A stretch of 64,000 bases of DNA from contig OZ038468.1 in the NCBI GenBank assembly GCA_964036295.1, positions 9,558,183 through 9,622,182 on the forward strand, written 5' to 3'. Under the pieces are notes generated by a model. It saw nothing but the letters and a program-made list of their open reading frames with translations. It did no database searches and had not been told where the DNA came from. Shown here piece after piece: positions 1-64,000 of this stretch; the first letter of the stretch is position 1; every line of letters starts with the position of its first letter. The translations under genes and the position numbers were made by a program. Source of the DNA: Plumapathes pennacea. Lineage: Eukaryota > Cnidaria > Anthozoa > Antipatharia > Myriopathidae.

Positions 1-352
1 CTTCTTTTGGCTCCGCTGGCACACATTGCATTGTTTGATGACCTAGTCACAGTCCTCACCAATTGAATACCAATAGTACCGAGAGGTCACCTAAAAGATG
101 AACACGACAGTTAGGGGCTATAATATTACATCATTCGCCATATAATATACATATACAATCATGTCAGTATTTCCGAATCTAAGGACAGTTTGCACAAACC
201 TTGTCTCTGGTCTTGTCGCGGCCAAAGTGTCCTGCGAGCTTGTCTGAGTGGCAAGCAGGTAAGATTCTCTTCTGTTCTTCGGTGTTGTGCACCCATCTCC
301 TTGGCTGACCATTTTTGTGGCCAGTGTAGTATAACACACTGTCTTTTAAAAC
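1..352 (-). pseudogene. Ty3/gypsy-type integrase zinc-binding fragment
   Basis: Read on the minus strand, this is the HHCC zinc-binding part of a retroviral-type integrase. The segment near 190-350 gives GHKNGQPRRW, then CHSDKLAGHFGRDKT with the paired histidines. The segment at 1-90 gives RYYW followed by QCNVCQR with the paired cysteines. In the family this domain sits between RNase H and the DDE core of Ty3/gypsy elements (or related Ginger-type genes). The two halves are separated by about 90 bases (92-185) that do not fit the reading frame, and in-frame stops fall just upstream of RYYW and before VIKQC. The DDE core would lie beyond the left edge. It is a decayed fragment; whether it came from a gypsy element or a domesticated integrase gene cannot be told here. 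Confidence 0.62.
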
Positions 353-1002
353 AGATTTGTCTGCTTTCCTGCGCAGGCTCCTCTTTGGTCTTTACTGAAA
401 TCGTCGGGATACTGGCTCTCGTATAAAATAGGTACACAAACTGTCATGTGTCTACTGCCGCTGGGTAAAGAGTGCAAGTATTGAGACATCAATGTTGAAG
501 CACATGAAATTGCACGGGGTGTGATTACTTTCAAGTCTCTGAGGAAGGAAACGATGTCCATTGAAATGGTGGCAGAGCAACAACACAATAAATGTTTATA
601 ATATTTAATTGCAATATTTGAATCTTGAACATAACATAACATAACATAACATAACATAACATAACATCCGATCTGAACACAACTTGAACATGCGACTGTT
701 AGAGCAGATATAAATACCTGCTCTGAACACAACTGGAACAATGTGGAATGAGATTACTTTGACTTACTTGAACTTAGTAAGCTTACACATTATGCAGTTT
801 AGAGACCTCTTTGACCACCTTTGTTCGCTTGTCAAATGTAATGCTCAAAGTTGGTAAGGATAGAAAAATGTTGGAATGACTTCTTCTGATAAAGTGCTTA
901 TGTCTACCAGAGCATCACTTAGCAAGAGTGCTTGAATTATGGCGTCATGTCGAAATATGACATCCACTGTGGTGTCTTTGCGGCTTATCAAGGCTTTCAA
1001 GA
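353..1002. other. no gene recognised; contains ATAAC microsatellite
   Basis: No reading frame with recognisable domains. It holds a pentanucleotide array at 631-665. It separates the integrase remnant from the decayed Helentron and may include that element's 3' end, which I could not place. Confidence 0.5.
631..665. repeat. (ATAAC)7 microsatellite
   Basis: Seven perfect tandem copies of ataac. Confidence 0.95.
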
Positions 1003-1819
1003 ACTATTGCTTTTTGCAAGTTTCAAGTTTCTGCTTTAGCTTACAGTTTGGGTTGTCACACTGCACATTTTTCTGTGGTTTCACCCATTTGTTGCATTTG
1101 TGGCAACAATGATCAAGTTTGGTTTCACGGATTCCCACCACCTGTCCCTCTATTTAGAGGTTATAAATTTGGTTGGAATGTCTTCTGGAACTGCTAATTT
1201 GTCCTTAAAAGGAGCACACTTGGAGATTACAGAATTGCCTTTTGCAGGTTTGATGTTTAGCTCTCCGCTGTTCTTGTTCTTCTTTATCCTCAAATTCTTG
1301 AATTCGTATGTCTGCCCTTCCTGTACTTTGTGGATATCATCTTCCCAAAGGACAATTTTAACTGATCCATGTGGGTCAACCAACGGAGCATCCACCTTGT
1401 TTAGGACACATTCTGGCATTTTCACCTTCTGAGGTTGTTGCAGACCAATTATTTTCCCCTTTACTGTTATCAGTTGGTGTAGTGAGATTCAAGTTATTGG
1501 GCACTAAGTCCTTTCTTGGAAAGGGTACATCTTTGGCTTCTAACTGATCAATAACAACATTGTCACTCATCAGTATGTCGGTAGATCTTTCCTTTTTGCT
1601 ATGGACAAATTTCTTTAACTTGATTGGTGTTAACTTTTCTTGAGACTCTGCAAACAGCTTCCTCTTCTTTGGTGAGAAGCATATTCCTCATACAGCTGTG
1701 TTTGTTGCTGTTTGCAGGTGAAAATCAAAATATTTCTTTGATGGTCCAACTTTTACTGGAGAAAGGTTTTGAACAAATCCACTGATGCTTTTATCTGATT
1801 TAGTTGGTTTTTCATCCAT
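1003..1819 (-). pseudogene. RPA-like ssDNA-binding protein gene (decayed)
   Basis: Starts at an ATG (1819-1817) giving MDEKPTKSDKSISGF, then NLSPVK and YFDFHLQT, matching the start of the intact RPA gene. An OB-fold segment, LVDPHGSVKIVLWEDD, lies near 1330-1390. A zinc-ribbon CHKC...CDNPNC follows at 1040-1110. An in-frame TGA interrupts the gene near 1690, and a frameshift near 1376-1425 separates the first part from the OB fold. The role in Helitrons is presumed to be binding of displaced single strands. The sequence differs strongly from the RPA of the intact element although the flanking endonuclease is nearly the same, suggesting a different RPA lineage. Confidence 0.72.
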
Positions 1820-1908
1820 GGTGTACCAGGAACTGTACTTTCACTCCTGCAGTGATGAAATAAGAAGAGGAGAGCATTAGAATAAGTTACAAAATACAAT
1901 ACAAATAC

Positions 1909-1984
1909 CACTACTAGTACTAGTACGTACTACTACTGCTGCTGCTGCTACTACTATCAGTAAAAAAAAAAAAAAAAAAAAAAA
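1909..1984. repeat. CTA/CTG-rich and poly-A simple sequence
   Basis: Mixed ctact/agtac and ctg/cta triplets followed by about 23 A residues, lying between the RPA and endonuclease remnants. Confidence 0.85.
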
Positions 1985-2166
1985 CATGAAAAGGGAACTT
2001 ACCGAGTACAATATCAATTTTTACTTGTCTTACTGATTTTAAACGTTAGACTTTTAATAAAGGAACTTATTAATGGAGCTATGTATTATACTTTATTTTG
2101 CATATTATGCACATGCATGTATTATACTGTACTTATGTCTTGTTGTTACACACACCTCGTGAATTT

Positions 2167-2944
2167 TCAGGCCTGAATATATGCACAAACAGACTTGTGA
2201 TCAGAAAAATATGTCTCCAAGACTTGTGATGTAATATTTTGGTCTGGTAAATTAGTGTAGATGTGAGCAATACATGTTCCATTGTCAGTGGTGTAATGTG
2301 AAATCAAATGTCTGTAATTGTAGTCTCTAATAAAGAGATTACTTAGAGGAAGCCAGTCACTCTCATTCAACCAATTGACATTGAAATCTCCAATACAAAC
2401 ATTAAAAGCAGTAGATGGCTACATGTTGAGAACTTCTCTCAATGCCGTACACATTTGTTGTACTGGTACTTTAGGAGACCGATATATACCTATGATGGTT
2501 ACCGAGGCATGGCCCTTACAACAGTTATCTCAATGCCATTAGTATTGTGGCAATATGGATACCCAGCAACGAAATCATTGCGACTGTAGATTACTGTACC
2601 TCCATATGGTCTTGTATTAAGACTGGAATGACTGTTCTTAAACAGAGTGTATCCATCAATTTGATACATAATATCATTATCTGATTGACAGAATCTTGTT
2701 TCAGTAAAAATACAGATATCTGTATTTGTATAATTTGAATCTTTGCGTACATCTTCAATATGTCTGTGCAATAACCTTGCATTAAGAAAGCAAAGCTTAA
2801 AAGGGATTTGATGCTCACTGTAGAGAGGGGGCACACCAAGCTTGAGCTTCGTAAACGCTCCATTTCAGTCTGCACATTAGGGCTCACTGCTATTTTGTTT
2901 TCACGGAACTCAGTGACATATAGCCCTTCAATTGTAGTTACTCT
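2167..2944 (-). pseudogene. Helentron endonuclease domain remnant
   Basis: C-terminal AP-endonuclease-like (EEP family) domain of the Helentron Rep-Hel-EN protein. Minus-strand frames give FKLCFLNARLLHRHIEDV, FTETRFCQSD, RPYGGTVIYSR and, near the end, YFSDHKSVCAYI, all matching the intact copy. The reading frame is broken near 2500 and elsewhere, and the aspartate-containing GDFN motif region (about 2370-2400) is out of frame with the rest. Such a domain is the hallmark that separates Helentrons from canonical Helitrons. Confidence 0.82.
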
Positions 2945-4225
2945 ACTTACATACATACATACATACTTTATTGAAGCTCCCTTATCCAGGGCTGTTCCGC
3001 TACAATGTATTAAATAACTATATATATATATATATATATTACAAAAATTATAAGTTACAACTGATTAATACATAAGATAGATAAAAATAAATGAAAAGTG
3101 AAAACATAAAATATTTCAACATATCAACTATCATCAAATATATCTAAAAATATATTAATATTGAAAATTTTGTGCAAGACAATATTGAAAATAATTGTAG
3201 AATTGCATAGATAGCTATAATCGCTCTGCCATGAGTAGGTTACATACCCTCCTCCTGAAAACCTTAGTATCTGCTACTTTCTTTACATCATTTGGAAGAC
3301 TATTAAATAACTTAGCCCCCCTAAATGCAAAAGACCTTTGACCAGTGGTTAGTCTGAACTTTGGTAAGTTTAGGTCACCGTTATTCCAGGTTATTCTATT
3401 GTGAATACTTGACCGCCGTACAAACTTATCAGAGAGGTATCCTGGTGCTTGACTGTGTAAGCATTTATGCGTCATTACCAGGTCTTTTAAGAGAAGTTTG
3501 TCATTGACACTTAACCATTTCAGCGATTTGCGTCCCTCGGAAATGTGGTCATACTTGTTCAGACCTAAAACAATTCTGCAGGCGTAATTTTGAACTAGCT
3601 GTAGCTTATCAATATTGTGCTTCGTGGTGTTACTCCAGACGGTTGAACAATAGAATAGCTTGCTAAAAACAAATGCATTAATTAGCAAAATGAGTGTCTT
3701 CTCATCTAACAAATGCTTAATTCGATTAATTCTAGATAACTTAAACATGCAGTTAACGACAGTTTTTGCAATGTGTTCATTGTAATTAAGGTGGGAGTCA
3801 ATCATGAGACCCAAGTCCTTGGCAACATTCACAGGCTTGACTTCCTCCCCGAGTAGCTTGACAGGTGGCAAGGGTTGTAGGGTGCGCATCAGCTGCGGCA
3901 CACCAACGACTAAGAACTTGGTCTTACCAGGATTAAGCAGTAGTGAATTATCACACCACCTTGAAATTTCTATGAGGTCCTATGAGGTCCTGGTTCAAAG
4001 CAGCTACTGCGTTAGAGATCTCACACGGGGGGAGAGCAAGGAGGAGCTTGGTGTCGTCCACATAGCCCATTGCCTTACTGTATTTAGGCACTGACAGAAG
4101 GTCATTTACGTATAAAGTGAAGAGGACAGGACCAAGGATGGACCCCTGCGGGACGCCCACCGTTAGAGGAAGGGGCCGGGAGAGAATATCCTGAATCTTG
4201 AACTTAGTCCTTGAACTTAGTCCTA
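2945..4225 (-). mobile_element. 5'-truncated non-LTR retrotransposon (jockey/CR1/L2 group)
   Basis: Minus-strand reverse transcriptase: VGVPQGSILGPVLFTLYVND, then the catalytic YVDD box (about 4060-4075), then a long C-terminal frame from 3901 to 3215 with DLGLMIDSHLNYNEHI and YCSTVWSNTTKHNIDKLQ, typical of the jockey/CR1/L2 group. The 3' end is at the left and ends in (TATG)n-like repeats (2947-2970), with a TA run in the 3' UTR. The 5' part of RT and the endonuclease are missing, so it is 5'-truncated. A 10-base tandem duplication of tatgaggtcc at about 3970-3990 shifts the frame. It splits Helentron sequence that is continuous at 12560-12600 in the intact copy. A short ACTTA-like target duplication is possible. 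Confidence 0.85.
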
Positions 4226-5640
4226 CATAATGAATATGAGGTATTGCTCTTCTAGTGTCAAAGTTGACAACAATACTAGCCTCAGTATCACCTTGTGACC
4301 TATGTATTGTTTTTGCAGCTGCAGGGCGTAGTTTCCTGACTACTTGAGCAGTTCTGTTTCTACCTACTGCAAATTGAATAGTTACAGGTGTAATTGGAGT
4401 CCATGCAGGTTGAATGCCTTGTACGTATAAGTTTCTATTTTCATAGCGAGTTTTTTCTCCAACATGTGGATAGTCAAATTGTACCCAAATTATTCCGGAT
4501 GGTTTATCTCTTTGATGTAGTTTTATCTTTTTAATGACGTTACCAGCACCATTCGTCATCCCATCTTGAGTTCTTACATTTATTGCTATTTCTGTTTTTT
4601 CTCCTTTTGCTAGCTGAAGGTTCTAAATAATTTGTTTTGTTTTCGTGGGGTCTGGTATCTGCTTCATGATTTTATCTCTAAGCTCTGTAGAGTTAGCTCC
4701 TATAACACTGTCTTGTGCTTTGATGGTATACTTGTCACCACGTGCTGCACGGTGAACTCTATCATTGAACTCAACCATGGCATTTTGAATGAACAGGTGA
4801 GGTATGTGCATTGGATAGTTGTCCACAGTGTTTTCTTGGATAGTTCTTTCCTTGATTTTCGAAATATCAGCTTGAGTGTGTTTACCTTCACATAATCTGT
4901 TTAAAATTTCAGCAAACACTTTACTTTCTCTCTGCCTCAATCTCTTGAAGTTCAAACATTTTAAAATATTGCTGCCACAGGTTAGGAGCAAGAATTCCAT
5001 ATTCTGAGTTGTCCATGTCTTTAAACATGTACCCATCCATAACAGGTTGAAGTTGAAGTAAATCACCAATTGCAATTATACTAACACCACCAAAGTCTTC
5101 TTTACTTCCTTTAATATCTTTCAGTCTAGTGTTAATCTGTACATTAAACATGATATTGCCAACCATAGATATTTCATCTAAAAATATTAGTTCAGCACCT
5201 CCAAGTTGAGTTCCGAGAGTATTTAATCTACTTGAATGAAGAGGTTTGTAATTTTTCAGAGACTGGCATGCTGGTATTGCCAGAGAGCTGTGTATTGTAT
5301 TACCCTTGATATTATAAGCAGCTTTTCCAGTAGGGGCTAGACGTAATACTTTGACTTGATGGAAGTCATCACCAGGTCTAGTGTTGTAATACTTCAATGC
5401 AGCCTGATATAGAGCTTTAGTAAAATGTGATTTACCCACACCTGCTCCTCCACTCAAAAAGCAGTAGAATGGTTCATCAGATGTTTTAATAAGATGCAAG
5501 ACATGATAGAAAAATTCTTTTTGCTCTTTGTTCAACATTTGGACCATTTGTCTGTAATCATAGTCTTGTACCTCATTTAAAATCAGTTGCTCATTATTTG
5601 AAGCAGTGGAAGGAATTCCAATGTCATCTGACAAATCATA
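4226..5640 (-). pseudogene. Helentron PIF1-like helicase remnant
   Basis: SF1B helicase part of the decayed Helentron. Frames 5634-4921 and 4559-4226 carry Walker A (SGGAGVGKSHF, about 5430-5460), Walker B (IFLDEISMVGN, about 5160-5190) and the C-terminal motif HRSQGDTEAS. A frameshift near 4920 and gaps around 4600-4630 break the chain. It is close in sequence to the intact helicase at 12600-14050. Confidence 0.85.
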
Positions 5641-7495
5641 CTTTCATTGAAATCAGGGTGCAAGTTTTGAATGCCTTCAGCACCATCTTGGTATTCCATG
5701 TTCATGTATTCCAGGTGCTATTAAATCATAATTATCATCAATATCATTCAAGCGTTCTTCAATATCGTTCAGATTTTCACTGCAAATCGCATATTGTTTT
5801 TTCATTTGTTCATCTATTGTATCTTTAACAAGTAAGAAGTGTTCTTGATATGAAGAACAATTGCCAATTAGGTCAGTTTCTTCGTTTCTCCATTATGTGA
5901 ACAGCATGATTAACTCACGGTAATGCTTCTCTGGATCTACTTGTTTGTTAAAGCAAACGCTTCTAATAATTATAACTTTTGATTGTTTCTTGTTCTTTTG
6001 CTGTTTACAGGGTTCATCATAAGCATCATCATTTTGTTCATCGATAGATGTCTCTACTGGCAGATTAACAATATCAACTTCATAAGATTTCTTAACATAT
6101 GGTTTCCCACAAGAGTCATACCATGCAGCCCAGTCTGCAAGTGTCACATGTTCAAGGCATAAGGGACAATTCATATATCTCTTCAACAGACCACCAGCAT
6201 AGATTTCCTCACAATCATCTTCCATCTCAATGATGTCATTCAAGGGCTTTAAAAGTTGAACTCTCTGCTCAGGGGGTGATGTATTGATGAATATCACTTG
6301 AGATGATTTTCTCATTGCCAGCTGTAACAAAATATAGACAGCTTCTTGAGCACTGATTTCGACATTGTTTAGAAATTTGTTTCCGATATCTCTTGTTGTT
6401 TTATGCTAGAGTTTCCTTCCTTAGCTTCAGCACATGCAGTTCGCAAAAGTTCACTCATTCCCTTCTGTGCTTTTGAAATATATGATACAATGTACACAGC
6501 ACATGCATAAACATCCAGAACAAACTGGATGTCCATATTGGCTCTCCACGCACCAAGACAAGCAGGATTGTAATTATTGATCCTTAATTCATTTGGTTCT
6601 CTCTTCAAAAATATAGTAGGGTATTTAGATGTGATCTCGCAGGAAGCAGGTAATCTTTCTCAGTCACTTTCAAATTTTCAAGTAACTGGTTAAATGATAT
6701 ATTTTCACCTTCTTTCGTGTCATTTAATTGTTTCTTTATAGATTTTCAAGCATCTTTGTGTTGTTTCAATTCACTTTCTTGAATATCATCAAGAGGATAA
6801 AGAATTATTGTAGAGCTCATAGGTGGCTGTGGGTAGTTGAAACGGCATTCTGCCTTTGACTTTTTACGACATGTGTGTGAATGTCTGGATTTGCCTGTTT
6901 ACCAGTTGAAGAAGTTCAGGATTATTAGTTGGTCTTTTACAACTAATTATTTTGTCAATAAATGCTATGAGTTTATCATCACTATCAACACCAAATACTG
7001 GTGCAACTTCTAGCCATGTCAACATATGGATATGAGGCAAGCCCCTCTGCTGATACTCAACTCTATAAAACCAGTCTGCAATTTTGCCTAAAGGTGCAAG
7101 ACTGCTCATGAGAAACTTTCGTAGAAATTGACATACTTGATAGTTAAAATGCCTGGCACATGTGACTGGATCACTTTGAATAAGCCTACACTTTTCCTGC
7201 CAGTTGAGGTTTTCTAGCTCAGTGTCAGTGTATTCTTTATTGTCAACAAGTTTCCCAAGTATTCTCAGGAGGTGAGGCCACTGAGTTTCTGCTGAAGAGA
7301 AACTACAAAACAAAGAGGCTGGTCCCAACTGTCTGATCATTGCAAATATGTCTTTTTTAGCCTTTTCAAAATATGGAGGTGAACCAATGCTTGTAAAAAC
7401 TTAAAACCCTCGTCATGGTGAATTAATTTCTCCAGTGCTCCAGTGTGTTTCAGCTCTCCAGCTATTTCCTTCGCATTTCCTCACAGCAACTTGAG
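5641..7495 (-). pseudogene. Helentron Rep (HUH) domain remnant
   Basis: Helitron_like_N/Rep region. The frame 7340-6864 gives RQLGPASLFCSFSSAETQWP and the histidine pair in RGLPHIHMLTWLE (about 7025-7050). The frame 6608-6369 gives the tyrosine motif YIVSYISKAQKG. Several stops and frameshifts separate the blocks. The N-terminal domain before the SSAETQWP block is lost at the junction with the segment starting at 7496. Confidence 0.83.
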
Positions 7496-9877
7496 AGATG
7501 GCGCCAGCGTGAAGCCAAGAACTGGCTCATCTTCCACCCCAGTGGCAAACCTCAGAATGTGGTTAAGGGTAATACCTCTGGCCACGTGTAATGACAATAT
7601 AAATACAATATTTGTTTTTAGTCTCTGTCAATACATTTCGCCAAGATATACACAAGATATCTCCTTTAGCTTCAAGCATTCTCCTTTTAGAATTATGAGA
7701 TGAAGCCTGGTTTCCATATTAACACTTCAATCACTCGAATTGCTACGACCACCATATGATTGTCTTGATCGATGGCAGTGACTTTAACTCATTGTGGCGT
7801 CAGAGTTACATATAAGGCTAAAGAAAAGCTGGGCAATTCAGAGTCTATAAAGAGTTCCTTTTACAGGCTGATGCAAGCAAAGCGCAGAGCAAGGTGCTTT
7901 AATGAACTTCTTCATAATCTTTATAACCTCCAACCAATCAAAGCGTGGCTTGTTTCGTTTCTATGTTATTTACAATGACAAAATATGACTTACTTGCAGC
8001 CTTCTTGAGATGCTTCAGAAAGGAGGTGTACACTTCCCCCTCGAGTTGCCTCCTGTTGGACCCTTGCTGAATTCAGGTTTTAATAAATTTATTAACTTCT
8101 GTTAGGTTGAAATACTTGCGGGGTTGGGGCGCCACAGATGTAGGAAGACTGGAAATTTCCTTGCAATCTGCAACAGCACAAGAGGCGGATAATGGTAAGT
8201 AAGATGTTAGGTTTTTGAGGCTCTTGTGGGATATGCCTAACAATATCTTTACTTGTAATGTATTCCCTGTCGACTAGTTGTTTCTTTTTTTTTTACCTGA
8301 TAAATTCCCAGCTCTTTAAGCCCATTGCGCACTTCCAGAAGACACTGGGAGGGAGTATCACTACAGAATATTTCCTGCAGTTTTTCTTCATCAAAAAAAG
8401 TGGCCACTGGCCTATTCTGTAACATACTTAAACCTATGAAAAGAAATCAACTTTAATAAATAGGTACTCTATGCATTTCCACATAAATACATTGCATAGC
8501 CAGTGCATAAAACAATGATGCAATAGTGAAAACTTAATAAACTCCTTACAATTTCAAAGTCTCTACACATACCGATTATCACTCCAATGGTGTGGTACTT
8601 GTTTGCTTCATGGGTTAGAAAGGAGGATATTTCACCATTCCCAGAATGCATTGCAAACGAACTATATTATCACATTTCCTGCCCCCTTGAAGCAGCAGTC
8701 GTTGAAGCGTTTCACATGAAGGATGTCGAGCGAAAAACATGAAACAAATCTCGCTCCAGTGCTGTTCAAAGAAGGCTAAATGTATAAACTGAAATACACT
8801 TATACTGTGGGTTTCCCAAGAGTTCACCACAATTTATGGCCTTGGATTGTCTCCTAAGTGGAGAATACAGTGAAGAATGCTGAAATCAACTTGTTTGCTG
8901 TGTCTTCGCAACATAAACATGATGACAACAAACATCTGAATAAAGGTGGCCATCGTTTTCTCCAGCTCGCAGTCGTTACGGAGAAAGTGTTTCATTACGT
9001 CTTTCAGGTCATGTCACGAGCCGGTAGTGTCGTGCATCTCTTTCGTATCAAACTTTCCCAGGGTTCTGAGGAAACGGCGATTGTTCTGCTTTACTTGTTC
9101 GATCTGTGCCATATTGACGAACTGCCCATGTTCCACAAGTAGCTCAAGGTTTCTGTTTAGTTTGGCGCTTAACTCTGACATGGCTGTCCCTGGACGTTTG
9201 AGCCACTTGAAATCTCCCTCGAAGAACCGCCATGGAATAGTAGTAGAATCTGGAGCTTTGTTCACCTTTCCATATGGGGCCAAAAAGTTTTTTGGAAAGT
9301 GAGCGAAGTAGGTGATTCCAGCTCCAGATGGCGACCCGGGATATGGAGAAGAATGGTTATAAGCCATCTTAGAAATGCTGTGATCAGACAATGCACGAAA
9401 AAACCACCCATTTAAGTACGCTACTTGCATCCCTGGGGGAAACTGTCGGATCGAAACCCCTCTTTTTTCTCATTGGACTAGTGGACTCAGCGGACCTCTG
9501 GGCAAACATAGCTGTGGCCGTTGACCTTGTTCGGCCCGCCTTGTTTTCATGCGGACCACCGAGGAAACGATACTTTCGACCCATAAAAAGTTCCAAGCTC
9601 GGAAAATCATTGTTTTTGAACAAGTTTCCAGTTTTAAACGCTTCAACAAACTTTCAAAAGTGTGTCCTCTGGAAACAACCAAGTTATCTTCAGAACTTGT
9701 GTAAGGGTCATTCCACAGTATTTTGGACAAAAATATGAGTAGGAAAAAGTGAACAGCAAGAAGACAAAACTGACATAGTTGAAAAGTAGAAGAGTTAAAT
9801 TTATTTCAGGTGGGCCTAAAAATTTAATCATGTGACATCATGCATAAATTATCATTAATTAGATGCATAACTAAAAA
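7496..9877. repeat. duplicated segment, copy 1 left half
   Basis: From agatggcgccagcgtg at 7496 to the A-tract at 9873-9877 this matches 22266-24185 at high identity in the same orientation. The copy at 22 kb lacks about 410 bases (8684-9094 here). In this copy the segment is interrupted after 9877 by the intact Helentron and resumes at 19112. It has no LTRs or inverted ends, and carries coding-like exons on the minus strand. Confidence 0.85.
8297..9430 (-). pseudogene. unrecognised multi-exon coding segment (duplicated)
   Basis: Family not recognised. On the minus strand a frame ending at 9014 reads SPYPGSPSGAGITYFAHFP and MSELSAKLNRNLELLVEHG, then continues past one TGA. Further on, an exon to 8573 (SSFLTHEANKYHTIGVIIG) ends in a GTATGT donor and joins in phase to 8433-8297 (RPVATFFDEEKLQEIFCSD), which starts after TAG and ends in GTAAAA. 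Conserved splice sites and a good frame suggest a real gene once existed. The TGA at about 9010, and the 410-base loss in the 23-kb copy, suggest both copies are broken or partial. It could be part of a host gene spread by transposition. Confidence 0.42.
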
Positions 9878-9907
9878 TAGGTCCACGATGTGAACATGTG
9901 TCTACTG
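9878..9907 (-). other. Helentron 3' end with subterminal inverted repeat
   Basis: The first base after the split A-tract is 9878 (plus strand taggtccacg). At 9898-9907 gtgtctactg matches, inverted, the outermost bases of the other end (19111-19102). This arrangement, a terminal motif at the 5' end repeated inverted just inside the 3' end, is the described Helentron/HINE end structure. Confidence 0.65.
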
Positions 9908-10359
9908 CTGTGAGCTGTAACGTTGCATAGGTGGTGTTGTTTACTCAGTAATCGAGTGCAACAGAGCATGTTTGACCCTTTCACTCCCAATGATTGATAA
10001 TTCAATCAGCTTTAATCTGAGGAAGGGATCGAAAGCCAATTTCTCCTAACTGTACAATACATGTATATCTGGTAAGAAAATGAAAGAGAAAATTGAAGTT
10101 AATCACTCTTGGAAGTGAAAGGGTTGAAAAACCAAAGACACGAGGTTTGTCTACTTTTATTTTATTGTTTTTGAAATATGTATTCATAACAGTAAAAGTA
10201 TTTTTGTTTTATGGATTGAGATATGGATATTTTCTAGAACGAGATAATGTAAAAACGTGTTTTGTCCACGTGGAATGCTTGGGTTTAATCACAATACATG
10301 TTCAAAAATTATTGCCCTTTGTCATTTTTATCAGCATGAGCATATGGAACATGGAATGA

Positions 10360-10440
10360 AACTTGTAACAGTAATGGTAATAGTAACAGTAACAGTAATA
10401 CTAACATAGGAATGGTAATATTGTAACAGTAATATATTCT
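10360..10440. repeat. GTAACA-like low-complexity repeat in Helentron 3' region
   Basis: Irregular repeats of taacagtaat/ggtaatagtaa between the RPA ORF and the element's 3' end. The rest of 9908-10525 shows no gene. Confidence 0.7.
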
Positions 10441-10525
10441 GCATAATTTCTTAACAACTCTTGAAAAACAAACAGCAGAATGTTCTTTGTGAAGTTACTG
10501 TCAACATGGATATGTTTGTTGAAGT

Positions 10526-11536
10526 TCATTGCAACTTCATGTTGGAAACAATCTTGGTTGTAGTGTTATATGATATTTCTACTTGTGGTAGATTCAGAAA
10601 GGTTTGAATAACAGTTTCCTCTTGGGTATCAGTGTTGTTGCCATTCAGAAATTGTAGAGCAGCTCTGATGATGTCATCAAACATGGTGACAGTGACTTTG
10701 TTGGTGGGTGTCTTGATATGGCATTGTAATCGACATTGGCTTGGACAATTCACTTTCTTTTGGATCATGTTGCAATTGTCACACTTGACAATAGGAGAAT
10801 CATCTGCGGTGACTTTCTTGTTGCACTTGACACATGAGAAGTATTGCGTGAAATCAGCTACACCTTGGATTTCAGCAGTTGTTGTTGCTGTAGTGAAGCT
10901 GTCTGGTAGCTGCGTTGGCACTGCAAGCATTTCGACAAATGGTTCAGTGGACTGTATTTGGCATCCTTCTCGGGGAGTGTTGACATACGGTACACCATTT
11001 TGATCTTTCCTGACTTTTATATTGGTGAATGTATATGTTTCACCCTCCTTCACTTCATTTGTAAAATTCTCCCAAAGAACAATCTTGATGGAGGCTTTTG
11101 GGTCCACGAGATATCCTTTTCGTTTCCTGATGGGTCCATGTCTTGTGGTGATTCTCTTCTCTCCAGACAGCTGTATAATTTTTTCTTTCAATGTTATCAG
11201 TTGCCCATCGTTAGCACCTGATAGAGATTGGATGTTCTGAACTGACTGCATGTGGAGAATTGGGAATTTGACTTCTGCAGTTTCAAGCTGAGTTCTCTTG
11301 TTCATTAGGACACTGGGAGTTTCAGATGCTGCATCTTTAAGGCTTACGTTTGTAAGCTTTACTGGAGATTTGTTGTTACAGAACGTAGCGAACTCAGTGT
11401 GCTTGCCCGGGGAAAAACACACTCCTCTGAGTACCTTATCTTCAGTCTGAAGTTGCATGTCAAAGTAGTTTGTTTTTTCACTTTTTTTAACTGGAGATAG
11501 GTTGTGAATATATCCAGTTAGTTTTCCCTGGTCCAT
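10526..11536 (-). CDS. RPA-like ssDNA-binding protein of the Helentron
   Basis: A 336-residue protein from a real ATG (11536-11534). It has an N-terminal segment with YIHNLSPVKK, an OB-fold centred on DPKASIKIVLWENFTNEVKE (about residues 145-195), and a C-terminal zinc-ribbon: CVKCNKK, then CDNC, then CPSQC (about 234-275). This is the arrangement of replication protein A large-subunit-like proteins. RPA-like ORFs are a known accessory of Helitrons and are thought to coat the displaced strand during rolling-circle-like transposition. It lies 262 bp downstream of Rep-Hel-EN on the same strand. The frame is intact. It differs from the RPA remnant at 1003-1819 far more than the neighbouring endonuclease does. 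Confidence 0.83.
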   Translation of the reverse strand: MDQGKLTGYIHNLSPVKKSEKTNYFDMQLQTEDKVLRGVCFSPGKHTEFATFCNNKSPVKLTNVSLKDAASETPSVLMNKRTQLETAEVKFPILHMQSVQNIQSLSGANDGQLITLKEKIIQLSGEKRITTRHGPIRKRKGYLVDPKASIKIVLWENFTNEVKEGETYTFTNIKVRKDQNGVPYVNTPREGCQIQSTEPFVEMLAVPTQLPDSFTTATTTAEIQGVADFTQYFSCVKCNKKVTADDSPIVKCDNCNMIQKKVNCPSQCRLQCHIKTPTNKVTVTMFDDIIRAALQFLNGNNTDTQEETVIQTFLNLPQVEISYNTTTKIVSNMKLQ

Positions 11537-11798
11537 CCTGATGAGGTTATTCTGTTAAGGAAAGAGAATTAAGAGAATTGAGAGAAACAGAGAAAAAATA
11601 ACAAGAAAATTAAAATGAAGACTTACCTGTGTTACTATGATTATTCTCTGATTTTTTTAAGGACTAAACTAACTAAGGTTATCATCAAAGTTAGATTACC
11701 TTTAAAATTACTGTAATTCTTAACAACAGTATTACAACATAACATGTCAGTTATTGACAGCAGTTATACAGTCTTGGTGTTAATGTACCTATTTAATT

Positions 11799-14700
11799 TC
11801 AGGTCGTAATATATGCACAAATAGGCTTGTGATCAGAAAAATATGTCTCCAAGACTTGTGGTGTAACAGTTGGGTCTGGTAAATTAGTGTAGATGTGATC
11901 AATACAATGAGAAATCAACTGTCTATAATTGTAGTCTCTAATAAACAGATTACTGAGAGGAAGCCGGTCACTTTCATTTAACCAGTTGAGGTTGAAATCT
12001 CCAATAAAAACATTAAAAGCAGTAGATGGCTGCATGTCAAGGATTTCTCTCAATGCTGTACACATTTGTCGTACTGGTACTTTAGGAGACCGATATACAT
12101 CTATGATGGTTAGATGTGAGAGGGGCATGACCCTTACAATAGTTATCTCAATACCATTAGTGTTGTGGCAATATGGATACCCAGGGATGAAATCAATGCG
12201 ACTGTAGATTGCTGTACCTCCATATGGTCTTGTGTTAAGACTGGACTGACTGTTGTTTTTAAACAGAGTGTATCCATCAATGTCATACATATTATCACTA
12301 TCTGATTGACAAAATCTTGTTTCAGAAAAAATACAGAGATCTGTGGTTGTGTAATTCAAATCTTTGCGTACATCTTCAATATGTCTGTGCAGTGACCTTG
12401 CATTAAGAAAGCAAAGCTTAAAAGGGATTTGGTGCTCACTGTAGAGAGGGGATACACAAAGCTTGAGGCGCCCTTCTGTTCGTAAACGCTCCATTTCAGT
12501 CTGCACATCAGTACTCACTGCTATTTTGTTTTCACAAAGCTCAGTGACATACAGTCCCTCAATTGTAGTTACTCTACTTAGGCCAACATAATGTATATGA
12601 GGTATTGCTTTTCTGGTGTCGAAGTTGACAACAATGCTAGCTTCTGTATCACCTTGTGACCTATGTATTGTTTTTGCAGCTGCTGGGCGGAGTGGAAATT
12701 GTTTTCTTACTACTTGAGCAGTTCTATTTCTACCTACTGCAAACTGAATAATGACAGGTATAATTGGAGTCCATGTAGGTTGAATGCCTTGTACATATAA
12801 GTTTCTGTTCTCATGGCGTGTCTTTTCTCCAACATGAGGATGGTCAAATTGTACCCATATTATTTCAGATGGTTTATCTCTTTGGTGCAATTTTATCTTT
12901 TTAATGACATTACCTGCACCATTTGTCATGCCATCTTCTGTTCGTACATTTATTGCAATTTCTGTTCTTTCCCCTTCTGCTAGCTGAAGGTTGGAAATTA
13001 TTTGCCTTGTTTTCCTGGGGTCATGTGGTATCTGCTTCATGATTTTGTCCCTAAGCTCTGCAGAGTTAGCTCCTATAACACTATCTTGTGCTTTGATAGT
13101 ATACTTGTCACCACATGCTGCACGGTGGACTCTATCATTGAACTCATTGACCTTGACATTTTGAAAGAACAAGTGAGGTATATGCATTGGGTAGTTATCA
13201 ATAGTGTTTTCTTTGATACTTTCCTTGATTTTCAAAATATCATTTTGAGTGTGTTTACCTTCTCGTAATCTGTTTAAAATTTCAGCAAAGACTTTGCTTT
13301 CTCTTTGCCTCATGATCTCTTGAAGCTCAAACATTTTAAAATATTGCTGCCACAGGTTAGGAACTAGAATTCCATATTCTGAGTTGTCCATGTCTTTAAA
13401 TATGTACCCATCCATAACAGGTTGAAGTTGAAACAAATCACCAATTGCAATTATACTAACACCACCAAAGTCCTCTTTACTTCCTTTAATATCCTTCAGT
13501 CTATTGTTTATTTGTACATTGAACATGGTATTTCCTACCATTGATATTTCATCTAGAAATATTAGTTTTACACCTCCAAGTTGAGTTCTGAGAGTATTTA
13601 ATCTACTTGAATCAAGATGTTTGTAATTTTTCAGAGACTGGCATGCTGGTATTGCCAGAGAGCTGTGTATTGTGTTACCTTTGATATTATAAGCAGCTTT
13701 TCCAGTAGGGGCTAGCAGTAATATTTTGACTTGATGAAAGTCATCACCAGCTCTGGTGTTGTAATACTTCAGCGCAGCCTGATATAGTGCCTTAGTGACA
13801 TGTGATTTACCCACACCTGCTCCTCCACTGAGAAAGCAATGGAATGGTTCATCACATGTTTTAATGAGATGGAGGACATGATAGAAGAATTCCTTTTGTT
13901 CTTTGTTCAACATTTGGACCATTTGTCTATAATCATGATCTTGTAACTCGTTAAATATTAGTTGTTCACTATTCGAGGCAGTGGAAGGAATTCCAATGTC
14001 GTCTGACAAATCATAGCCTTCATTGAAATCAGGGTGCAAGTCTTGCATGCCTTCAGCATCATCTTGGTATTCCATGTTCTGTGTAACAGGTGCTATCAGG
14101 TCATAATTACCATCAGACTCTTCAATATCATTTAAGTGTTCTTGGATCTCATTGAGATCTTCACTACAAATTGCATATTGTTTCATTTGTTCATTTATTA
14201 TATTTTTGACAAGTACATGTTCTTGATAAGAAGAAAAATTACCAATCAAGTCAGTTTCTTCATTTCTCCACGATGTGAACAACATGATTAGTTCACGGTA
14301 ATGCTTCTCTTGATCTACTTGTTTGTTAAAGCAAACACTTCTAATAATTCTAGCTTTTGATCGTTTCTTGTTCTTTTGAGGTTCACAACTTGGTTCACCA
14401 CAATCATCATCGTTTTCTTCACTAACAGCTGTCTCTACAGGCAGATTATCAGTATCAACTTGATAGGATTTCTTAGCATATGGTTTCCCAGAAGAGTCAT
14501 ACCATGCAGCCCAGTCTGCAAGTGTCACATGTTCAAGGCTTAAAGGACGCTTTGTGTATCTCTTTAACAGTCCACCAGTGTAGATTTCCTCACTATCATC
14601 TTCCATCTCTTGGATGTCACTTAAGGGCTTTAAAAGTTGAACTCTCTGTTCAGGAGGTGATGTATTAATGAATATCACTTGACGAGATGATTTTCTCATT

Positions 14701-17132
14701 GGAAGCTGTAGTACAATATAGACCGCTTCTTGTGCACTGATTTCGACATTGTTCAGAAATTTATTTGCAATATCCCTTACTTGTTGTTTAATGCTAGAGT
14801 TCCCTTTCCTAGCTTCATCACATGCAGTTCGTAAAAGTTCACTCATTCCTTTCTGTGCTTTTGAGATATATGATACAATGTACATAGCACATGCATAAAC
14901 ATCTAAGACAAATTGGATGTCCATGTTAGCTCTCCATGCACCAAGACAAGCAGGATTGTAATTATTGATTCTTAACTCATTTGGCTTCCTCTTCAAAAAT
15001 ATAGTTGGAGTATTGAGATGCGATCTCACAGCAAGCAGATAATTTTCTTCAGTTACTTTCAAATTTACAAGTAGCTCGTCAAATGATATATTTTCACCTT
15101 CTTTCATGTCATTTAATTGTTTCTTTATAGATTTCCAAGTATCTTTGTGATGTTTTAATTGACTAGCTTGAATATCACTATCCAGGGGATAAAGAATTCT
15201 TGTAGAACTCATAGGTGGCTGTGGGTAATTGAAACGACATTCTGTTTTGGACTTTTTTCGGCATGTGTGTGAATGCCTGTGGATTTGCCTGTTTACAAAT
15301 TTTAGAAGTTCAGGATTATTAGCTGGTCTTTCACACCTAATTATTTTGTCAATAAATGCTATGACTTTATCATCACTATCAACACCAAATACTGGTGCAT
15401 CTTCCAGCCATATCAGCATATGGATATGAGGTGAGCCCCTCTGCTGATACTCAACTCTGTAAAACCAATCTGATATTTTGCCTAAAGGTGCAAGACTGCT
15501 CATGAGGAAATTTCGTATAAATTGACACACTTGATAGTCAAAATGTCTGGCACATGTGACTGGATCACTTTGAATAAGCCTACACTTTTCCTGCCAATTC
15601 AGATTCTCTAGCTCAGTGTCAGTGTATTCTTTATTATCAACAAGTTGACCAAGTATTCTTAGAAGATGAGGCCACTGAGTTTCTGCTGAAGAGAAACTAC
15701 AAAACAAAGAGGCAGGTCCCAACTGTCTTATCATTGCAAATATATCTTTCTTTGCCTTTTCAAAATATGGAGGTGAACCACGCAATGCTCGTAAAAACTT
15801 AAAACCCTCATCATGGTGAATTAAATTCTCCAATGCCCCTGGCTGTTTTAACTGTCCTGCTTTCATTGTTTTGTTATTTCCTTTGCATTTCCTCAGGGCA
15901 ACTTGAGATTTTGCCAACATAATCTTCATTTGCAGCTTTTTTGTTTTAAAGAATATATTTTCTACACACATAGCAGCTCTTCGGTCTGACCGTCTCAATT
16001 CAGATTTACAGATGTCACTATAATGAACAGCTGCAAGCCTATTTTCATTATCAGGCCTTTTGTGGCCTAAGAATATGCCAGGATATGCTAGTTCTTCAGA
16101 ATATTTATCTCTGAATACACTAAGAGGTCTGCTACCTTCAGCCGGTGCAACATTCAAAATGTGTTCACGTTCTCTATCTTCCATGAAGTCTGTGGGAGTT
16201 AACATAGTATCAGTAACCCCGGCAGGTATTTCTGCCTCATCTTCACTCCACTCATCTTCATCATTGAGTGTTTCTTTTGCTTTGTCAGCATTTGTATCAC
16301 ATTCCATATCTTCTGACTGGGCCTCACGTTGTCGATCATCACATTCATACAAATTAGCATTATTTTCTGCCCAATTTTGATTTAACATAATGCCTTCTTC
16401 TCTGTAAAGACTACTGTTATTCACAAGCCAGTTGGCTGCTTGCATTACTTTGTGTGGTCTAACATTTAATGATAATGCTGAACTCTTATACTGTAATCTT
16501 CTCTTTAGGTTGACCTTTATTGTTCCAGTTTCATTTGGTAATCTGGGCAACATACTGATACTATTTGTGATGTCAGCCGGAACATTTACGATGTTCCCAC
16601 TTATTTTGAATTGCCTTCCTCTTGGAGCTTGCATGAGTTTTTGAAATGCCAATCTAGGAGCAAGTAGTCTACACTCCAACTCATTCAGGTCAAAAAATGC
16701 AGGTATTGTTGGAAATTGCATCCCATTCACAGCAGCACAAGGTGGGACCTTATTCTTTGCTAAGTACTTATGGCATGAACTACACAACCATTCAACATTT
16801 TTCACACTTTTTTTATTTAGCAGATACTTGTCAATATCAGGATTACGACATCTTAGTGTTTCAGCAGACTGCACACTGTGTTTATACCACAACTGGTCAC
16901 AGCAACTGCATATGTACATTGGTCCTTTGGAAACAATGTCATGAAATTTCAATGTCAAATTTTCTTCAGATGCTGATTCTGCCTGCTGAAGATGATTATT
17001 ATGTTGCAAAGAACTTTGTTCCATTCCATTACCATCGCCAGAAGCATTTCCATGAGCACCTATATCTAAGTGTTCCTTTTGGGCCTGTTGTTTCTTTTGT
17101 TTGGACTGTTTTCTTTTCCTATATTCCCTCAT
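11799..17132 (-). CDS. Helentron Rep-helicase-endonuclease transposase
   Basis: A 1777-residue protein that starts at the ATG 17132-17130. The N-terminal tail is basic and Lys/Arg-rich, with a zinc-finger-like segment near residues 70-125 (CSCCDQLW, CSSCHKY). The Rep (HUH) nuclease has the histidine pair in RGSPHIHMLIWLE (about 564-576) and the paired-tyrosine motif YIVSYISK (about 745-755). The PIF1-like SF1B helicase has Walker A GGAGVGKSH (about 1107) and Walker B IFLDEIS (about 1194), ending with HRSQGDTEAS (about 1507). The AP-endonuclease-like domain spans about 1570-1777, with FSETRFCQSD, GDFNLNW, CIDHIYTN and SDHKPICAY. It nicks, unwinds and rejoins DNA during rolling-circle-type transposition. 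All the catalytic motifs I looked for are present with no internal stop. The ATG overlaps the stop of the upstream OTU ORF (ATGA), and the frames look like one split chain. Confidence 0.94.
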   Translation of the reverse strand: MREYRKRKQSKQKKQQAQKEHLDIGAHGNASGDGNGMEQSSLQHNNHLQQAESASEENLTLKFHDIVSKGPMYICSCCDQLWYKHSVQSAETLRCRNPDIDKYLLNKKSVKNVEWLCSSCHKYLAKNKVPPCAAVNGMQFPTIPAFFDLNELECRLLAPRLAFQKLMQAPRGRQFKISGNIVNVPADITNSISMLPRLPNETGTIKVNLKRRLQYKSSALSLNVRPHKVMQAANWLVNNSSLYREEGIMLNQNWAENNANLYECDDRQREAQSEDMECDTNADKAKETLNDEDEWSEDEAEIPAGVTDTMLTPTDFMEDREREHILNVAPAEGSRPLSVFRDKYSEELAYPGIFLGHKRPDNENRLAAVHYSDICKSELRRSDRRAAMCVENIFFKTKKLQMKIMLAKSQVALRKCKGNNKTMKAGQLKQPGALENLIHHDEGFKFLRALRGSPPYFEKAKKDIFAMIRQLGPASLFCSFSSAETQWPHLLRILGQLVDNKEYTDTELENLNWQEKCRLIQSDPVTCARHFDYQVCQFIRNFLMSSLAPLGKISDWFYRVEYQQRGSPHIHMLIWLEDAPVFGVDSDDKVIAFIDKIIRCERPANNPELLKFVNRQIHRHSHTCRKKSKTECRFNYPQPPMSSTRILYPLDSDIQASQLKHHKDTWKSIKKQLNDMKEGENISFDELLVNLKVTEENYLLAVRSHLNTPTIFLKRKPNELRINNYNPACLGAWRANMDIQFVLDVYACAMYIVSYISKAQKGMSELLRTACDEARKGNSSIKQQVRDIANKFLNNVEISAQEAVYIVLQLPMRKSSRQVIFINTSPPEQRVQLLKPLSDIQEMEDDSEEIYTGGLLKRYTKRPLSLEHVTLADWAAWYDSSGKPYAKKSYQVDTDNLPVETAVSEENDDDCGEPSCEPQKNKKRSKARIIRSVCFNKQVDQEKHYRELIMLFTSWRNEETDLIGNFSSYQEHVLVKNIINEQMKQYAICSEDLNEIQEHLNDIEESDGNYDLIAPVTQNMEYQDDAEGMQDLHPDFNEGYDLSDDIGIPSTASNSEQLIFNELQDHDYRQMVQMLNKEQKEFFYHVLHLIKTCDEPFHCFLSGGAGVGKSHVTKALYQAALKYYNTRAGDDFHQVKILLLAPTGKAAYNIKGNTIHSSLAIPACQSLKNYKHLDSSRLNTLRTQLGGVKLIFLDEISMVGNTMFNVQINNRLKDIKGSKEDFGGVSIIAIGDLFQLQPVMDGYIFKDMDNSEYGILVPNLWQQYFKMFELQEIMRQRESKVFAEILNRLREGKHTQNDILKIKESIKENTIDNYPMHIPHLFFQNVKVNEFNDRVHRAACGDKYTIKAQDSVIGANSAELRDKIMKQIPHDPRKTRQIISNLQLAEGERTEIAINVRTEDGMTNGAGNVIKKIKLHQRDKPSEIIWVQFDHPHVGEKTRHENRNLYVQGIQPTWTPIIPVIIQFAVGRNRTAQVVRKQFPLRPAAAKTIHRSQGDTEASIVVNFDTRKAIPHIHYVGLSRVTTIEGLYVTELCENKIAVSTDVQTEMERLRTEGRLKLCVSPLYSEHQIPFKLCFLNARSLHRHIEDVRKDLNYTTTDLCIFSETRFCQSDSDNMYDIDGYTLFKNNSQSSLNTRPYGGTAIYSRIDFIPGYPYCHNTNGIEITIVRVMPLSHLTIIDVYRSPKVPVRQMCTALREILDMQPSTAFNVFIGDFNLNWLNESDRLPLSNLFIRDYNYRQLISHCIDHIYTNLPDPTVTPQVLETYFSDHKPICAYITT

Positions 17133-18997
17133 GTAAGCATTTTTCTTCTGTCTTTCCTCAATTTCCTTTTCCTGTATTCCTTCATATAATCATTTTGCTT
17201 CTGTTTATCATGAGTTTGCCGTTTTCTTTTCATGTATTCCTTCATGTAAGCATTCCTCTTGGCATGCTGATTTTCAAGTGTGTTTGAGCCGCCCGACGAT
17301 GGAACTGTTGACACATAATGGTACTCTTCGACATGACCTATATAAATTACTGTTGGTTGCTGTAGTGGATTTACTGCTTCTACCACATTAAACTCTGCAA
17401 AATGCTGATGTGATTCTACAATGTAAATTCTTAAATTCAGTTTGTCGGCAACAGCCTGTATAATGAGACCATCAGTCCATGTTCCTTGGCTGGACATATT
17501 AGTCATATATTCCATCCAGGAATTTTCGGTATTACTTTCGATAAAACGCTCAGGATTTTCGTTCAAGTATTCGATGCCAGAAGCCCGGATATTCAAGTGA
17601 AAATTTGGATCACCATATAACTGGTGAGAAACAGCTCTAAAAAAACAGTCACCTGCACCACCAACATCTAGTGGTCTCAAGCCCAGTTGAAGCAATCGGG
17701 ATTCTAACAACTTATTAGAAGGTAATAAACTGATTGCCATATCTTGATTGCTGTCAGATTGCATAGGCCCTGGGTTTAATTCAATATCACCTGACATTAA
17801 GAGCTTTGTTTTAGAAACACAATATTGCTCATAATCAAAGCGACAATTACTATACGTCTTGTGGTGACAAAATAAAGAACTCTGGGTTTTGGAAGTACAT
17901 TTCTGAACCCTAGTACAGCATCTTGGAAGTTTTAAAAATGTGCTGAAAAAGCAGTTACTTCTGTGGACCAAGTTTACATACCAACTCTTATAATCAGTTG
18001 CTAGCTTGTACATACTGGATGATTTGGGAGCAGATGTTCTAAGTATCTTCTTCAGTTTGGGTCTTAGTTTTCTCCTTCTCATTGTTTGCATGATTTTCTT
18101 AGGTATTCTCGACGGTTTGCGGTCTCTAAACGATCGTTTGACTTTTGACTGTGTGGTGCATTTCCTTGCAGTCGGTCTGCATAATTCGGGGCTGTTGTTC
18201 GCAGTCTCATCACAAGATTCTATTAAACTGAGGTTTAAATCATACTTGTTGACAACATTTAGTGTACTAGCATAGTTTCCTTGCCGAATTACCACAGCTT
18301 TCACAGATGCTCGGTCAGTCAAAGGTGCGATTTGTTCATCATGCTCCCGTAGCACAGCGAAAGTTTCTGCATGAAAGACTTTATTTATCCTGCGGACGGG
18401 CTGAATTTTCCCACAATGGGGCTCACTGATCCTCCGAAGAGACTCATTCGTCCTCCGAAGAGGCTCATTCGCCCTTCGAAGAGGCTCAATCATCCTCCGA
18501 AGAGGCTCATTTATCCTCCGAAGAGGCTCAATCATCCTCCGAAGAGGCTCATTTATCCTCCGAAGAGGCTCAATCATCCTCCGAGGAGGCTCATTGTTTC
18601 CCTTAACGGGCTTTTGTTTCCCCAAACGGGGTTCATTCTTTCCCTTTACGGGCTTTTGTTTCCCCAAACGGGGCTCAGAATTGATTTGAAAGTGTTCTTG
18701 TGTCCGTCTCGCTGGGTGGTTTGGTGTTGATGCTGTTTCTCGTCGAAATATGCATCCACCTATAACTCGAAAGAAGCTCCGAAAACCTTTCATTTGACCG
18801 ACTTGATGCACGCTTTGAAAGCTGTGGTAAGTCGTACTAGCAAATCTAGCGAAATTCATTGTATAACCACTCACCAAAACTCCAACGCTTTCGCGGCCAA
18901 GCTTCCACAAACACAAACACGCCACGCTGTTCAGCGATATTTGGTCGTCCCTTGTCTTGATTGGCTTGCGAGAACGGGCGACGTGATCCGATGGCAT
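17129..18997 (-). CDS. Helentron OTU-protease protein with internal 2A-like motif
   Basis: A 622-residue protein from ATG 18997-18995, 114 bases inside the element's 5' end. Residues 1-110 are unremarkable. Residues 107-200 contain tandem heptads of the type EPLRRxI/N. Residues 285-325 are strongly basic. Cysteines at 349-393 may form a zinc-binding region. A 2A-like motif, GDIELNPGP, lies at 403-411. An OTU cysteine protease domain follows at about 437-565, with catalytic GAGDCFFRAVSHQLYG (Asp450, Cys451) and a C-terminal histidine in EEYHYVS. OTU domains are known accessories of Helentrons, presumed deubiquitinases. The C-terminus has two copies of YMKEYxKRK and ends at a TGA that overlaps the next ORF's ATG by 4 nt. 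If 2A skipping works, a basic 410-residue peptide and a separate OTU protein would be made. Confidence 0.9.
   Translation of the reverse strand: MPSDHVARSRKPIKTRDDQISLNSVACLCLWKLGRESVGVLVSGYTMNFARFASTTYHSFQSVHQVGQMKGFRSFFRVIGGCIFRRETASTPNHPARRTQEHFQINSEPRLGKQKPVKGKNEPRLGKQKPVKGNNEPPRRMIEPLRRINEPLRRMIEPLRRINEPLRRMIEPLRRANEPLRRTNESLRRISEPHCGKIQPVRRINKVFHAETFAVLREHDEQIAPLTDRASVKAVVIRQGNYASTLNVVNKYDLNLSLIESCDETANNSPELCRPTARKCTTQSKVKRSFRDRKPSRIPKKIMQTMRRRKLRPKLKKILRTSAPKSSSMYKLATDYKSWYVNLVHRSNCFFSTFLKLPRCCTRVQKCTSKTQSSLFCHHKTYSNCRFDYEQYCVSKTKLLMSGDIELNPGPMQSDSNQDMAISLLPSNKLLESRLLQLGLRPLDVGGAGDCFFRAVSHQLYGDPNFHLNIRASGIEYLNENPERFIESNTENSWMEYMTNMSSQGTWTDGLIIQAVADKLNLRIYIVESHQHFAEFNVVEAVNPLQQPTVIYIGHVEEYHYVSTVPSSGGSNTLENQHAKRNAYMKEYMKRKRQTHDKQKQNDYMKEYRKRKLRKDRRKMLT
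17765..17791 (-). other. 2A-like (CHYSEL) ribosome-skipping motif
   Basis: It encodes GDIELNPGP, which satisfies the D-x-E-x-N-P-G-P consensus and is preceded by LLMS, as in typical 2A sequences. Skipping would occur between Gly410 and Pro411 (Pro codon at 17767-17765). 2A-like motifs are known in picornaviruses, in some non-LTR retrotransposons and in sea-urchin immune genes. Activity here is inferred. Confidence 0.8.
18420..18600 (-). repeat. tandem 21/42-bp coding repeat (EPLRR heptads)
   Basis: Units built on cctccgaagaggctcat (plus strand) repeat about eight times in frame, alternating EPLRRMI and EPLRRIN. Flanking units at 18600-18680 are a second repeat type (EPRLGKQKPVKG, two copies). 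Confidence 0.88.
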
Positions 18998-19083
18998 TGC
19001 GCAAAATCTTCTTTGTTTTTGATTGGATCCGATTCATTCCATTGTTAACTTACATTACTTTCGGATTTCCAGACGATGGCATA

Positions 19084-19111
19084 GTGTCTGCTGCGCATGC
19101 GCAGTAGACAC
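19084..19111. repeat. terminal palindrome at Helentron 5' end
   Basis: A 28-base inverted repeat with a single mismatched pair, centred on gcgcatgcgc, placed exactly at the inferred 5' end of the element. Confidence 0.85.
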
Positions 19112-19803
19112 AAAAAGGTGGCGTTACGGAAGGGAAATAAGTTTTATATTCTAAAGGAGGCATTTTAAGAGAAATAGAAACGAAAGTGGAAAAGACAAAG
19201 TACTTCATACTAACATAAAAATGTGAATGGAAACCAGAAAAAAAGTTCCAGCAAAAATCCAGAATGCGGCAAAAGTACCATTTCTCCTTCGTAACAATTT
19301 TAGTTGGAAAAGTTTCTTTTATTCCTAGTATAGTTTGGCCTGGCATGTCACACTTTGTGAAGTTCCAATTTAAAGTGGAGGTGTTCAGATAAGATAACCA
19401 GTAAAACTGGACAAAGTTGATTGATCAAATTATTGCAAGTTGAAATTTGTTATGGTGGGGAAATTGTTGTGGAGGGGAAGATCAAGCTGATCTCAATATT
19501 GCACTGCACAGTGATGTGTGAAACACATAAACAGTTTGTTTTGCTTGCTGCGGTCAATCAGACTGCACGATATCATAGCTACAGTAGTATCTTCATGTAT
19601 CTTGAATTTCAAGAGAAAATCCTGAAATGTGACCACTGAAATGAAAGGTCTTCATTTAAGCATGATGCATTTACTTTGTTTATTTTGTGATAGTACATTT
19701 GTTTATGATTTTCAAAGATATGTCACATGCAACAATGCACATTTTAGCAGAGTTACAGATTTAATACTGATACACAGTTGAAGGTATTTGCAACAAACTG
19801 TAC
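19112..19803. repeat. duplicated segment, copy 1 right half
   Basis: From the A-tract (19112-19116) to caacaaactgtac this matches 24186-24852. Together with 7496-9877 it rebuilds the uninterrupted segment at 22266-24852. There is no gene in it. Its right end cuts the SF3 helicase gene. Confidence 0.85.
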
Positions 19804-20313
19804 AAACTGAATCATGCCTGGTGACCACCGGAAGTCATTCAGAGAAATATGTTCTGCCTTCTCAGCTCCGACCCAAGCAAAACTTGTGGTGGCTGGATTT
19901 GAAAAGGTGTGATAGATCACGTTGAGAGAATTTAGCAAAAATGTTTTGCCACAGTTTGCAGGCCCAACAATCATAATATTGTGGTATTTGCCTCTTCCCT
20001 TCTCAAGCATACGCAAAACCGAAACTTGAAGGTGGCACTCTTGCACACCAGTACTTTCCAGGATTTCTTCTGCACATCGCAGCTGCTCTCCGTTGCAATT
20101 TGGGATGCACTGCCCCTCCTTTCCATTGCTCAACGGCTCCATTCTTGATTTCTTTGACCGTAATAGGCAGCTTTTTGCAGTTTTCAATTCCCACGCTGTT
20201 TCGAGAACTTCGGCGAGGGCCTTTGACCCTCGGTTAATTACAAATTCTAATGAGGTCAGTTTTCCCCTTTTCCTGCTCACTTGCTAGCGCTAGCAATTCT
20301 CTTCTGATTGCTT
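19803..20313 (-). pseudogene. SF3-type (parvovirus NS1-like) helicase fragment
   Basis: The minus-strand frame contains Walker A in GPANCGKTFLLNSLN, Walker B-like ISLNDFRWSP and the linking FSNPATTSFAWVGAEK, i.e. the core of a superfamily 3 helicase like those in NS1-type replication proteins and in related genes or elements of invertebrate genomes. Upstream NCNGEQLRCAEEILE is part of the same family block. The C-terminal part is lost where the repeat ending at 19803 begins. A one-base frameshift near 20270 separates a short upstream block (RRELLALASEQEK) from the rest. Whether it derives from an endogenised virus or a transposon is not decided by this fragment. It cannot encode a whole helicase. 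Confidence 0.65.
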
Positions 20314-20317
20314 CAAA

Positions 20318-20536
20318 TTGGCTAGTGTTATTCCTATTTACAAAAAAAGGGTCTCAACTAAGCCTGAATAATTACCGCCCAATCTCCTTGATATCCATAT
20401 TCAACAGAGTTCTTGAGAAAACCATGCACAAAAGGCTAATTTCTTTGATTAATAATGCTAAAATATTGTAAATAAACAATTTGGTTTTTGTTCAAATCAT
20501 TCTACACTGCAGGCAATTTTATCAATCGCTGACAAA
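20318..20536 (+). pseudogene. non-LTR reverse transcriptase fragment
   Basis: Plus-strand frames give SVIPIYKK, then (after a frameshift) SLNNYRPISLISIFNRVLEK, and then QFGFCSNHSTLQAIL. These are the finger and palm motifs of jockey/CR1/L2-type RTs. Only about 70 residues remain, with frameshifts and a stop. It abuts the SF3 helicase remnant, so it may be the scar of an insertion. Confidence 0.72.
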
Positions 20537-20539
20537 GTA

Positions 20540-21340
20540 CAGGGAGCCACTGATAGTGGAAACTAGACTGGCATTGCCAGGGTTGAGACCAGAATATACT
20601 AAAATGGAAAGTAGGGACAAGAGCGGAACTCCCAAGAGAGACTTCCAGTTTCTCACCAGGAAAATATCACACAGAATAGAGAACTTGTCTTTTGACACCT
20701 TGCTAAAATGAAACCTGAATAAACTATAAATTATCATTACAACACTCATACACTTGCTTCTTATAGGTTGAGCTACTCTGCATTTGAGCTTAGGAGTGAA
20801 AGGGCTGGTCAGCGAGTAAGAAAAAAGTAATGCGTAACTTACGTTTTGATGCACAATCGATTTTGACAGTTTGACTTTAAACACTTCCTAATCAGAGGCC
20901 ACGATTAATTGAGCCTTTTTTTCAATACTCATCTCTTTTTTTAACTGTGTTTCTTCTATCAGGCTTTCGAGTATTCGTGTTCTGTAACAAATATAAAGTT
21001 GAAAGCGAGGAATGTAACACTAACACGATACTTGTTTATGTTATGGAGAAATCCCAGTAGATTCTGTTGATTCTATTAGCCATTTTGTAAGCTAGGTAAA
21101 CTTCAGTCAGGCGTCCTGAGTACGCGGGAGGGACTGGAATGAGCTTGTGACAAAGAGAAAAAAGATAACATGTGCTCACTCAATTAGAAAATGTGAAATA
21201 CACTCCTGGAAAGCTATCCCGTTGCAGAATGTTGATATAACATTTTGGGGCTCAGATGGGAAATGTTTCGAACAAGTTCCTTGGAAGGACAACAGTTCGC
21301 AACGAGGTACGTATGTGAGATTCATTATGGATAAATCAAA
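20540..21340. other. no gene recognised
   Basis: AT-rich sequence; short frames on both strands without recognisable motifs. Confidence 0.5.
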
Positions 21341-22060
21341 ATGGCAGAGGAGAAACAAATCTTGTTGGACCACCAAATCCTATTGTTAGAACTTGAAGAA
21401 TTAACAGGACTGGCCCATCACATTAAAGTTGACGAATCGGCCGTAGTGGGGAAAGGGAAGTTAACAGTGATTCGGGCCATTCAATGTAAATTAAACGAAG
21501 GAATGGAGGATCTAGGCGAGGAAGACAAAATTGCTTACTTGGATGCACTGATAACTCACCTCGATCCACTGGCCCTTGTGGGACATGAAGGACAAGCGAA
21601 CTGGAAGAACTCCAGAAGGAATTGAACAACTTAGAAGCTCAACAACAGAAAATTCAAGAGAAACTCTTCTTGGTTCAGGAAGGAAAATCCAGTCAACAAG
21701 AGAGTGCTGTGATAAGTGTTCACTGGTGGGAGTTCAGCAGAGTATACTTCGGAGGAATTTTAAGATCCTAGGAGTTGTGGGTGACCCTGGACAGAAGGAC
21801 AAGTTAGGGTATCAAGCACTAATCTCCCAAATAGAAGCTGGACTTGTCAAGGGATACTCAGATCAAGAAGTAGTAAATGCCGTAATCCGTGCTGTACAAC
21901 TAGGCCTGCAGCTGAGAAGTTATCTGGAGAACATGACTGAATTAACCCTGCCTAAGTTGTGTAAGATTCTTCGCTTCCATTTTCTTGAAAAGAATGCAAC
22001 AGAACTTTATCAACTCCTAACAAACAGCCCAAGAACCAAAGGAAGGCCCGCAGTCATTTC
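21341..22060 (+). pseudogene. gag-like retroelement protein fragment
   Basis: Starts at an ATG (21341) with an acidic helical region (EEKQILLDHQILLLELEEL). It continues after a frameshift near 21598 as a coiled coil (ELEELQKELNNLEAQQQK), and after a second frameshift near 21740 as a capsid-like helical block with GDPGQKDKLGYQALISQIEA and VNAVIRAVQLGLQLRSYLE. I infer a retrotransposon gag from the coiled coil plus capsid-like helices. No zinc knuckle, protease or RT follows; the segment ends in unrelated sequence near 22070. Confidence 0.5.
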
Positions 22061-22265
22061 TGTCCAAAGTGTCACATTTACGTCCAAAGTGTTATGATGA
22101 CTGTTTTATACATTACCAAAATATGCGTTAGCAATTGAGTAATCAAAAAATTTGAACAAGGTTTCAGGAGGTGGCAAAGGCATGTTTACAGTCAGTCTTC
22201 GAACAAGGCGGCTGATGCAGATGTTTGCAGTTGCTAAAAAGCTATTTTTAGCATCAACGAAAGCT

Positions 22266-24185
22266 ATAGATGGCGCCAGCGTGAAACCAAGAACTGGCTC
22301 ATTTTCCACCCCAGTGGCAAACCTCAGAATGTGGTTAAGGGTAATACCTCTGGCCACGTGTAATGACAATATAAATACAATATTTGTTTTTAGTCTCTGT
22401 CAATACATTTCGCCAAGATATACACAAGATATCTCCTTTAGCTTCAAGCATTCTCCTTTTAGAATTATAAGATGAAGCCTGGTTTCCATATTAACACTTC
22501 AATCATTCGAATTGCTACAACCACCATATGATCGTCTTGATCGATGGCAGCGACTTTAACTCATTGTGGCGTCAGAGTTACATATAAGGCTAAAGAAAAG
22601 CTGGGCAATTCAGAGTCTATAAAGAATTCCTTTACAGGCTGACGCAAGCAAAGCACAGCAAGGTGCTTTAATGAACTTCTTCATAATCTTTATAACCTCC
22701 AACCAATCAAAGCGTGGCTTGTTTCGTTTCTATGTTATTTACAATGACAAAATATGACTTACTTGCAGCCTTCTTGAGATGCTTCAGAAAGGAGGTGTAC
22801 ACTTCCCCCTCGAGTTGCCTCCTGTTGGACCCTTGCTGAATTCAGGTTTTAATAAATTTATTAACTTCTGTTAGGTTGAAATACTTTCGGGGTTGGGGCG
22901 CCATAGATGTAGGAAGACTGGAAATTTCTTTGCAATCTGCAACAGTACAAGAGGCGGATAATGGGAGTAAGATGTTAGTTTTTGAGGCTCTTGTGGGATA
23001 TGCCTAACAATATCTTTACTTGTAATGTATTCCCTGTCGACTATTTGTTTCTTTTTTTTTTTACCTGATAAATTCCCAGCTCTTTAAGCCCATTGCACAC
23101 TTCCAGAAGACACTGGGAGGGAGTATCACTACAGAATATTTCCTGTAGTTTTTCTTCATCAAGAAAAGTGGCCACTGGCCTATTCTGTAACATACTTAAA
23201 CCTATGAAAAGAAATCAACTTTAATAAATAGGTACTCTATGCATTTCCACATAAATACGTTGCATAGCCAGTGCATAAAACAATGATGCAATAGTGAAAA
23301 CTTAATAAACTTATAATTTCAAAGTCTCTACACATACCGATTATCACTCCAATGGTGTGGTACTTGTTTGCTTCATGGGTTAGAAAGGAGGATATTTCAC
23401 CATTCCCAGAATGCACTGCAAACGAACTACATTATCACATTTCCTGCTCGATCTGTGCCATATTGACGAACTGCCCATGTTCCACAAGTAGCTCAAGGTT
23501 TCTGTTTAGTTTGGCGCTTAACTCTGACATGGCTGTCCCTGGACGTTTGAGCCACTCGCAATCTCTCTCGAAGAGCCGCCCTGGAATAGTAGTAGAATCT
23601 GGAGCTTCGTTCGCCTTTCCATATGGGGTCAAAAATTTTTTTGGAAAGTGAGCGAAGTAGGAGATTCCAGCTCCAGATGGCAACCCGGGATACGGAGAAG
23701 AATGGTTATAAGCCATCTTAAAATTGCTGTGATCAGACAATGCACGAAAAAAACCACCCATTTAATTACGGTACTTGCATCCCTGGGGGAAACTGTCGGA
23801 TCGAAACCCCTCTTTTTTCTCATTGGACTAGCGGACTCAGCGGACCTGTGGGGAAACATTTTCATGCGGACCACCGTGGAAACGGTACTTTCGACCCATA
23901 AAAATGTCAAGCTCGGAAAATCATTGTTTTTGAACAAGTTTCCAGTTTTAACGCTTGTGCGAACTTTCAAAAGTGTGTCCTCTGGAAACAACCAAGTTTT
24001 CTTCAGAGCTTATGTAAGGGTCATTCCACAGTATTTTGGACAAAAATATGAGTAGGAAAAATTAAACAGCAAGAAGACAAAACTGACATAGTTGAAAAGT
24101 AGAAGAGTTAAATTTATTTCAGGTGGGCCCAAAAATTTAATCATTTGACATGCATAAATTATCATTAATTAGATGCATAACTAAA
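22266..24185. repeat. duplicated segment, copy 2 left half
   Basis: Matches 7496-9877 from agatggcgccagcgtg onward and lacks the equivalent of 8684-9094. The Helentron is absent: the A-tract at 24183-24189 is unbroken and runs directly into the right half. Confidence 0.85.
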
Positions 24186-24852
24186 AAAATGGCGTTATGG
24201 AAAGGAAATAAGTTTTATATTCTAAAGGAGGCATTTTAAGAGAAATAGAAACGAAAGTGGAAAAGACATAAAGTACTTCATACTAACATAAAAATGTGAA
24301 TGGAAACCAGAAAAAAATTTTCAGCAAAAATCGAGAATGCGGCAAAAGTACCATTTTCTCCTCCATAACAATTTTAGTTGGAAAAGTTTCTTTTATTCCT
24401 AGTATAGTTTGGCCTGGCATGTCACACTTTGTGAAGTTCCAATTTAAAGTGGAGGTGTTCAGATAAGATAACCAGTAAAACTGGACAAAGTTGATTGATC
24501 AAAATATTGCAAGTTGAAATTGGTTACGGAAGGGAAAATTTGGTTATGGAGGGGAAATTGTTACGGAGGGGAAGATCAAGCAGATCTCAATATTGCACTG
24601 TGTGGTCAATCAGACAGCATATTATAGCTACAGTAGTATCTTTATATATCTTGAATTTCAAGAGAAAATCCTGAAATGTGACCACTGAAATGAAAGGTCT
24701 TCATTTAAGTATGATGCATTTATTTTGTTTATTTTGTGATAGTACATTTGTTTATGATTTTCAAAGATATGTCACATGCAACAATGCACATTTTAGCAGA
24801 GTTACAGATTTAATACTGATACACAGTTGAAGGTATTTGCAACAAACTGTAC
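24186..24852. repeat. duplicated segment, copy 2 right half (Helentron empty site)
   Basis: Matches 19112-19803 up to caacaaactgtac. It includes a small local expansion near 24520-24570 (ggttacggaagggaaa/ggttatggaggggaaa). No gene is seen. Confidence 0.83.
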
Positions 24853-25059
24853 CTTCTCTAAAATCAGAGAATTTCATTTTTTTACCATGAAACATGCATG
24901 AAAATCACATGTATAACATGCGACATGAATTGTTGCAAGAAATCGATTAGAGCTGAATGGTTTGCATGTTTTTCACAGCAGAAAATCGTTTTCTGGCTGA
25001 AATAATTATGAGGATAAAGCAAACCAATACGAGAGAAGCTGATTTGAAGTAAGAAGTGG

Positions 25060-25988
25060 TAGGATTATGTGATCTCTTCGCTAGTTTTCAAATCTATTTC
25101 AGAGTGCCTTCGTGCAAGGTTGTCATCCAAATCCTGACATATTTGCATATAAATTTTGCTGACAGTCTGACACATGCATGCTGTGAAGTTTTCTCACCGT
25201 GTTTGTTGGCACACTGTATTAAGGATGAAGTGTAACCGGGTTGAAGTGCTTTTGCTTTCTGAAGGCTATTAAAGTAGAAAATACCCGGCCAGGGACCACT
25301 GCTTTCCAAATTAAACAATTGTGGCCGAATTTCCCCGCTTGACACAATCGGACCTTGTATTATTTAGTGATTGGGTTTGGTCGCTCAATACAATCGGACC
25401 TTGTTTTATTTGGTGACTTGATTTCTTTCTATCAAAGATTTTAAGATTGCCAAACGGTTTGAAAAATTGTTCTCAAAACTGAATCCTTGCCAAAATTCAC
25501 ACAGTTCAGAGACTTTGAAAGCGTGTAAACAAGCGACTCACTTTGACGGTTCTAAATTTGTAACACTCGAAAAAGCGTATTAAATTGATAAACTTAAAAT
25601 AAAAACATACACGTATGTGGTTAGGATAAAGCATTGGCTGGAGAAATCGCGGCTTTTCTTGAAATTCATAAAACTTTCAGTGTCCAAGATCGAATTTGCT
25701 TGGCTTTGAAGCCTCGGGAGTGTTGTGTAGTTTCGTGTAAATGTTGTCTCAGCGAATTTTGGAGTTCAGCTAGCGTCTACGAAAATTACAGACTGCACGT
25801 TGTCTGAACTAAACTGAGACTGCTGTGTGACAAAGATTTTTAGCGGCCGACTGGTGTCGTCGCTACACAGCCGTGGTTTGCAAAAAAATTTAAATAACCT
25901 CCAAACGGAAAATAAACAAGAATCCTGCTTTCTGAAAACCCACTACAGAGCGAGGAGATATCTGCGATTATTGTATTTCTAGTAGCTC
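25060..25988. repeat. dispersed repeat, inverted copy of 53585-54495
   Basis: The reverse complement of this block matches 53585-54495 closely, between gtaggattat at one end and ctagtag at the other. No coding signal is clear. Confidence 0.78.
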
Positions 25989-26614
25989 AATATTTTGTTG
26001 ATTGCGTGAGGCAAGTTGGGGGAACTGCTAGAATTATAAGGGCGGATTGTGGAACAGAGAACGTTTATGTTGCTGCAATTCAGCAATTGTTTCATCGTTC
26101 TGAAGAAAATTATATGGCTGTGGAGAACAGTTTTCTATATGGAAAGTCAGCATCTAATTAGTGTATAGAAGCTTGGTGGGGTAATCTTAGAAACGGCTGT
26201 GCAGACTGGTGGATTCGTTTTTTCAAAGATATGACAAGATATGTCACCTATATTGCGATGACAATGCTGTTCATGTTGAGTGTTTGAAGTTTTGTTTCAT
26301 GCCTCTTATCTGTGATGAACTTCACAAGGTCGCAATTTTGTGGAATTTACACAGATAAGGCCCTCAAGAAGCGCTGAATCTCCTAGTGGTCCACCGGTTG
26401 TATTTTCTATTTGATGACTGAGGTTGACTTAGATAATATTGAAGTTGCAGAAGAAAGATGTTGCAGCAGGACTACTGAAAATGGTTGTACCAATGAGTTT
26501 TCTGAGTTTGTGTCAATAATTATGCAGAAGAACCATTTTGAAATTCCCACAACAGCTGAAGAAGCAGCACTTTTGTATTCAAACTTGCTTGCATGTATCC
26601 AAGAAATCACATGA
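25985..26614 (+). pseudogene. integrase-like DDE domain gene fragment
   Basis: The plus-strand frame reads VRQVGGTARIIRADCGTENV (second DDE aspartate in RADCGTEN), FLYGKSASN, a stop, then IEAWWGNLRNGCADWWIRFF (glutamate of the DDE triad), followed by decayed sequence and an open tail ending at 26614 (IPTTAEEAALLYSNLL). The layout resembles the integrase-core genes widespread in cnidarian and fish genomes. Stops and frameshifts between 26160 and 26410 make it a pseudogene. The N-terminal part is missing: it begins at the edge of the repeat ending at 25988. Confidence 0.62.
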
Positions 26615-26619
26615 CTGAA

Positions 26620-27279
26620 AAATAAATGTTAGAAACGATGTCGTTTCACCTGCAATTTGAAGAAAAATTAGAAAAAGAAAAAAGCTCGCGAAGGTACATA
26701 CCCTCCTCTCGGTCATGCCAGTTCTTTGCAAAATGTTTGCTCCATATGATCGACATACTATATGTGACAGGATGTATAGTTATTGGTACTTTTAGGTCAC
26801 TAAACACAGTTTGCAATAGACTCCTTTATTTGAACATCATGCATTACATTCTGATACAATTCTTTGTCTGAATAACGTAATGTTCATGCTTCTAAAACTT
26901 GTAACCGTAACAGTATAATTGAAAAGAACCGTAAAGAAATGTCCACATTGATTGTGCAATCCATGCAGATGTCCTTCTTTTCACGGCCAATACACTAGTA
27001 CTTCCATATGACGATATGGGGATTATGTGTACAATTGACAATTAAAGTTTGATAACAGGAACGAAGGTAAGAAAAATAAAACCTGCTTGTTGTGACGCAC
27101 TGTTAACCAGTTAACAGTAAAAACGTTGCCTGGGGTCTCCTGGTCTGTGAGACTAATGATCAAGTTGAGGGACGGCTCGCCCTTTCAAACAAGTTACTGC
27201 TACTTATGATTGCAGTTATTACATATTCTCTTTTAACTACACTCTAGACACAAAAACTAATATTAACAAGCACCCACAT
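26620..27279. other. no gene recognised
   Basis: AT-rich spacer between the DDE fragment and the HECT gene's 3' end; nothing supportable. Confidence 0.5.
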
Positions 27280-27865
27280 TCATTGCACTCCCATTCCCGC
27301 TCCTAATGGCATACCAAATCCCCTGGTATTTTGAATGGCAAAACACATGTCAGATTTGAATTGCTCATAATTGGCATGTCCTACAGGCAAGAGCAGCATA
27401 TTAACGCACGCGTTTGCTTTTGGGAACTTTGAAAACTTCCCCCACTGCTCAGGCTCGTGCAGATATATGATGAAGGGATATATTGGATGAGGGGGTAGAA
27501 CTCGACAGCCTGTCACGAAGAACAGGATGTCACTAAGGGTAACAGAGGCTTCGCCTCCCTCTACATCCTGTATCAGTAGGAAATCATGCCAACTTGAAAT
27601 GACTAAGCTCTTTTTGACGGCTTTGTTGGAACCCACTTCACTGTGGATCACCATAAAGAGGCCCTGAATTATCTCTGCAGTTAGCTGCGTTGGCGAAAAG
27701 CAGAAAACATTATAAAAGGCGTCTGGGTTTGCTCTAATGGCACCCAGAACGCCAAGGGTGGAAAGACCTTCCTTAAAGCTCTCCAAAGCTGATCGGGTTT
27801 GTTCTAACACATACCACCTTGCTGTAGAGTTTACAATCCTTTCAACGTCTCCTGTTTCTTCCAGT
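27280..27865 (-). pseudogene. HECT domain C-lobe (3' part of split gene)
   Basis: The minus-strand frame open to 27280 reads SALESFKEGLSTLGVLGAI, LSDILFFVTGCRVLPP, the active-site region FPKANACVNMLLLPVGH and FAIQNTRGFGM. This is the C-lobe of a HECT ubiquitin ligase; the cysteine in ANACVN aligns with the catalytic thioester cysteine. It most resembles the G2E3-like/SAM-HECT genes common in invertebrates. The N-lobe and upstream exons lie beyond the BEL/Pao insertion (33781-36312). Rejoining across the insertion puts the two halves one base out of frame, so the gene was probably already broken or has an unseen intron here. Confidence 0.72.
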
Positions 27866-28072
27866 TGTCGGAAACCAACTTCCGTTTTTCATTGTTATTG
27901 TTAAGATTGACAGTTCGTAATTAGCATATTAGACATGTGCTCAGAGAGAGAGGAGAGTGTCGTGTTACGAACGAATGCTGAACGATGTAAGTCTCGAGCG
28001 AAGCGTGCTCTGAATCAACAATAAAGTGAGTATTTAGGAAACGTGTGTGACTGTTGACACACGTTTTCGACA
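27866..28072 (+). repeat. BEL/Pao 5' LTR
   Basis: TG...CA bounded, 207 bp, same length as the 3' LTR. AATAAA lies near its 3' part (about 28019-28024) and is mutated in the other LTR. Confidence 0.95.
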
Positions 28073-28074
28073 AA

Positions 28075-28091
28075 GTGGCGACCACGACGGG
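28075..28091 (+). promoter_or_regulatory. putative primer binding site
   Basis: TGGCGACCACGACGGGA begins two bases after the LTR. A TGG start at this place is typical of a tRNA 3'-end complement; the tRNA was not identified. Confidence 0.6.
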
Positions 28092-28100
28092 AGTGCCATC

Positions 28101-30440
28101 ATGGAGAAACAAATAACAGAGCTGAACGGGAAACTACAAACCCTAAATTTCAGAATCGGCAAAGCGGCCAAGGTCATCGAGAAACGTGAGCGAGACGCAG
28201 CGGAACGATGCTGTGAGTCTCTTCACAAGGTCATAAGCGCCGTGAGCAACCTGAGGGAAACAATCGAAGACAAGAAGTTCGGAAAAGGGGAGTCAGCCGA
28301 GGATGTGGAAGAGTGGGCTTCAGAGTTGAACATAGATGACACATTAAGCCGCGTGGATCAGTGCTCGAAGCAGCTGAAAACTCTGATCGCCGCAATAGTT
28401 CGGGAGGCAAAGCAAGAAGATGAATTACGTGACCATCAACACGCCCTCGAACTCGAGCAGGAGAAGCTACAGATGCAACACGAGGCAACAGCCAAAGCAC
28501 ACGCCGAACAACTCGAGTTTGAGCGGAAGCGCTTGGAATTACAACAACAACAACATGAAGGGTTATCGACGTCCCAACATGGAATCGCGAGCGGAGGCAG
28601 CGCGGTGAAAATGCCAAAACTCGTCATCTCCCAGTTTGACGGTACTCATCGGGATTGGTTGCGCTTTTGGGGTCAATTCGAAACACAAATTGACAAGTCG
28701 GGCGTCCCAGGAGTCACCAAATTTTCATACTTGAAGGAGCTGGTTGACCCCAAAGTCAGGAATCTCATCGGGGGACTACCGTTTACGGATGAAGGCTACT
28801 CAGAAGCAAAGGAGTTGTTGTGTAGGAAGTTTGGAAACACCAGTGAGATCGTGGGTTCGTATGTGAGGAACCTTTTAGAGTTACCGAACATCAAAGAAAG
28901 GAACGTTGAGCGAATTCGTGAATTTTACGAGACATTATTATTCAACGTCGAATCACTGCGAACAATGGCGGAATTGAAAAAACTCGACGCGGTGGTGCGC
29001 TTCACCTTTGACAAGCTTCAAGTCATCAAGACGGAACTGACAATGGCGAACGAGAACTGGATCGAATGGGATTTCGACCAGTTTCTGAGCGCTCTTGAGA
29101 AATGGTCAATCAACAATCCTGTGCTTGAAACGAAGTCAAGCCAGCGCGGAAAGGGACGAGCTTTCTGGTCAAACGAAGAAAGGAAACGAGACACCGGAAA
29201 CCGGCCTCGTGCGTTGGGCTGCCTTTATTGCGAGAGCAATCAACACAAGGCAGTGAACTGTGACAAGGTGAAATCTAGTGACGAGCGAAAGAAGATTCTA
29301 TCAACGAAACGGCTTTGCTACAATTGTACGGGGGCCAAGCACAGGGCCAGTGACTGCAAGAGCAAAAACACGTGCAGGACGTGTAATGGGAAACACCACA
29401 CTTCGATTTGCGACAAAGACCAGAACCCACCCCGTGAGTCCGGAATGATGGCTAATTTGGTAGGGGACAATGGCGCTGTTGTTCATCCGGTTGTGGTCGT
29501 ACGCATCGGTGACTACAAGTTCAGGGCCTTACTAGACAGTGGCGCAAGCCATTCATATATTTCTTCGACCGGAATTGATTTAATTAAGGCAAAACCTCAC
29601 TCGACTGGTCTTCGGCAGATTGCCATGCTTACCGGAACAACGACCCGAACAATGCAGACATTCAACGTGTTGATTGAATCCGTGTCAAGTGATTTTCAAT
29701 TGGAAGTGAACGTAACAAAGGTTGAGAAACGAGAGTTATTACTCTTAGACAATCCCGGCTATCCCAAGTTACTGGAAGGGCATTCCCATTTACGGGGAGT
29801 TGTTATGGATGACGTAGACGAGAAGGATAATTTACCAGTTCATATTATCCTGGGCGCTAACAACTTCGCCAAGATACGTACGAGCGAGAAGCTGCGTGTT
29901 GGCAGACGAGGCGATCCAGTCGCAGAGTTTACAAGATTTGGTTGGACAATCATGTCCCCTGGAGCATGGACAGGGTCACCAAACGCCTTTGTCACGCTGA
30001 ATTCTGCCGCCTTGGATTACGAGCAACTTTGCTCACTAGATGTTTTAGGGCTGGCAGAACAATCCGGAAGTCAAGCGGAAGTGTACGACGAGTTCAAGGA
30101 GACACTGAAACGTTCCCCTGAAGGGTGGTATGAAGTCGCGTTGCCGTGGAAGGGCAACTGCCCAGAACTCCTTGGCAACCACAGTGGAAGTTTGCAAAGG
30201 TTGAACTCTTTGTTACGGAAGTTGAGGAGAACTGACATGTTGGAGGAATACGATGCTGTGATTCGTGAACAACTGGAGAACGGGGTTGTTGAGAGAGTCC
30301 CCGTGGGGGAGGCAGAGAGATGTTTCTATTTACCACACAGAGCTGTGTTGCGTGACAGCTCCAGTTCCACTCGTTTACGTGTCGTGTATGGTGCGAGTGC
30401 ACGTGCGCAGGATCAAGCACCATCTCTGAATGTTTACACA
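28101..30440 (+). CDS. BEL/Pao gag-protease-RT (5' part of pol)
   Basis: I start it at ATG 28101; the frame is open further upstream but without an ATG. An N-terminal coiled coil with Glu/Gln-rich repeats (residues about 115-160) is followed by a DUF1759-like gag core (PKLVISQFDGTHRDWLRFWG). Two CCHC-like knuckles follow (CLYCESNQHKAVNC, CYNCTGAKHRASDC) and a third CRTCNGKHHTSIC. The aspartic protease has the DSGA active site (FRALLDSGASHSYIS). The start of RT is present (LRVVYGASARAQ). Near 30440 the frame shifts: the open frame runs on to 30692 with unrelated sequence while RT continues in the next frame. Confidence 0.88.
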
Positions 30441-31054
30441 CGGGTCCTCCTCTCAACAATCAGCTGTGGAGTGTCATTACTCGTCAGCGGTTTCATCCTG
30501 TGGCTGTGGAGGGCGACTTACGCAGAGCGTTCCTACAGATTAGAGTCCGAGAGGCTGATAGGGATGTGCTACGATTCCATTGGATCAGGGATAGGAACTC
30601 TCGGGAAGTTGAGGCCCTGCGATTTACCAGGGTGCTTTTCGGTCTCGGGCCATCACCGTTCTTACTTAACGGAGTATTGCAGCAACACCTAGAGAGTCTG
30701 TCGGAGACTTACCCCGAAACCGTGCGAGAGATCCGTAACAGCCTGTACGTGGATGATCTAATCACCGGGGCGCCGACGACCGGTCAGGCACGGCAACTGA
30801 AACGTGAGGCCGTCGAAATCTTCGAGGATGGGAAGTTCACCCTACACAAATGGAACTCCAACGTTCGGGAGCTCGAGACAGATGGAATGGCGACTACTAA
30901 CGAAGGTGAGCAGTCGCTTGCCAAGGAACAGTTCAACGCGAACTCAAACGTTCGGGAGATCGAGACAAATGGAATTGTGACCACTAACGAAGGAGAACAG
31001 TCGTTTGCTAAGGAACAGTTCAACGCAGTGCAGGGGGAGTGTAAACTACTCTGA
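30441..31054 (+). pseudogene. BEL/Pao reverse transcriptase, frameshifted
   Basis: Continues RT in a second frame: VEGDLRRAFLQIRVREADRD, FGLGPSPFLLNGVL and the catalytic box NSLYVDDLITGAP. Just after it an 87-bp (29-residue) tandem duplication is inserted (see 30860). The frame ends at TGA 31052-31054. Beyond it, GILASLAKVYDPLGLVSPV, a conserved BEL/Pao connector, is visible but followed by further stops to 31200. Confidence 0.86.
30860..31033 (+). repeat. 87-bp in-frame tandem duplication in BEL/Pao RT
   Basis: Two diverged 87-bp units, starting at 30860 and 30947, encode NVRELETDGMATTNEGEQ... and NVREIETNGIVTTNEGEQ... They fall just after the RT palm and are not part of the usual family architecture. 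Confidence 0.85.
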
Positions 31055-31218
31055 CTTGGCTGGAACAAAGCGGAGGATAAGCTACTTGTGAGTTTTCCTA
31101 GCATACCAGCAGTCACCACTAAGCGTGGGATCCTCGCCAGCCTAGCAAAGGTGTACGACCCCCTGGGACTTGTTTCACCTGTCATCTAGAAGCTAAGCAA
31201 TTATATCAAGATACGTGC

Positions 31219-32499
31219 GTGAAGAAGCTAGCATGGGACACGCCATTACCACAGGAGATTCGAGAGGGATGGGAGAAATGGGAACGTGGACTGCCAGACA
31301 TCGTCGCTACAGTCCGCAGCATTCCAACTTATCAGGAGGCAATCGACGAGATTCAACTCCACGCATTTGGCGATGCCAGTGGTCACGGAGTGTGCGCCAC
31401 AGTTTACGCTGTCGTGGCGCAAGCGTCAGGCGTTAGTAGAGGTTTGGTAGCAGCTAAGTCACGGCTCGCTAAGGAGGGACTAACGATCCCACGTCTGGAA
31501 CTGGTGGCCGGTCACATGGTTATCAACCTGGCGTCTAACGGACGTGTCGCACTAGAGGGCTTTCCTGTCGCGCCTGTCACCCACTGCTGGCTGGACAGTA
31601 CAGTCGCGCTTCACTGGATTCACGATAACGGAGAATATCGACAGTTCGTGGCCAATCGCGTGCGAAAGATCCAGAGTCACCCGGAAGTGCGGTGGCATCA
31701 CGTCCCAACGAACGAGAACCCTGCCGACCTCAGGAGTCGGGGAGGGAGTGTCAGTGGACACGAACTCTGGTGGAAGGGTCCCGCCTGGCTGCTGGACCAA
31801 CAGCAGTGGCCGCCGCAGATCGTCACCAAGGCCAGTCCCCAGAGTACTGGAGAACGGAAGGTTCAACGAGAACTTTTCGCGGCTGTGGTCGAAGTAAACA
31901 ACGACTTTGACCACGTGCTCGATAAGTTCGGCTTGCATAAAGCCATGAGGATCGGTGTGTGGATCTCGCGATTCACTCACAATTCTTGCAATCCTTCGAA
32001 CAAGATCCAGGGACCGCTCACGACTAGCGAGGTAGCGAAACAGGAGCTGTTCTATATCAAGAGAGCGCAGAGTCGAGGGATGAGCGAGAACAAGTTTACA
32101 GTTGACAAAGAACAGCTTAATTTACGACTAAATGGTGAAGGAGTCTGGGTATGCCATGGCCGAATCCAGGGGGAGCTGCCCATCTATCTACCAGATTCGT
32201 CTCCTGTTACTGCTGAAATTGTCAAGCGCGTGCACGAGACATCCATACATGGGGGTGTTAGTCTGACGATGGCCAAGGTGCGAGAGAGGTTTTGGGTGCC
32301 ACGCCTGCGCCGGCTGGCCAAGAGAATTGTCAAGTACTGTTGGGGTTGCAAGCGTTTCCATGCCGTGCCGGCTGGAGACCCCCCTCCAGGCTATCTACCA
32401 AGAGAGCGGACAGAGGGAACCGTACCCTTTGATGTCATCGGAGTGGACTTCGCCGGTCCCATTAAGTACCGAAACAAGAATAAAGAAGAGAGAGCGTAG
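31219..32499 (+). pseudogene. BEL/Pao RNase H and integrase N-terminal part
   Basis: An open frame with RNase H (LHAFGDASGHGVCATVYAVV, LELVAGHMV, CWLDSTVALHWI), then the integrase zinc-binding domain (VHETSIHGGVSLTMAKVRER with paired His, then YCWGCKRFH) and the first catalytic aspartate in FDVIGVDFAGP. It stops at amber codon TAG 32497-32499. The following frame continues without a shift, so a single nonsense change separates the integrase halves. Confidence 0.88.
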
Positions 32500-33435
32500 G
32501 TAGTACTGTACTCCTGCTGTCAGACACGCGGGGTATTCTTGGAGGTCCTTCCCAGCCTTGAGACTCCCGAGTTCTTACAGAGTCTGAAACGCTTAATCGC
32601 ACGAAGGGGCCGGCCGTCAAAGGTCTATTCAGACAATGGATCTACATTCAAGGCAGCTGCTAAGTGGCTACGAAAGGTCAAGGAAAACGAAAAGTTCCAT
32701 GAATTCCTGAGTGACCATTCCATCACGTGGAACTTCAATGTGAGTCGCGCGCCATGGTGGGGCGGACACTTCGAGCGGTTGATCGGAGTGATGAAGGCAG
32801 CCTTCTACAAGTCTGTTGGACAAGGGATTCTTAGCTGGCCCGAGCTGTGTGAGCTGATTCTGGACATCGAGATATCGATGAACAACCGCCCACTGTGCTA
32901 CCTGGAGGAGGACGCTCAGTTACCGACGCTAACACCGAACTCCTTCCTGTTCCTGAACACCAACTACCTTCCTGAATTGGAGCCACACAGTATAGATGAT
33001 CGAGATCTAAGGAAGCGAGCGAAGTTCCTGAAGGCCACTAAGGAAGCCATGTGGCGCCGCTGGACAGGAGAGTATCTGCGAGCACTGAGAGAGCGGCATC
33101 AGCAGAAGAATCGTGGGAAAGAAAATCAGTTAGCCGTCGGCGACGTGGTGATAATCAAATCAGATGACCGCAACCGAAACAACTGGCCGTTAGGCGTAGT
33201 GGAGGAGCTTTACGTGGGCAGAGATGATGTAGTACGTGCCGCGAAACTACGAGCAGGCAGAGGCCACATGGAGCGGGCAATCAAGCACCTATACCCGTTG
33301 GAGCTGTCGTGTGACCTCCCTCGTAATCAACCGCGGGTACTGAATCCTGAAGCAGTTGCGTACCGACCCAGAAGAGACACAGCAGCAGCCGCTGGCCTAC
33401 GCGTCCAAGACATACTAGATGATGATGATCACTAG
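32500..33435 (+). pseudogene. BEL/Pao integrase catalytic core and C-terminus
   Basis: In frame with the preceding ORF past the amber codon. YSDNGSTF holds the second catalytic aspartate and WGGHFERLIGVMK the glutamate. A C-terminal domain (GDVVIIKSDDRNRNNWPLG) follows, and the protein ends in an Asp-rich tail (DILDDDDH). All integrase motifs are kept; only the stop at 32497 breaks the chain. Confidence 0.88.
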
Positions 33436-33560
33436 AGTCTCTCATATATATGAACTGCGTGCATTAGTATAACCCTCGTTATCATGCAACCGCATTTATC
33501 GTGACCTTTTTCGTTAGTTTGTTTAAGAGTTAGTAATTACATATGCCTCGAGAAAGAGTC

Positions 33561-33573
33561 ATATGGGGGAGTG
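33561..33573 (+). promoter_or_regulatory. putative polypurine tract
   Basis: atatgggggagtg lies immediately 5' of the 3' LTR, the expected position for plus-strand priming. Confidence 0.5.
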
Positions 33574-33780
33574 TGTCGGAAACCAACTTCCGTTTTTCAT
33601 TGTTATTGTTAAGATTGACAGTTCGTAATTAGCATATTAGACATGTGCTCAGAGAGAGAGGAGAGTGTCGTGTTATGAACGAATGCTGAACGATGTAAGT
33701 CTCGAGCGAAGCGTGCTCTGAATCAACAATATAGCGAGTATTTAGGAAACGTGTGTGACTGTTGACACACGTTTTCGACA
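33574..33780 (+). repeat. BEL/Pao 3' LTR
   Basis: 207 bp, three mismatches to the 5' LTR. It is followed by the CAGT target duplicate at 33781. Confidence 0.95.
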
Positions 33781-34430
33781 CAGTGGTTCTCACTGGTTGG
33801 AAGGTACCTGCCAAGTCTAAAACAGTGGGTAGGTCACCACTGTTCATGACCATTGTAGCCTTCTCTTTGCTCTTCACTCCTAAGAGGTCGCGAAGAGAAG
33901 ACTGTAAATCGGGAACATACACATCTTCCAGTGATGCAACACTTTCTTGGAGGATTTGAAAGTGCGTCATAAAGCGGTTTGGAAAAGCACTGAGGTCCAG
34001 GACCTCCATTCACCAGAGACATTGCAATCATTTGCCCTGCCAAAAAATATTCGTTATCATCCAGGCATTTGGCCTGGTACGACAAGAATTTTTGACCTTC
34101 CCGGCAACAAAACAGCTGACTCAACTATAGACTCAATTGCCAGTGTAAAAAACTCTCTCAGGCCCCTTGATCTGCAGTACGTTCACTTGTTCCGATATCA
34201 TCGGTGAATTTCATGGAAATTTTGTTGCATGGAGAAAAAGAATTGCGTGTCAAACCTCTTTTGGCACCTTCCCATATAAAACTACGTGAAATGTTAAATT
34301 TACTTATTTTGCTGTTATTAATTACGATTGCAAGATTCTCTGTTATGTCTGACAATGAAGGCGGCACTTCCTCCTCCACTCTATTCTCTGGTAGGCCGTC
34401 CTGCCTGTCAAGAGGGGTGGGTACCACTTT
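33781..34430 (-). pseudogene. HECT domain N-lobe (5' part of split gene)
   Basis: Minus-strand blocks in order: SRSFIWEGAKRG and MKFTDDIGTSERTADQG (34427-34160), LREFFTLAIESIVESAVLLP (about 34160-34090), YFLAGQMIAMSLVNGGPGPQ (about 34060-34000) and ASLEDVYVPDLQSSLRDLLG (about 33950-33890). These are successive parts of a HECT N-lobe. Each block is in a different frame from the next: there are frameshifts at about 34163, 34095 and 33960. It joins conceptually to the C-lobe at 27865, with the BEL/Pao element between them. Confidence 0.72.
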
Positions 34431-34540
34431 ATGAATAGAAACAAAATTGATACTATTTAGAAGTGCAAGAAAATCTGGTGGTACAGAGAACTACAGAAGT
34501 TCTACCTATTTTCCAGATCATGCTGTGCAATTAAGATTAT

Positions 34541-34640
34541 ACAGTCGAACCCCTATGAAGTGGCCACACTCGGGGAAATGGAAAGTGGCCGCTGAATAGA
34601 GGTTGGCACTTAATAGGGGTTTTATTTACAGTATCATACT
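34541..34640. repeat. pogo/Tigger-like MITE end
   Basis: cagtcgaacccctatgaagt and, 80 bases on, the inverted-like aataggggtt form the short ends of a CAGT-starting MITE that lies in an intron or gap of the HECT gene. The family assignment is inferred from the end motif. Confidence 0.45.
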
Positions 34641-34788
34641 GACAATTTAAAATTGTGTTATGGTGAAGCCCCTCCTTCATCGGGATCTACAGTAGCGGCA
34701 GTGACTGGCAGTGTGTCGGCCGTGGTTGTGTTGTTTGTTGTCTCAACGAAGCCTACGAATTGTATGTCAGCATCTTCCAGAGGAGAGG

Positions 34789-36312
34789 TCATCCCAGGGA
34801 TTTGACCATGGTTAGGGTGCTCCGGTCTGTAAGCTCCCTTTCAGGTGGCAGATAGTCCCCGGTTGGGTCGAACAATATGAAGTTTTCTGGGTCCATACTA
34901 AGCGACCCAGCCCAGTCATGGACTGATACATTGAGGAGGAAGAGGGGAATTTTCTGGCTACAATCAAATGCAAAAGTAGTTGAGACACTGCATATTTTGA
35001 GCAATTTATCGGCTTTTAAGTTTTGTTCATTTCTGCCCCCCCCCTTCCTTCGTCTCAATGTTGTTCAGGCCTGAAATCTCGTTGTGCGATATTGGATACT
35101 CAACATTGAAACAGGGGGGGGGGGGGGGAAGATGCTGTCAAACGAAATCCAGATAAGAATGAGGGAATAGAAGAGAAAATTGGGTCTTTTTTTGCGAGTG
35201 TCTCAACCATTTTGCATTTGATTGTAGCATTCCCATTGTGACATGGCGTAGTCGAATCATCATACCATCTTCGGATGGTTCAGGAGGAACTCTGGCCATC
35301 CTGGCATGGCAAGCTTTCACCTTTCATTCCGCTTCCCTCACCTTCTCGAGCGCGTTCTTTCTTTCTTGGTACTTGACTGTCTGCTTTCAGGGACTCCTCA
35401 TATGCCTGGTCTTGACTCTCCAAGAGACCCTGCCTCTCTTCTGAGGAGCCAATTAAGGTACTCGTATTGCCATCTCCTAACATGGGTGCAGATTCATATT
35501 GGTCATCAACACTAAAGCTTCGTGAGTTGTTTGAAGGCAATTTAGGAACGGAAATCTCCTTCCTCTTAGATCTGAGATAGATGCAGACAATGTTTGCTTT
35601 ATGCGCTTCAATGTAATTACCCAAGTTAAAGGGTAATTTAGAATTTCCAATTTTGACAGTCACACTGATGTGTTCATCCCTGACGTTTGCAAGGTCAAAT
35701 TCCATATCTTCCTTGTTTCCAAAGATGCACTTTTCATTGGGAAGAACAAATCCTTGCAAGCTCACGTCAAATCAACACGATTCGACGACTGGGGCATGTG
35801 ACAAATTCTGCTGCCCCCCCCCTTTTGCAAGAGGGACAAGGACATACGCTTGCTCTTTTTCCTAGTAATGTTTCCAGCCAAGTTGAATTCTTCTGGTCGT
35901 CTTTTTCTCAATCTTTCCTGGTTGATGGGCACGCTTGGAGGTTGACTTCACTCTCTTTCTCTGCAGGAAGGCCTCTAGAAGCGATTTCTTTTGCTCTCTT
36001 CTGTCATCTACTTCTATTCCCTTGACTGCAGTAGTTGTACAAAACCCTCTAAGGCTTAACCTGTCCCCAGCCTTTGCCAAGCCCATGGTTTCAGAGAGAA
36101 AGTTATCTGTCGCATGGATGATGGCAGATATATCCATCTGGAAAGAACAGATAACATGGAATCAGGCTAAATGTGCAATGAACATGAAAGAATATTTCAA
36201 AACCAAATAACATTGATTTCAGTGGAAATACTATAAATAATTTAACCTTTTCAGATCGGAACTTTTCATTCACATCTTCTGCTATGCCCCTATTCTTCAG
36301 GAACTCGCACAC
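34789..36312 (-). pseudogene. 5' exons of SAM-like/HECT gene
   Basis: Minus-strand exons upstream of the HECT N-lobe. Exon 36312-36247 is bounded by a TTCACAG acceptor and GTTAAA donor (VCEFLKNRGIAEDVNEKF). The exon from 36137 follows TTTCCAG (MDISAIIHATDNFLSETMGL then GDRLSLRGFC). Together they make a SAM-like helical fold with the family-typical GDRLxLRGFC end. The frame 35765-35280 (GFVLPNEKCIFGNKEDMEF) and 35058-34789 (LSMDPENFILFDPTGDYLPP) are probably middle exons. The gene order SAM-like then HECT matches G2E3-like genes that are multiplied in cnidarian genomes. Exon joins in the middle are uncertain. Confidence 0.55.
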
Positions 36313-36379
36313 CTGTGAATATAGGAAAGGGAAGGAAATGAGTGAACAAATATTGGTCAAAAGTTTGTCATCTCCAATT

Positions 36380-36540
36380 CAACCTGTATTAAGCGGACCC
36401 CCTATTAAACGGACACCAGCTTGGGTCCTGAAATTTTCTTCACATATTTACTGTAAAATGAACACCTCTATTAATCGTATGCGGACATCAAAATAAAGCC
36501 ATCTTGTTTCCCGAAACCTATGTTAAGCGGACACTTCAAG
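36380..36540. repeat. TTAAGCGGAC-type MITE, pogo/Tigger-like
   Basis: Repeats of the motif tattaagcggac / tattaaacggacac / tgttaagcggacac occur three to four times within 160 bases. It is a dispersed invertebrate repeat type. No coding. Confidence 0.5.
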
Positions 36541-36576
36541 TATTTTAGAGTGTATTATTATTAGATTATGAGATTA

Positions 36577-37068
36577 TGAGATTTTATGACCCATCAAATA
36601 TTTCCTCCCACGCGTGATTGGTGGAATTGTGATGCGTGACCGAATAATGTCCGCTCACGAGTGGACATTATCAGCGAATAACCCCGCCTGGCGAACAAAC
36701 GCTGTTTATTGACAATATCCGAACACAATTTTATATATCAATCACAAAAACACATTACGAGATGGACTATTGAGGAGGAGATCAATTTATTGGTTGAAAA
36801 AGCAGTTCCAGAAAGCACCAAAAAGCTTCACAGTCCCTGTGCCATTATTTGTGCTGTGAGAGGAAATATTTGAAGATAATAAAGACAATAAACTACTTTT
36901 GGCTTCGGAAATATGCACGGATAATTGTCCTTGGACATTATCTGTTCCTCGAAGCACACAGTTGCCCTTGAGCTTCGCTCGGGCAACTGTTCGCTTCTCG
37001 GAACAGATAATATCCTCAGACAGTTATCCGTGCATATTTCCTCGCCAAAAGTAGTTTATTGTTTATAT
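36577..37068. mobile_element. foldback/MITE-like insertion with large hairpin
   Basis: 36885-37062 is one long imperfect inverted repeat: outer arms acaataaactacttttggc and its complement, inner arms around cagttgccc/gggcaactg. The 17-base sequences at 36560-36576 and 37069-37085 are the same except one base and may be a target duplication. No ORF inside. Confidence 0.6.
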
Positions 37069-37085
37069 ATTAGACTATGAGATTA

Positions 37086-37599
37086 CTGTCTACTTGTAAA
37101 AGCGTCTTTTCTGGTTGTGATGGCCTGTCGTGAAACATTGGTGATAAACCATAAACCAGTAAAACTATGGAAGAAGCAACACGACGCCTACAGTCAGAAG
37201 AGTTACTAAGTGCTAGAATATGTAGCCATTTTAGTATAATGGGTGTGTGATCGACTTGTAGTGTGTATCAACGTGAGACTGATTGAACAGTAACAGATTG
37301 ACAATGGTTGGCCAGTAACGCATGAAAAGTATACAGTTCTGCGAGTGTTGCACTAGCACCGATCCGAGACTTTTGAGCGCCAATTAAAGTTCTGCGACAA
37401 GAATGGTTTATAGTTCATTTCATGGTTTTCAAGTAGAAAAAAATCGGAAAGCTGTAGCTACGAATTATTTATCAGGTGGCGAGACTGCGTAGGGGTGTCT
37501 ATTTACCTGATTTCCCTCAAGATTCAAAGACTGAGGTGAGCGTATAGACAGCTTATTCATGTTACTTATTGAAAAGTACGGTGTGCATGTATCCAGGAA
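37086..37599. other. no gene recognised
   Basis: AT-rich sequence without a supportable frame or repeat family. Confidence 0.5.
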
Positions 37600-38152
37600 C
37601 TTGCTATAATTCACAAATTCTGAATTATTGTGAGGTCATAGTCACCTATTCCTGTAATGTATTGAGGACAGAAGAACTCCATGAAATCAGCCATGAAGCC
37701 TTCAGCTGTTAGAGTTCTTGCCACAACTTTGGCTGGAAATTAGGTCTGTGTCTTTGCCCAAAGAAGGGGCTTCCAAATTTCAATCTTCTCCTTTGTGATG
37801 AGGGGGAACCATGTTAAATCGGTTGACCAGTATTGTGGTTTGTTTGATTTCTGGTACTCAGAGTCAATTAACCAAGACAGTCTAGATTTGTTATGGAGAT
37901 GACGGTGCCAGCAAATGAAAGGTTGATAAGAGGTTGAAATACACATCCATATCCCCATATCTGAATACTGGGTATTGGTAGAAGACCAGAGGGATGACAT
38001 CTTCCAGTAAGTACAAGAGGCATACATAATCGTGGTCTTTGCATCGGCCAAACTGACTGACTAAGTTTTTTTCGAACCATCCATGTCCAATACCACGGCA
38101 CGTAAGAAGTCGTAAAAGTGAATTCTTGAATTGTACGACTCATGCAAGTCAT
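37600..38152 (-). pseudogene. decayed coding segment, unknown (possibly DUF6589-like)
   Basis: Minus-strand frames, shifted against each other, give LLYLLEDVIPLVFYQYPVF followed by YGDMDVYFNLLSTFHLL, then LIDSEYQKSNKPQYWSTDLT. The VIPLVFYQYPVF...GDMDVYF block recalls a protein family of cnidarian repeats annotated with DUF6589-like domains, but I am unsure. Frameshifts near 38065 and stops near 37930 break it. Confidence 0.3.
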
Positions 38153-38600
38153 CTAATGTGTTAAGGAATCATAAAGAAGGCCAGTCGATCCGTGAATCTC
38201 ATTGACTGTGCCCATTCTTACTACTCGTACAAGTCATCTAATGTATTCATGAGTCGTAAAGAAATCCAATTGATTCGTAAATCTCATTGACAGTGTCTCA
38301 TTCTAGTAAAAACACAGCGTGAAACACACAAATAAGCGTATTATGCACATACAAATTAAGTGTATCCTTGTTCTAGAAAAAACACCCAGCGCGAAATGCA
38401 TACAAGAAGTGTATTCCTTGTTCTACTAAAAACACCATGCGAAATGCACGCACTTGTATCTATCTACTAAAAAGCAATGCATAAATACTCAAACAAGAAG
38501 TGTATTCCTTGTTATACAAAAAGCACGGAGCGAAATGCAAAGAAGTGTATTCCTAGTTCTACTAAACTGCACCACACAAATTTGTTTAAAGCACACATGT
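38140..38600. repeat. two families of diverged direct repeats
   Basis: At 38140-38310 a unit beginning acaagtcatctaatgt is present twice, about 85 bases apart. At 38340-38570 a second unit, tgtattccttgttctacta followed by aaaacac...gcgaaatgca, recurs four or five times every 45-65 bases. Coding potential is nil. Confidence 0.65.
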
Positions 38601-38876
38601 ATTATTTGTTCTCAAACTAAAAGCATCCACCTATTACAATGAACAAACAACACAAACAAAGCTACTCAAAGGTACATTTTTATGGCATTCATCAATTTTG
38701 TAAATATTGTTGATTGTTCTATGAATCTGTGCCCACTGTTAGAACACCGATTTCTAGTCGACACGGGCTACCATCCAGATATAACATCTTGGTATACTGC
38801 AAGTTATAGAAATGAAACCATTCCCTTCTTGTATATTCCAAGTTCCTCTCTATGAAATACAGTTGTCTCCTCTTTT

Positions 38877-39240
38877 TCATGGCTTTTTGGCTCCCACTCC
38901 TGAGACGCCATAATGCATTTTATTTAACAGCGTTGGTTTAAAGCCATTTCCAATGAAAAGTACAGCTAACTTGAAGTTTCGCTGTCCTTTATAGGATTCT
39001 TTCAAAAACTTATTTGGACCCACTGCAACCACAAGGTCAGTTGAAGAATGCTTCTCCATTCAGTACCCTAAACAAATCCACTCTTCTTTGTGGCTTTGGC
39101 TCTGGTCATCTGGCCCATATATCCTGTACAACATCTTATCGTGGATGCCATCTGTCTCTCTTTCTTTGCTCCTGATCGTATGAGATGCACAGCGTCCAAT
39201 ATCTGACAACGTTTTTGAATAGACCCATCTGAGGTGTTCA
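38877..39240 (-). pseudogene. unrecognised decayed coding segment
   Basis: A minus-strand frame reads IHDKMLYRIYGPDDQSQSHK and EEWICLGY, then a stop, then VAVGPNKFLKESYKGQRNFK, NGFKPTLLNKMHYG. It is regular enough to look like former coding sequence, but I do not recognise the family. Confidence 0.3.
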
Positions 39241-39666
39241 GACGTTTAGGTGTGCAGAGACCAAAGTAGCTAGAAGCTTTCGAGTTGGTCCCTGACTATA
39301 TTTGAATAGTGTGATATTGAGGTAAATTATACATTTAGTTATCTACAACACGTTCCAGAATAACTTTCAATATCCTAAAGTGTGAAAAACGGTAAAAATT
39401 TCATGTTAAATCCAGTTTCTTGCAAAAGGTATGCCAATATTTATTGAACATCGCCAAAGTTTACAAAGATAACCTTAAAGGCGGCAAAATACAATTGTAT
39501 TCAATGAATTCCCCCAGAAGATCCAAATAACGCGTATGGTGTGTTTTCTTTCTTCGCGAAGGAAATCTGGCCATGTCGATGTTTTCGGCCAAAAACGCTG
39601 TTTTATTCTAAAAATTAACTATAAAATATTGTGAGAATCATTGGAGTACTGATGAAAACGAACCAT

Positions 39667-39970
39667 TAAGTGGGTCTGCAATCGCAGAGCCATTTTTTGT
39701 TTCCAAATACTGTGGAATCAAGCTACTTGAAATGGATCTGCAATCGCAGAGCCATTTCTTTTAAATACTGCGGAGTCAAGTTACATGAAACAGCTCTGTG
39801 ACCTTTCTTTTCAAGTCAAGTTACTTGAAATGGATCTGCGAACGCAGAGCCATTTTTTAAATCAGTACTGCGCAATCAAGTTACTTGAAATGGATCTGCA
39901 GTCGCAGAGCCATTTATTATTCCGAATTCGGCCGAGTCAAATTACGTGAAATGGATCTGCGATCACACGT
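39667..39970. repeat. tandem array of ~60-bp palindrome-bearing units
   Basis: About five and a half units, starting near 39671, 39731, 39789, 39829, 39889 and 39950. Each unit holds a near-perfect palindrome of the type aatggatctgcg/cgcagagccatt, and a second shorter one, tcaagttacttga. The units diverge mostly in the spacers; the third is the most degraded. Confidence 0.85.
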
Positions 39971-40541
39971 CCAATCCTTGGAAACGAAATGAAGAAAAGA
40001 AAATGCGTGCAAACAGCATTACAGTACATCAGTGTGTAAAATAATTGTACTGCATAGATTACATTCATTAATTGACTGCAACATGTATGTAAAATATTTT
40101 TCACTTGTATACATTTAGTACATTGTGGTTGTGCTGTAAATTCTCTCAGGATTAACATTTCATATACAGTAATGTACAATGACAACATTAGGGACGTATT
40201 TTTTGTTCACCTTTGGTAAATGGTAAAGAAACACAACACTGCATCCTGGGAAACTTCTTAGGCTCGACACAGCATCAGTTATCTTTGCTGCGTCAGTGTG
40301 TGCAGGAAAATCTTTAACATCCGGCATTGCCCCTTTCTTGATAGTGATCACCTCTTCACTTTCTGGATCATTGCTAGACATTAGGGACTTTAAGCAAGAG
40401 TATGGGATATCGCTGGTACGGCAACAGGAAGTGCACACGACTTCCGTTTCAGTTAATGCGCATGTCATAGTCATGACCACCGGAGCTGGCCAAGCTACTA
40501 CAGCATAAATTGACTTTGCCGTAGTCGGAGTACGAGAGAAA
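39971..40541. other. no gene recognised
   Basis: Contains an open minus-strand stretch (40480-40160) without recognisable motifs. It may include the left end of the Harbinger element; I found no convincing inverted ends. Confidence 0.4.
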
Positions 40542-41419
40542 ATGGCAGCATATTCGGGAAAGAAGCGATCAATGTAAGTATTTTATTTCATGGTTATTGC
40601 ACTATATTTGAATGACCTAGTGTTTAGGTCGAATTTTATGATACATTCCTGAATTTCGAAGCTGTAGGCTTGTCATAAACTGTATACAGAGCCGCAAATA
40701 CCTGTGAACTGATAAATCAAATCGGGTTGAGCTAGATTTTCTATTTATGTTTAACATTCTAGACCCATGGAGTGGACACTCCAACATGATACACTGATGT
40801 GCCGAGAAATTTTGGTGATCCAGCTGTATACACAAGAAAGGTTCCAACGAACGTGGTCAACTTTGGACACAGATATCTGATAATCTAAACAGCATCGTGG
40901 AAATAAAGTTTCCAGTAACACAACGAGGAGTGAGAGGAAGGTTCGACTAACTGAAAGGAAGATTCCTGGCAAAGATAAGGCAAGAGGAAGTCAAGGGAAC
41001 GGGAACTTCTCCTCCAGAACTTTCCGAACTGGACACTCTAGTTGAAGAAATCATTGAAAGAGAAAAGCAGAAGCTGGTTCGAACAAAGTGAAGGGCGTCG
41101 AGCAAGACAGAAAGATAGCTGAAGAAATGAGGAAGAAAGCAATGGAGAAAGTTGGTGAAACTAAGAAGAGGACTGACACCGATGCCAGGAAAGTAAGTGA
41201 AAACGCACAACAGGTAACGAAGCTGTCGAATTCTTCAAGGAAAAGTTTGAAAGTGAACGACAGCTGAAAGAGAGAGAGCGGTCTCTGCAAAAACAGCAGA
41301 ATGAAATGTTTATTAATATGATGCAACAGTCTCAAACCATTCAAAACACCTTGCTGCAGCAACAGCAACAGCAGAACCTTGCATTTATGGCAGTTTTAGA
41401 GAAACTTGTACCAAAATAA
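40542..41419 (+). pseudogene. Harbinger Myb/SANT-like partner gene, broken
   Basis: Exon 1 from ATG 40542 (MAAYSGKKRSM) ends in GTAAGT. Exon 2, after TTCTAG at about 40762, gives WTLQHDTLMCREILVIQLY, then after a frameshift DNLNSIVEIKFPVTQRGVRG, a Myb/SANT-like DNA-binding fold. A stop follows, then SELDTLVEEIIEREKQK and a Gln/Glu-rich coiled coil (to 41419, ending LEKLVPK). The partner protein in PIF/Harbinger elements recruits the nuclease to the ends. One frameshift (about 40876) and one stop (about 40950) make it non-functional as read. Confidence 0.68.
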
Positions 41420-41502
41420 GCCGAGTTGGAAGGCAGTTAAACTTGTACCTGATAGGTGTACGTTTGTATTGTTTGTTGTTTGAGTTACAATATTTTCAGT
41501 GA

Positions 41503-42536
41503 CTATGCAAAGTAATCGTTGAGGTTTGGTGGATCCAAACCAAAAAACGTTGATGTTTGGTTTCCATAAAGGCATGTGAGGGTGTTACACAATAGCGCAC
41601 AAACAATGTACATCTTGCCTACACTACTCAGTTGAATCTTCAAATTCTTTTTGTAGTCAAGAAATTTAATATAATTAATTATGTCATTGAACAACCATTC
41701 GACAGGAGTCCTAACTACACTCATTGATGTATTAAAGGCTGCCATTTCTGGTGCCATAACAGCATTTCTGAATGGTGCTTGCAAATGAAGTCTTAAGGGA
41801 TATGCGGGGTCACCGTATATGCACATCGGTCTTCTATCAGGAGCATGTGCAAAGTTTTGAAGGTCTTGGAGAAGTCCCGAGTCTCTCAGCATTCCTGCAT
41901 CATGCCTCTTTCCCTCTGCAAGGAAATTTGTAAACGGTTCCAGCAGTCTTTTCAGTTTTCATGAAGCTAGTAAATCAAATACTCACCTACTGGTCCATAC
42001 AAGTTTGCAATGAGTCCATTTGGGATGGCGAGGGACTGAAACTGTATTGCGTGGACTCGCTTATGGCCATTGTATAACACTCTTTGATGCTGGCCAGGTC
42101 TACATACAGGTCGAACAGTGCCGTCGATAAAGCCAAAACAATTATCAAGGGGAGAGCCTTTATCACTCACTGCATGGCTGTAAGTGACGAGGGCTTCAGG
42201 ATTTAGAATATCCTGGTTCCAGTTGAGAATACGGTGGCTATGTGTGTCATAAATATAGTCAATTACATGATTTGTTACCATGCAAAGAACAAGCACAGGA
42301 CGTGCAAAACGCGAGATTATATCCGAGTAGTGACAAGGATAAGCGAATCTTAGGAGCATGCACAATCCCTCCATTCCTTCTGCTACACTCCGTTGGCTCG
42401 TCTTCAAGACTGGCGGAATTTGCAATGCCTTGGCCAACAAGGGCAAATCGTCCTTTCTGACGCGAAACTCAGCCAAGCTCTCGTCATTTTCCATTTCTTC
42501 CAGATCAAACTTCGGGTAAGAGTCATGGCAACTCAA
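41503..42536 (-). CDS. PIF/Harbinger DDE nuclease
   Basis: Two exons: 42536-41987 and 41915-41503, with a 71-bp GTGAGT...TTGCAG intron that joins GPV to EGKRHDAGMLRD in phase. It holds the DDE_4-type catalytic residues: first Asp in CFGFIDGTVRPVCRP, second Asp in YGDPAYPLR, Glu in VEWLFNDIINY. About 320 residues are open without a stop. The true start is unclear because the frame is open at 42536 without an ATG there; ATG 42495-42493 is possible. It is convergent with the Myb-like gene (40542-41419), the standard two-gene layout of Harbinger elements. The nuclease looks intact while the partner is not. Confidence 0.85.
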
Positions 42537-42972
42537 GATTTGGAGATTGATAGGTGTCGTTCAAAACGAAAAACTCTTCATCAGAAATATAGTTGGCCTC
42601 ATACGAAAGCAGCAACAAATCTCGAACTTGTCGGAACGAGACCATATTTTTTGTTTGTGTTTTGTGCTCTTAGCACCGCCATACAGTGCTTCAGCTTAAA
42701 GTGCACCTTAACCCTCAAATCAGGTTTCCTTAGCAGAAAGTGGGCTAAAAATGGGGAAGAATGACGTTGGAATTAGGAAAATCGGATGAATTTGTGATTT
42801 TTAATAGTGATTTGTTTCTGAGTAAATCGTATATCAAATCGCGCAGGGTTAGACATTTGGGGCTTGGGACTGAGTGACGTCATCCAGGGAGCGTTGTCAT
42901 GTTATTGTGAACAATTTGACTAACAATGTTTACTGCTTGTACACCCTTTTCATGTGTTACTTTAAATTGCAG

Positions 42973-43135
42973 ATTTCTACGAAGCATATCTTACAAGGAA
43001 TTTTCCAGATTGGTGTATGGAATCCTCGGAAAGAAAAGAATTCCTCTTCCTGCATGTGCATATGTGGCGATTAGAGGCACATTTTCCACAGAAAAAGACC
43101 AAACGTTTGCAGAGTTTGACCTCGATGAAGGTTAA
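42973..43135 (+). pseudogene. P2X7-like C-terminal domain exon
   Basis: After an AAATTGCAG acceptor the frame reads FLRSISYKEFSRLVYGILGK then RIPLPACAYVAIRGTF and ends at TAA 43133-43135. This resembles the P2X purinoceptor 7-like zinc-binding C-terminal domain often carried by transposon-associated genes in corals. Only this one exon is seen. Tentative. Confidence 0.42.
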
Positions 43136-43530
43136 GTGCAGGATTATATGTATAAATTACCTTGATCAGGTTTTGACCCATCCCAGTTTATAGATGTCAA
43201 AACGAGTCTTGCAAGGTACACAGAGTTGTATTTAGTAATGAAAATGTGATCGCTAGCAGACGGTTCATTTCAATTACTTTTTATTTCTGGGACATTTTTT
43301 AACATTTTTATGCCCCTTCATTGGTTTTTTGAACACTGAACAATTGGGTTTTGCCCTTGTTGAATTGTCACCTTCCAATGCTGGTCCACGTTGCGGTACT
43401 GTAATTTCAGGAACTGGAAAGTAAAGGGACAAACATAACTTGTCAATTCTTCTGTGTTGGCTAAACTTTAGAATATCCCACCGCTAGTTTCCATAAAAAT
43501 ACATTATTGCTTTGGTCTAAGTGTTTTAAA
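43136..43530. other. no gene recognised
   Basis: AT-rich spacer; nothing supportable. Confidence 0.5.
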
Positions 43531-45733
43531 TCATAATATATTATTAGAAATATTAAGTGGCCAGTTAATCCAAAGTTGCTCCATTTCCAGCTGAATCTTG
43601 GAATATTTACCTGGTGTGGTTGGTGGAAAATCTTCCACAACCATCCTGCTCCTCTTTTTCTTTTCTATGGCAACTGCCATGGGCTGTTTCTGCAGCATTG
43701 AATTCATTGGGGCGGGTGTCATCTCTGTCAATTGCTGTGCATCCCCTGCTATTGTAATTCCTTCCCGGATATCCTTCACTTTTGCCAGCATCTTGGCCTG
43801 GTACTTTTGCCAGTAAATAAGGACAGTGGGGAATAGCTTGCTCTGTGAAAATATTACCAAACATATTTTTCAGCATAAATAATCTGTATAATAATCCAAT
43901 AGCAAAGGCAAAAATAAAGAAAATAATAAATGGTTGTGATGGTCTGCTTTTATTTGTAGTCATATGCCTTTACCTTTTGATGTTTGAAGAATGTTGTCAG
44001 AGACACACAAGCAAGCCCCATGTGTGCAAAGATCTGGAAGACCTTGGATGCAGATCCCCCAGCAACAAGTATGGCCATGCAAAGCAGAAAGTTCCCAGCT
44101 CTCATTCCTGTTCCTGGCATGTTGGGTTGACTGTGCCAAATATTCATAGGTTTTGGACACTTTGGGTTTCTGCAGGTGGTATGGATCACTGCACTTGTAC
44201 CAATTTGTGTGGCCTCCACCATAGGGTTGTCTTCTTTGCAAATTTGACAAAACTTGAAGAGCAGTAAAAGTTGGGATAGGAACACGATGTGTTTTGGTTC
44301 TGTCCGGAGGTTTGTATTCACCATTGATATTCTGAAACGAAATTTTGTATTTTGAAATTCACGTTATACACATACAAACGACCAGTGGACCCTTCCACAG
44401 TAACATTCAACTGCAAGATATTTGTATCAAGTGTTATCTTACTGTTCAGAGCTCTTCTGATAGTATTCCTCATCACTTTCAGTGTCTGCTTCCGATTTTG
44501 GCTTGTACATTGAATCTGACGACAATTCCGGCTCTTCCTCCATGCTCTCGTCATATTCCTTATTGCAGCTTTCTATGCTACTTTCATCTGCTTGGACATC
44601 GCCAGGTTCCAAAATGGGTCGTCTAATACTCTGCTGTTGGATACTGGGAACTGTAGCCAAACAAGAAAAGAAAGGTCAACTGTAGGATCATGCATTTACC
44701 AGTTTGATTCTTTTTTTAGAATGCAAGATTAGTTTCGTGATTGAACTTTGGCTGACAATATCAGTGCACTTTATATTTTCTAAGAACCTCACCTTTTTTT
44801 GCTTTTGCCACTTCCTGTTTCAATTTCTTAATACGTGAACTCTGGTTGATCATCTTATTCTTGAGCTGGTTGTGCTCTTCAGCTTGACACAATTCTTGCA
44901 CCACCAGTACTTTATCTGCTTTTTCGTCTGCGTAGCTTTGTTGGCAATTAATGACTGAAAAGATACGGAACGAGAACGTATTATTTTTTAAAAGAGAAGA
45001 GTAGAAAGATAAAAAGGCAAAACACATTCGTGTGTATGACGCAATTCCTTTGTCAACACTTGCGGTGGACCCTGCAGCCCAGTCAAGGGTCATGTAGTTG
45101 ACATCTCTGTCTTACATTTTGAATTTTTCATAACTTTGTCCCACAGCAACTTCGACAAACCAAACAAAATGGATAAATACCTACCATATCTGTTGTTCCG
45201 ACGTCGTTGTGTTTTGACTGAAATCCTTCCGGAATTTGTTGAAACAGCGGCTCCGTTTGTGTCACCTCTGCCACGAGGGTCGCTTGATCTTCATGATTTG
45301 TGATCCCACTTGTAGTGGCCGTGGACAAATGTTCCAAGTCTCTTATCGCCGATTTGATAATCTAACGGAAAAAAATACTGAGCTTAAATCGAGAGAAAAA
45401 AAAGGAACTAAACAAAGGCATATGCATATCTCACCATCTTGCTACGCGAGCTGTGTGTTGTCGCAGAAGATGTGGCTGTATGAATTTTTGCAAGGACACA
45501 AACTCCAATGTCGTCCTTCTTTAGTCTCTGGAAACTTCCCTTTTCCTGGCCAGGTACACTAGAAAACCTCCTGTAGAAGTCCTCCACAGCAAAGTGCTTC
45601 GAACAAACTGCGGAGTTCTTGGTGGGTTCCCATTTTGCATGCTTTGACTTGACAAATTCTACCCATTTTCTTTTTCGTGCTTGTGGACGATCGTCATCCA
45701 CAAACGGAGTAGCGTTCGTGGGGAACAAGGCTA
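43531..45733 (-). pseudogene. THAP-domain transposase gene (Kolobok-like), C-terminally truncated
   Basis: Six minus-strand exons with good GT-AG ends: about 45733-45408 (THAP: RKRKWVEFVKSKHAKWEPTK, AVCSKHF), 45361-45185, 44954-44793 (coiled coil SRIKKLKQEVAKAKKG), 44650-44443 (acidic, SDEEYYQKSSEQ), 44331-43974 (CRNPKCPKPMNIWHSQPN, FLLCMAILVAGGSASKVFQI, LTTFFKHQK) and 43842-43531 (YWQKYQAKMLAKVKDIREGI). The first THAP exon with its first two zinc ligands is not identified. The order THAP, coiled coil, CxxC, helical block fits THAP transposases such as Kolobok. The expected DDE continuation after ITIAGDA is missing and replaced by a short unrelated tail, so it is truncated, or reduced to a regulator-like protein. 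Confidence 0.55.
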
Positions 45734-46320
45734 TTCACCAGTCTACCGGAACAAGAAATGTCAGGTGAGGTGTTTATTTTGGAAATATCAAGAGGCCAAG
45801 GTATTCTGATTGCATTATTTGAACACTGGTCAAGCGCTCCGATCTTTGTTTTGACTGATTGCCAATAAAACTAACACGCACGAACAAAAGACACTGATGC
45901 CTCACGTGATATTGCGCACCTGCTAGCATGAGATTCAGTTTCCCTATTTTTGCGAGGGAAAGAAATTGAACTGTCCTGAAGCGAATCCACAACATAAATT
46001 AAAATTACGTCCGCAACTAATGTTGGCAAAACTTGGACAGCGATACTGTGTAACATGCGCATGCGAGCAATGTTGCCTAGCTTCACAAACAGTTCTTCAC
46101 AAATTCAAAAACAAGCGCCTACTACTTTTACTGTAGACGAAAAGGTTTGCACAAAGTGCAAGCCAATAGTCGCTGACGGGAAGAAGAAGTTGTTTTTAAA
46201 GTAAAACGTACAAAGCCAAGCGCCTACTATTTTTACTGTAGACGAAAAGGCACAAAGTGCAAGCCAATAGTCGCTGACGGGAAGAAGAAGTTGTTTTTAA
46301 AGTAAAACGTACAAATGCTT
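45734..46320. repeat. inverted copy of 58819-59637
   Basis: Reverse complement of the segment near the ankyrin gene. It contains two units of the ~100-bp array (46110-46315) plus the single-copy stretch upstream of the THAP exon. The match ends at the THAP exon boundary (45733). Confidence 0.83.
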
Positions 46321-47940
46321 TCGAATTTCGAAGAATGAAGAATGCTGTCAGAATGGGCATACAGGAACACGCTCGTTTTGCCATATTTTTCGTACCGGCT
46401 GACAGCGGGTCTGGCCTTTGTGGCCAATGACGTATTGATTTATTTTAGATAGTAAACCCTATGTCATTTAATGATTAACACTTCTTCAAACAAGAGCGCT
46501 ACTGTCGGCAGCGGGTCGGCTAATATTGTTTCGCTAGAGACTGAATTTTTGCGCAAGCTAGGCCGGAAAAATATAGGAGATAGAGTTGTCGAAATCCCTG
46601 ATCAACATACAACGTCCCAAAGTGAAAAAGAACACAGAAAAGCAAGAAAAAGATATTTCATGTGCATTAAAAATGTGCAAAGGCTCATTGTTTTAGCTCT
46701 TCTTTCGATTTTAGACTTCAAATTCGCTCGAACACTTCTTACGTCATGCTTACGAATTTCATAATGGCTTTGTCGCCTCCCAATCTCTGATCTTTGTCCA
46801 CTCAGCTACACTGATCGACAGAAAGAGTTTTTGAACGATTCTCTGTATTATTCTGTTACAAGAGCGGGCAGGAAACAGTGCCTAGCCCACTTTTATAAGA
46901 GTTTCGAGGATCAAATAAGCTGCAGCTGGTGCGCGATCGACACGATTACCTTCGGCAGAACGTGGCACTCATTTCGCCGAAAATTATTTCAGTGTAACTT
47001 CCTCCGACACATTTGTCCCAAGGTAAACCTGTGTATAAGAGATAAAGATGTTCCTATCGGTGACTGTTGTCAACAGTCACTGAAAGCAACAAAGTTGCGT
47101 GTCCAAATTCTGATATAGCAAATCGCCTCTGCTTCAGTCCAGTCTCGTATTCTTTCACTAAACGGCTGGAAAATACCTAAATTTTTCCTGGCCTTTTAGC
47201 CTGCGTAGCTGGCGGTGTATGCAATCACCAAACCAAAGCTTGACCGTTTTTTTTAATACAAAAGCAAAAATATAAATAAACTAGGAGTTCCATAGTGAAG
47301 TGAAATGCTGGCGTTTGTTGAAATTTATAGCCGTAATCGTTTGTTGTTTGCTGCATGTAAATATATGCTGGGTTATTTTGCCGACCACATCGATTGGGTC
47401 TTTTGAGTTCGCACTGGGTCTACGGGCTGTACGAAAATAAAAACTGCGTAATTCCCCACAACATTCCTTTGCTTTGACAGCGAGCGAGAACACTTTGCTA
47501 AAGTAAACACTGGGTTGGATTGGTTTCAGTCAAGAAGAGTCAACAGAGTACTACGTACACAAACCTTGTTGGCCTCAATAAATCGTTCCACACAAAATAC
47601 GTGTGTCCATACCGCTTTGAATTTTGAATCAAGAAACGGTTTGCCAGAAATGAATGCCCAGTATAAGTGCAAACAGGCGGATTTAGCTGAGAAATCGAAA
47701 AAAGGATTGAAAAAGAAAACTCTGGTGTGGAAACTCAAACACAAGTGAAGAAGGAAACGAATCCTTTGTCGAAAGATACCAGCGTTTACCGATTTGTTTT
47801 TTTGCGGGTTGCGGGAAAATCGCAGAAATAAAAACCTGCAAAATGTTCGTGCTACACGGTATTCGAGGAATTTATTTGTGATTCAACTTGTCCAAGATTG
47901 CTGCTTTTTCTTCATCCGTTGTTCATTTTTATTAATTGAT
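46321..47940. other. no gene recognised
   Basis: Several short open frames on both strands (for example plus 46471-46764 and 46831-47118, plus 47515-47748) lack any family signature. They may be leftovers; none is called. Confidence 0.45.
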
Positions 47941-47952
47941 CCTTCTTAATCG

Positions 47953-49246
47953 TCATAGGTAAAGGTATATGTTCTCCAAGACTAAGTTCCTAAAAACAAA
48001 ACATAGGTATTAAAACAGTATGACGGCGCTAATATTGGCAACCCAGAAATAAACAAAGCACCATCACCGCAACACAGAAGATTTTGAGATACTCACATTA
48101 GCTCCTCGTCTGTCATATAAGGATACATCTAAAAAAACGAAACAAAAATATGTATATTTTCTTTCGCAAAAACACAAGTATGGACTCCTGATAAAAAGCT
48201 TGCGCCTTGAAAAGGTCCTTCGAGCAAATATTTTCTGGATTTTACGGTAGTTCGATGTGATGTATAAAACGACATCAGCTTCAAACTCGGAGTTGGGTTT
48301 TCTCGCATCAAATCATATTGATGTTGTAAGAAGTTGCTCTGAGCATACTTACAGGGGTGTTGATGTAGGTCACCATAGTGACCACCCACTGCGGTGGGCC
48401 ATGGTACCAACGATACCAGTGTGATGTTACATGGTCCTGTCAATATGTAAGTGTTCGCATCAGATGATTTGGAGTTTTTAATAAAATAGGGATAGATTGA
48501 GGGGTGGGAGGCAACATTGTCCATCTGAATTTATTCTAATGTTATGTTTGCAGATAGAGTTATCTGGTGATGTGAAAAATATACCGACATATGTACATCA
48601 ATATGTGGAATATATGAATCCCATATATGGTTCATCGCTAAGGTCCTAAAACAAGAAAGTATGGTTAAATGTTAAATTAATAATTGCCAGTTAAATGCCA
48701 TCACCGCAACATGAAATATTTTGATACAGCTTACATTGTATCCTCGTTTGACATGCTTGGATATATCTGCAAAAAATGAAACACAGCTACGTCTACTTTC
48801 TTTCATGCAAGACACAAATCAATGCTACCGCTGTGGCCGTAGGTGAACGACGAAAGTCATCTCTTTCAAATGGTGATGTTAATGGGCGTTAATGTAATGC
48901 CACTGTTCACCCAATCCACGCCAGGTATCGCAGGCTAAGTCGCAGTTGACAATCGCAGCTATACGTAGCTATAGTGAGAACTTGTTTGCATCGGCGTGAA
49001 GTTAAAGCTCGGAAAAGCTTCAAATTCGGTTCTTCTCACAACTCGTATGCAGTTAGAACATCGCTTGGCAACAAACTTACATTGGCAAATATTTCAAACA
49101 TCATCAAAACGACTCATTGCGGGGGTCTCAAACGGTGAGGCGTTTGTCCACAAACGTCAGGCTAAAACATAAATTAGAGCAAAGTTGTCGTTAGTACATT
49201 GATGAACTAAGCAGTCGAATCCTGGCATTCAAAGTGAACTTACCAT
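47953..49246 (-). CDS. putative gene of very short exons with internal duplication
   Basis: No family recognised. Minus-strand exon-like pieces with good splice sites: ATG|GTAAGT at 49246-49244; 49161-49081; 48766-48735 (32 nt, IYPSMSNEDT); 48645-48531 (open to TAA, TLAMNHIWDSYIPHIDVHMS); 48436-48353 (84 nt, DHVTSHWYRWYHGPPQWVV); 48128-48097 (32 nt, MYPYMTDEEL); 47989-47953 (NLVLENIYLYL, stop), with AATAAA downstream. The two 32-nt exons are alike (22 of 32 bases) and join in the same phase to similar last exons, so a block of about 640 bp has been duplicated. A start at ATGATG in the second exon (49161-49081) would keep the chain open; the upstream ATG would give a 16-codon reading frame. 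Speculative. Confidence 0.3.
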
Positions 49247-49259
49247 CTTGAAAGCCTGA

Positions 49260-49950
49260 ACGTAATGGGCTGTTGGTGGTCTTTAGGTAAAGCCCTGTTA
49301 TCTTTCAATTTACACTTCAGTCAACAAGTGACAAGTCGAGCTATCTATAAATCCTTTCTCTGGTCTGAAGTTCGGTAGTCCTGACATCAGAACTATAGAT
49401 AGCAACAACAGCATGTCTAAAACGCTCGCTTATTTTTGTCCTCTTCAATAAATCGAAAGATGTAAACGGAAATATATAGTCACGCTTTTATATGCAGAAA
49501 ACCTGATCAAGGACCAGTAACGCTTTCCTGTGCCCCCTCATCGAACAATTTTAATGGATTTTAGCCTGATGGCACGCAAAATTTGTGTACTTTGAAGTAT
49601 ATCCTGTAGGTCGTTCTCTGATTTGGGAGAAATCTTGGCGGAATGCGTTTTTGGTATTAATAAGAGACACACTCATTTGACCGCACATGTTCTGATTGGA
49701 TAAGAAGTGACAGATCCCCTTTAGGAGAGTGCTGCACGCTGTCCAACAAATTTTTGATGTACGATTTCTTTGCCTGTTGATGAACTTTTCGATGAACTGT
49801 TCGATTTGTTTATTTCCGTTCTTAGTTTGAACACCAAAGTTTTGTTTCTGAATTTGGGCTTACTGCAGAGTTTTACTGCTTACTTGTGAGCAGCTTGTCC
49901 AACGAACAAAACACGGGTCACACTTTCAGTCGACATATTGACAAGCTACT
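49260..49950. other. no gene recognised
   Basis: Spacer between the short-exon locus and the DUF7869-like gene; nothing supportable. Confidence 0.5.
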
Positions 49951-49958
49951 GAACTGAA

Positions 49959-52900
49959 ACGCTGACGTTACAATGTGGTGCCCAGCATAAGGCATATATT
50001 TATGTGAGTGGTGCGCTGCCAGGACAGTGCCAGTCAGTCGCCTCATATATCCGGGTTTCACACCTGGTGAAGAACGTGAGTGCAAAAGAGCTATTAACTC
50101 TTTTCCGACGGCCCCCTCTCACATAGGTCATCAACGACCTATGACATCACAAGCGTGATTTTTTTTCTCTGTTTTGTCTAAACAACCAATCAATAGCTGT
50201 ACATTGGCTTTGTATTATAACCCAATCACTGACCAATTTTAAAATAAATCGGGTGAAGCGATTGGTCAGTTTTTCGCTTTTTATACTGTCACGCGGCCGT
50301 GTTCCCGACATGGCGTCTGAAGTGAAGAGAAGGCGTGTGAGGGATTTCAATTTTGAAACGGAGAGAGACGAAGTGTTGGCGTTTACCTTCGATAACGACG
50401 AAGACAGTGGGCGAGGGGGAATGTCTAGAGGGGAAGAATCTGTGTTCGACCGGGAACTCATTGATTTTGACGAGGATATGAGGTGAGTAATTCAAGTCGA
50501 CCATGTGTCGCGACTGTTTCGCAAGCGAAATGTATTTGTTTGTGCATTTATGTTTGGCATCTGTAGGCGAATCCTCGCTAAATTACCTGAATAACGTATT
50601 TATATAATGAAATCGTGGTGATATTGGTGGGAAATTGAGATACAAGCCAAAATATTTTCTATTGCATGTCATTGTTTTTGCACGAAATCCGATCCTTCGG
50701 CGTGCCTTTCTCAAATACGCGTCGTGGTCATTTTCGCAAATATTTCGAACCGTACATGTGCAGCCGCTTGGCAAAATATTTGTTGTATCAGTGTGCTACC
50801 TTGATGTTGTATTTTAGTTGATGAAATTGAAATGTGTGTGTGAAATGTGATTTGCTGACTGTGTGTGACATTTATATTTTCGCGAATGCCGATCAGCTGT
50901 TCTGTTTGTTGTTGGCTCGAAAAAAAGACAAAGGATATAGTGAGTAATGTCTGTCTGTCTAATTTCATTTCAGTGAGGAAGAGATTGCCCAGGATGCAGT
51001 CCCAGATCAGGACTATGAATCTTGACCTTAGTGATGAAGATAGTAGTGATGCCAACATTTTCCTGAAATAAAACCTTTCAGTGATCTGACTAAAACCCTT
51101 GTGATGTCAGTTCTATTCATCCATTTTTATGCAAACTCTCTGAGCATGTAGCCAGTATGACAGAGTAACAATTTTACTCTGAACTTTGTTCTTGGTACAT
51201 ATTCTGGGGGGGCCAAATTGAAATTTACTTCTGAATGTGCATAAATTAGTGTTAATTTATGTATATTTATGCATCATTATTTGGAGTTATTATTATCCGA
51301 CTCAAAAAAATTGTATTTTTTTTTAATTCAGACTGTCTGGCTTCAAAACAAGGTACAGGATTCTGTGTTGGTAACATTTCCCATCCAGAAATAATTATCT
51401 AAAGAATAACCACCATTTTCCCTGTTTTTGGACCAGTCGGGAATGAGTTAAACATGGCCTTCCGTCTTCCTGAGTCTAAGATAGTTCAGGCAACAGGCTT
51501 GTTCACAATCAAGAACATTTTGGATTTGCCAGACGAGTTCAGAGGAGAATCTCGGAAAACTCCCATGATGATTTCAGAGAGAGTAGCCTGCGATTCGCAG
51601 GCTACAGAGAGAGACGCGCCTCAACAAAGCTTTTGTGTGGTCAGGCCGCTTGTTCCCCTCGCCTTGAAGCCAAGCGTCAGTACATTCAGTCCCCAATATC
51701 TTCCTGGCTGTCCCAACGAGACTTTTGGCTATCCACACCCAGAATTTCTCGAAAGTAAGTGTTGCGAAGTGATGAAAGTGTCATATTATTTTCAATAATC
51801 ATTGTTCATTGCCTCACTTGCCCATACGCGGTTATTCATGTTCCAACAACGCTATAAAGAAGAGTGCTCTGTCGTACACTCAACATATCACGGTCATCCT
51901 GAAAATAAGATGGCTAATACCAAAGATGTGTGAATAGAATTTTCAGGTCTGTTCTATGAGTCAAAATCAGCAATGGCGAGTGACAAAATCACCATCTGTT
52001 TTGAGAGCATATAAACAGAAATACAAAACATTGAAAAATACACTGAAGTCTCAGGAGACGTGAAAACGAAAGACAACCTTTCAATGCCAAGGGCTATTGT
52101 ACAGCAGACGGAGTCATAGTAACATTGTTCTGGTTTTGTTTATTTTTTAGGCTACAATAATTCCGTAAATAAGTCGCTGATGTCCTATTCAGACGGTTGC
52201 GGGGGACAGAACAAGAACATCACAATCATAGGACTGTACAGTGAGTTGCACCTCAACGGGACTTATAAAGTCCTAAACCATAAGTTCCTGACAAGAGGGC
52301 ACACCTTTCTGAGAAATGACAGCAACTTCGCCCAAATTGAAAAGCGGAAAGCCAGTGCTACGGTCCACCTCCCTGAGGACTGGTACCAGGTTGTGCGGGA
52401 TGCAAACAGAAAGAATCCCTTTGAGGTCGTTGGCATGGATCAAGAGGACTTTTTTGACTACAAAGGATTTGTAGCCAGCAGGTACGCAATCCTACTTCTT
52501 ACAGGGTTCATAGTTTTCTAAAGAGTCATATACCTAATAAAACTTAGTTTTCGTGGGTCTTTCTAATTTGTTCTAGGTTTTGAACCCGTTCTTTTTACAT
52601 ATTCTTAACATCAACTTGGAGGGGAAAATTACGAAACTTAGTAGCCGCTAAAAATAGTAGCCTGAATGTAGTATTGCTTGCTATATTGGTAGAACTCCCT
52701 GCCATGTTAGTTTACAGAAGCTGACGCAGTTCTACAATTTTATGCAAAAAAATTCCCAATATCTTGGTAATGATCAAATTTGTGCCAAGTTATCCTATTT
52801 GCCCTACTCTACAATCTCTAATGTTTGACTTTGTTTTTCATTGAAGCAAAAATTTTTTTCAACATAGATAAAAACTCTATACTTGTAAGGTTCACCTATT

Positions 52901-53372
52901 TGCCAAATGCCTAAGGACTACTCCCTCCATTATCCTATACAGCATATTGCACTATGCAAAGAGTTTTTGTACAATCTGTTAACCTATTACCGTTATTTCT
53001 AGGTACTCCAACAGAAGACTTGTGTCTGCTGGAGTCAATTTCCGCAGTGTCCACTGGCTAAACTTTGGCTGGGGGGAAGAAGTGGACACTGCTGGAAATA
53101 TGACTCTGGTTCATCATCCAAACGAAGTCTGGCTTCGCTACTCCTATTCAGACCAGGAGCCGTGGAAAAAAGTCAGGTTTCTGAAACAGAGGCCAGTCCC
53201 TGTGGATTTGCAGCAGTTGTACGAGCGGCCCCTCCAACTCGACCCCGCAAAAGTGAGGGACTTAAAGAAGATGGCATGGGATCACCTGCCAGCACCGGCT
53301 CGCTATTTTTACCTTAGCTTGCCTGATGGCACTGGGGGCAGTGAGACTGAAGATGACGATAACGAAGACTGA
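49959..53372 (+). CDS. transposase-derived protein with DUF7869-like (CGGQN) domain
   Basis: Plus-strand exons. A first open exon starts by about 49959, is interrupted at 50098-51447 by a piggyBac-like element, and resumes at 51452-51754 ([20 protein letters not shown]) with donor GTAAGT. Exon 52151-52481 gives [35 protein letters not shown] and NFAQIEKRK. Exon 53003-53372 gives [20 protein letters not shown] and an acidic end ([12 protein letters not shown]). The [10 protein letters not shown]...HKFLxxGH...D pattern is that of DUF7869-type proteins, widespread in invertebrates and probably RNase-H-like transposase relatives. All exon phases agree. Upstream exons are not identified, so the start is unknown; with the element in exon 1 the present gene may be expressed only in part. 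Confidence 0.62.
50098..51447. mobile_element. piggyBac-like TTAA element 1 (1350 bp)
   Basis: Flanked by TTAA (50094-50097 and 51448-51451). The ends are inverted: CTCTTTTCCGAC at the left and, reversed, CTCATTCCCGAC at the right. With one TTAA removed the host reading frame runs through (KELL then NMAF). It holds a short gene resembling the acidic N-terminus of a piggyBac transposase but no DDD core, so it is a non-autonomous derivative. Confidence 0.85.
50310..51025 (+). CDS. short acidic protein inside piggyBac-like element
   Basis: Two exons, 50310-50482 and 50974-51025, joined by GTGAGT...TTTCAG; 74 residues; AATAAA at 51067. It begins [20 protein letters not shown] and continues with acidic stretches ([30 protein letters not shown]). 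This resembles the N-terminal acidic leader of piggyBac transposases. One base after the stop region another frame continues [16 protein letters not shown], suggesting a frameshift. No catalytic domain follows. It may be a relic or a small protein kept by the element. Confidence 0.5.
51583..51605. repeat. 23-bp palindrome inside exon
   Basis: gtagcctgcga and its complement with one central base, inside the exon that ends at 51754; likely the scar of a small palindromic MITE. Confidence 0.75.
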
Positions 53373-53584
53373 CGGTTCCCTGGCTCCTTTCCAACAAACG
53401 CCCTATTGAAGATGGCATTTTGGAAAAAGCACAAGCTGGGGTAGCCAATCCCTGGGGAGTGCTCTGCCCTATTTGTCTCTTTGATCTTGCGTTCTTGCTA
53501 CAAAACGGCTTAAAAACAACAACAACGGCTTCTTTAGAAGCCACCAAATCATTAAAGCAGTGACCACTTCATGACACTTCGTTG

Positions 53585-55311
53585 ACTACTAGAAATACGA
53601 TAATCGCAGATATCCCCTCGCTCAGTAGTGGGTTTTTGGAAAGCGGGATTCTTGTTTATTTTCGGTTCGGAGATTATTTAAATTTTTTTTTTGCAAACCA
53701 CGGCTGTGTAGCGACGTCACCAGTCGGCCGCTAAAAAAAATCTTTTTCGCATGGCAGTCTGGTTTAGTTCAGACAACGTGCAAAGTCTGCAATTTTCGTA
53801 GACACTAAGCTGAACTTCAAAATTCGCTGAGACAACATTTACACGCAACTACAGAATACTCCCGAGGCTTGAAAGCCAAGCAAAGTCGATCTTGGACACC
53901 GAATTTTTTTTTTTTTTTTACTTTATAAGTTTAATACGCTTCTTCGAGTGTGACAAAATTTAGAGCCGTCAAAGCGAGTCGCTTGTTTACACGCTTTCGA
54001 AGTCTCGGGACCGTGTGAATTTTGGCAGGTATTCAATTTTGAACACAACAACTTTTCAAACTGCGTTTGACGATTTTAAAATCTTTGACAGAAAAAAGAA
54101 ATCAAGTCACTAAATAATACAAGGTCCGATTGTATTGAGCGAGCAAACCCGGTCACTAAATAATACAAAGTTCGATTGTGTTGAGCGAGTATCTTACGGG
54201 GTCCCGCTAGTAGACAATAATATACAATAGACTGTAATTGTTTAATTTGGAAAGGAGTGGCCGGATATTTTCTACTTTAATAGCCTTCAAAAAGCAAAAG
54301 CATTTTAACCCGGTTACATTTTATCCTTGAATACAGTGTGCCAACAAACGCGGCGACAAAACTTCACAGCATGTGTCAGACTGTCAGTGAAATTATGCAA
54401 ATATGTCAGGAATCGGATGACACAATCTTGCACGAAGGCACTCTGAAATAGCTTTGAAAACTAGCGAAAAGATCACAGTATAATCCTACTTGGCCTTCAT
54501 CACAGTTCCCGGGGCATCAAACGACAAAATATACGGCATTTGTTGAAATACCATAATGATAACACGACCGTCATTTAACAAAAGCGTTGTACGTTAATTG
54601 ATGTAAATTTTCAAAACTCACCGGTTCCTGAAAGCCATAGCTTTAGCTCTTTTCCAGCAAAGGAAACAAAATCCAAAACACCATTGTTTACGTCTTCAAT
54701 GATTTCAAAGTACACTGTATAGAGCAGTCCTTATACAGTACGAAAATTCCACTTTCCATTGTATTGTGTGTCGTCATCTTGTCAAACTTGGATTCTGAAA
54801 ACTACATTCCTGTTATTGTAAAAGGTGAAATTTGCCACGATGATTGTTCGATTTCCACCAACTGTATTTTGCTATTTCTTTCTGAAGAAGTGTCTGCGTT
54901 TTAACAGAGTACTGGCGTCTGGGATTGTGTTCAGGTCGACCAGTTGTGCCTTTAAGAATCCGTTTCACGGCTAGTAAGCTTGCCTCCCATACACCGGCAA
55001 AATATCCGGGCAAATTACAGCCGTCCGTCGAACTGCTTGGCCTTGTATCTGCATCTTATTGTACAAAATCACTTCCGTTCGTACTCTTACAGCTACCGCA
55101 TGTCACTAAGAAAATGGCGGTTTACAGTTAAGCTGCCGATGTAACCTCGCAGTGGTCACTCGACGCGGATGGCCGTGGGGACGAGTCGTACCCCACACAC
55201 ACACACACACACAAACATTAAATTTCGAGATGGCGACACGCTTGGAGTTTTCAAATGATACGATTTTGCTGCATTAGCGTCGTGATTATTTCCCTCACTT
55301 CGTTCGGGGAT
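53585..55311. repeat. 1.7-kb block present only in duplication copy 1
   Basis: Copy 2 runs directly from cgttgacta to ttaatatgcgac (61051-61070), while here about 1.7 kb lies between. Its first 900 bases are an inverted copy of 25060-25988. The remainder includes an open minus-strand stretch (55013-54813: VWEASLLAVKRILKGTTGRP) and a (CA)n run at 55193-55211. It may be an insertion in copy 1 or a loss from copy 2. Confidence 0.7.
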
Positions 55312-55460
55312 TAATGTGCGACAAAGAATTTGATGGCATGTTGGAATAAATAGGTCGACTGTTTTTACGCTCCAAAAGGCCCACATAGTCGTGTAGCTCT
55401 CAAAAGCAAGGACCCTATAGACAACTGTATCAAATCAAGTGACTTTTCTTAAAACAAAAT

Positions 55461-55649
55461 TTATTTTTTGGCGGCTTCTGGCTTGAATTGTGCCATCGCT
55501 GGCTGATCGTGTATAAACTCGGCGGCTCTTAAAACCATATAATCCCTATAAGAACAAAAAAGAACAGATGAGAAAAAGTATGCCTGTAACGTATTTATAG
55601 AAATACACCTTCCTTACCATCTCTTCTGGTAGTTGACGTTAGGTCGTTT
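55461..55649 (-). CDS. last two exons of an unrecognised small gene
   Basis: Exon 55649-55618 (32 nt, after TTTTCAG, before GTAAGG) gives KRPNVNYQKR and joins in phase to 55545-55461 (after CTTATAG): WDYMVLRAAEFIHDQPAMAQ then FKPEAAKK and TAA. Both splice sites and the frame are conserved in the duplicate at 61209-61397. It looks like the C-terminus of a small conserved protein; no upstream exon was identified. Confidence 0.5.
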
Positions 55650-56410
55650 CTGAAAACAAAAATGCATCAGGTTCAGTCAAAATGCACAATCACAAGCTTG
55701 TGTATAACGCCTCCGTCGGACTTTTTTCGACAGAGAACTTGAAATGCAAACAGCGGCGATATAAAGTATGGGCAAAAATATGATAAATTTCGAGACATGG
55801 GTTCAAATTGAATCTTTATTTTTATATATTTGACAGTTTAACATTTTGAGAGCCTTTGATCGGCTTACAGCAAATCACCGCACAGACATTCTACTTTTAA
55901 GGCATAGAACCACGCGCTGCGCCTTCCCGGGTACTGTCCTCAATGAGCCAAACCACATGTTTTTATTTTAGTGCCGTAAATTATGCGGGGTTTTTGGGGG
56001 ATAGTAAGAGTTAAGAAATGTCTTAAAATGAATGGGAAACAGCAACGATGAAGAAATCCAAGTTTATTTACAAGAAATCAAAGTTCAAGAAAGTTCATTT
56101 ACACACCTGGGGGCCATTGGTGGCCCGCAGTACCACAAAACCCCGAATGCCTTGTCTTTCCCGCGTCTTTCAAACTAAGTCTGGGAGTAAAACTTCGTTT
56201 GGAAGTATAACATAATACGAAATATCTAGCAGTTAAATGCTGAAACTCGTAATGTAAACGTATGACTGCGGGTTCAAACACGAACAAATAATTTTAAACG
56301 GAACAGCATCTAAAAAATAACTGATACTTAAATGTTCAGGATGACGAAGAACTGATGATGTGATGATATGGTGCGGGTGAAGAACTGATGGCGGGAATGT
56401 TCGGATAGAT

Positions 56411-57295
56411 TCATGAACGGCTGATATTACAGGGGGACATTGGCGTAGCTGATGGCAGGGACGCTGGCATAGATTGGTGATGGAGTAATGGTGGGGATGC
56501 TGGCATATGTAGGTGAAGCGGTGGATCTTTGTTTTGGTGGGAGCGGTGGTGTTGGCAGAGGTCGATGTAAGAAACGAGGCGATGGTGCAGGAGAAGGTGA
56601 AGGCGATGGTGAGCGGGCTGAAAAAGTGACTGGCTGGGCCAGGCTGTGGTAATTCTTGGCGACGACAGCAAATGCGGAGTATAAACCAAATAATAAGAAC
56701 AACAGAACAACAGAAGGATAACGCGGGAAGACCAATGATGAGTGCGAGGTGCCATGCAGGTTGTGATGGTGAAGGAGTGGATGGCGATGGCAGTGTTGGC
56801 GAGGAAAACGGCATTTTTTCTGTAGGCAATGGTGATGTTTGGTGTAGTGGTATATGTAGTCTTGGTAGTGGAATGTAGAGTGTCTGTGGAGGCGAAGCAA
56901 AGTTGTGGTGGATCAGGCAGAGCAGTGCAGTTCAGCTTGGCTGGCCAGGGTAGATTAACAGCGCGGAAAAGGTGCAGGCAGGCGGCTTTAACGGAAAGGC
57001 AGAGGTGACGGCAAGGTGGAACATCGATTTCGGGATGATTCGGGTCGCAGAAAGGAAGGAAGGCAGCACAGACCAAGGTTCTTGAGGTGAAGGAGCAAGC
57101 GGTACGGTGTAGCGGTTTGAAATGGAGAAGGTGGAAAGCGGTGACGTTCTGATCTTGTGGAGAAAGCGATGTATAGTTGACATGTGGGCAGCTCTGGGTT
57201 TTGACTTGTGGCAGAATAGAGAAGCAGCAAGCGTCAGCGAAGTTAAACACAGCGGTGATAACGTAAAACATGCGGATAAAAGAACGGATGTCCAT
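56411..57295 (-). CDS. Frizzled cysteine-rich-domain membrane protein, copy 1
   Basis: ATG 57295-57293. A signal peptide (MFYVITAVFNFADA) is followed by a Frizzled CRD: YTSLSPQDQNVTAFHLLHF, PLHRTACSF, VCAAFLPFC, PPCRHLCLSVKAAC, LPWPAKLNC. This is the Wnt-binding-type ten-cysteine fold, about residues 23-140. Past the CRD all three minus-strand frames stay open for about 470 bases. One (56829-56233) carries a good membrane span (WHLALIIGLPALSF then VVLIIWFIL). Another (56900-56427) ends in a tail with three YA[SN][IV]P repeats. The frame continuing the CRD (to 56411) lacks a clear membrane segment. I saw no splice sites to switch frames. Likely a CRD plus single-span receptor, with the 3' frame unresolved. 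Confidence 0.68.
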   Translation of the reverse strand: MDIRSFIRMFYVITAVFNFADACCFSILPQVKTQSCPHVNYTSLSPQDQNVTAFHLLHFKPLHRTACSFTSRTLVCAAFLPFCDPNHPEIDVPPCRHLCLSVKAACLHLFRAVNLPWPAKLNCTALPDPPQLCFASTDTLHSTTKTTYTTTPNITIAYRKNAVFLANTAIAIHSFTITTCMAPRTHHWSSRVILLLFCCSYYLVYTPHLLSSPRITTAWPSQSLFQPAHHRLHLLLHHRLVSYIDLCQHHRSHQNKDPPLHLHMPASPPLLHHQSMPASLPSATPMSPCNISRS

Positions 57296-58341
57296 GGCAA
57301 CTGAAGAACGGGAGCTTTACTAAGACAGCAGTACTTCTCAACACCGGGTGAAACGTAATAGGCCTGACACAACGTGCGAAGCAATTTTATCCGAAAGAAA
57401 CTTGTAACTTCTGACTATCAAAACAGAAATTCTCCTGTAATATCATGGAATAATATGGTAACCGAGTGAGGAGAATTTACTTAGAAGTTTGATAAGATTC
57501 CAAATTCTCCATACTATACTATACTCTATGGGGTCCTATCAAAGAGCACTGACATTTAACAGCTTTTGGGCTAAAAATAAAGGTGCAGAGTGTGACAAGA
57601 TCAATTCACGAGTCAGTTGGACAAGACCTGCAAATAAAGGTTTTGCTAATGCGTCCGCGTGTTTTTTGTCGTATTCTTTCAAATATTGTAAACTACTGGG
57701 CTAAACGTGTTCTTGTTATATCAGATAGGCACGGCACTGCAGTTACAAAACTCCTTGCTCGTTCATGTTACCTTGATAACTTCCGGCCAACTTAATACTG
57801 GGGGGCATTTTGCCAGAAACCCAGTCCACACTTCTGGCAAAGCTGAAGATTGCAACAAGTTATTGTCACTGACGTCAGACTTCAAGCGATGACAAGAAGC
57901 AAATTTATAATCGGACTGTCCTTGTGTTTTAAAGTAATTGACTGGGTGACTTGAGACAAGAACCAGATAAAAGTTGATGTCGGAAATAACAAATAGGCGC
58001 CTGTCAGCACGGTGTACAAATTAATCATAATGCTAGTTTTATTAGTAGATTCATCCTAATATGAACATTTTATATTGCTTACAGGATCAAGGAACTCAAA
58101 CATAAGCGAAGCAAGACTCAAGAATACTGAAAATAAATGAAATACAAATATTTACAAAATAATAATCACAAATAGTAAAGTTTGGTTTTCTGTATTTTTT
58201 TATATTATAATCTGTATATTTTGTGTATCTGCTTATGTGTAATCAAGAACTTTGTGATCATTGGAATACAAACAATAACAGTGTATTAAACAGGATGCAA
58301 AAAATAGATGTTTACATGATGCGTTAGTTTCACAGCAGATG
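57296..58341. other. upstream region of the Frizzled-CRD gene; no other gene seen
   Basis: Matches 63044-64000 nearly base for base. Short plus-strand frames (57489-57892) are kept in both copies but show no family signature. Confidence 0.5.
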
Positions 58342-58777
58342 TTACTGACATTGGCTTTCCATCCAAATGCGAGGGATTGAAGACAATCCAACCTCCTTTT
58401 GCGGTCGCTTGACATCGGCTCTATGTTCGAGCAAAACTCGCAGGCAATAGCGGTGACCGTTCCTTGCTGCGTGGTGCAACTTTAGCGCCGTTGTTTAGCA
58501 AAGCGAGCACACGATCAACAAATCCGTGCTGCAAAACTTCGTGTAGAGGCGTCACACCATCGTACATGGCTATGTTAACGTCCGCATTGTGTTCAAGAAG
58601 TAGTTCGATGCACCGAATGTTTCCATGCCTGGCTGCTTGGTGCAGCGCTGCCTTGCCATAACAGGGACACTTATCTGCTGGATATCTAGCAGATAAGGCC
58701 CGTTCTAAAGTAAAAGCTTCACGAGTAGGTCTAGTATCTAGGACACTGTCTTTGCTGGCAGCCACACAATTGCCCAT
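58342..58777 (-). pseudogene. small ankyrin-repeat protein, frameshifted
   Basis: ATG 58777-58775. MGNCVAAS could be N-myristoylated on Gly2 with a palmitoylatable Cys4. Ankyrin repeats follow: GKAALHQAARHGNIRCIELL, EHNADVNIAMYDGVTPLHEV. The frame ends at 58421 with an unrelated tail, while the next frame continues the repeat (KLHHAARNGHRYCLRVLLEH) to a stop at 58342-58344. One base change near 58490 therefore separates the repeats. Without it the protein would have about four repeats. The duplicate lies beyond the window. Confidence 0.6.
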
Positions 58778-58818
58778 CTTCGAATCTGGCTGAATTGTTA
58801 AAACACTTTGTGCAAACC

Positions 58819-59221
58819 TTTTCGTCTACAGTAAAAATAGTAGGCGCTTGGCTTTGTATGTTTTACTTTAAAAACAACTTCTTCCTGTCAGCGACTATTG
58901 GCTTGCACTTTGTGCCTTTTCGTCTACAGTAAAAATAGTAGGCGCTTGGCTTTACACGTTTTACTTTCAAAACAACTTCTTCCTGTCAGCGACTATTGGC
59001 TTGCACTTTGTGCCTTTTCGTCTACAGTAAAAATAGTAGGCGCTTGGCTTTACACGTTTTACTTTAAAAACAACTTCTTCTCCCCGTCAGCGACTATTGG
59101 CTTGCACTTTGTGCCTTTTCGTCTACAGTAAAAATAGTAGGCGCTTGGCTTTGTACGTTTTACTTTAAAAACAACTTCTTCCCGTCAGCGGCTATTGGCT
59201 TGCACTTTGTGCAAACCTTTT
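58819..59221. repeat. tandem array, four units of 98-102 bp
   Basis: Units start at 58819, 58917, 59015, 59116 and (partial) 59218, each beginning ttttcgtctacagtaaaaa. The inverted counterpart at 46110-46315 has two units. Confidence 0.9.
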
Positions 59222-59637
59222 CGTCTACAGTAAAAGTAGTAGGCACTTGTTTTTGAATTTGTGAAGAACTGTTTGTGAAGCTAGGCAACATTGCTCGCAC
59301 GTGCATGTTACACAGTATCGCTGTCCAAGTTTTGCCAAAATTAGTTGCGGACGTAATTTTAATTTTTTTTATGTTGTGGATTCGCTTCAGGACAGTTCAA
59401 TTTCTTTTCCTCGCAAAAATAGGGAAGAAACTGAATCTCATGCTAGCGGGTGCGCAATATCGCGTGAGGCATCAGTGTCTTTTGTTTGTGCGTGTCAGTT
59501 TTATTGGTAATTGGTCAAAACAAAGATCGGAGTGCTTGACCAGTGTTCAAATAATGCAATCAGAATACCTTGGCCTCTTGATATTTCTAAAATAAACACC
59601 TCACCTGACATTTCTTGTTCCGGTAGCCTGGTGAATA
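58819..59637. repeat. inverted copy of 45734-46320 (THAP-gene upstream region)
   Basis: Beyond the array, 59222-59637 is the reverse complement of the DNA just upstream of the THAP exon. It stops at ggtgaatag, the THAP exon boundary. This end is also the junction of the segmental duplication. Confidence 0.83.
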
Positions 59638-59656
59638 GCAAAAGTGAGGGACTTAA

Positions 59657-60731
59657 CCCATTAGCTACCACGCCGGCATTTGCCGGCATCGCAAAAGCAA
59701 TGGCATTTGTTCCCACGCCAGCATTTGCCGGCATCAAAATACGCGTTGGGAAAAACCGCTACCCACCCACCCCTGGTCAAGTTTTGTCAAATTTATTGTT
59801 ATAAACCCTTATTGTATGAATGAACCAATCAGAATCTGTGTTTTGCGCATTTTTTGACAGCTAAACAAAGAGATCAGAAGACGATGAAGTTTCACGATTT
59901 TCATCGCGGCGCCATTCGTGCGGACGCCATTTGTTTTTGTACTTTCACGGACAAAAAATGCAACTTAATGCTGTCAAATGTGGAAGGTTATCTCCTCAAA
60001 AATAACTGGCGACTTATGAACAGATTTTGACAGATTTAAATTCTGAAAGAGCCTTCCACCGATGAAGACGAAAGGAGAGATGTCAAGTTTTTTGAACTTA
60101 CAATGGCGGACGTACGAACGCGGATTCTTGTAAGCTTCTGATCTGTCCAAGGCAGTATGTTTCTTCGTTGTGTTTACCGGAGAAGGATTTGTGGATTTAT
60201 TGGTGTTGATAGTGACCATTAAACGAATCCGTAGGGAAGAAATATCGTTCAATTTCTTCGTGAAACTGACTTTGTTTATCACCACGTGGCGATGTACTTC
60301 GCACTATAATTTCCTGTCCGATTGCTAATTTTGCTCCTGTTTTGTGTACAGACTTAACAGATTTGCTTTATCGAGATTGATCTGTGATTTTAGAATATCA
60401 GTCTGAAGTTTAGAACCATTTCACTCAAGTTTCGTATAGATATATTCGCTTTTCGTCTTCGGATGGACGAACGCTGCGAACAAAATATTTCATTCAGTGA
60501 TTTATAACTTCACATTTTATTGGCTTTTGAATTATCTTTTGTCCTTTTTATTACATATTTTGGTCATTTGTGTATTCTAGTTTAAAATAAACTTCAATTG
60601 GGAATGATATCTCGCTTCTGTAATTACTGTGCATTTGGTTTATTTTTGCGAGTCGCGTTGCGTCACCATTCCCGTAAAACTCCTGGGAATTGGAGGTAGC
60701 TGCGCATGTTATTTCTCCGGTAGTGAATGGG
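59657..60731. mobile_element. piggyBac-like TTAA element 2 (1075 bp, non-autonomous)
   Basis: TTAA at 59653-59656 and 60732-60735. Ends CCCATTAGCTACC and, inverted, CCCATTCACTACC. Two subterminal direct repeats (acgccggcatttgccggcat type) at about 59670 and 59713. Copy 1 has a single TTAA at 53262-53265 with the same flanks, i.e. the empty site. No transposase is encoded; a minus frame (60285-59974) is open but unrecognised. Confidence 0.93.
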
Positions 60732-60735
60732 TTAA

Positions 60736-60842
60736 AGAAGATGGCACGGGATCACCTGCCAGCACCGGCTCGCTATTTTTACCTTAGCTTGCCTGATGGC
60801 ACTGGGGGCAGTGAGACTGAAGACGACGATAGCGAAGACTGA
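60736..60842 (+). pseudogene. 3' fragment of the DUF7869-like gene
   Basis: Duplicate of the last exon's end ([20 protein letters not shown] to TGA). Only about 35 codons remain, cut by the duplication border and the piggyBac-like element. Confidence 0.85.
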
Positions 60843-61208
60843 TGGTTCCCTGGCGCCTTTTCAACGAACGCCCTATTGAAGATGGCATTTTGGAAAAAGC
60901 ACAAGCTGGGGTAGCCAATCCCTGGGGAGTGCTCTGCCCTATTTGTCTCTTTGATCTTGCGTTCTCGCTACAAAACGGCTTAAAAAACAACAACAACGGC
61001 TTCTTTAGAAGCCACCAAATCATTAAAGCAGTGACCACTTCATGACACTTCGTTGACTATTAATATGCGACAAAGAATTTGACGGCATGTTGGAATAAAT
61101 AGGTCGACTGTTTTTACGCTCCAAAAGGCCCACATAGTCGTGTAGCTCTCAAAAGCAAGGACCCTATAGACAACTGTATCAAATCAAGTGACTTTTCTTA
61201 AAACAAAA

Positions 61209-61397
61209 TTTTATTTTGGCGGCTTCAGGCTTGAATTGTGCCATCGCTGGCTGATCGTGTATATACTTGGCGGCTCTTAAAACCATATAATCCCTATAAG
61301 AAAAAAAAAGAACAGATGAGAAAAAGTATGCCTGTAGCGTATTTATAGAAATACACCTTCCTTACCATCTCTTCTGGTAGTTGACGTTAGGTCGTTT
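61209..61397 (-). pseudogene. last two exons of the small gene, copy 2
   Basis: Exon 61397-61366 and exon from 61293 match copy 1 with splice sites kept (AAKYIHDQPAMAQFKPEA). An indel in the final codons removes the stop used in copy 1, so the frame would run on. Confidence 0.5.
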
Positions 61398-61981
61398 CTG
61401 AAAACAAAAATGCATCAGGTTTAGTCAAAATGCACAATCACAAGCTTGTGTATAACGCCTCCGTCGGACTTTTTTCGAGAGAGAACTTTTGAAATGCAAA
61501 CAGCGGCGATATAAAGTATGGGCAAAAATATGATAAATTTCGAGACACGGGTTCAAATTGAATCTTTATTTTTATATATTTGACTGTTTAACATTTTGAG
61601 AGCCTTCGATCGGCTTACAGCAAATCACCGCACAGACATTCTACTTTTAAGGCATAGAACACGCGCTGCGCCATCCCGGGTACTGTCCTCAATGAGCCAA
61701 ACCACATGTTTTTATTTTAGTGCCGTAAATTATGCGGGGTTTTTGGGGGATAGTAAGAGTTAAGAAATGTCTTAAAATGAATGGAAAACAGCAACGATGA
61801 AGAAATCCAAGTTTATTTACAAGAAATCAAAGTTCAAGAAAGTTCATTTACACACCTGGGGGCCATTGGTGGCCCGCAGTACCACAAAACCCCGAATGCC
61901 TCGTCTTTCCCGCGTCTTTCAAACCAAGTCTGCGAGTAAAACTTCGTTTGGAAGTATAACATAATACGAAATATCTAGCAG

Positions 61982-63043
61982 TTAAATGCTGAAACTCGTA
62001 ACGTAAACGTATGACTGCGGGTTCAAACACGAACAAATAATTTTAAACGGAACAGCATCTAAAAAATAACTGATACTTAAATGTTCAGGATGACGAAGAA
62101 CTGATGATGTGATGATATGGTGCGGGTGAAGAACTGATGGCGGGAATGTTCGGATAGATTCATGAAGGGCTGATATTACAGGGGGACATTGGCGTAGCTG
62201 ATGGCAGGGACGTTGGCATAGATTGGTGATGGAGTAATGGTGGGGATGCTGGCATATGTAGGTGAAGCGGTGGATCTTTGTTTTGGTGGGAGTGGTGGTG
62301 TTGGCAGAGGTCGATGTAAGAAACGAGGCGATGGTGCAGGAGAAGGTGAAGGCGATGGTGAGTGGGCTGAAAAAGTGACTGGCTGGGCCAGGCTGTGGTA
62401 ATTCTTGGCGACGACAGCAAACGCGGAGTATAAACCAAATAATAAGAACAACAAAACAACCGAAGGATAACGCAGGAAGACCAATGATGAGTGCGAGGTG
62501 CCATGCAGGTTGTGATGGTGAAGGAGTGGATGACGATGGCAGCGTTGGCGAGGAAAACGGTATTTTTTCTGAAGGCAATGGTGATGTTTGGTGTAGTGGT
62601 ATATGTAGTCTTGGTAGTGGAATGTAGAGTGTCTGTGGAGGCGAAGCAAAGTTGTGGTGGATCAGGCAGAGCAGTGCAGTTCAGCTTGGCTGGCCAGGGT
62701 AGATTAACAGCGCGGAAAAGGTACAGGCAGGCGGCTTTAACGGAAAGGCAGAGGTGACGGCAAGGCGGAACATCGATTTCGGGATGATTCGGGTTGCAGA
62801 AAGGAAGGAAGGCAGCACAGACCAAGGTTCTTGAGGTGAAGGAGCAAGCGGTACGGTGTAGCGGTTTGAAATGGAGAAGGTGGAAAGCGGTGACGTTCTG
62901 ATCTTGTGGAGAAAGCGATGTATAGTTGAATGTGGGGAGCTCTGGGTTTTGACTTGTGGCAGAATAGAGAAGCAGCAAGCGTCAGCGAAGTTAAACACAG
63001 CGGTGATAACGTAAAACATGCGGATAAAAGAACGGATGTCCAT
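61982..63043 (-). pseudogene. Frizzled-CRD gene, copy 2, frameshifted
   Basis: ATG 63043-63041 and the signal peptide are kept, but near 62930 one base is lost and a cysteine codon is changed (TQSSPH instead of TQSCPH), so the signal peptide is out of frame with the CRD. The CRD itself (frame ending 62160) is otherwise complete and very similar to copy 1. Downstream the same three-frame openness is seen. Confidence 0.72.
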
Positions 63044-64000
63044 GGCAACTGAAGAATGGGAGCTTTACTAAGACAGCAGTACTTCTCAACACCGGGTGAA
63101 ACGTAATAGGCCTGACACAACGTGCGAAGCAATTTTATCCGAAAGAAACTTGTAACTTCTGACTATCAAAACAGAAATTCTCCTGTAATATCATGGAATA
63201 ATATGGTAACCGAGTGAGGAGAATTTACTTAGAAGTTTGATAAGATTCCAAATTCTCCATACTATACTATACTCTATGGGGTCCTATCAAAGAGCACTGA
63301 CATTTAACAGCTTTTGGGCTAAAAATAAAGGTGCAGAGTGTGACAAGATCAATTCACGAGTCAGTTGGACAAGACCTGCAAATAAAGGTTTTGCTAATGC
63401 GTCCGCGTGTTTTTTGTCGTATTCTTTCAAATATTGTAAACTACTGGGCTAAACGTGTTCTTGTTATATCAGATAGGCACGGCACTGCAGTTACAAAACT
63501 CCTTGCTCGTTCATTTTACCTTGATAACTTCCGGCCAACTTAATACTGGGGGGCATTTTGCCAGAAACCCAGTCCACACTTCCGGCAAAGCTGAAGATTG
63601 CAACATGTTATTGTCACTGACGTCAGACTTCAAGCGATGACAAGAAGCAAATTTATAATCGGACTGTCCTTGTGTTTTAAAGTAATTGACTGGGTGACTT
63701 GAGACAAGAACCAGATAAAAGTTGATGTCGGAAATAACAAATAGGCGCCTGTCAGCACGGTGTACAAATTAATCATAATGCTAGTTTTATTAGTAGATTC
63801 ATCCTAATATGAACATTTTATATTGCTTACAGGATCAAGGAACTCAAACATAAGCGAAGCAAGACTCAAGAATACTGAAAATAAATGAAATACAAATATT
63901 TACAAAATAATAATCACAAATAGTAAAGTTTGGTTTTCTGTATTTTTTTATATTATAATCTGTATATTTTGTGTATCTGCTTATGTGTAATCAAGAACTT
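63044..64000. other. duplicate of 57296-58252; no gene seen
   Basis: Near-identical to the upstream region of the copy-1 Frizzled-CRD gene. The window ends just before the expected ankyrin gene copy. Confidence 0.6.

Follow-up and report, generated by a model that had tools for sequence, protein, structure and literature searches.

A Helentron in the genome of Plumapathes pennacea carries a StopGo/2A motif shortly before its OTU-type deubiquitinase (DUB) domain, and this motif very probably separates a basic protein, encoded upstream of it, from the polyprotein (DUB, Rep, helicase, endonuclease) that follows. The motif, GDIELNPGP, occupies residues 403-411 of a 622-aa minus strand ORF (17129-18997) in the window, which designates here the whole stretch of 64,000 nucleotides analysed. 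Its coding bases are 17765-17791, and translation confirms the exact 2A consensus preceded by LLMS that the first-pass annotation had reported at this position. It contains the only NPGP found in the six reading frames of the window. The octapeptide DIELNPGP agrees with the published viral core of StopGo/2A, (D/G/C/N)(V/I)ExNPGP, and the upstream context KLLMSG fits, as judged by eye, the LLLLSG-like sequences of the L-rich class that ends with (A/S/C)G before the aspartate; one member of this class (motif 6) is active in reticulocyte lysate (available text of PMC12846837). The predicted skip point lies between Gly410 and Pro411. The features of the element are the following:

9878..19111, minus strand: Helentron insertion of ~9.23 kb, delimited by an empty paralogous site; the ends are uncertain by a few bases within flanking A/T runs.
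19084..19111, minus strand: 5′-terminal palindromic inverted repeat GTGTCTACTGC... (14+14 nt, 93% complementary; 26/28 palindromic).
18383..18677, minus strand: tandem repeats coding EPLRR(M/I)(I/N) (self-matches 79-89%, translation).
17129..18997, minus strand: ORF1, 622 aa, basic N-terminal protein, 2A motif and OTU (translation, profile match).
17942..18142, minus strand: conserved basic helical block of the upstream product, residues 286-352 (alignment, structure model).
17765..17827, minus strand: 2A/StopGo region, residues 391-411, YCVSKTKLLMSGDIELNPG followed by P (sequence, conservation pattern).
17294..17734, minus strand: OTU cysteine-protease domain, residues 422-568 (PF02338).
11799..17132, minus strand: ORF2, 1777 aa, DUF6570, Helitron_like_N (Rep), PIF1 helicase and AP-type endonuclease (profile matches).
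10526..11536, minus strand: ORF3, 336 aa, RPA-like protein (Rep_fac-A_C, E 3.3e-6, 27.4 bits against a Pfam cut-off of 28.5).
9898..9907, minus strand: 3′ subterminal repeat CAGTAGACAC, which matches the 5′-terminal 10 bases in reverse complement.
22268..24852, plus strand: paralogous stretch with the empty site, junction near 24187 (window self-comparison).

The host had been assigned to the Helitron-type elements, and its domains, terminal repeats and empty site identify it as a Helentron. Self-comparison of the window showed that the flanks (9544-9877 and 19112-19479) match with 94% identity a contiguous paralogous stretch (23859-24556) without insertion, and thus the segment ~9878-19111 is an insertion. 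The empty site (24155-24215) has an A/T run at the junction, in keeping with the T-rich target of Helentrons. The palindromic repeats of these elements are present, the 3′ subterminal repeat being located ~29 bp from the 3′ end as compared to 38-60 bp in mite Helentrons (PMC4067079, in its available part). A candidate short palindrome near the 3′ end, GTTCACATCGTGGAC, was spotted by eye; the repeat finder, run with a minimum length of 10, did not return it. ORF2 provides the combination of Rep, PIF1 helicase and endonuclease that defines Helentrons (PF14214, 6e-25; PF05970, 5e-24); the match to the AP endonuclease (PF03372) is weak and below cut-off in the window copy (0.005) and reaches 1.6e-6 in the relative P0124. 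No relatives of the element at the DNA level were found in the viral and genome contig collections searched. The window contains also a second, broken Helentron fragment (2137-7463, minus strand), whose DNA is 85-88% identical to ORF2 of the first element, and retroelement ORFs with DUF1759, aspartyl protease, Integrase_H2C2 and DUF5641 (28101-33435, plus strand), which we take to be probably BEL/Pao. A direct duplication of ~3 kb (55296-58252 and 61046-64000; 98.4% identical) includes, on the minus strand (56411-57295), an ORF that codes a Frizzled (Fz) domain.

The probable start of ORF1 is residue 47 (base 18859), to judge from relatives P0007, P0014 and P0026. Its part upstream of the skip point has a net charge of +50 over 410 residues. 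The structure model of ORF1 is composed of a helical block (~297-349; helices with pLDDT >90 at residues 301-340), a low-confidence segment (350-419; pLDDT <50) that holds the motif, and the OTU domain (~422-568). The motif is therefore placed, as the first-pass annotation had proposed, between a basic N-terminal part bearing the repeats and the OTU domain, in a predicted unstructured seam. The basic helical block is conserved (residues 286-345, 40% mean pairwise identity in 38 relatives), but has no Pfam family above cut-off, and neither sequence comparison with the PDB (best E 0.18) nor Foldseek (best E 4.3) gave a convincing match. The domain that follows the seam has the OTU fold, with the catalytic Cys451 and His560 invariant in 12 aligned sequences. 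Its cysteine motif reads GGAGDC where OTUD3 has PGDGNC, and the Asp three positions before the Cys is absent. By sequence class it is a deubiquitinase-type domain of putative activity.

ORF1 and ORF2 are joined in relatives (P0124, P0125 and others) and apart in the window copy, due to a frame break near 17170 that lies in the A-rich zone coding K/R-rich repeats between OTU and DUF6570 (17129-17190). A programmed overlap of the two ORFs (ATGA, 17129-17132) was considered and rejected: the relatives are fused, a 97% identical copy in the same genome keeps a 1188-aa frame, and another relative, P0007/P0123 (two entries sharing a longest contig of 8902 bases), is broken differently within the same repeat zone. 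We read the overlap as a frame break specific to this copy rather than as recoding. The layout initially claimed, an N-terminal peptide followed by an OTU protease, thus holds for the window copy, whereas in relatives the part downstream of the motif is a whole DUB-DUF6570-Rep-helicase-endonuclease polyprotein.

An alignment of related elements had been proposed as a check of conservation of D-E-NPGP against its flanks, and its outcome favours the motif. Mean pairwise identity among 38 relatives, hand-chosen from the 120 of the search with the motif and OTU part, is 84% in the octapeptide, 64% in LLMSG and 59% in the OTU domain, falling to 17% both in the linker 346-390 and in residues 412-428. 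D-[VI]-E-x-NPGP is kept in 37 cluster representatives that are less than 60% identical to one another downstream of the motif, and neither linker is. The eight positions are D (36) or N (1), V (19) or I (18), E (37), a free position (L, S, T, E, V, M, R, K and more), and N, P, G and P (37 each); L/I-x-L-S/A/C-G/N precedes the octapeptide across the 37 clusters. The anchor pattern used to find it asked for D/G/N/C at the first position and for N-P at the fifth and sixth, with G/R/D and P/H allowed at positions 7-8, so that the E and the V/I are unforced while the other positions are not independent evidence. Note also that representatives were chosen by length, and degraded copies would hardly be visible among the 37. 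The pattern of the relatives equals the core and L-rich upstream class published for viruses (available text of PMC12846837).

NPGP is found in 103 of the 120 best relatives (from 132) obtained with the motif and OTU part as query. When at least 40 residues precede the DUB, the same set has NPGP in 92/101 proteins and the strict motif in 86/101. As this query held the motif, the search was repeated with the DUF6570-Rep part, which lacks it. Among the best 120 of its 749 hits, all 49 proteins in which 40 or more residues precede a DUB (34 OTU, 15 VTD) have NPGP, strict in 48, and none of the 62 DUB-less proteins or of the nine whose DUB starts within 40 residues does; gene models without a DUB may be truncated, so that a missing motif in them carries little weight. 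In a set of 248 proteins, eight of them obtained with a motif-containing query, the strict motif was never found beyond residue 500. Among the 61 of at least 2000 aa, it is present in 34/34 with a DUB and at least 40 residues upstream and in 0/27 others. Among the matches listed, the DUB match begins 4-36 residues past the N of NPGP in OTU proteins and 14-23 residues past it in 15/15 VTD proteins. Protein P0011, with OTU-like matches on both sides of its 2A motif, has a weaker second OTU match before the motif and the main OTU 13 residues after; it gives a spacing of -175 and is counted in both sets. Motif-bearing anthozoan relatives include Oculina patagonica, Nematostella vectensis and Paramuricea clavata.

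Two unrelated types of DUB, OTU and the herpes-tegument-like VTD, are found close behind the motif. The VTD element P0167 is 74% identical to the OTU elements P0234 and P0103 over the first 89-98 aligned residues, to just past NPGP. The identity of its N-terminal module is 63-71% to OTU elements P0106, P0066 and P0078, and 56% to P0248. Past NPGP the proteases diverge into the herpes-tegument-like DUB of P0167 and the OTU of P0234, P0103 and other OTU elements. Three proteins (P0241, P0243, P0053) carry the strict 2A motif twice in succession, which predicts an extra small product between them.

The assembly of the window's genome (290 Mb) was searched with the strict pattern as DNA, using V or I codons except GTG. 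It yielded 121 matches versus 0 for the reversed control. The first 30 loci comprise 17 of VTD type, eight of OTU type, three with the N-terminal module (LANDVETNPGP) and no recognised DUB, and two non-LTR endonuclease-like (one by Pfam match, one by eye). A profile match underlies 12 of the 17 VTD-type assignments, the others being made by matching sequence, and six of the eight OTU-type ones. Three motif sites are upstream and in frame with DUF6570 matches in open frames of 2788, 2948 and 2154 aa (coordinate arithmetic). A further OTU type with the classical PGDGNC and a 2A motif (RISGDVEENPGP) is found at loci L014, L034 and L038. For OTU elements, 41 loci were inspected, comprising the window copy and 40 stretches out of 59 planned. 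The sequence reaches the beginning of the OTU domain in 39 of them: the strict motif is present in 13, x-Gly-Gly-Met (GGM) stands at the seam in 17, and nine have neither (L063 and L073 are near-misses, and others are truncated or broken).

The first-pass annotation held that related elements with a degraded motif and a maintained ORF would speak against the motif. Such elements exist in part: there are degraded single copies (GDIELNPGH, NPDP, NPRP, NPGL), a clade (P0003, P0041, P0064) that keeps the basic block and OTU without the motif, and in the same genome the GGM lineage, which keeps the ORF, with at least one open frame of 2070 aa (C2:31528729); D-[VI]-E-x-NPGP persists nonetheless in the representatives of the 37 clusters. 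In a tree of 150 OTU domains the motif variants are scattered, with 12 rows off the strict motif and four further rows labelled as lacking it; for P0115, one of these four, the label is wrong, as its motif is located upstream of the stretch scanned. The motif-less clade and the loci with GGM or neither sequence indicate that the 2A motif is widespread, not obligatory, in OTU Helentrons.

The GGM loci (L052, L053, L055, L058, L059, L061, L062, L064-L066, L069-L072, L075, L076, L078) have an OTU domain and many of them the basic block, without 2A. Their seam reads mostly L-R/K/N-GGM and in one locus Phe-Ile-G-G-Met; L074, with a related seam, has GGV. GGM is found in three subfamilies, one being a single locus. 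The 30 preceding columns are 12-26% identical and the 17 following ones 22-39% across the 17 loci, in which the 100% identity of GGM is forced by the selection of rows. Ubiquitin ends with LRGG, after which DUBs cut. The resemblance of GGM to this tail suggests that the element's own OTU could cleave the polyprotein there. We advance only tentatively, as a possibility on the doubtful side, that Helentrons keep a processing seam before the DUB-headed polyprotein that is filled either by StopGo or by a GGM cleavable by their own OTU. The seam may equally well hold an internal start codon that is conserved.

The mechanism we favour for the 2A-bearing elements is ribosome skipping. While ...KLLMSGDIELNPG-P is read, the newly made peptide within the ribosomal exit tunnel would block formation of the Gly410-Pro411 bond, the first chain would be released after Gly410 and the ribosome would go on from Pro411. 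Product 1 would be a basic protein of ~364-410 aa with a C-terminal NPG. Product 2 would start with Pro and reach the DUB ~10-20 residues in, continuing in fused relatives with DUF6570, Rep, helicase and endonuclease. In the window copy, whose frame is broken past the OTU domain, the second product would be a short OTU protein. The motif, its place in a predicted unstructured seam between two predicted folded domains, its conservation pattern and its recurrence ahead of two unrelated DUBs are observed; skipping itself, its efficiency and an importance of the separation for transposition are inferred.

Skipping might be partial, yielding fused and free forms of the polyprotein with different destinations, similarly to the 2A signal sequences of sea-urchin NLRs, a precedent for dual targeting (PMC4981915, in its available part). 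Hydrophobic stretches before the motif in P0223, P0237, P0104 and P0115 agree with this possibility, which we consider unlikely: the upstream part of the window element is 364-410 residues long and strongly basic, and the upstream products of full-length relatives are mostly long and basic as well (net charge above +15 in 21/34). It is quite improbable that the motif is a hitch-hiking ancestral relic, inactive or unimportant today. Motif-less lineages do persist, the OTU tree shows point variants on dispersed branches, and the window copy itself is broken after the OTU; but the contrast between octapeptide and linkers, maintained over deep divergence, and the presence of the motif in every protein of at least 2000 aa with a DUB and at least 40 residues upstream point to selection. 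Alternatively, the motif could be conserved for its linear sequence or its structure in some other function (as a docking, degradation or protease signal) and cause no skipping; the support for skipping is sequence evidence, and the Cys-Val-Ser before the motif is partly conserved too. This reading is very improbable: a free fourth position, exchangeable V/I and invariant E, N, P, G and P reproduce the StopGo grammar of the viral data, and the motif is kept in its predicted unstructured seam even though the protease that follows is unrelated. Chance origin can be dismissed, as composition predicts ~2e-4 strict matches in the six frames of the window and the motif is conserved in relatives.

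The first-pass annotation knew of no 2A described in a Helitron, and our search of titles and abstracts on Helitron, 2A, StopGo and ribosome skipping agrees, having found no report among the papers listed; the eukaryotic-2A survey of Rao et al. 2025, outside its scope, or Odon et al. 2013 may mention one. If ribosome skipping operates here, 2A use would extend to rolling-circle elements, as a large conserved DNA transposon family. The Helentrons would have an overlooked first protein, with a basic helical domain for which no known relative was found, and it would be suggested why a DUB of either class heads the polyprotein. Animal genomes would also offer new 2A sequences that can be tested.

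StopGo has been described as a mainly viral device that cellular genes rarely use (available text of PMC12846837). The Helentron motif shares with picornavirus F2A and P2A the core octapeptide and the L-rich upstream class described there, but its carrier is a DNA transposon and its activity is predicted. Helentrons with OTU or VTD domains were already known (PMC4067079, PMC9741609), and those described in the accessible portions of these papers resemble the present elements in their Rep/helicase and AP endonuclease, palindromic subterminal repeats, T-rich target and DUB of either class; the same portions, which contain no mention of 2A or of separation of products, include the suggestion that the protease might cut Rep/helicase/endonuclease (PMC4067079). 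The 2A-like signal sequences of sea-urchin NLRs (PMC4981915, same part) are likewise non-viral, with recoding activity demonstrated; there, in contrast, the motif belongs to host immune genes, is located at or near the extreme N-terminus and doubles as signal sequence. A known likeness in a cellular mobile element is that of the APE-type non-LTR retrotransposons, which carry D(V/I)ExNPGP (Odon et al. 2013, as cited in the available text of PMC12846837 and PMC4981915). Locus L024 of the window's genome has a 2A shortly before an Exo_endo_phos domain, like these elements. They are retrotransposons, whereas the carrier described here is a rolling-circle DNA transposon with its 2A placed before a deubiquitinase-type domain.
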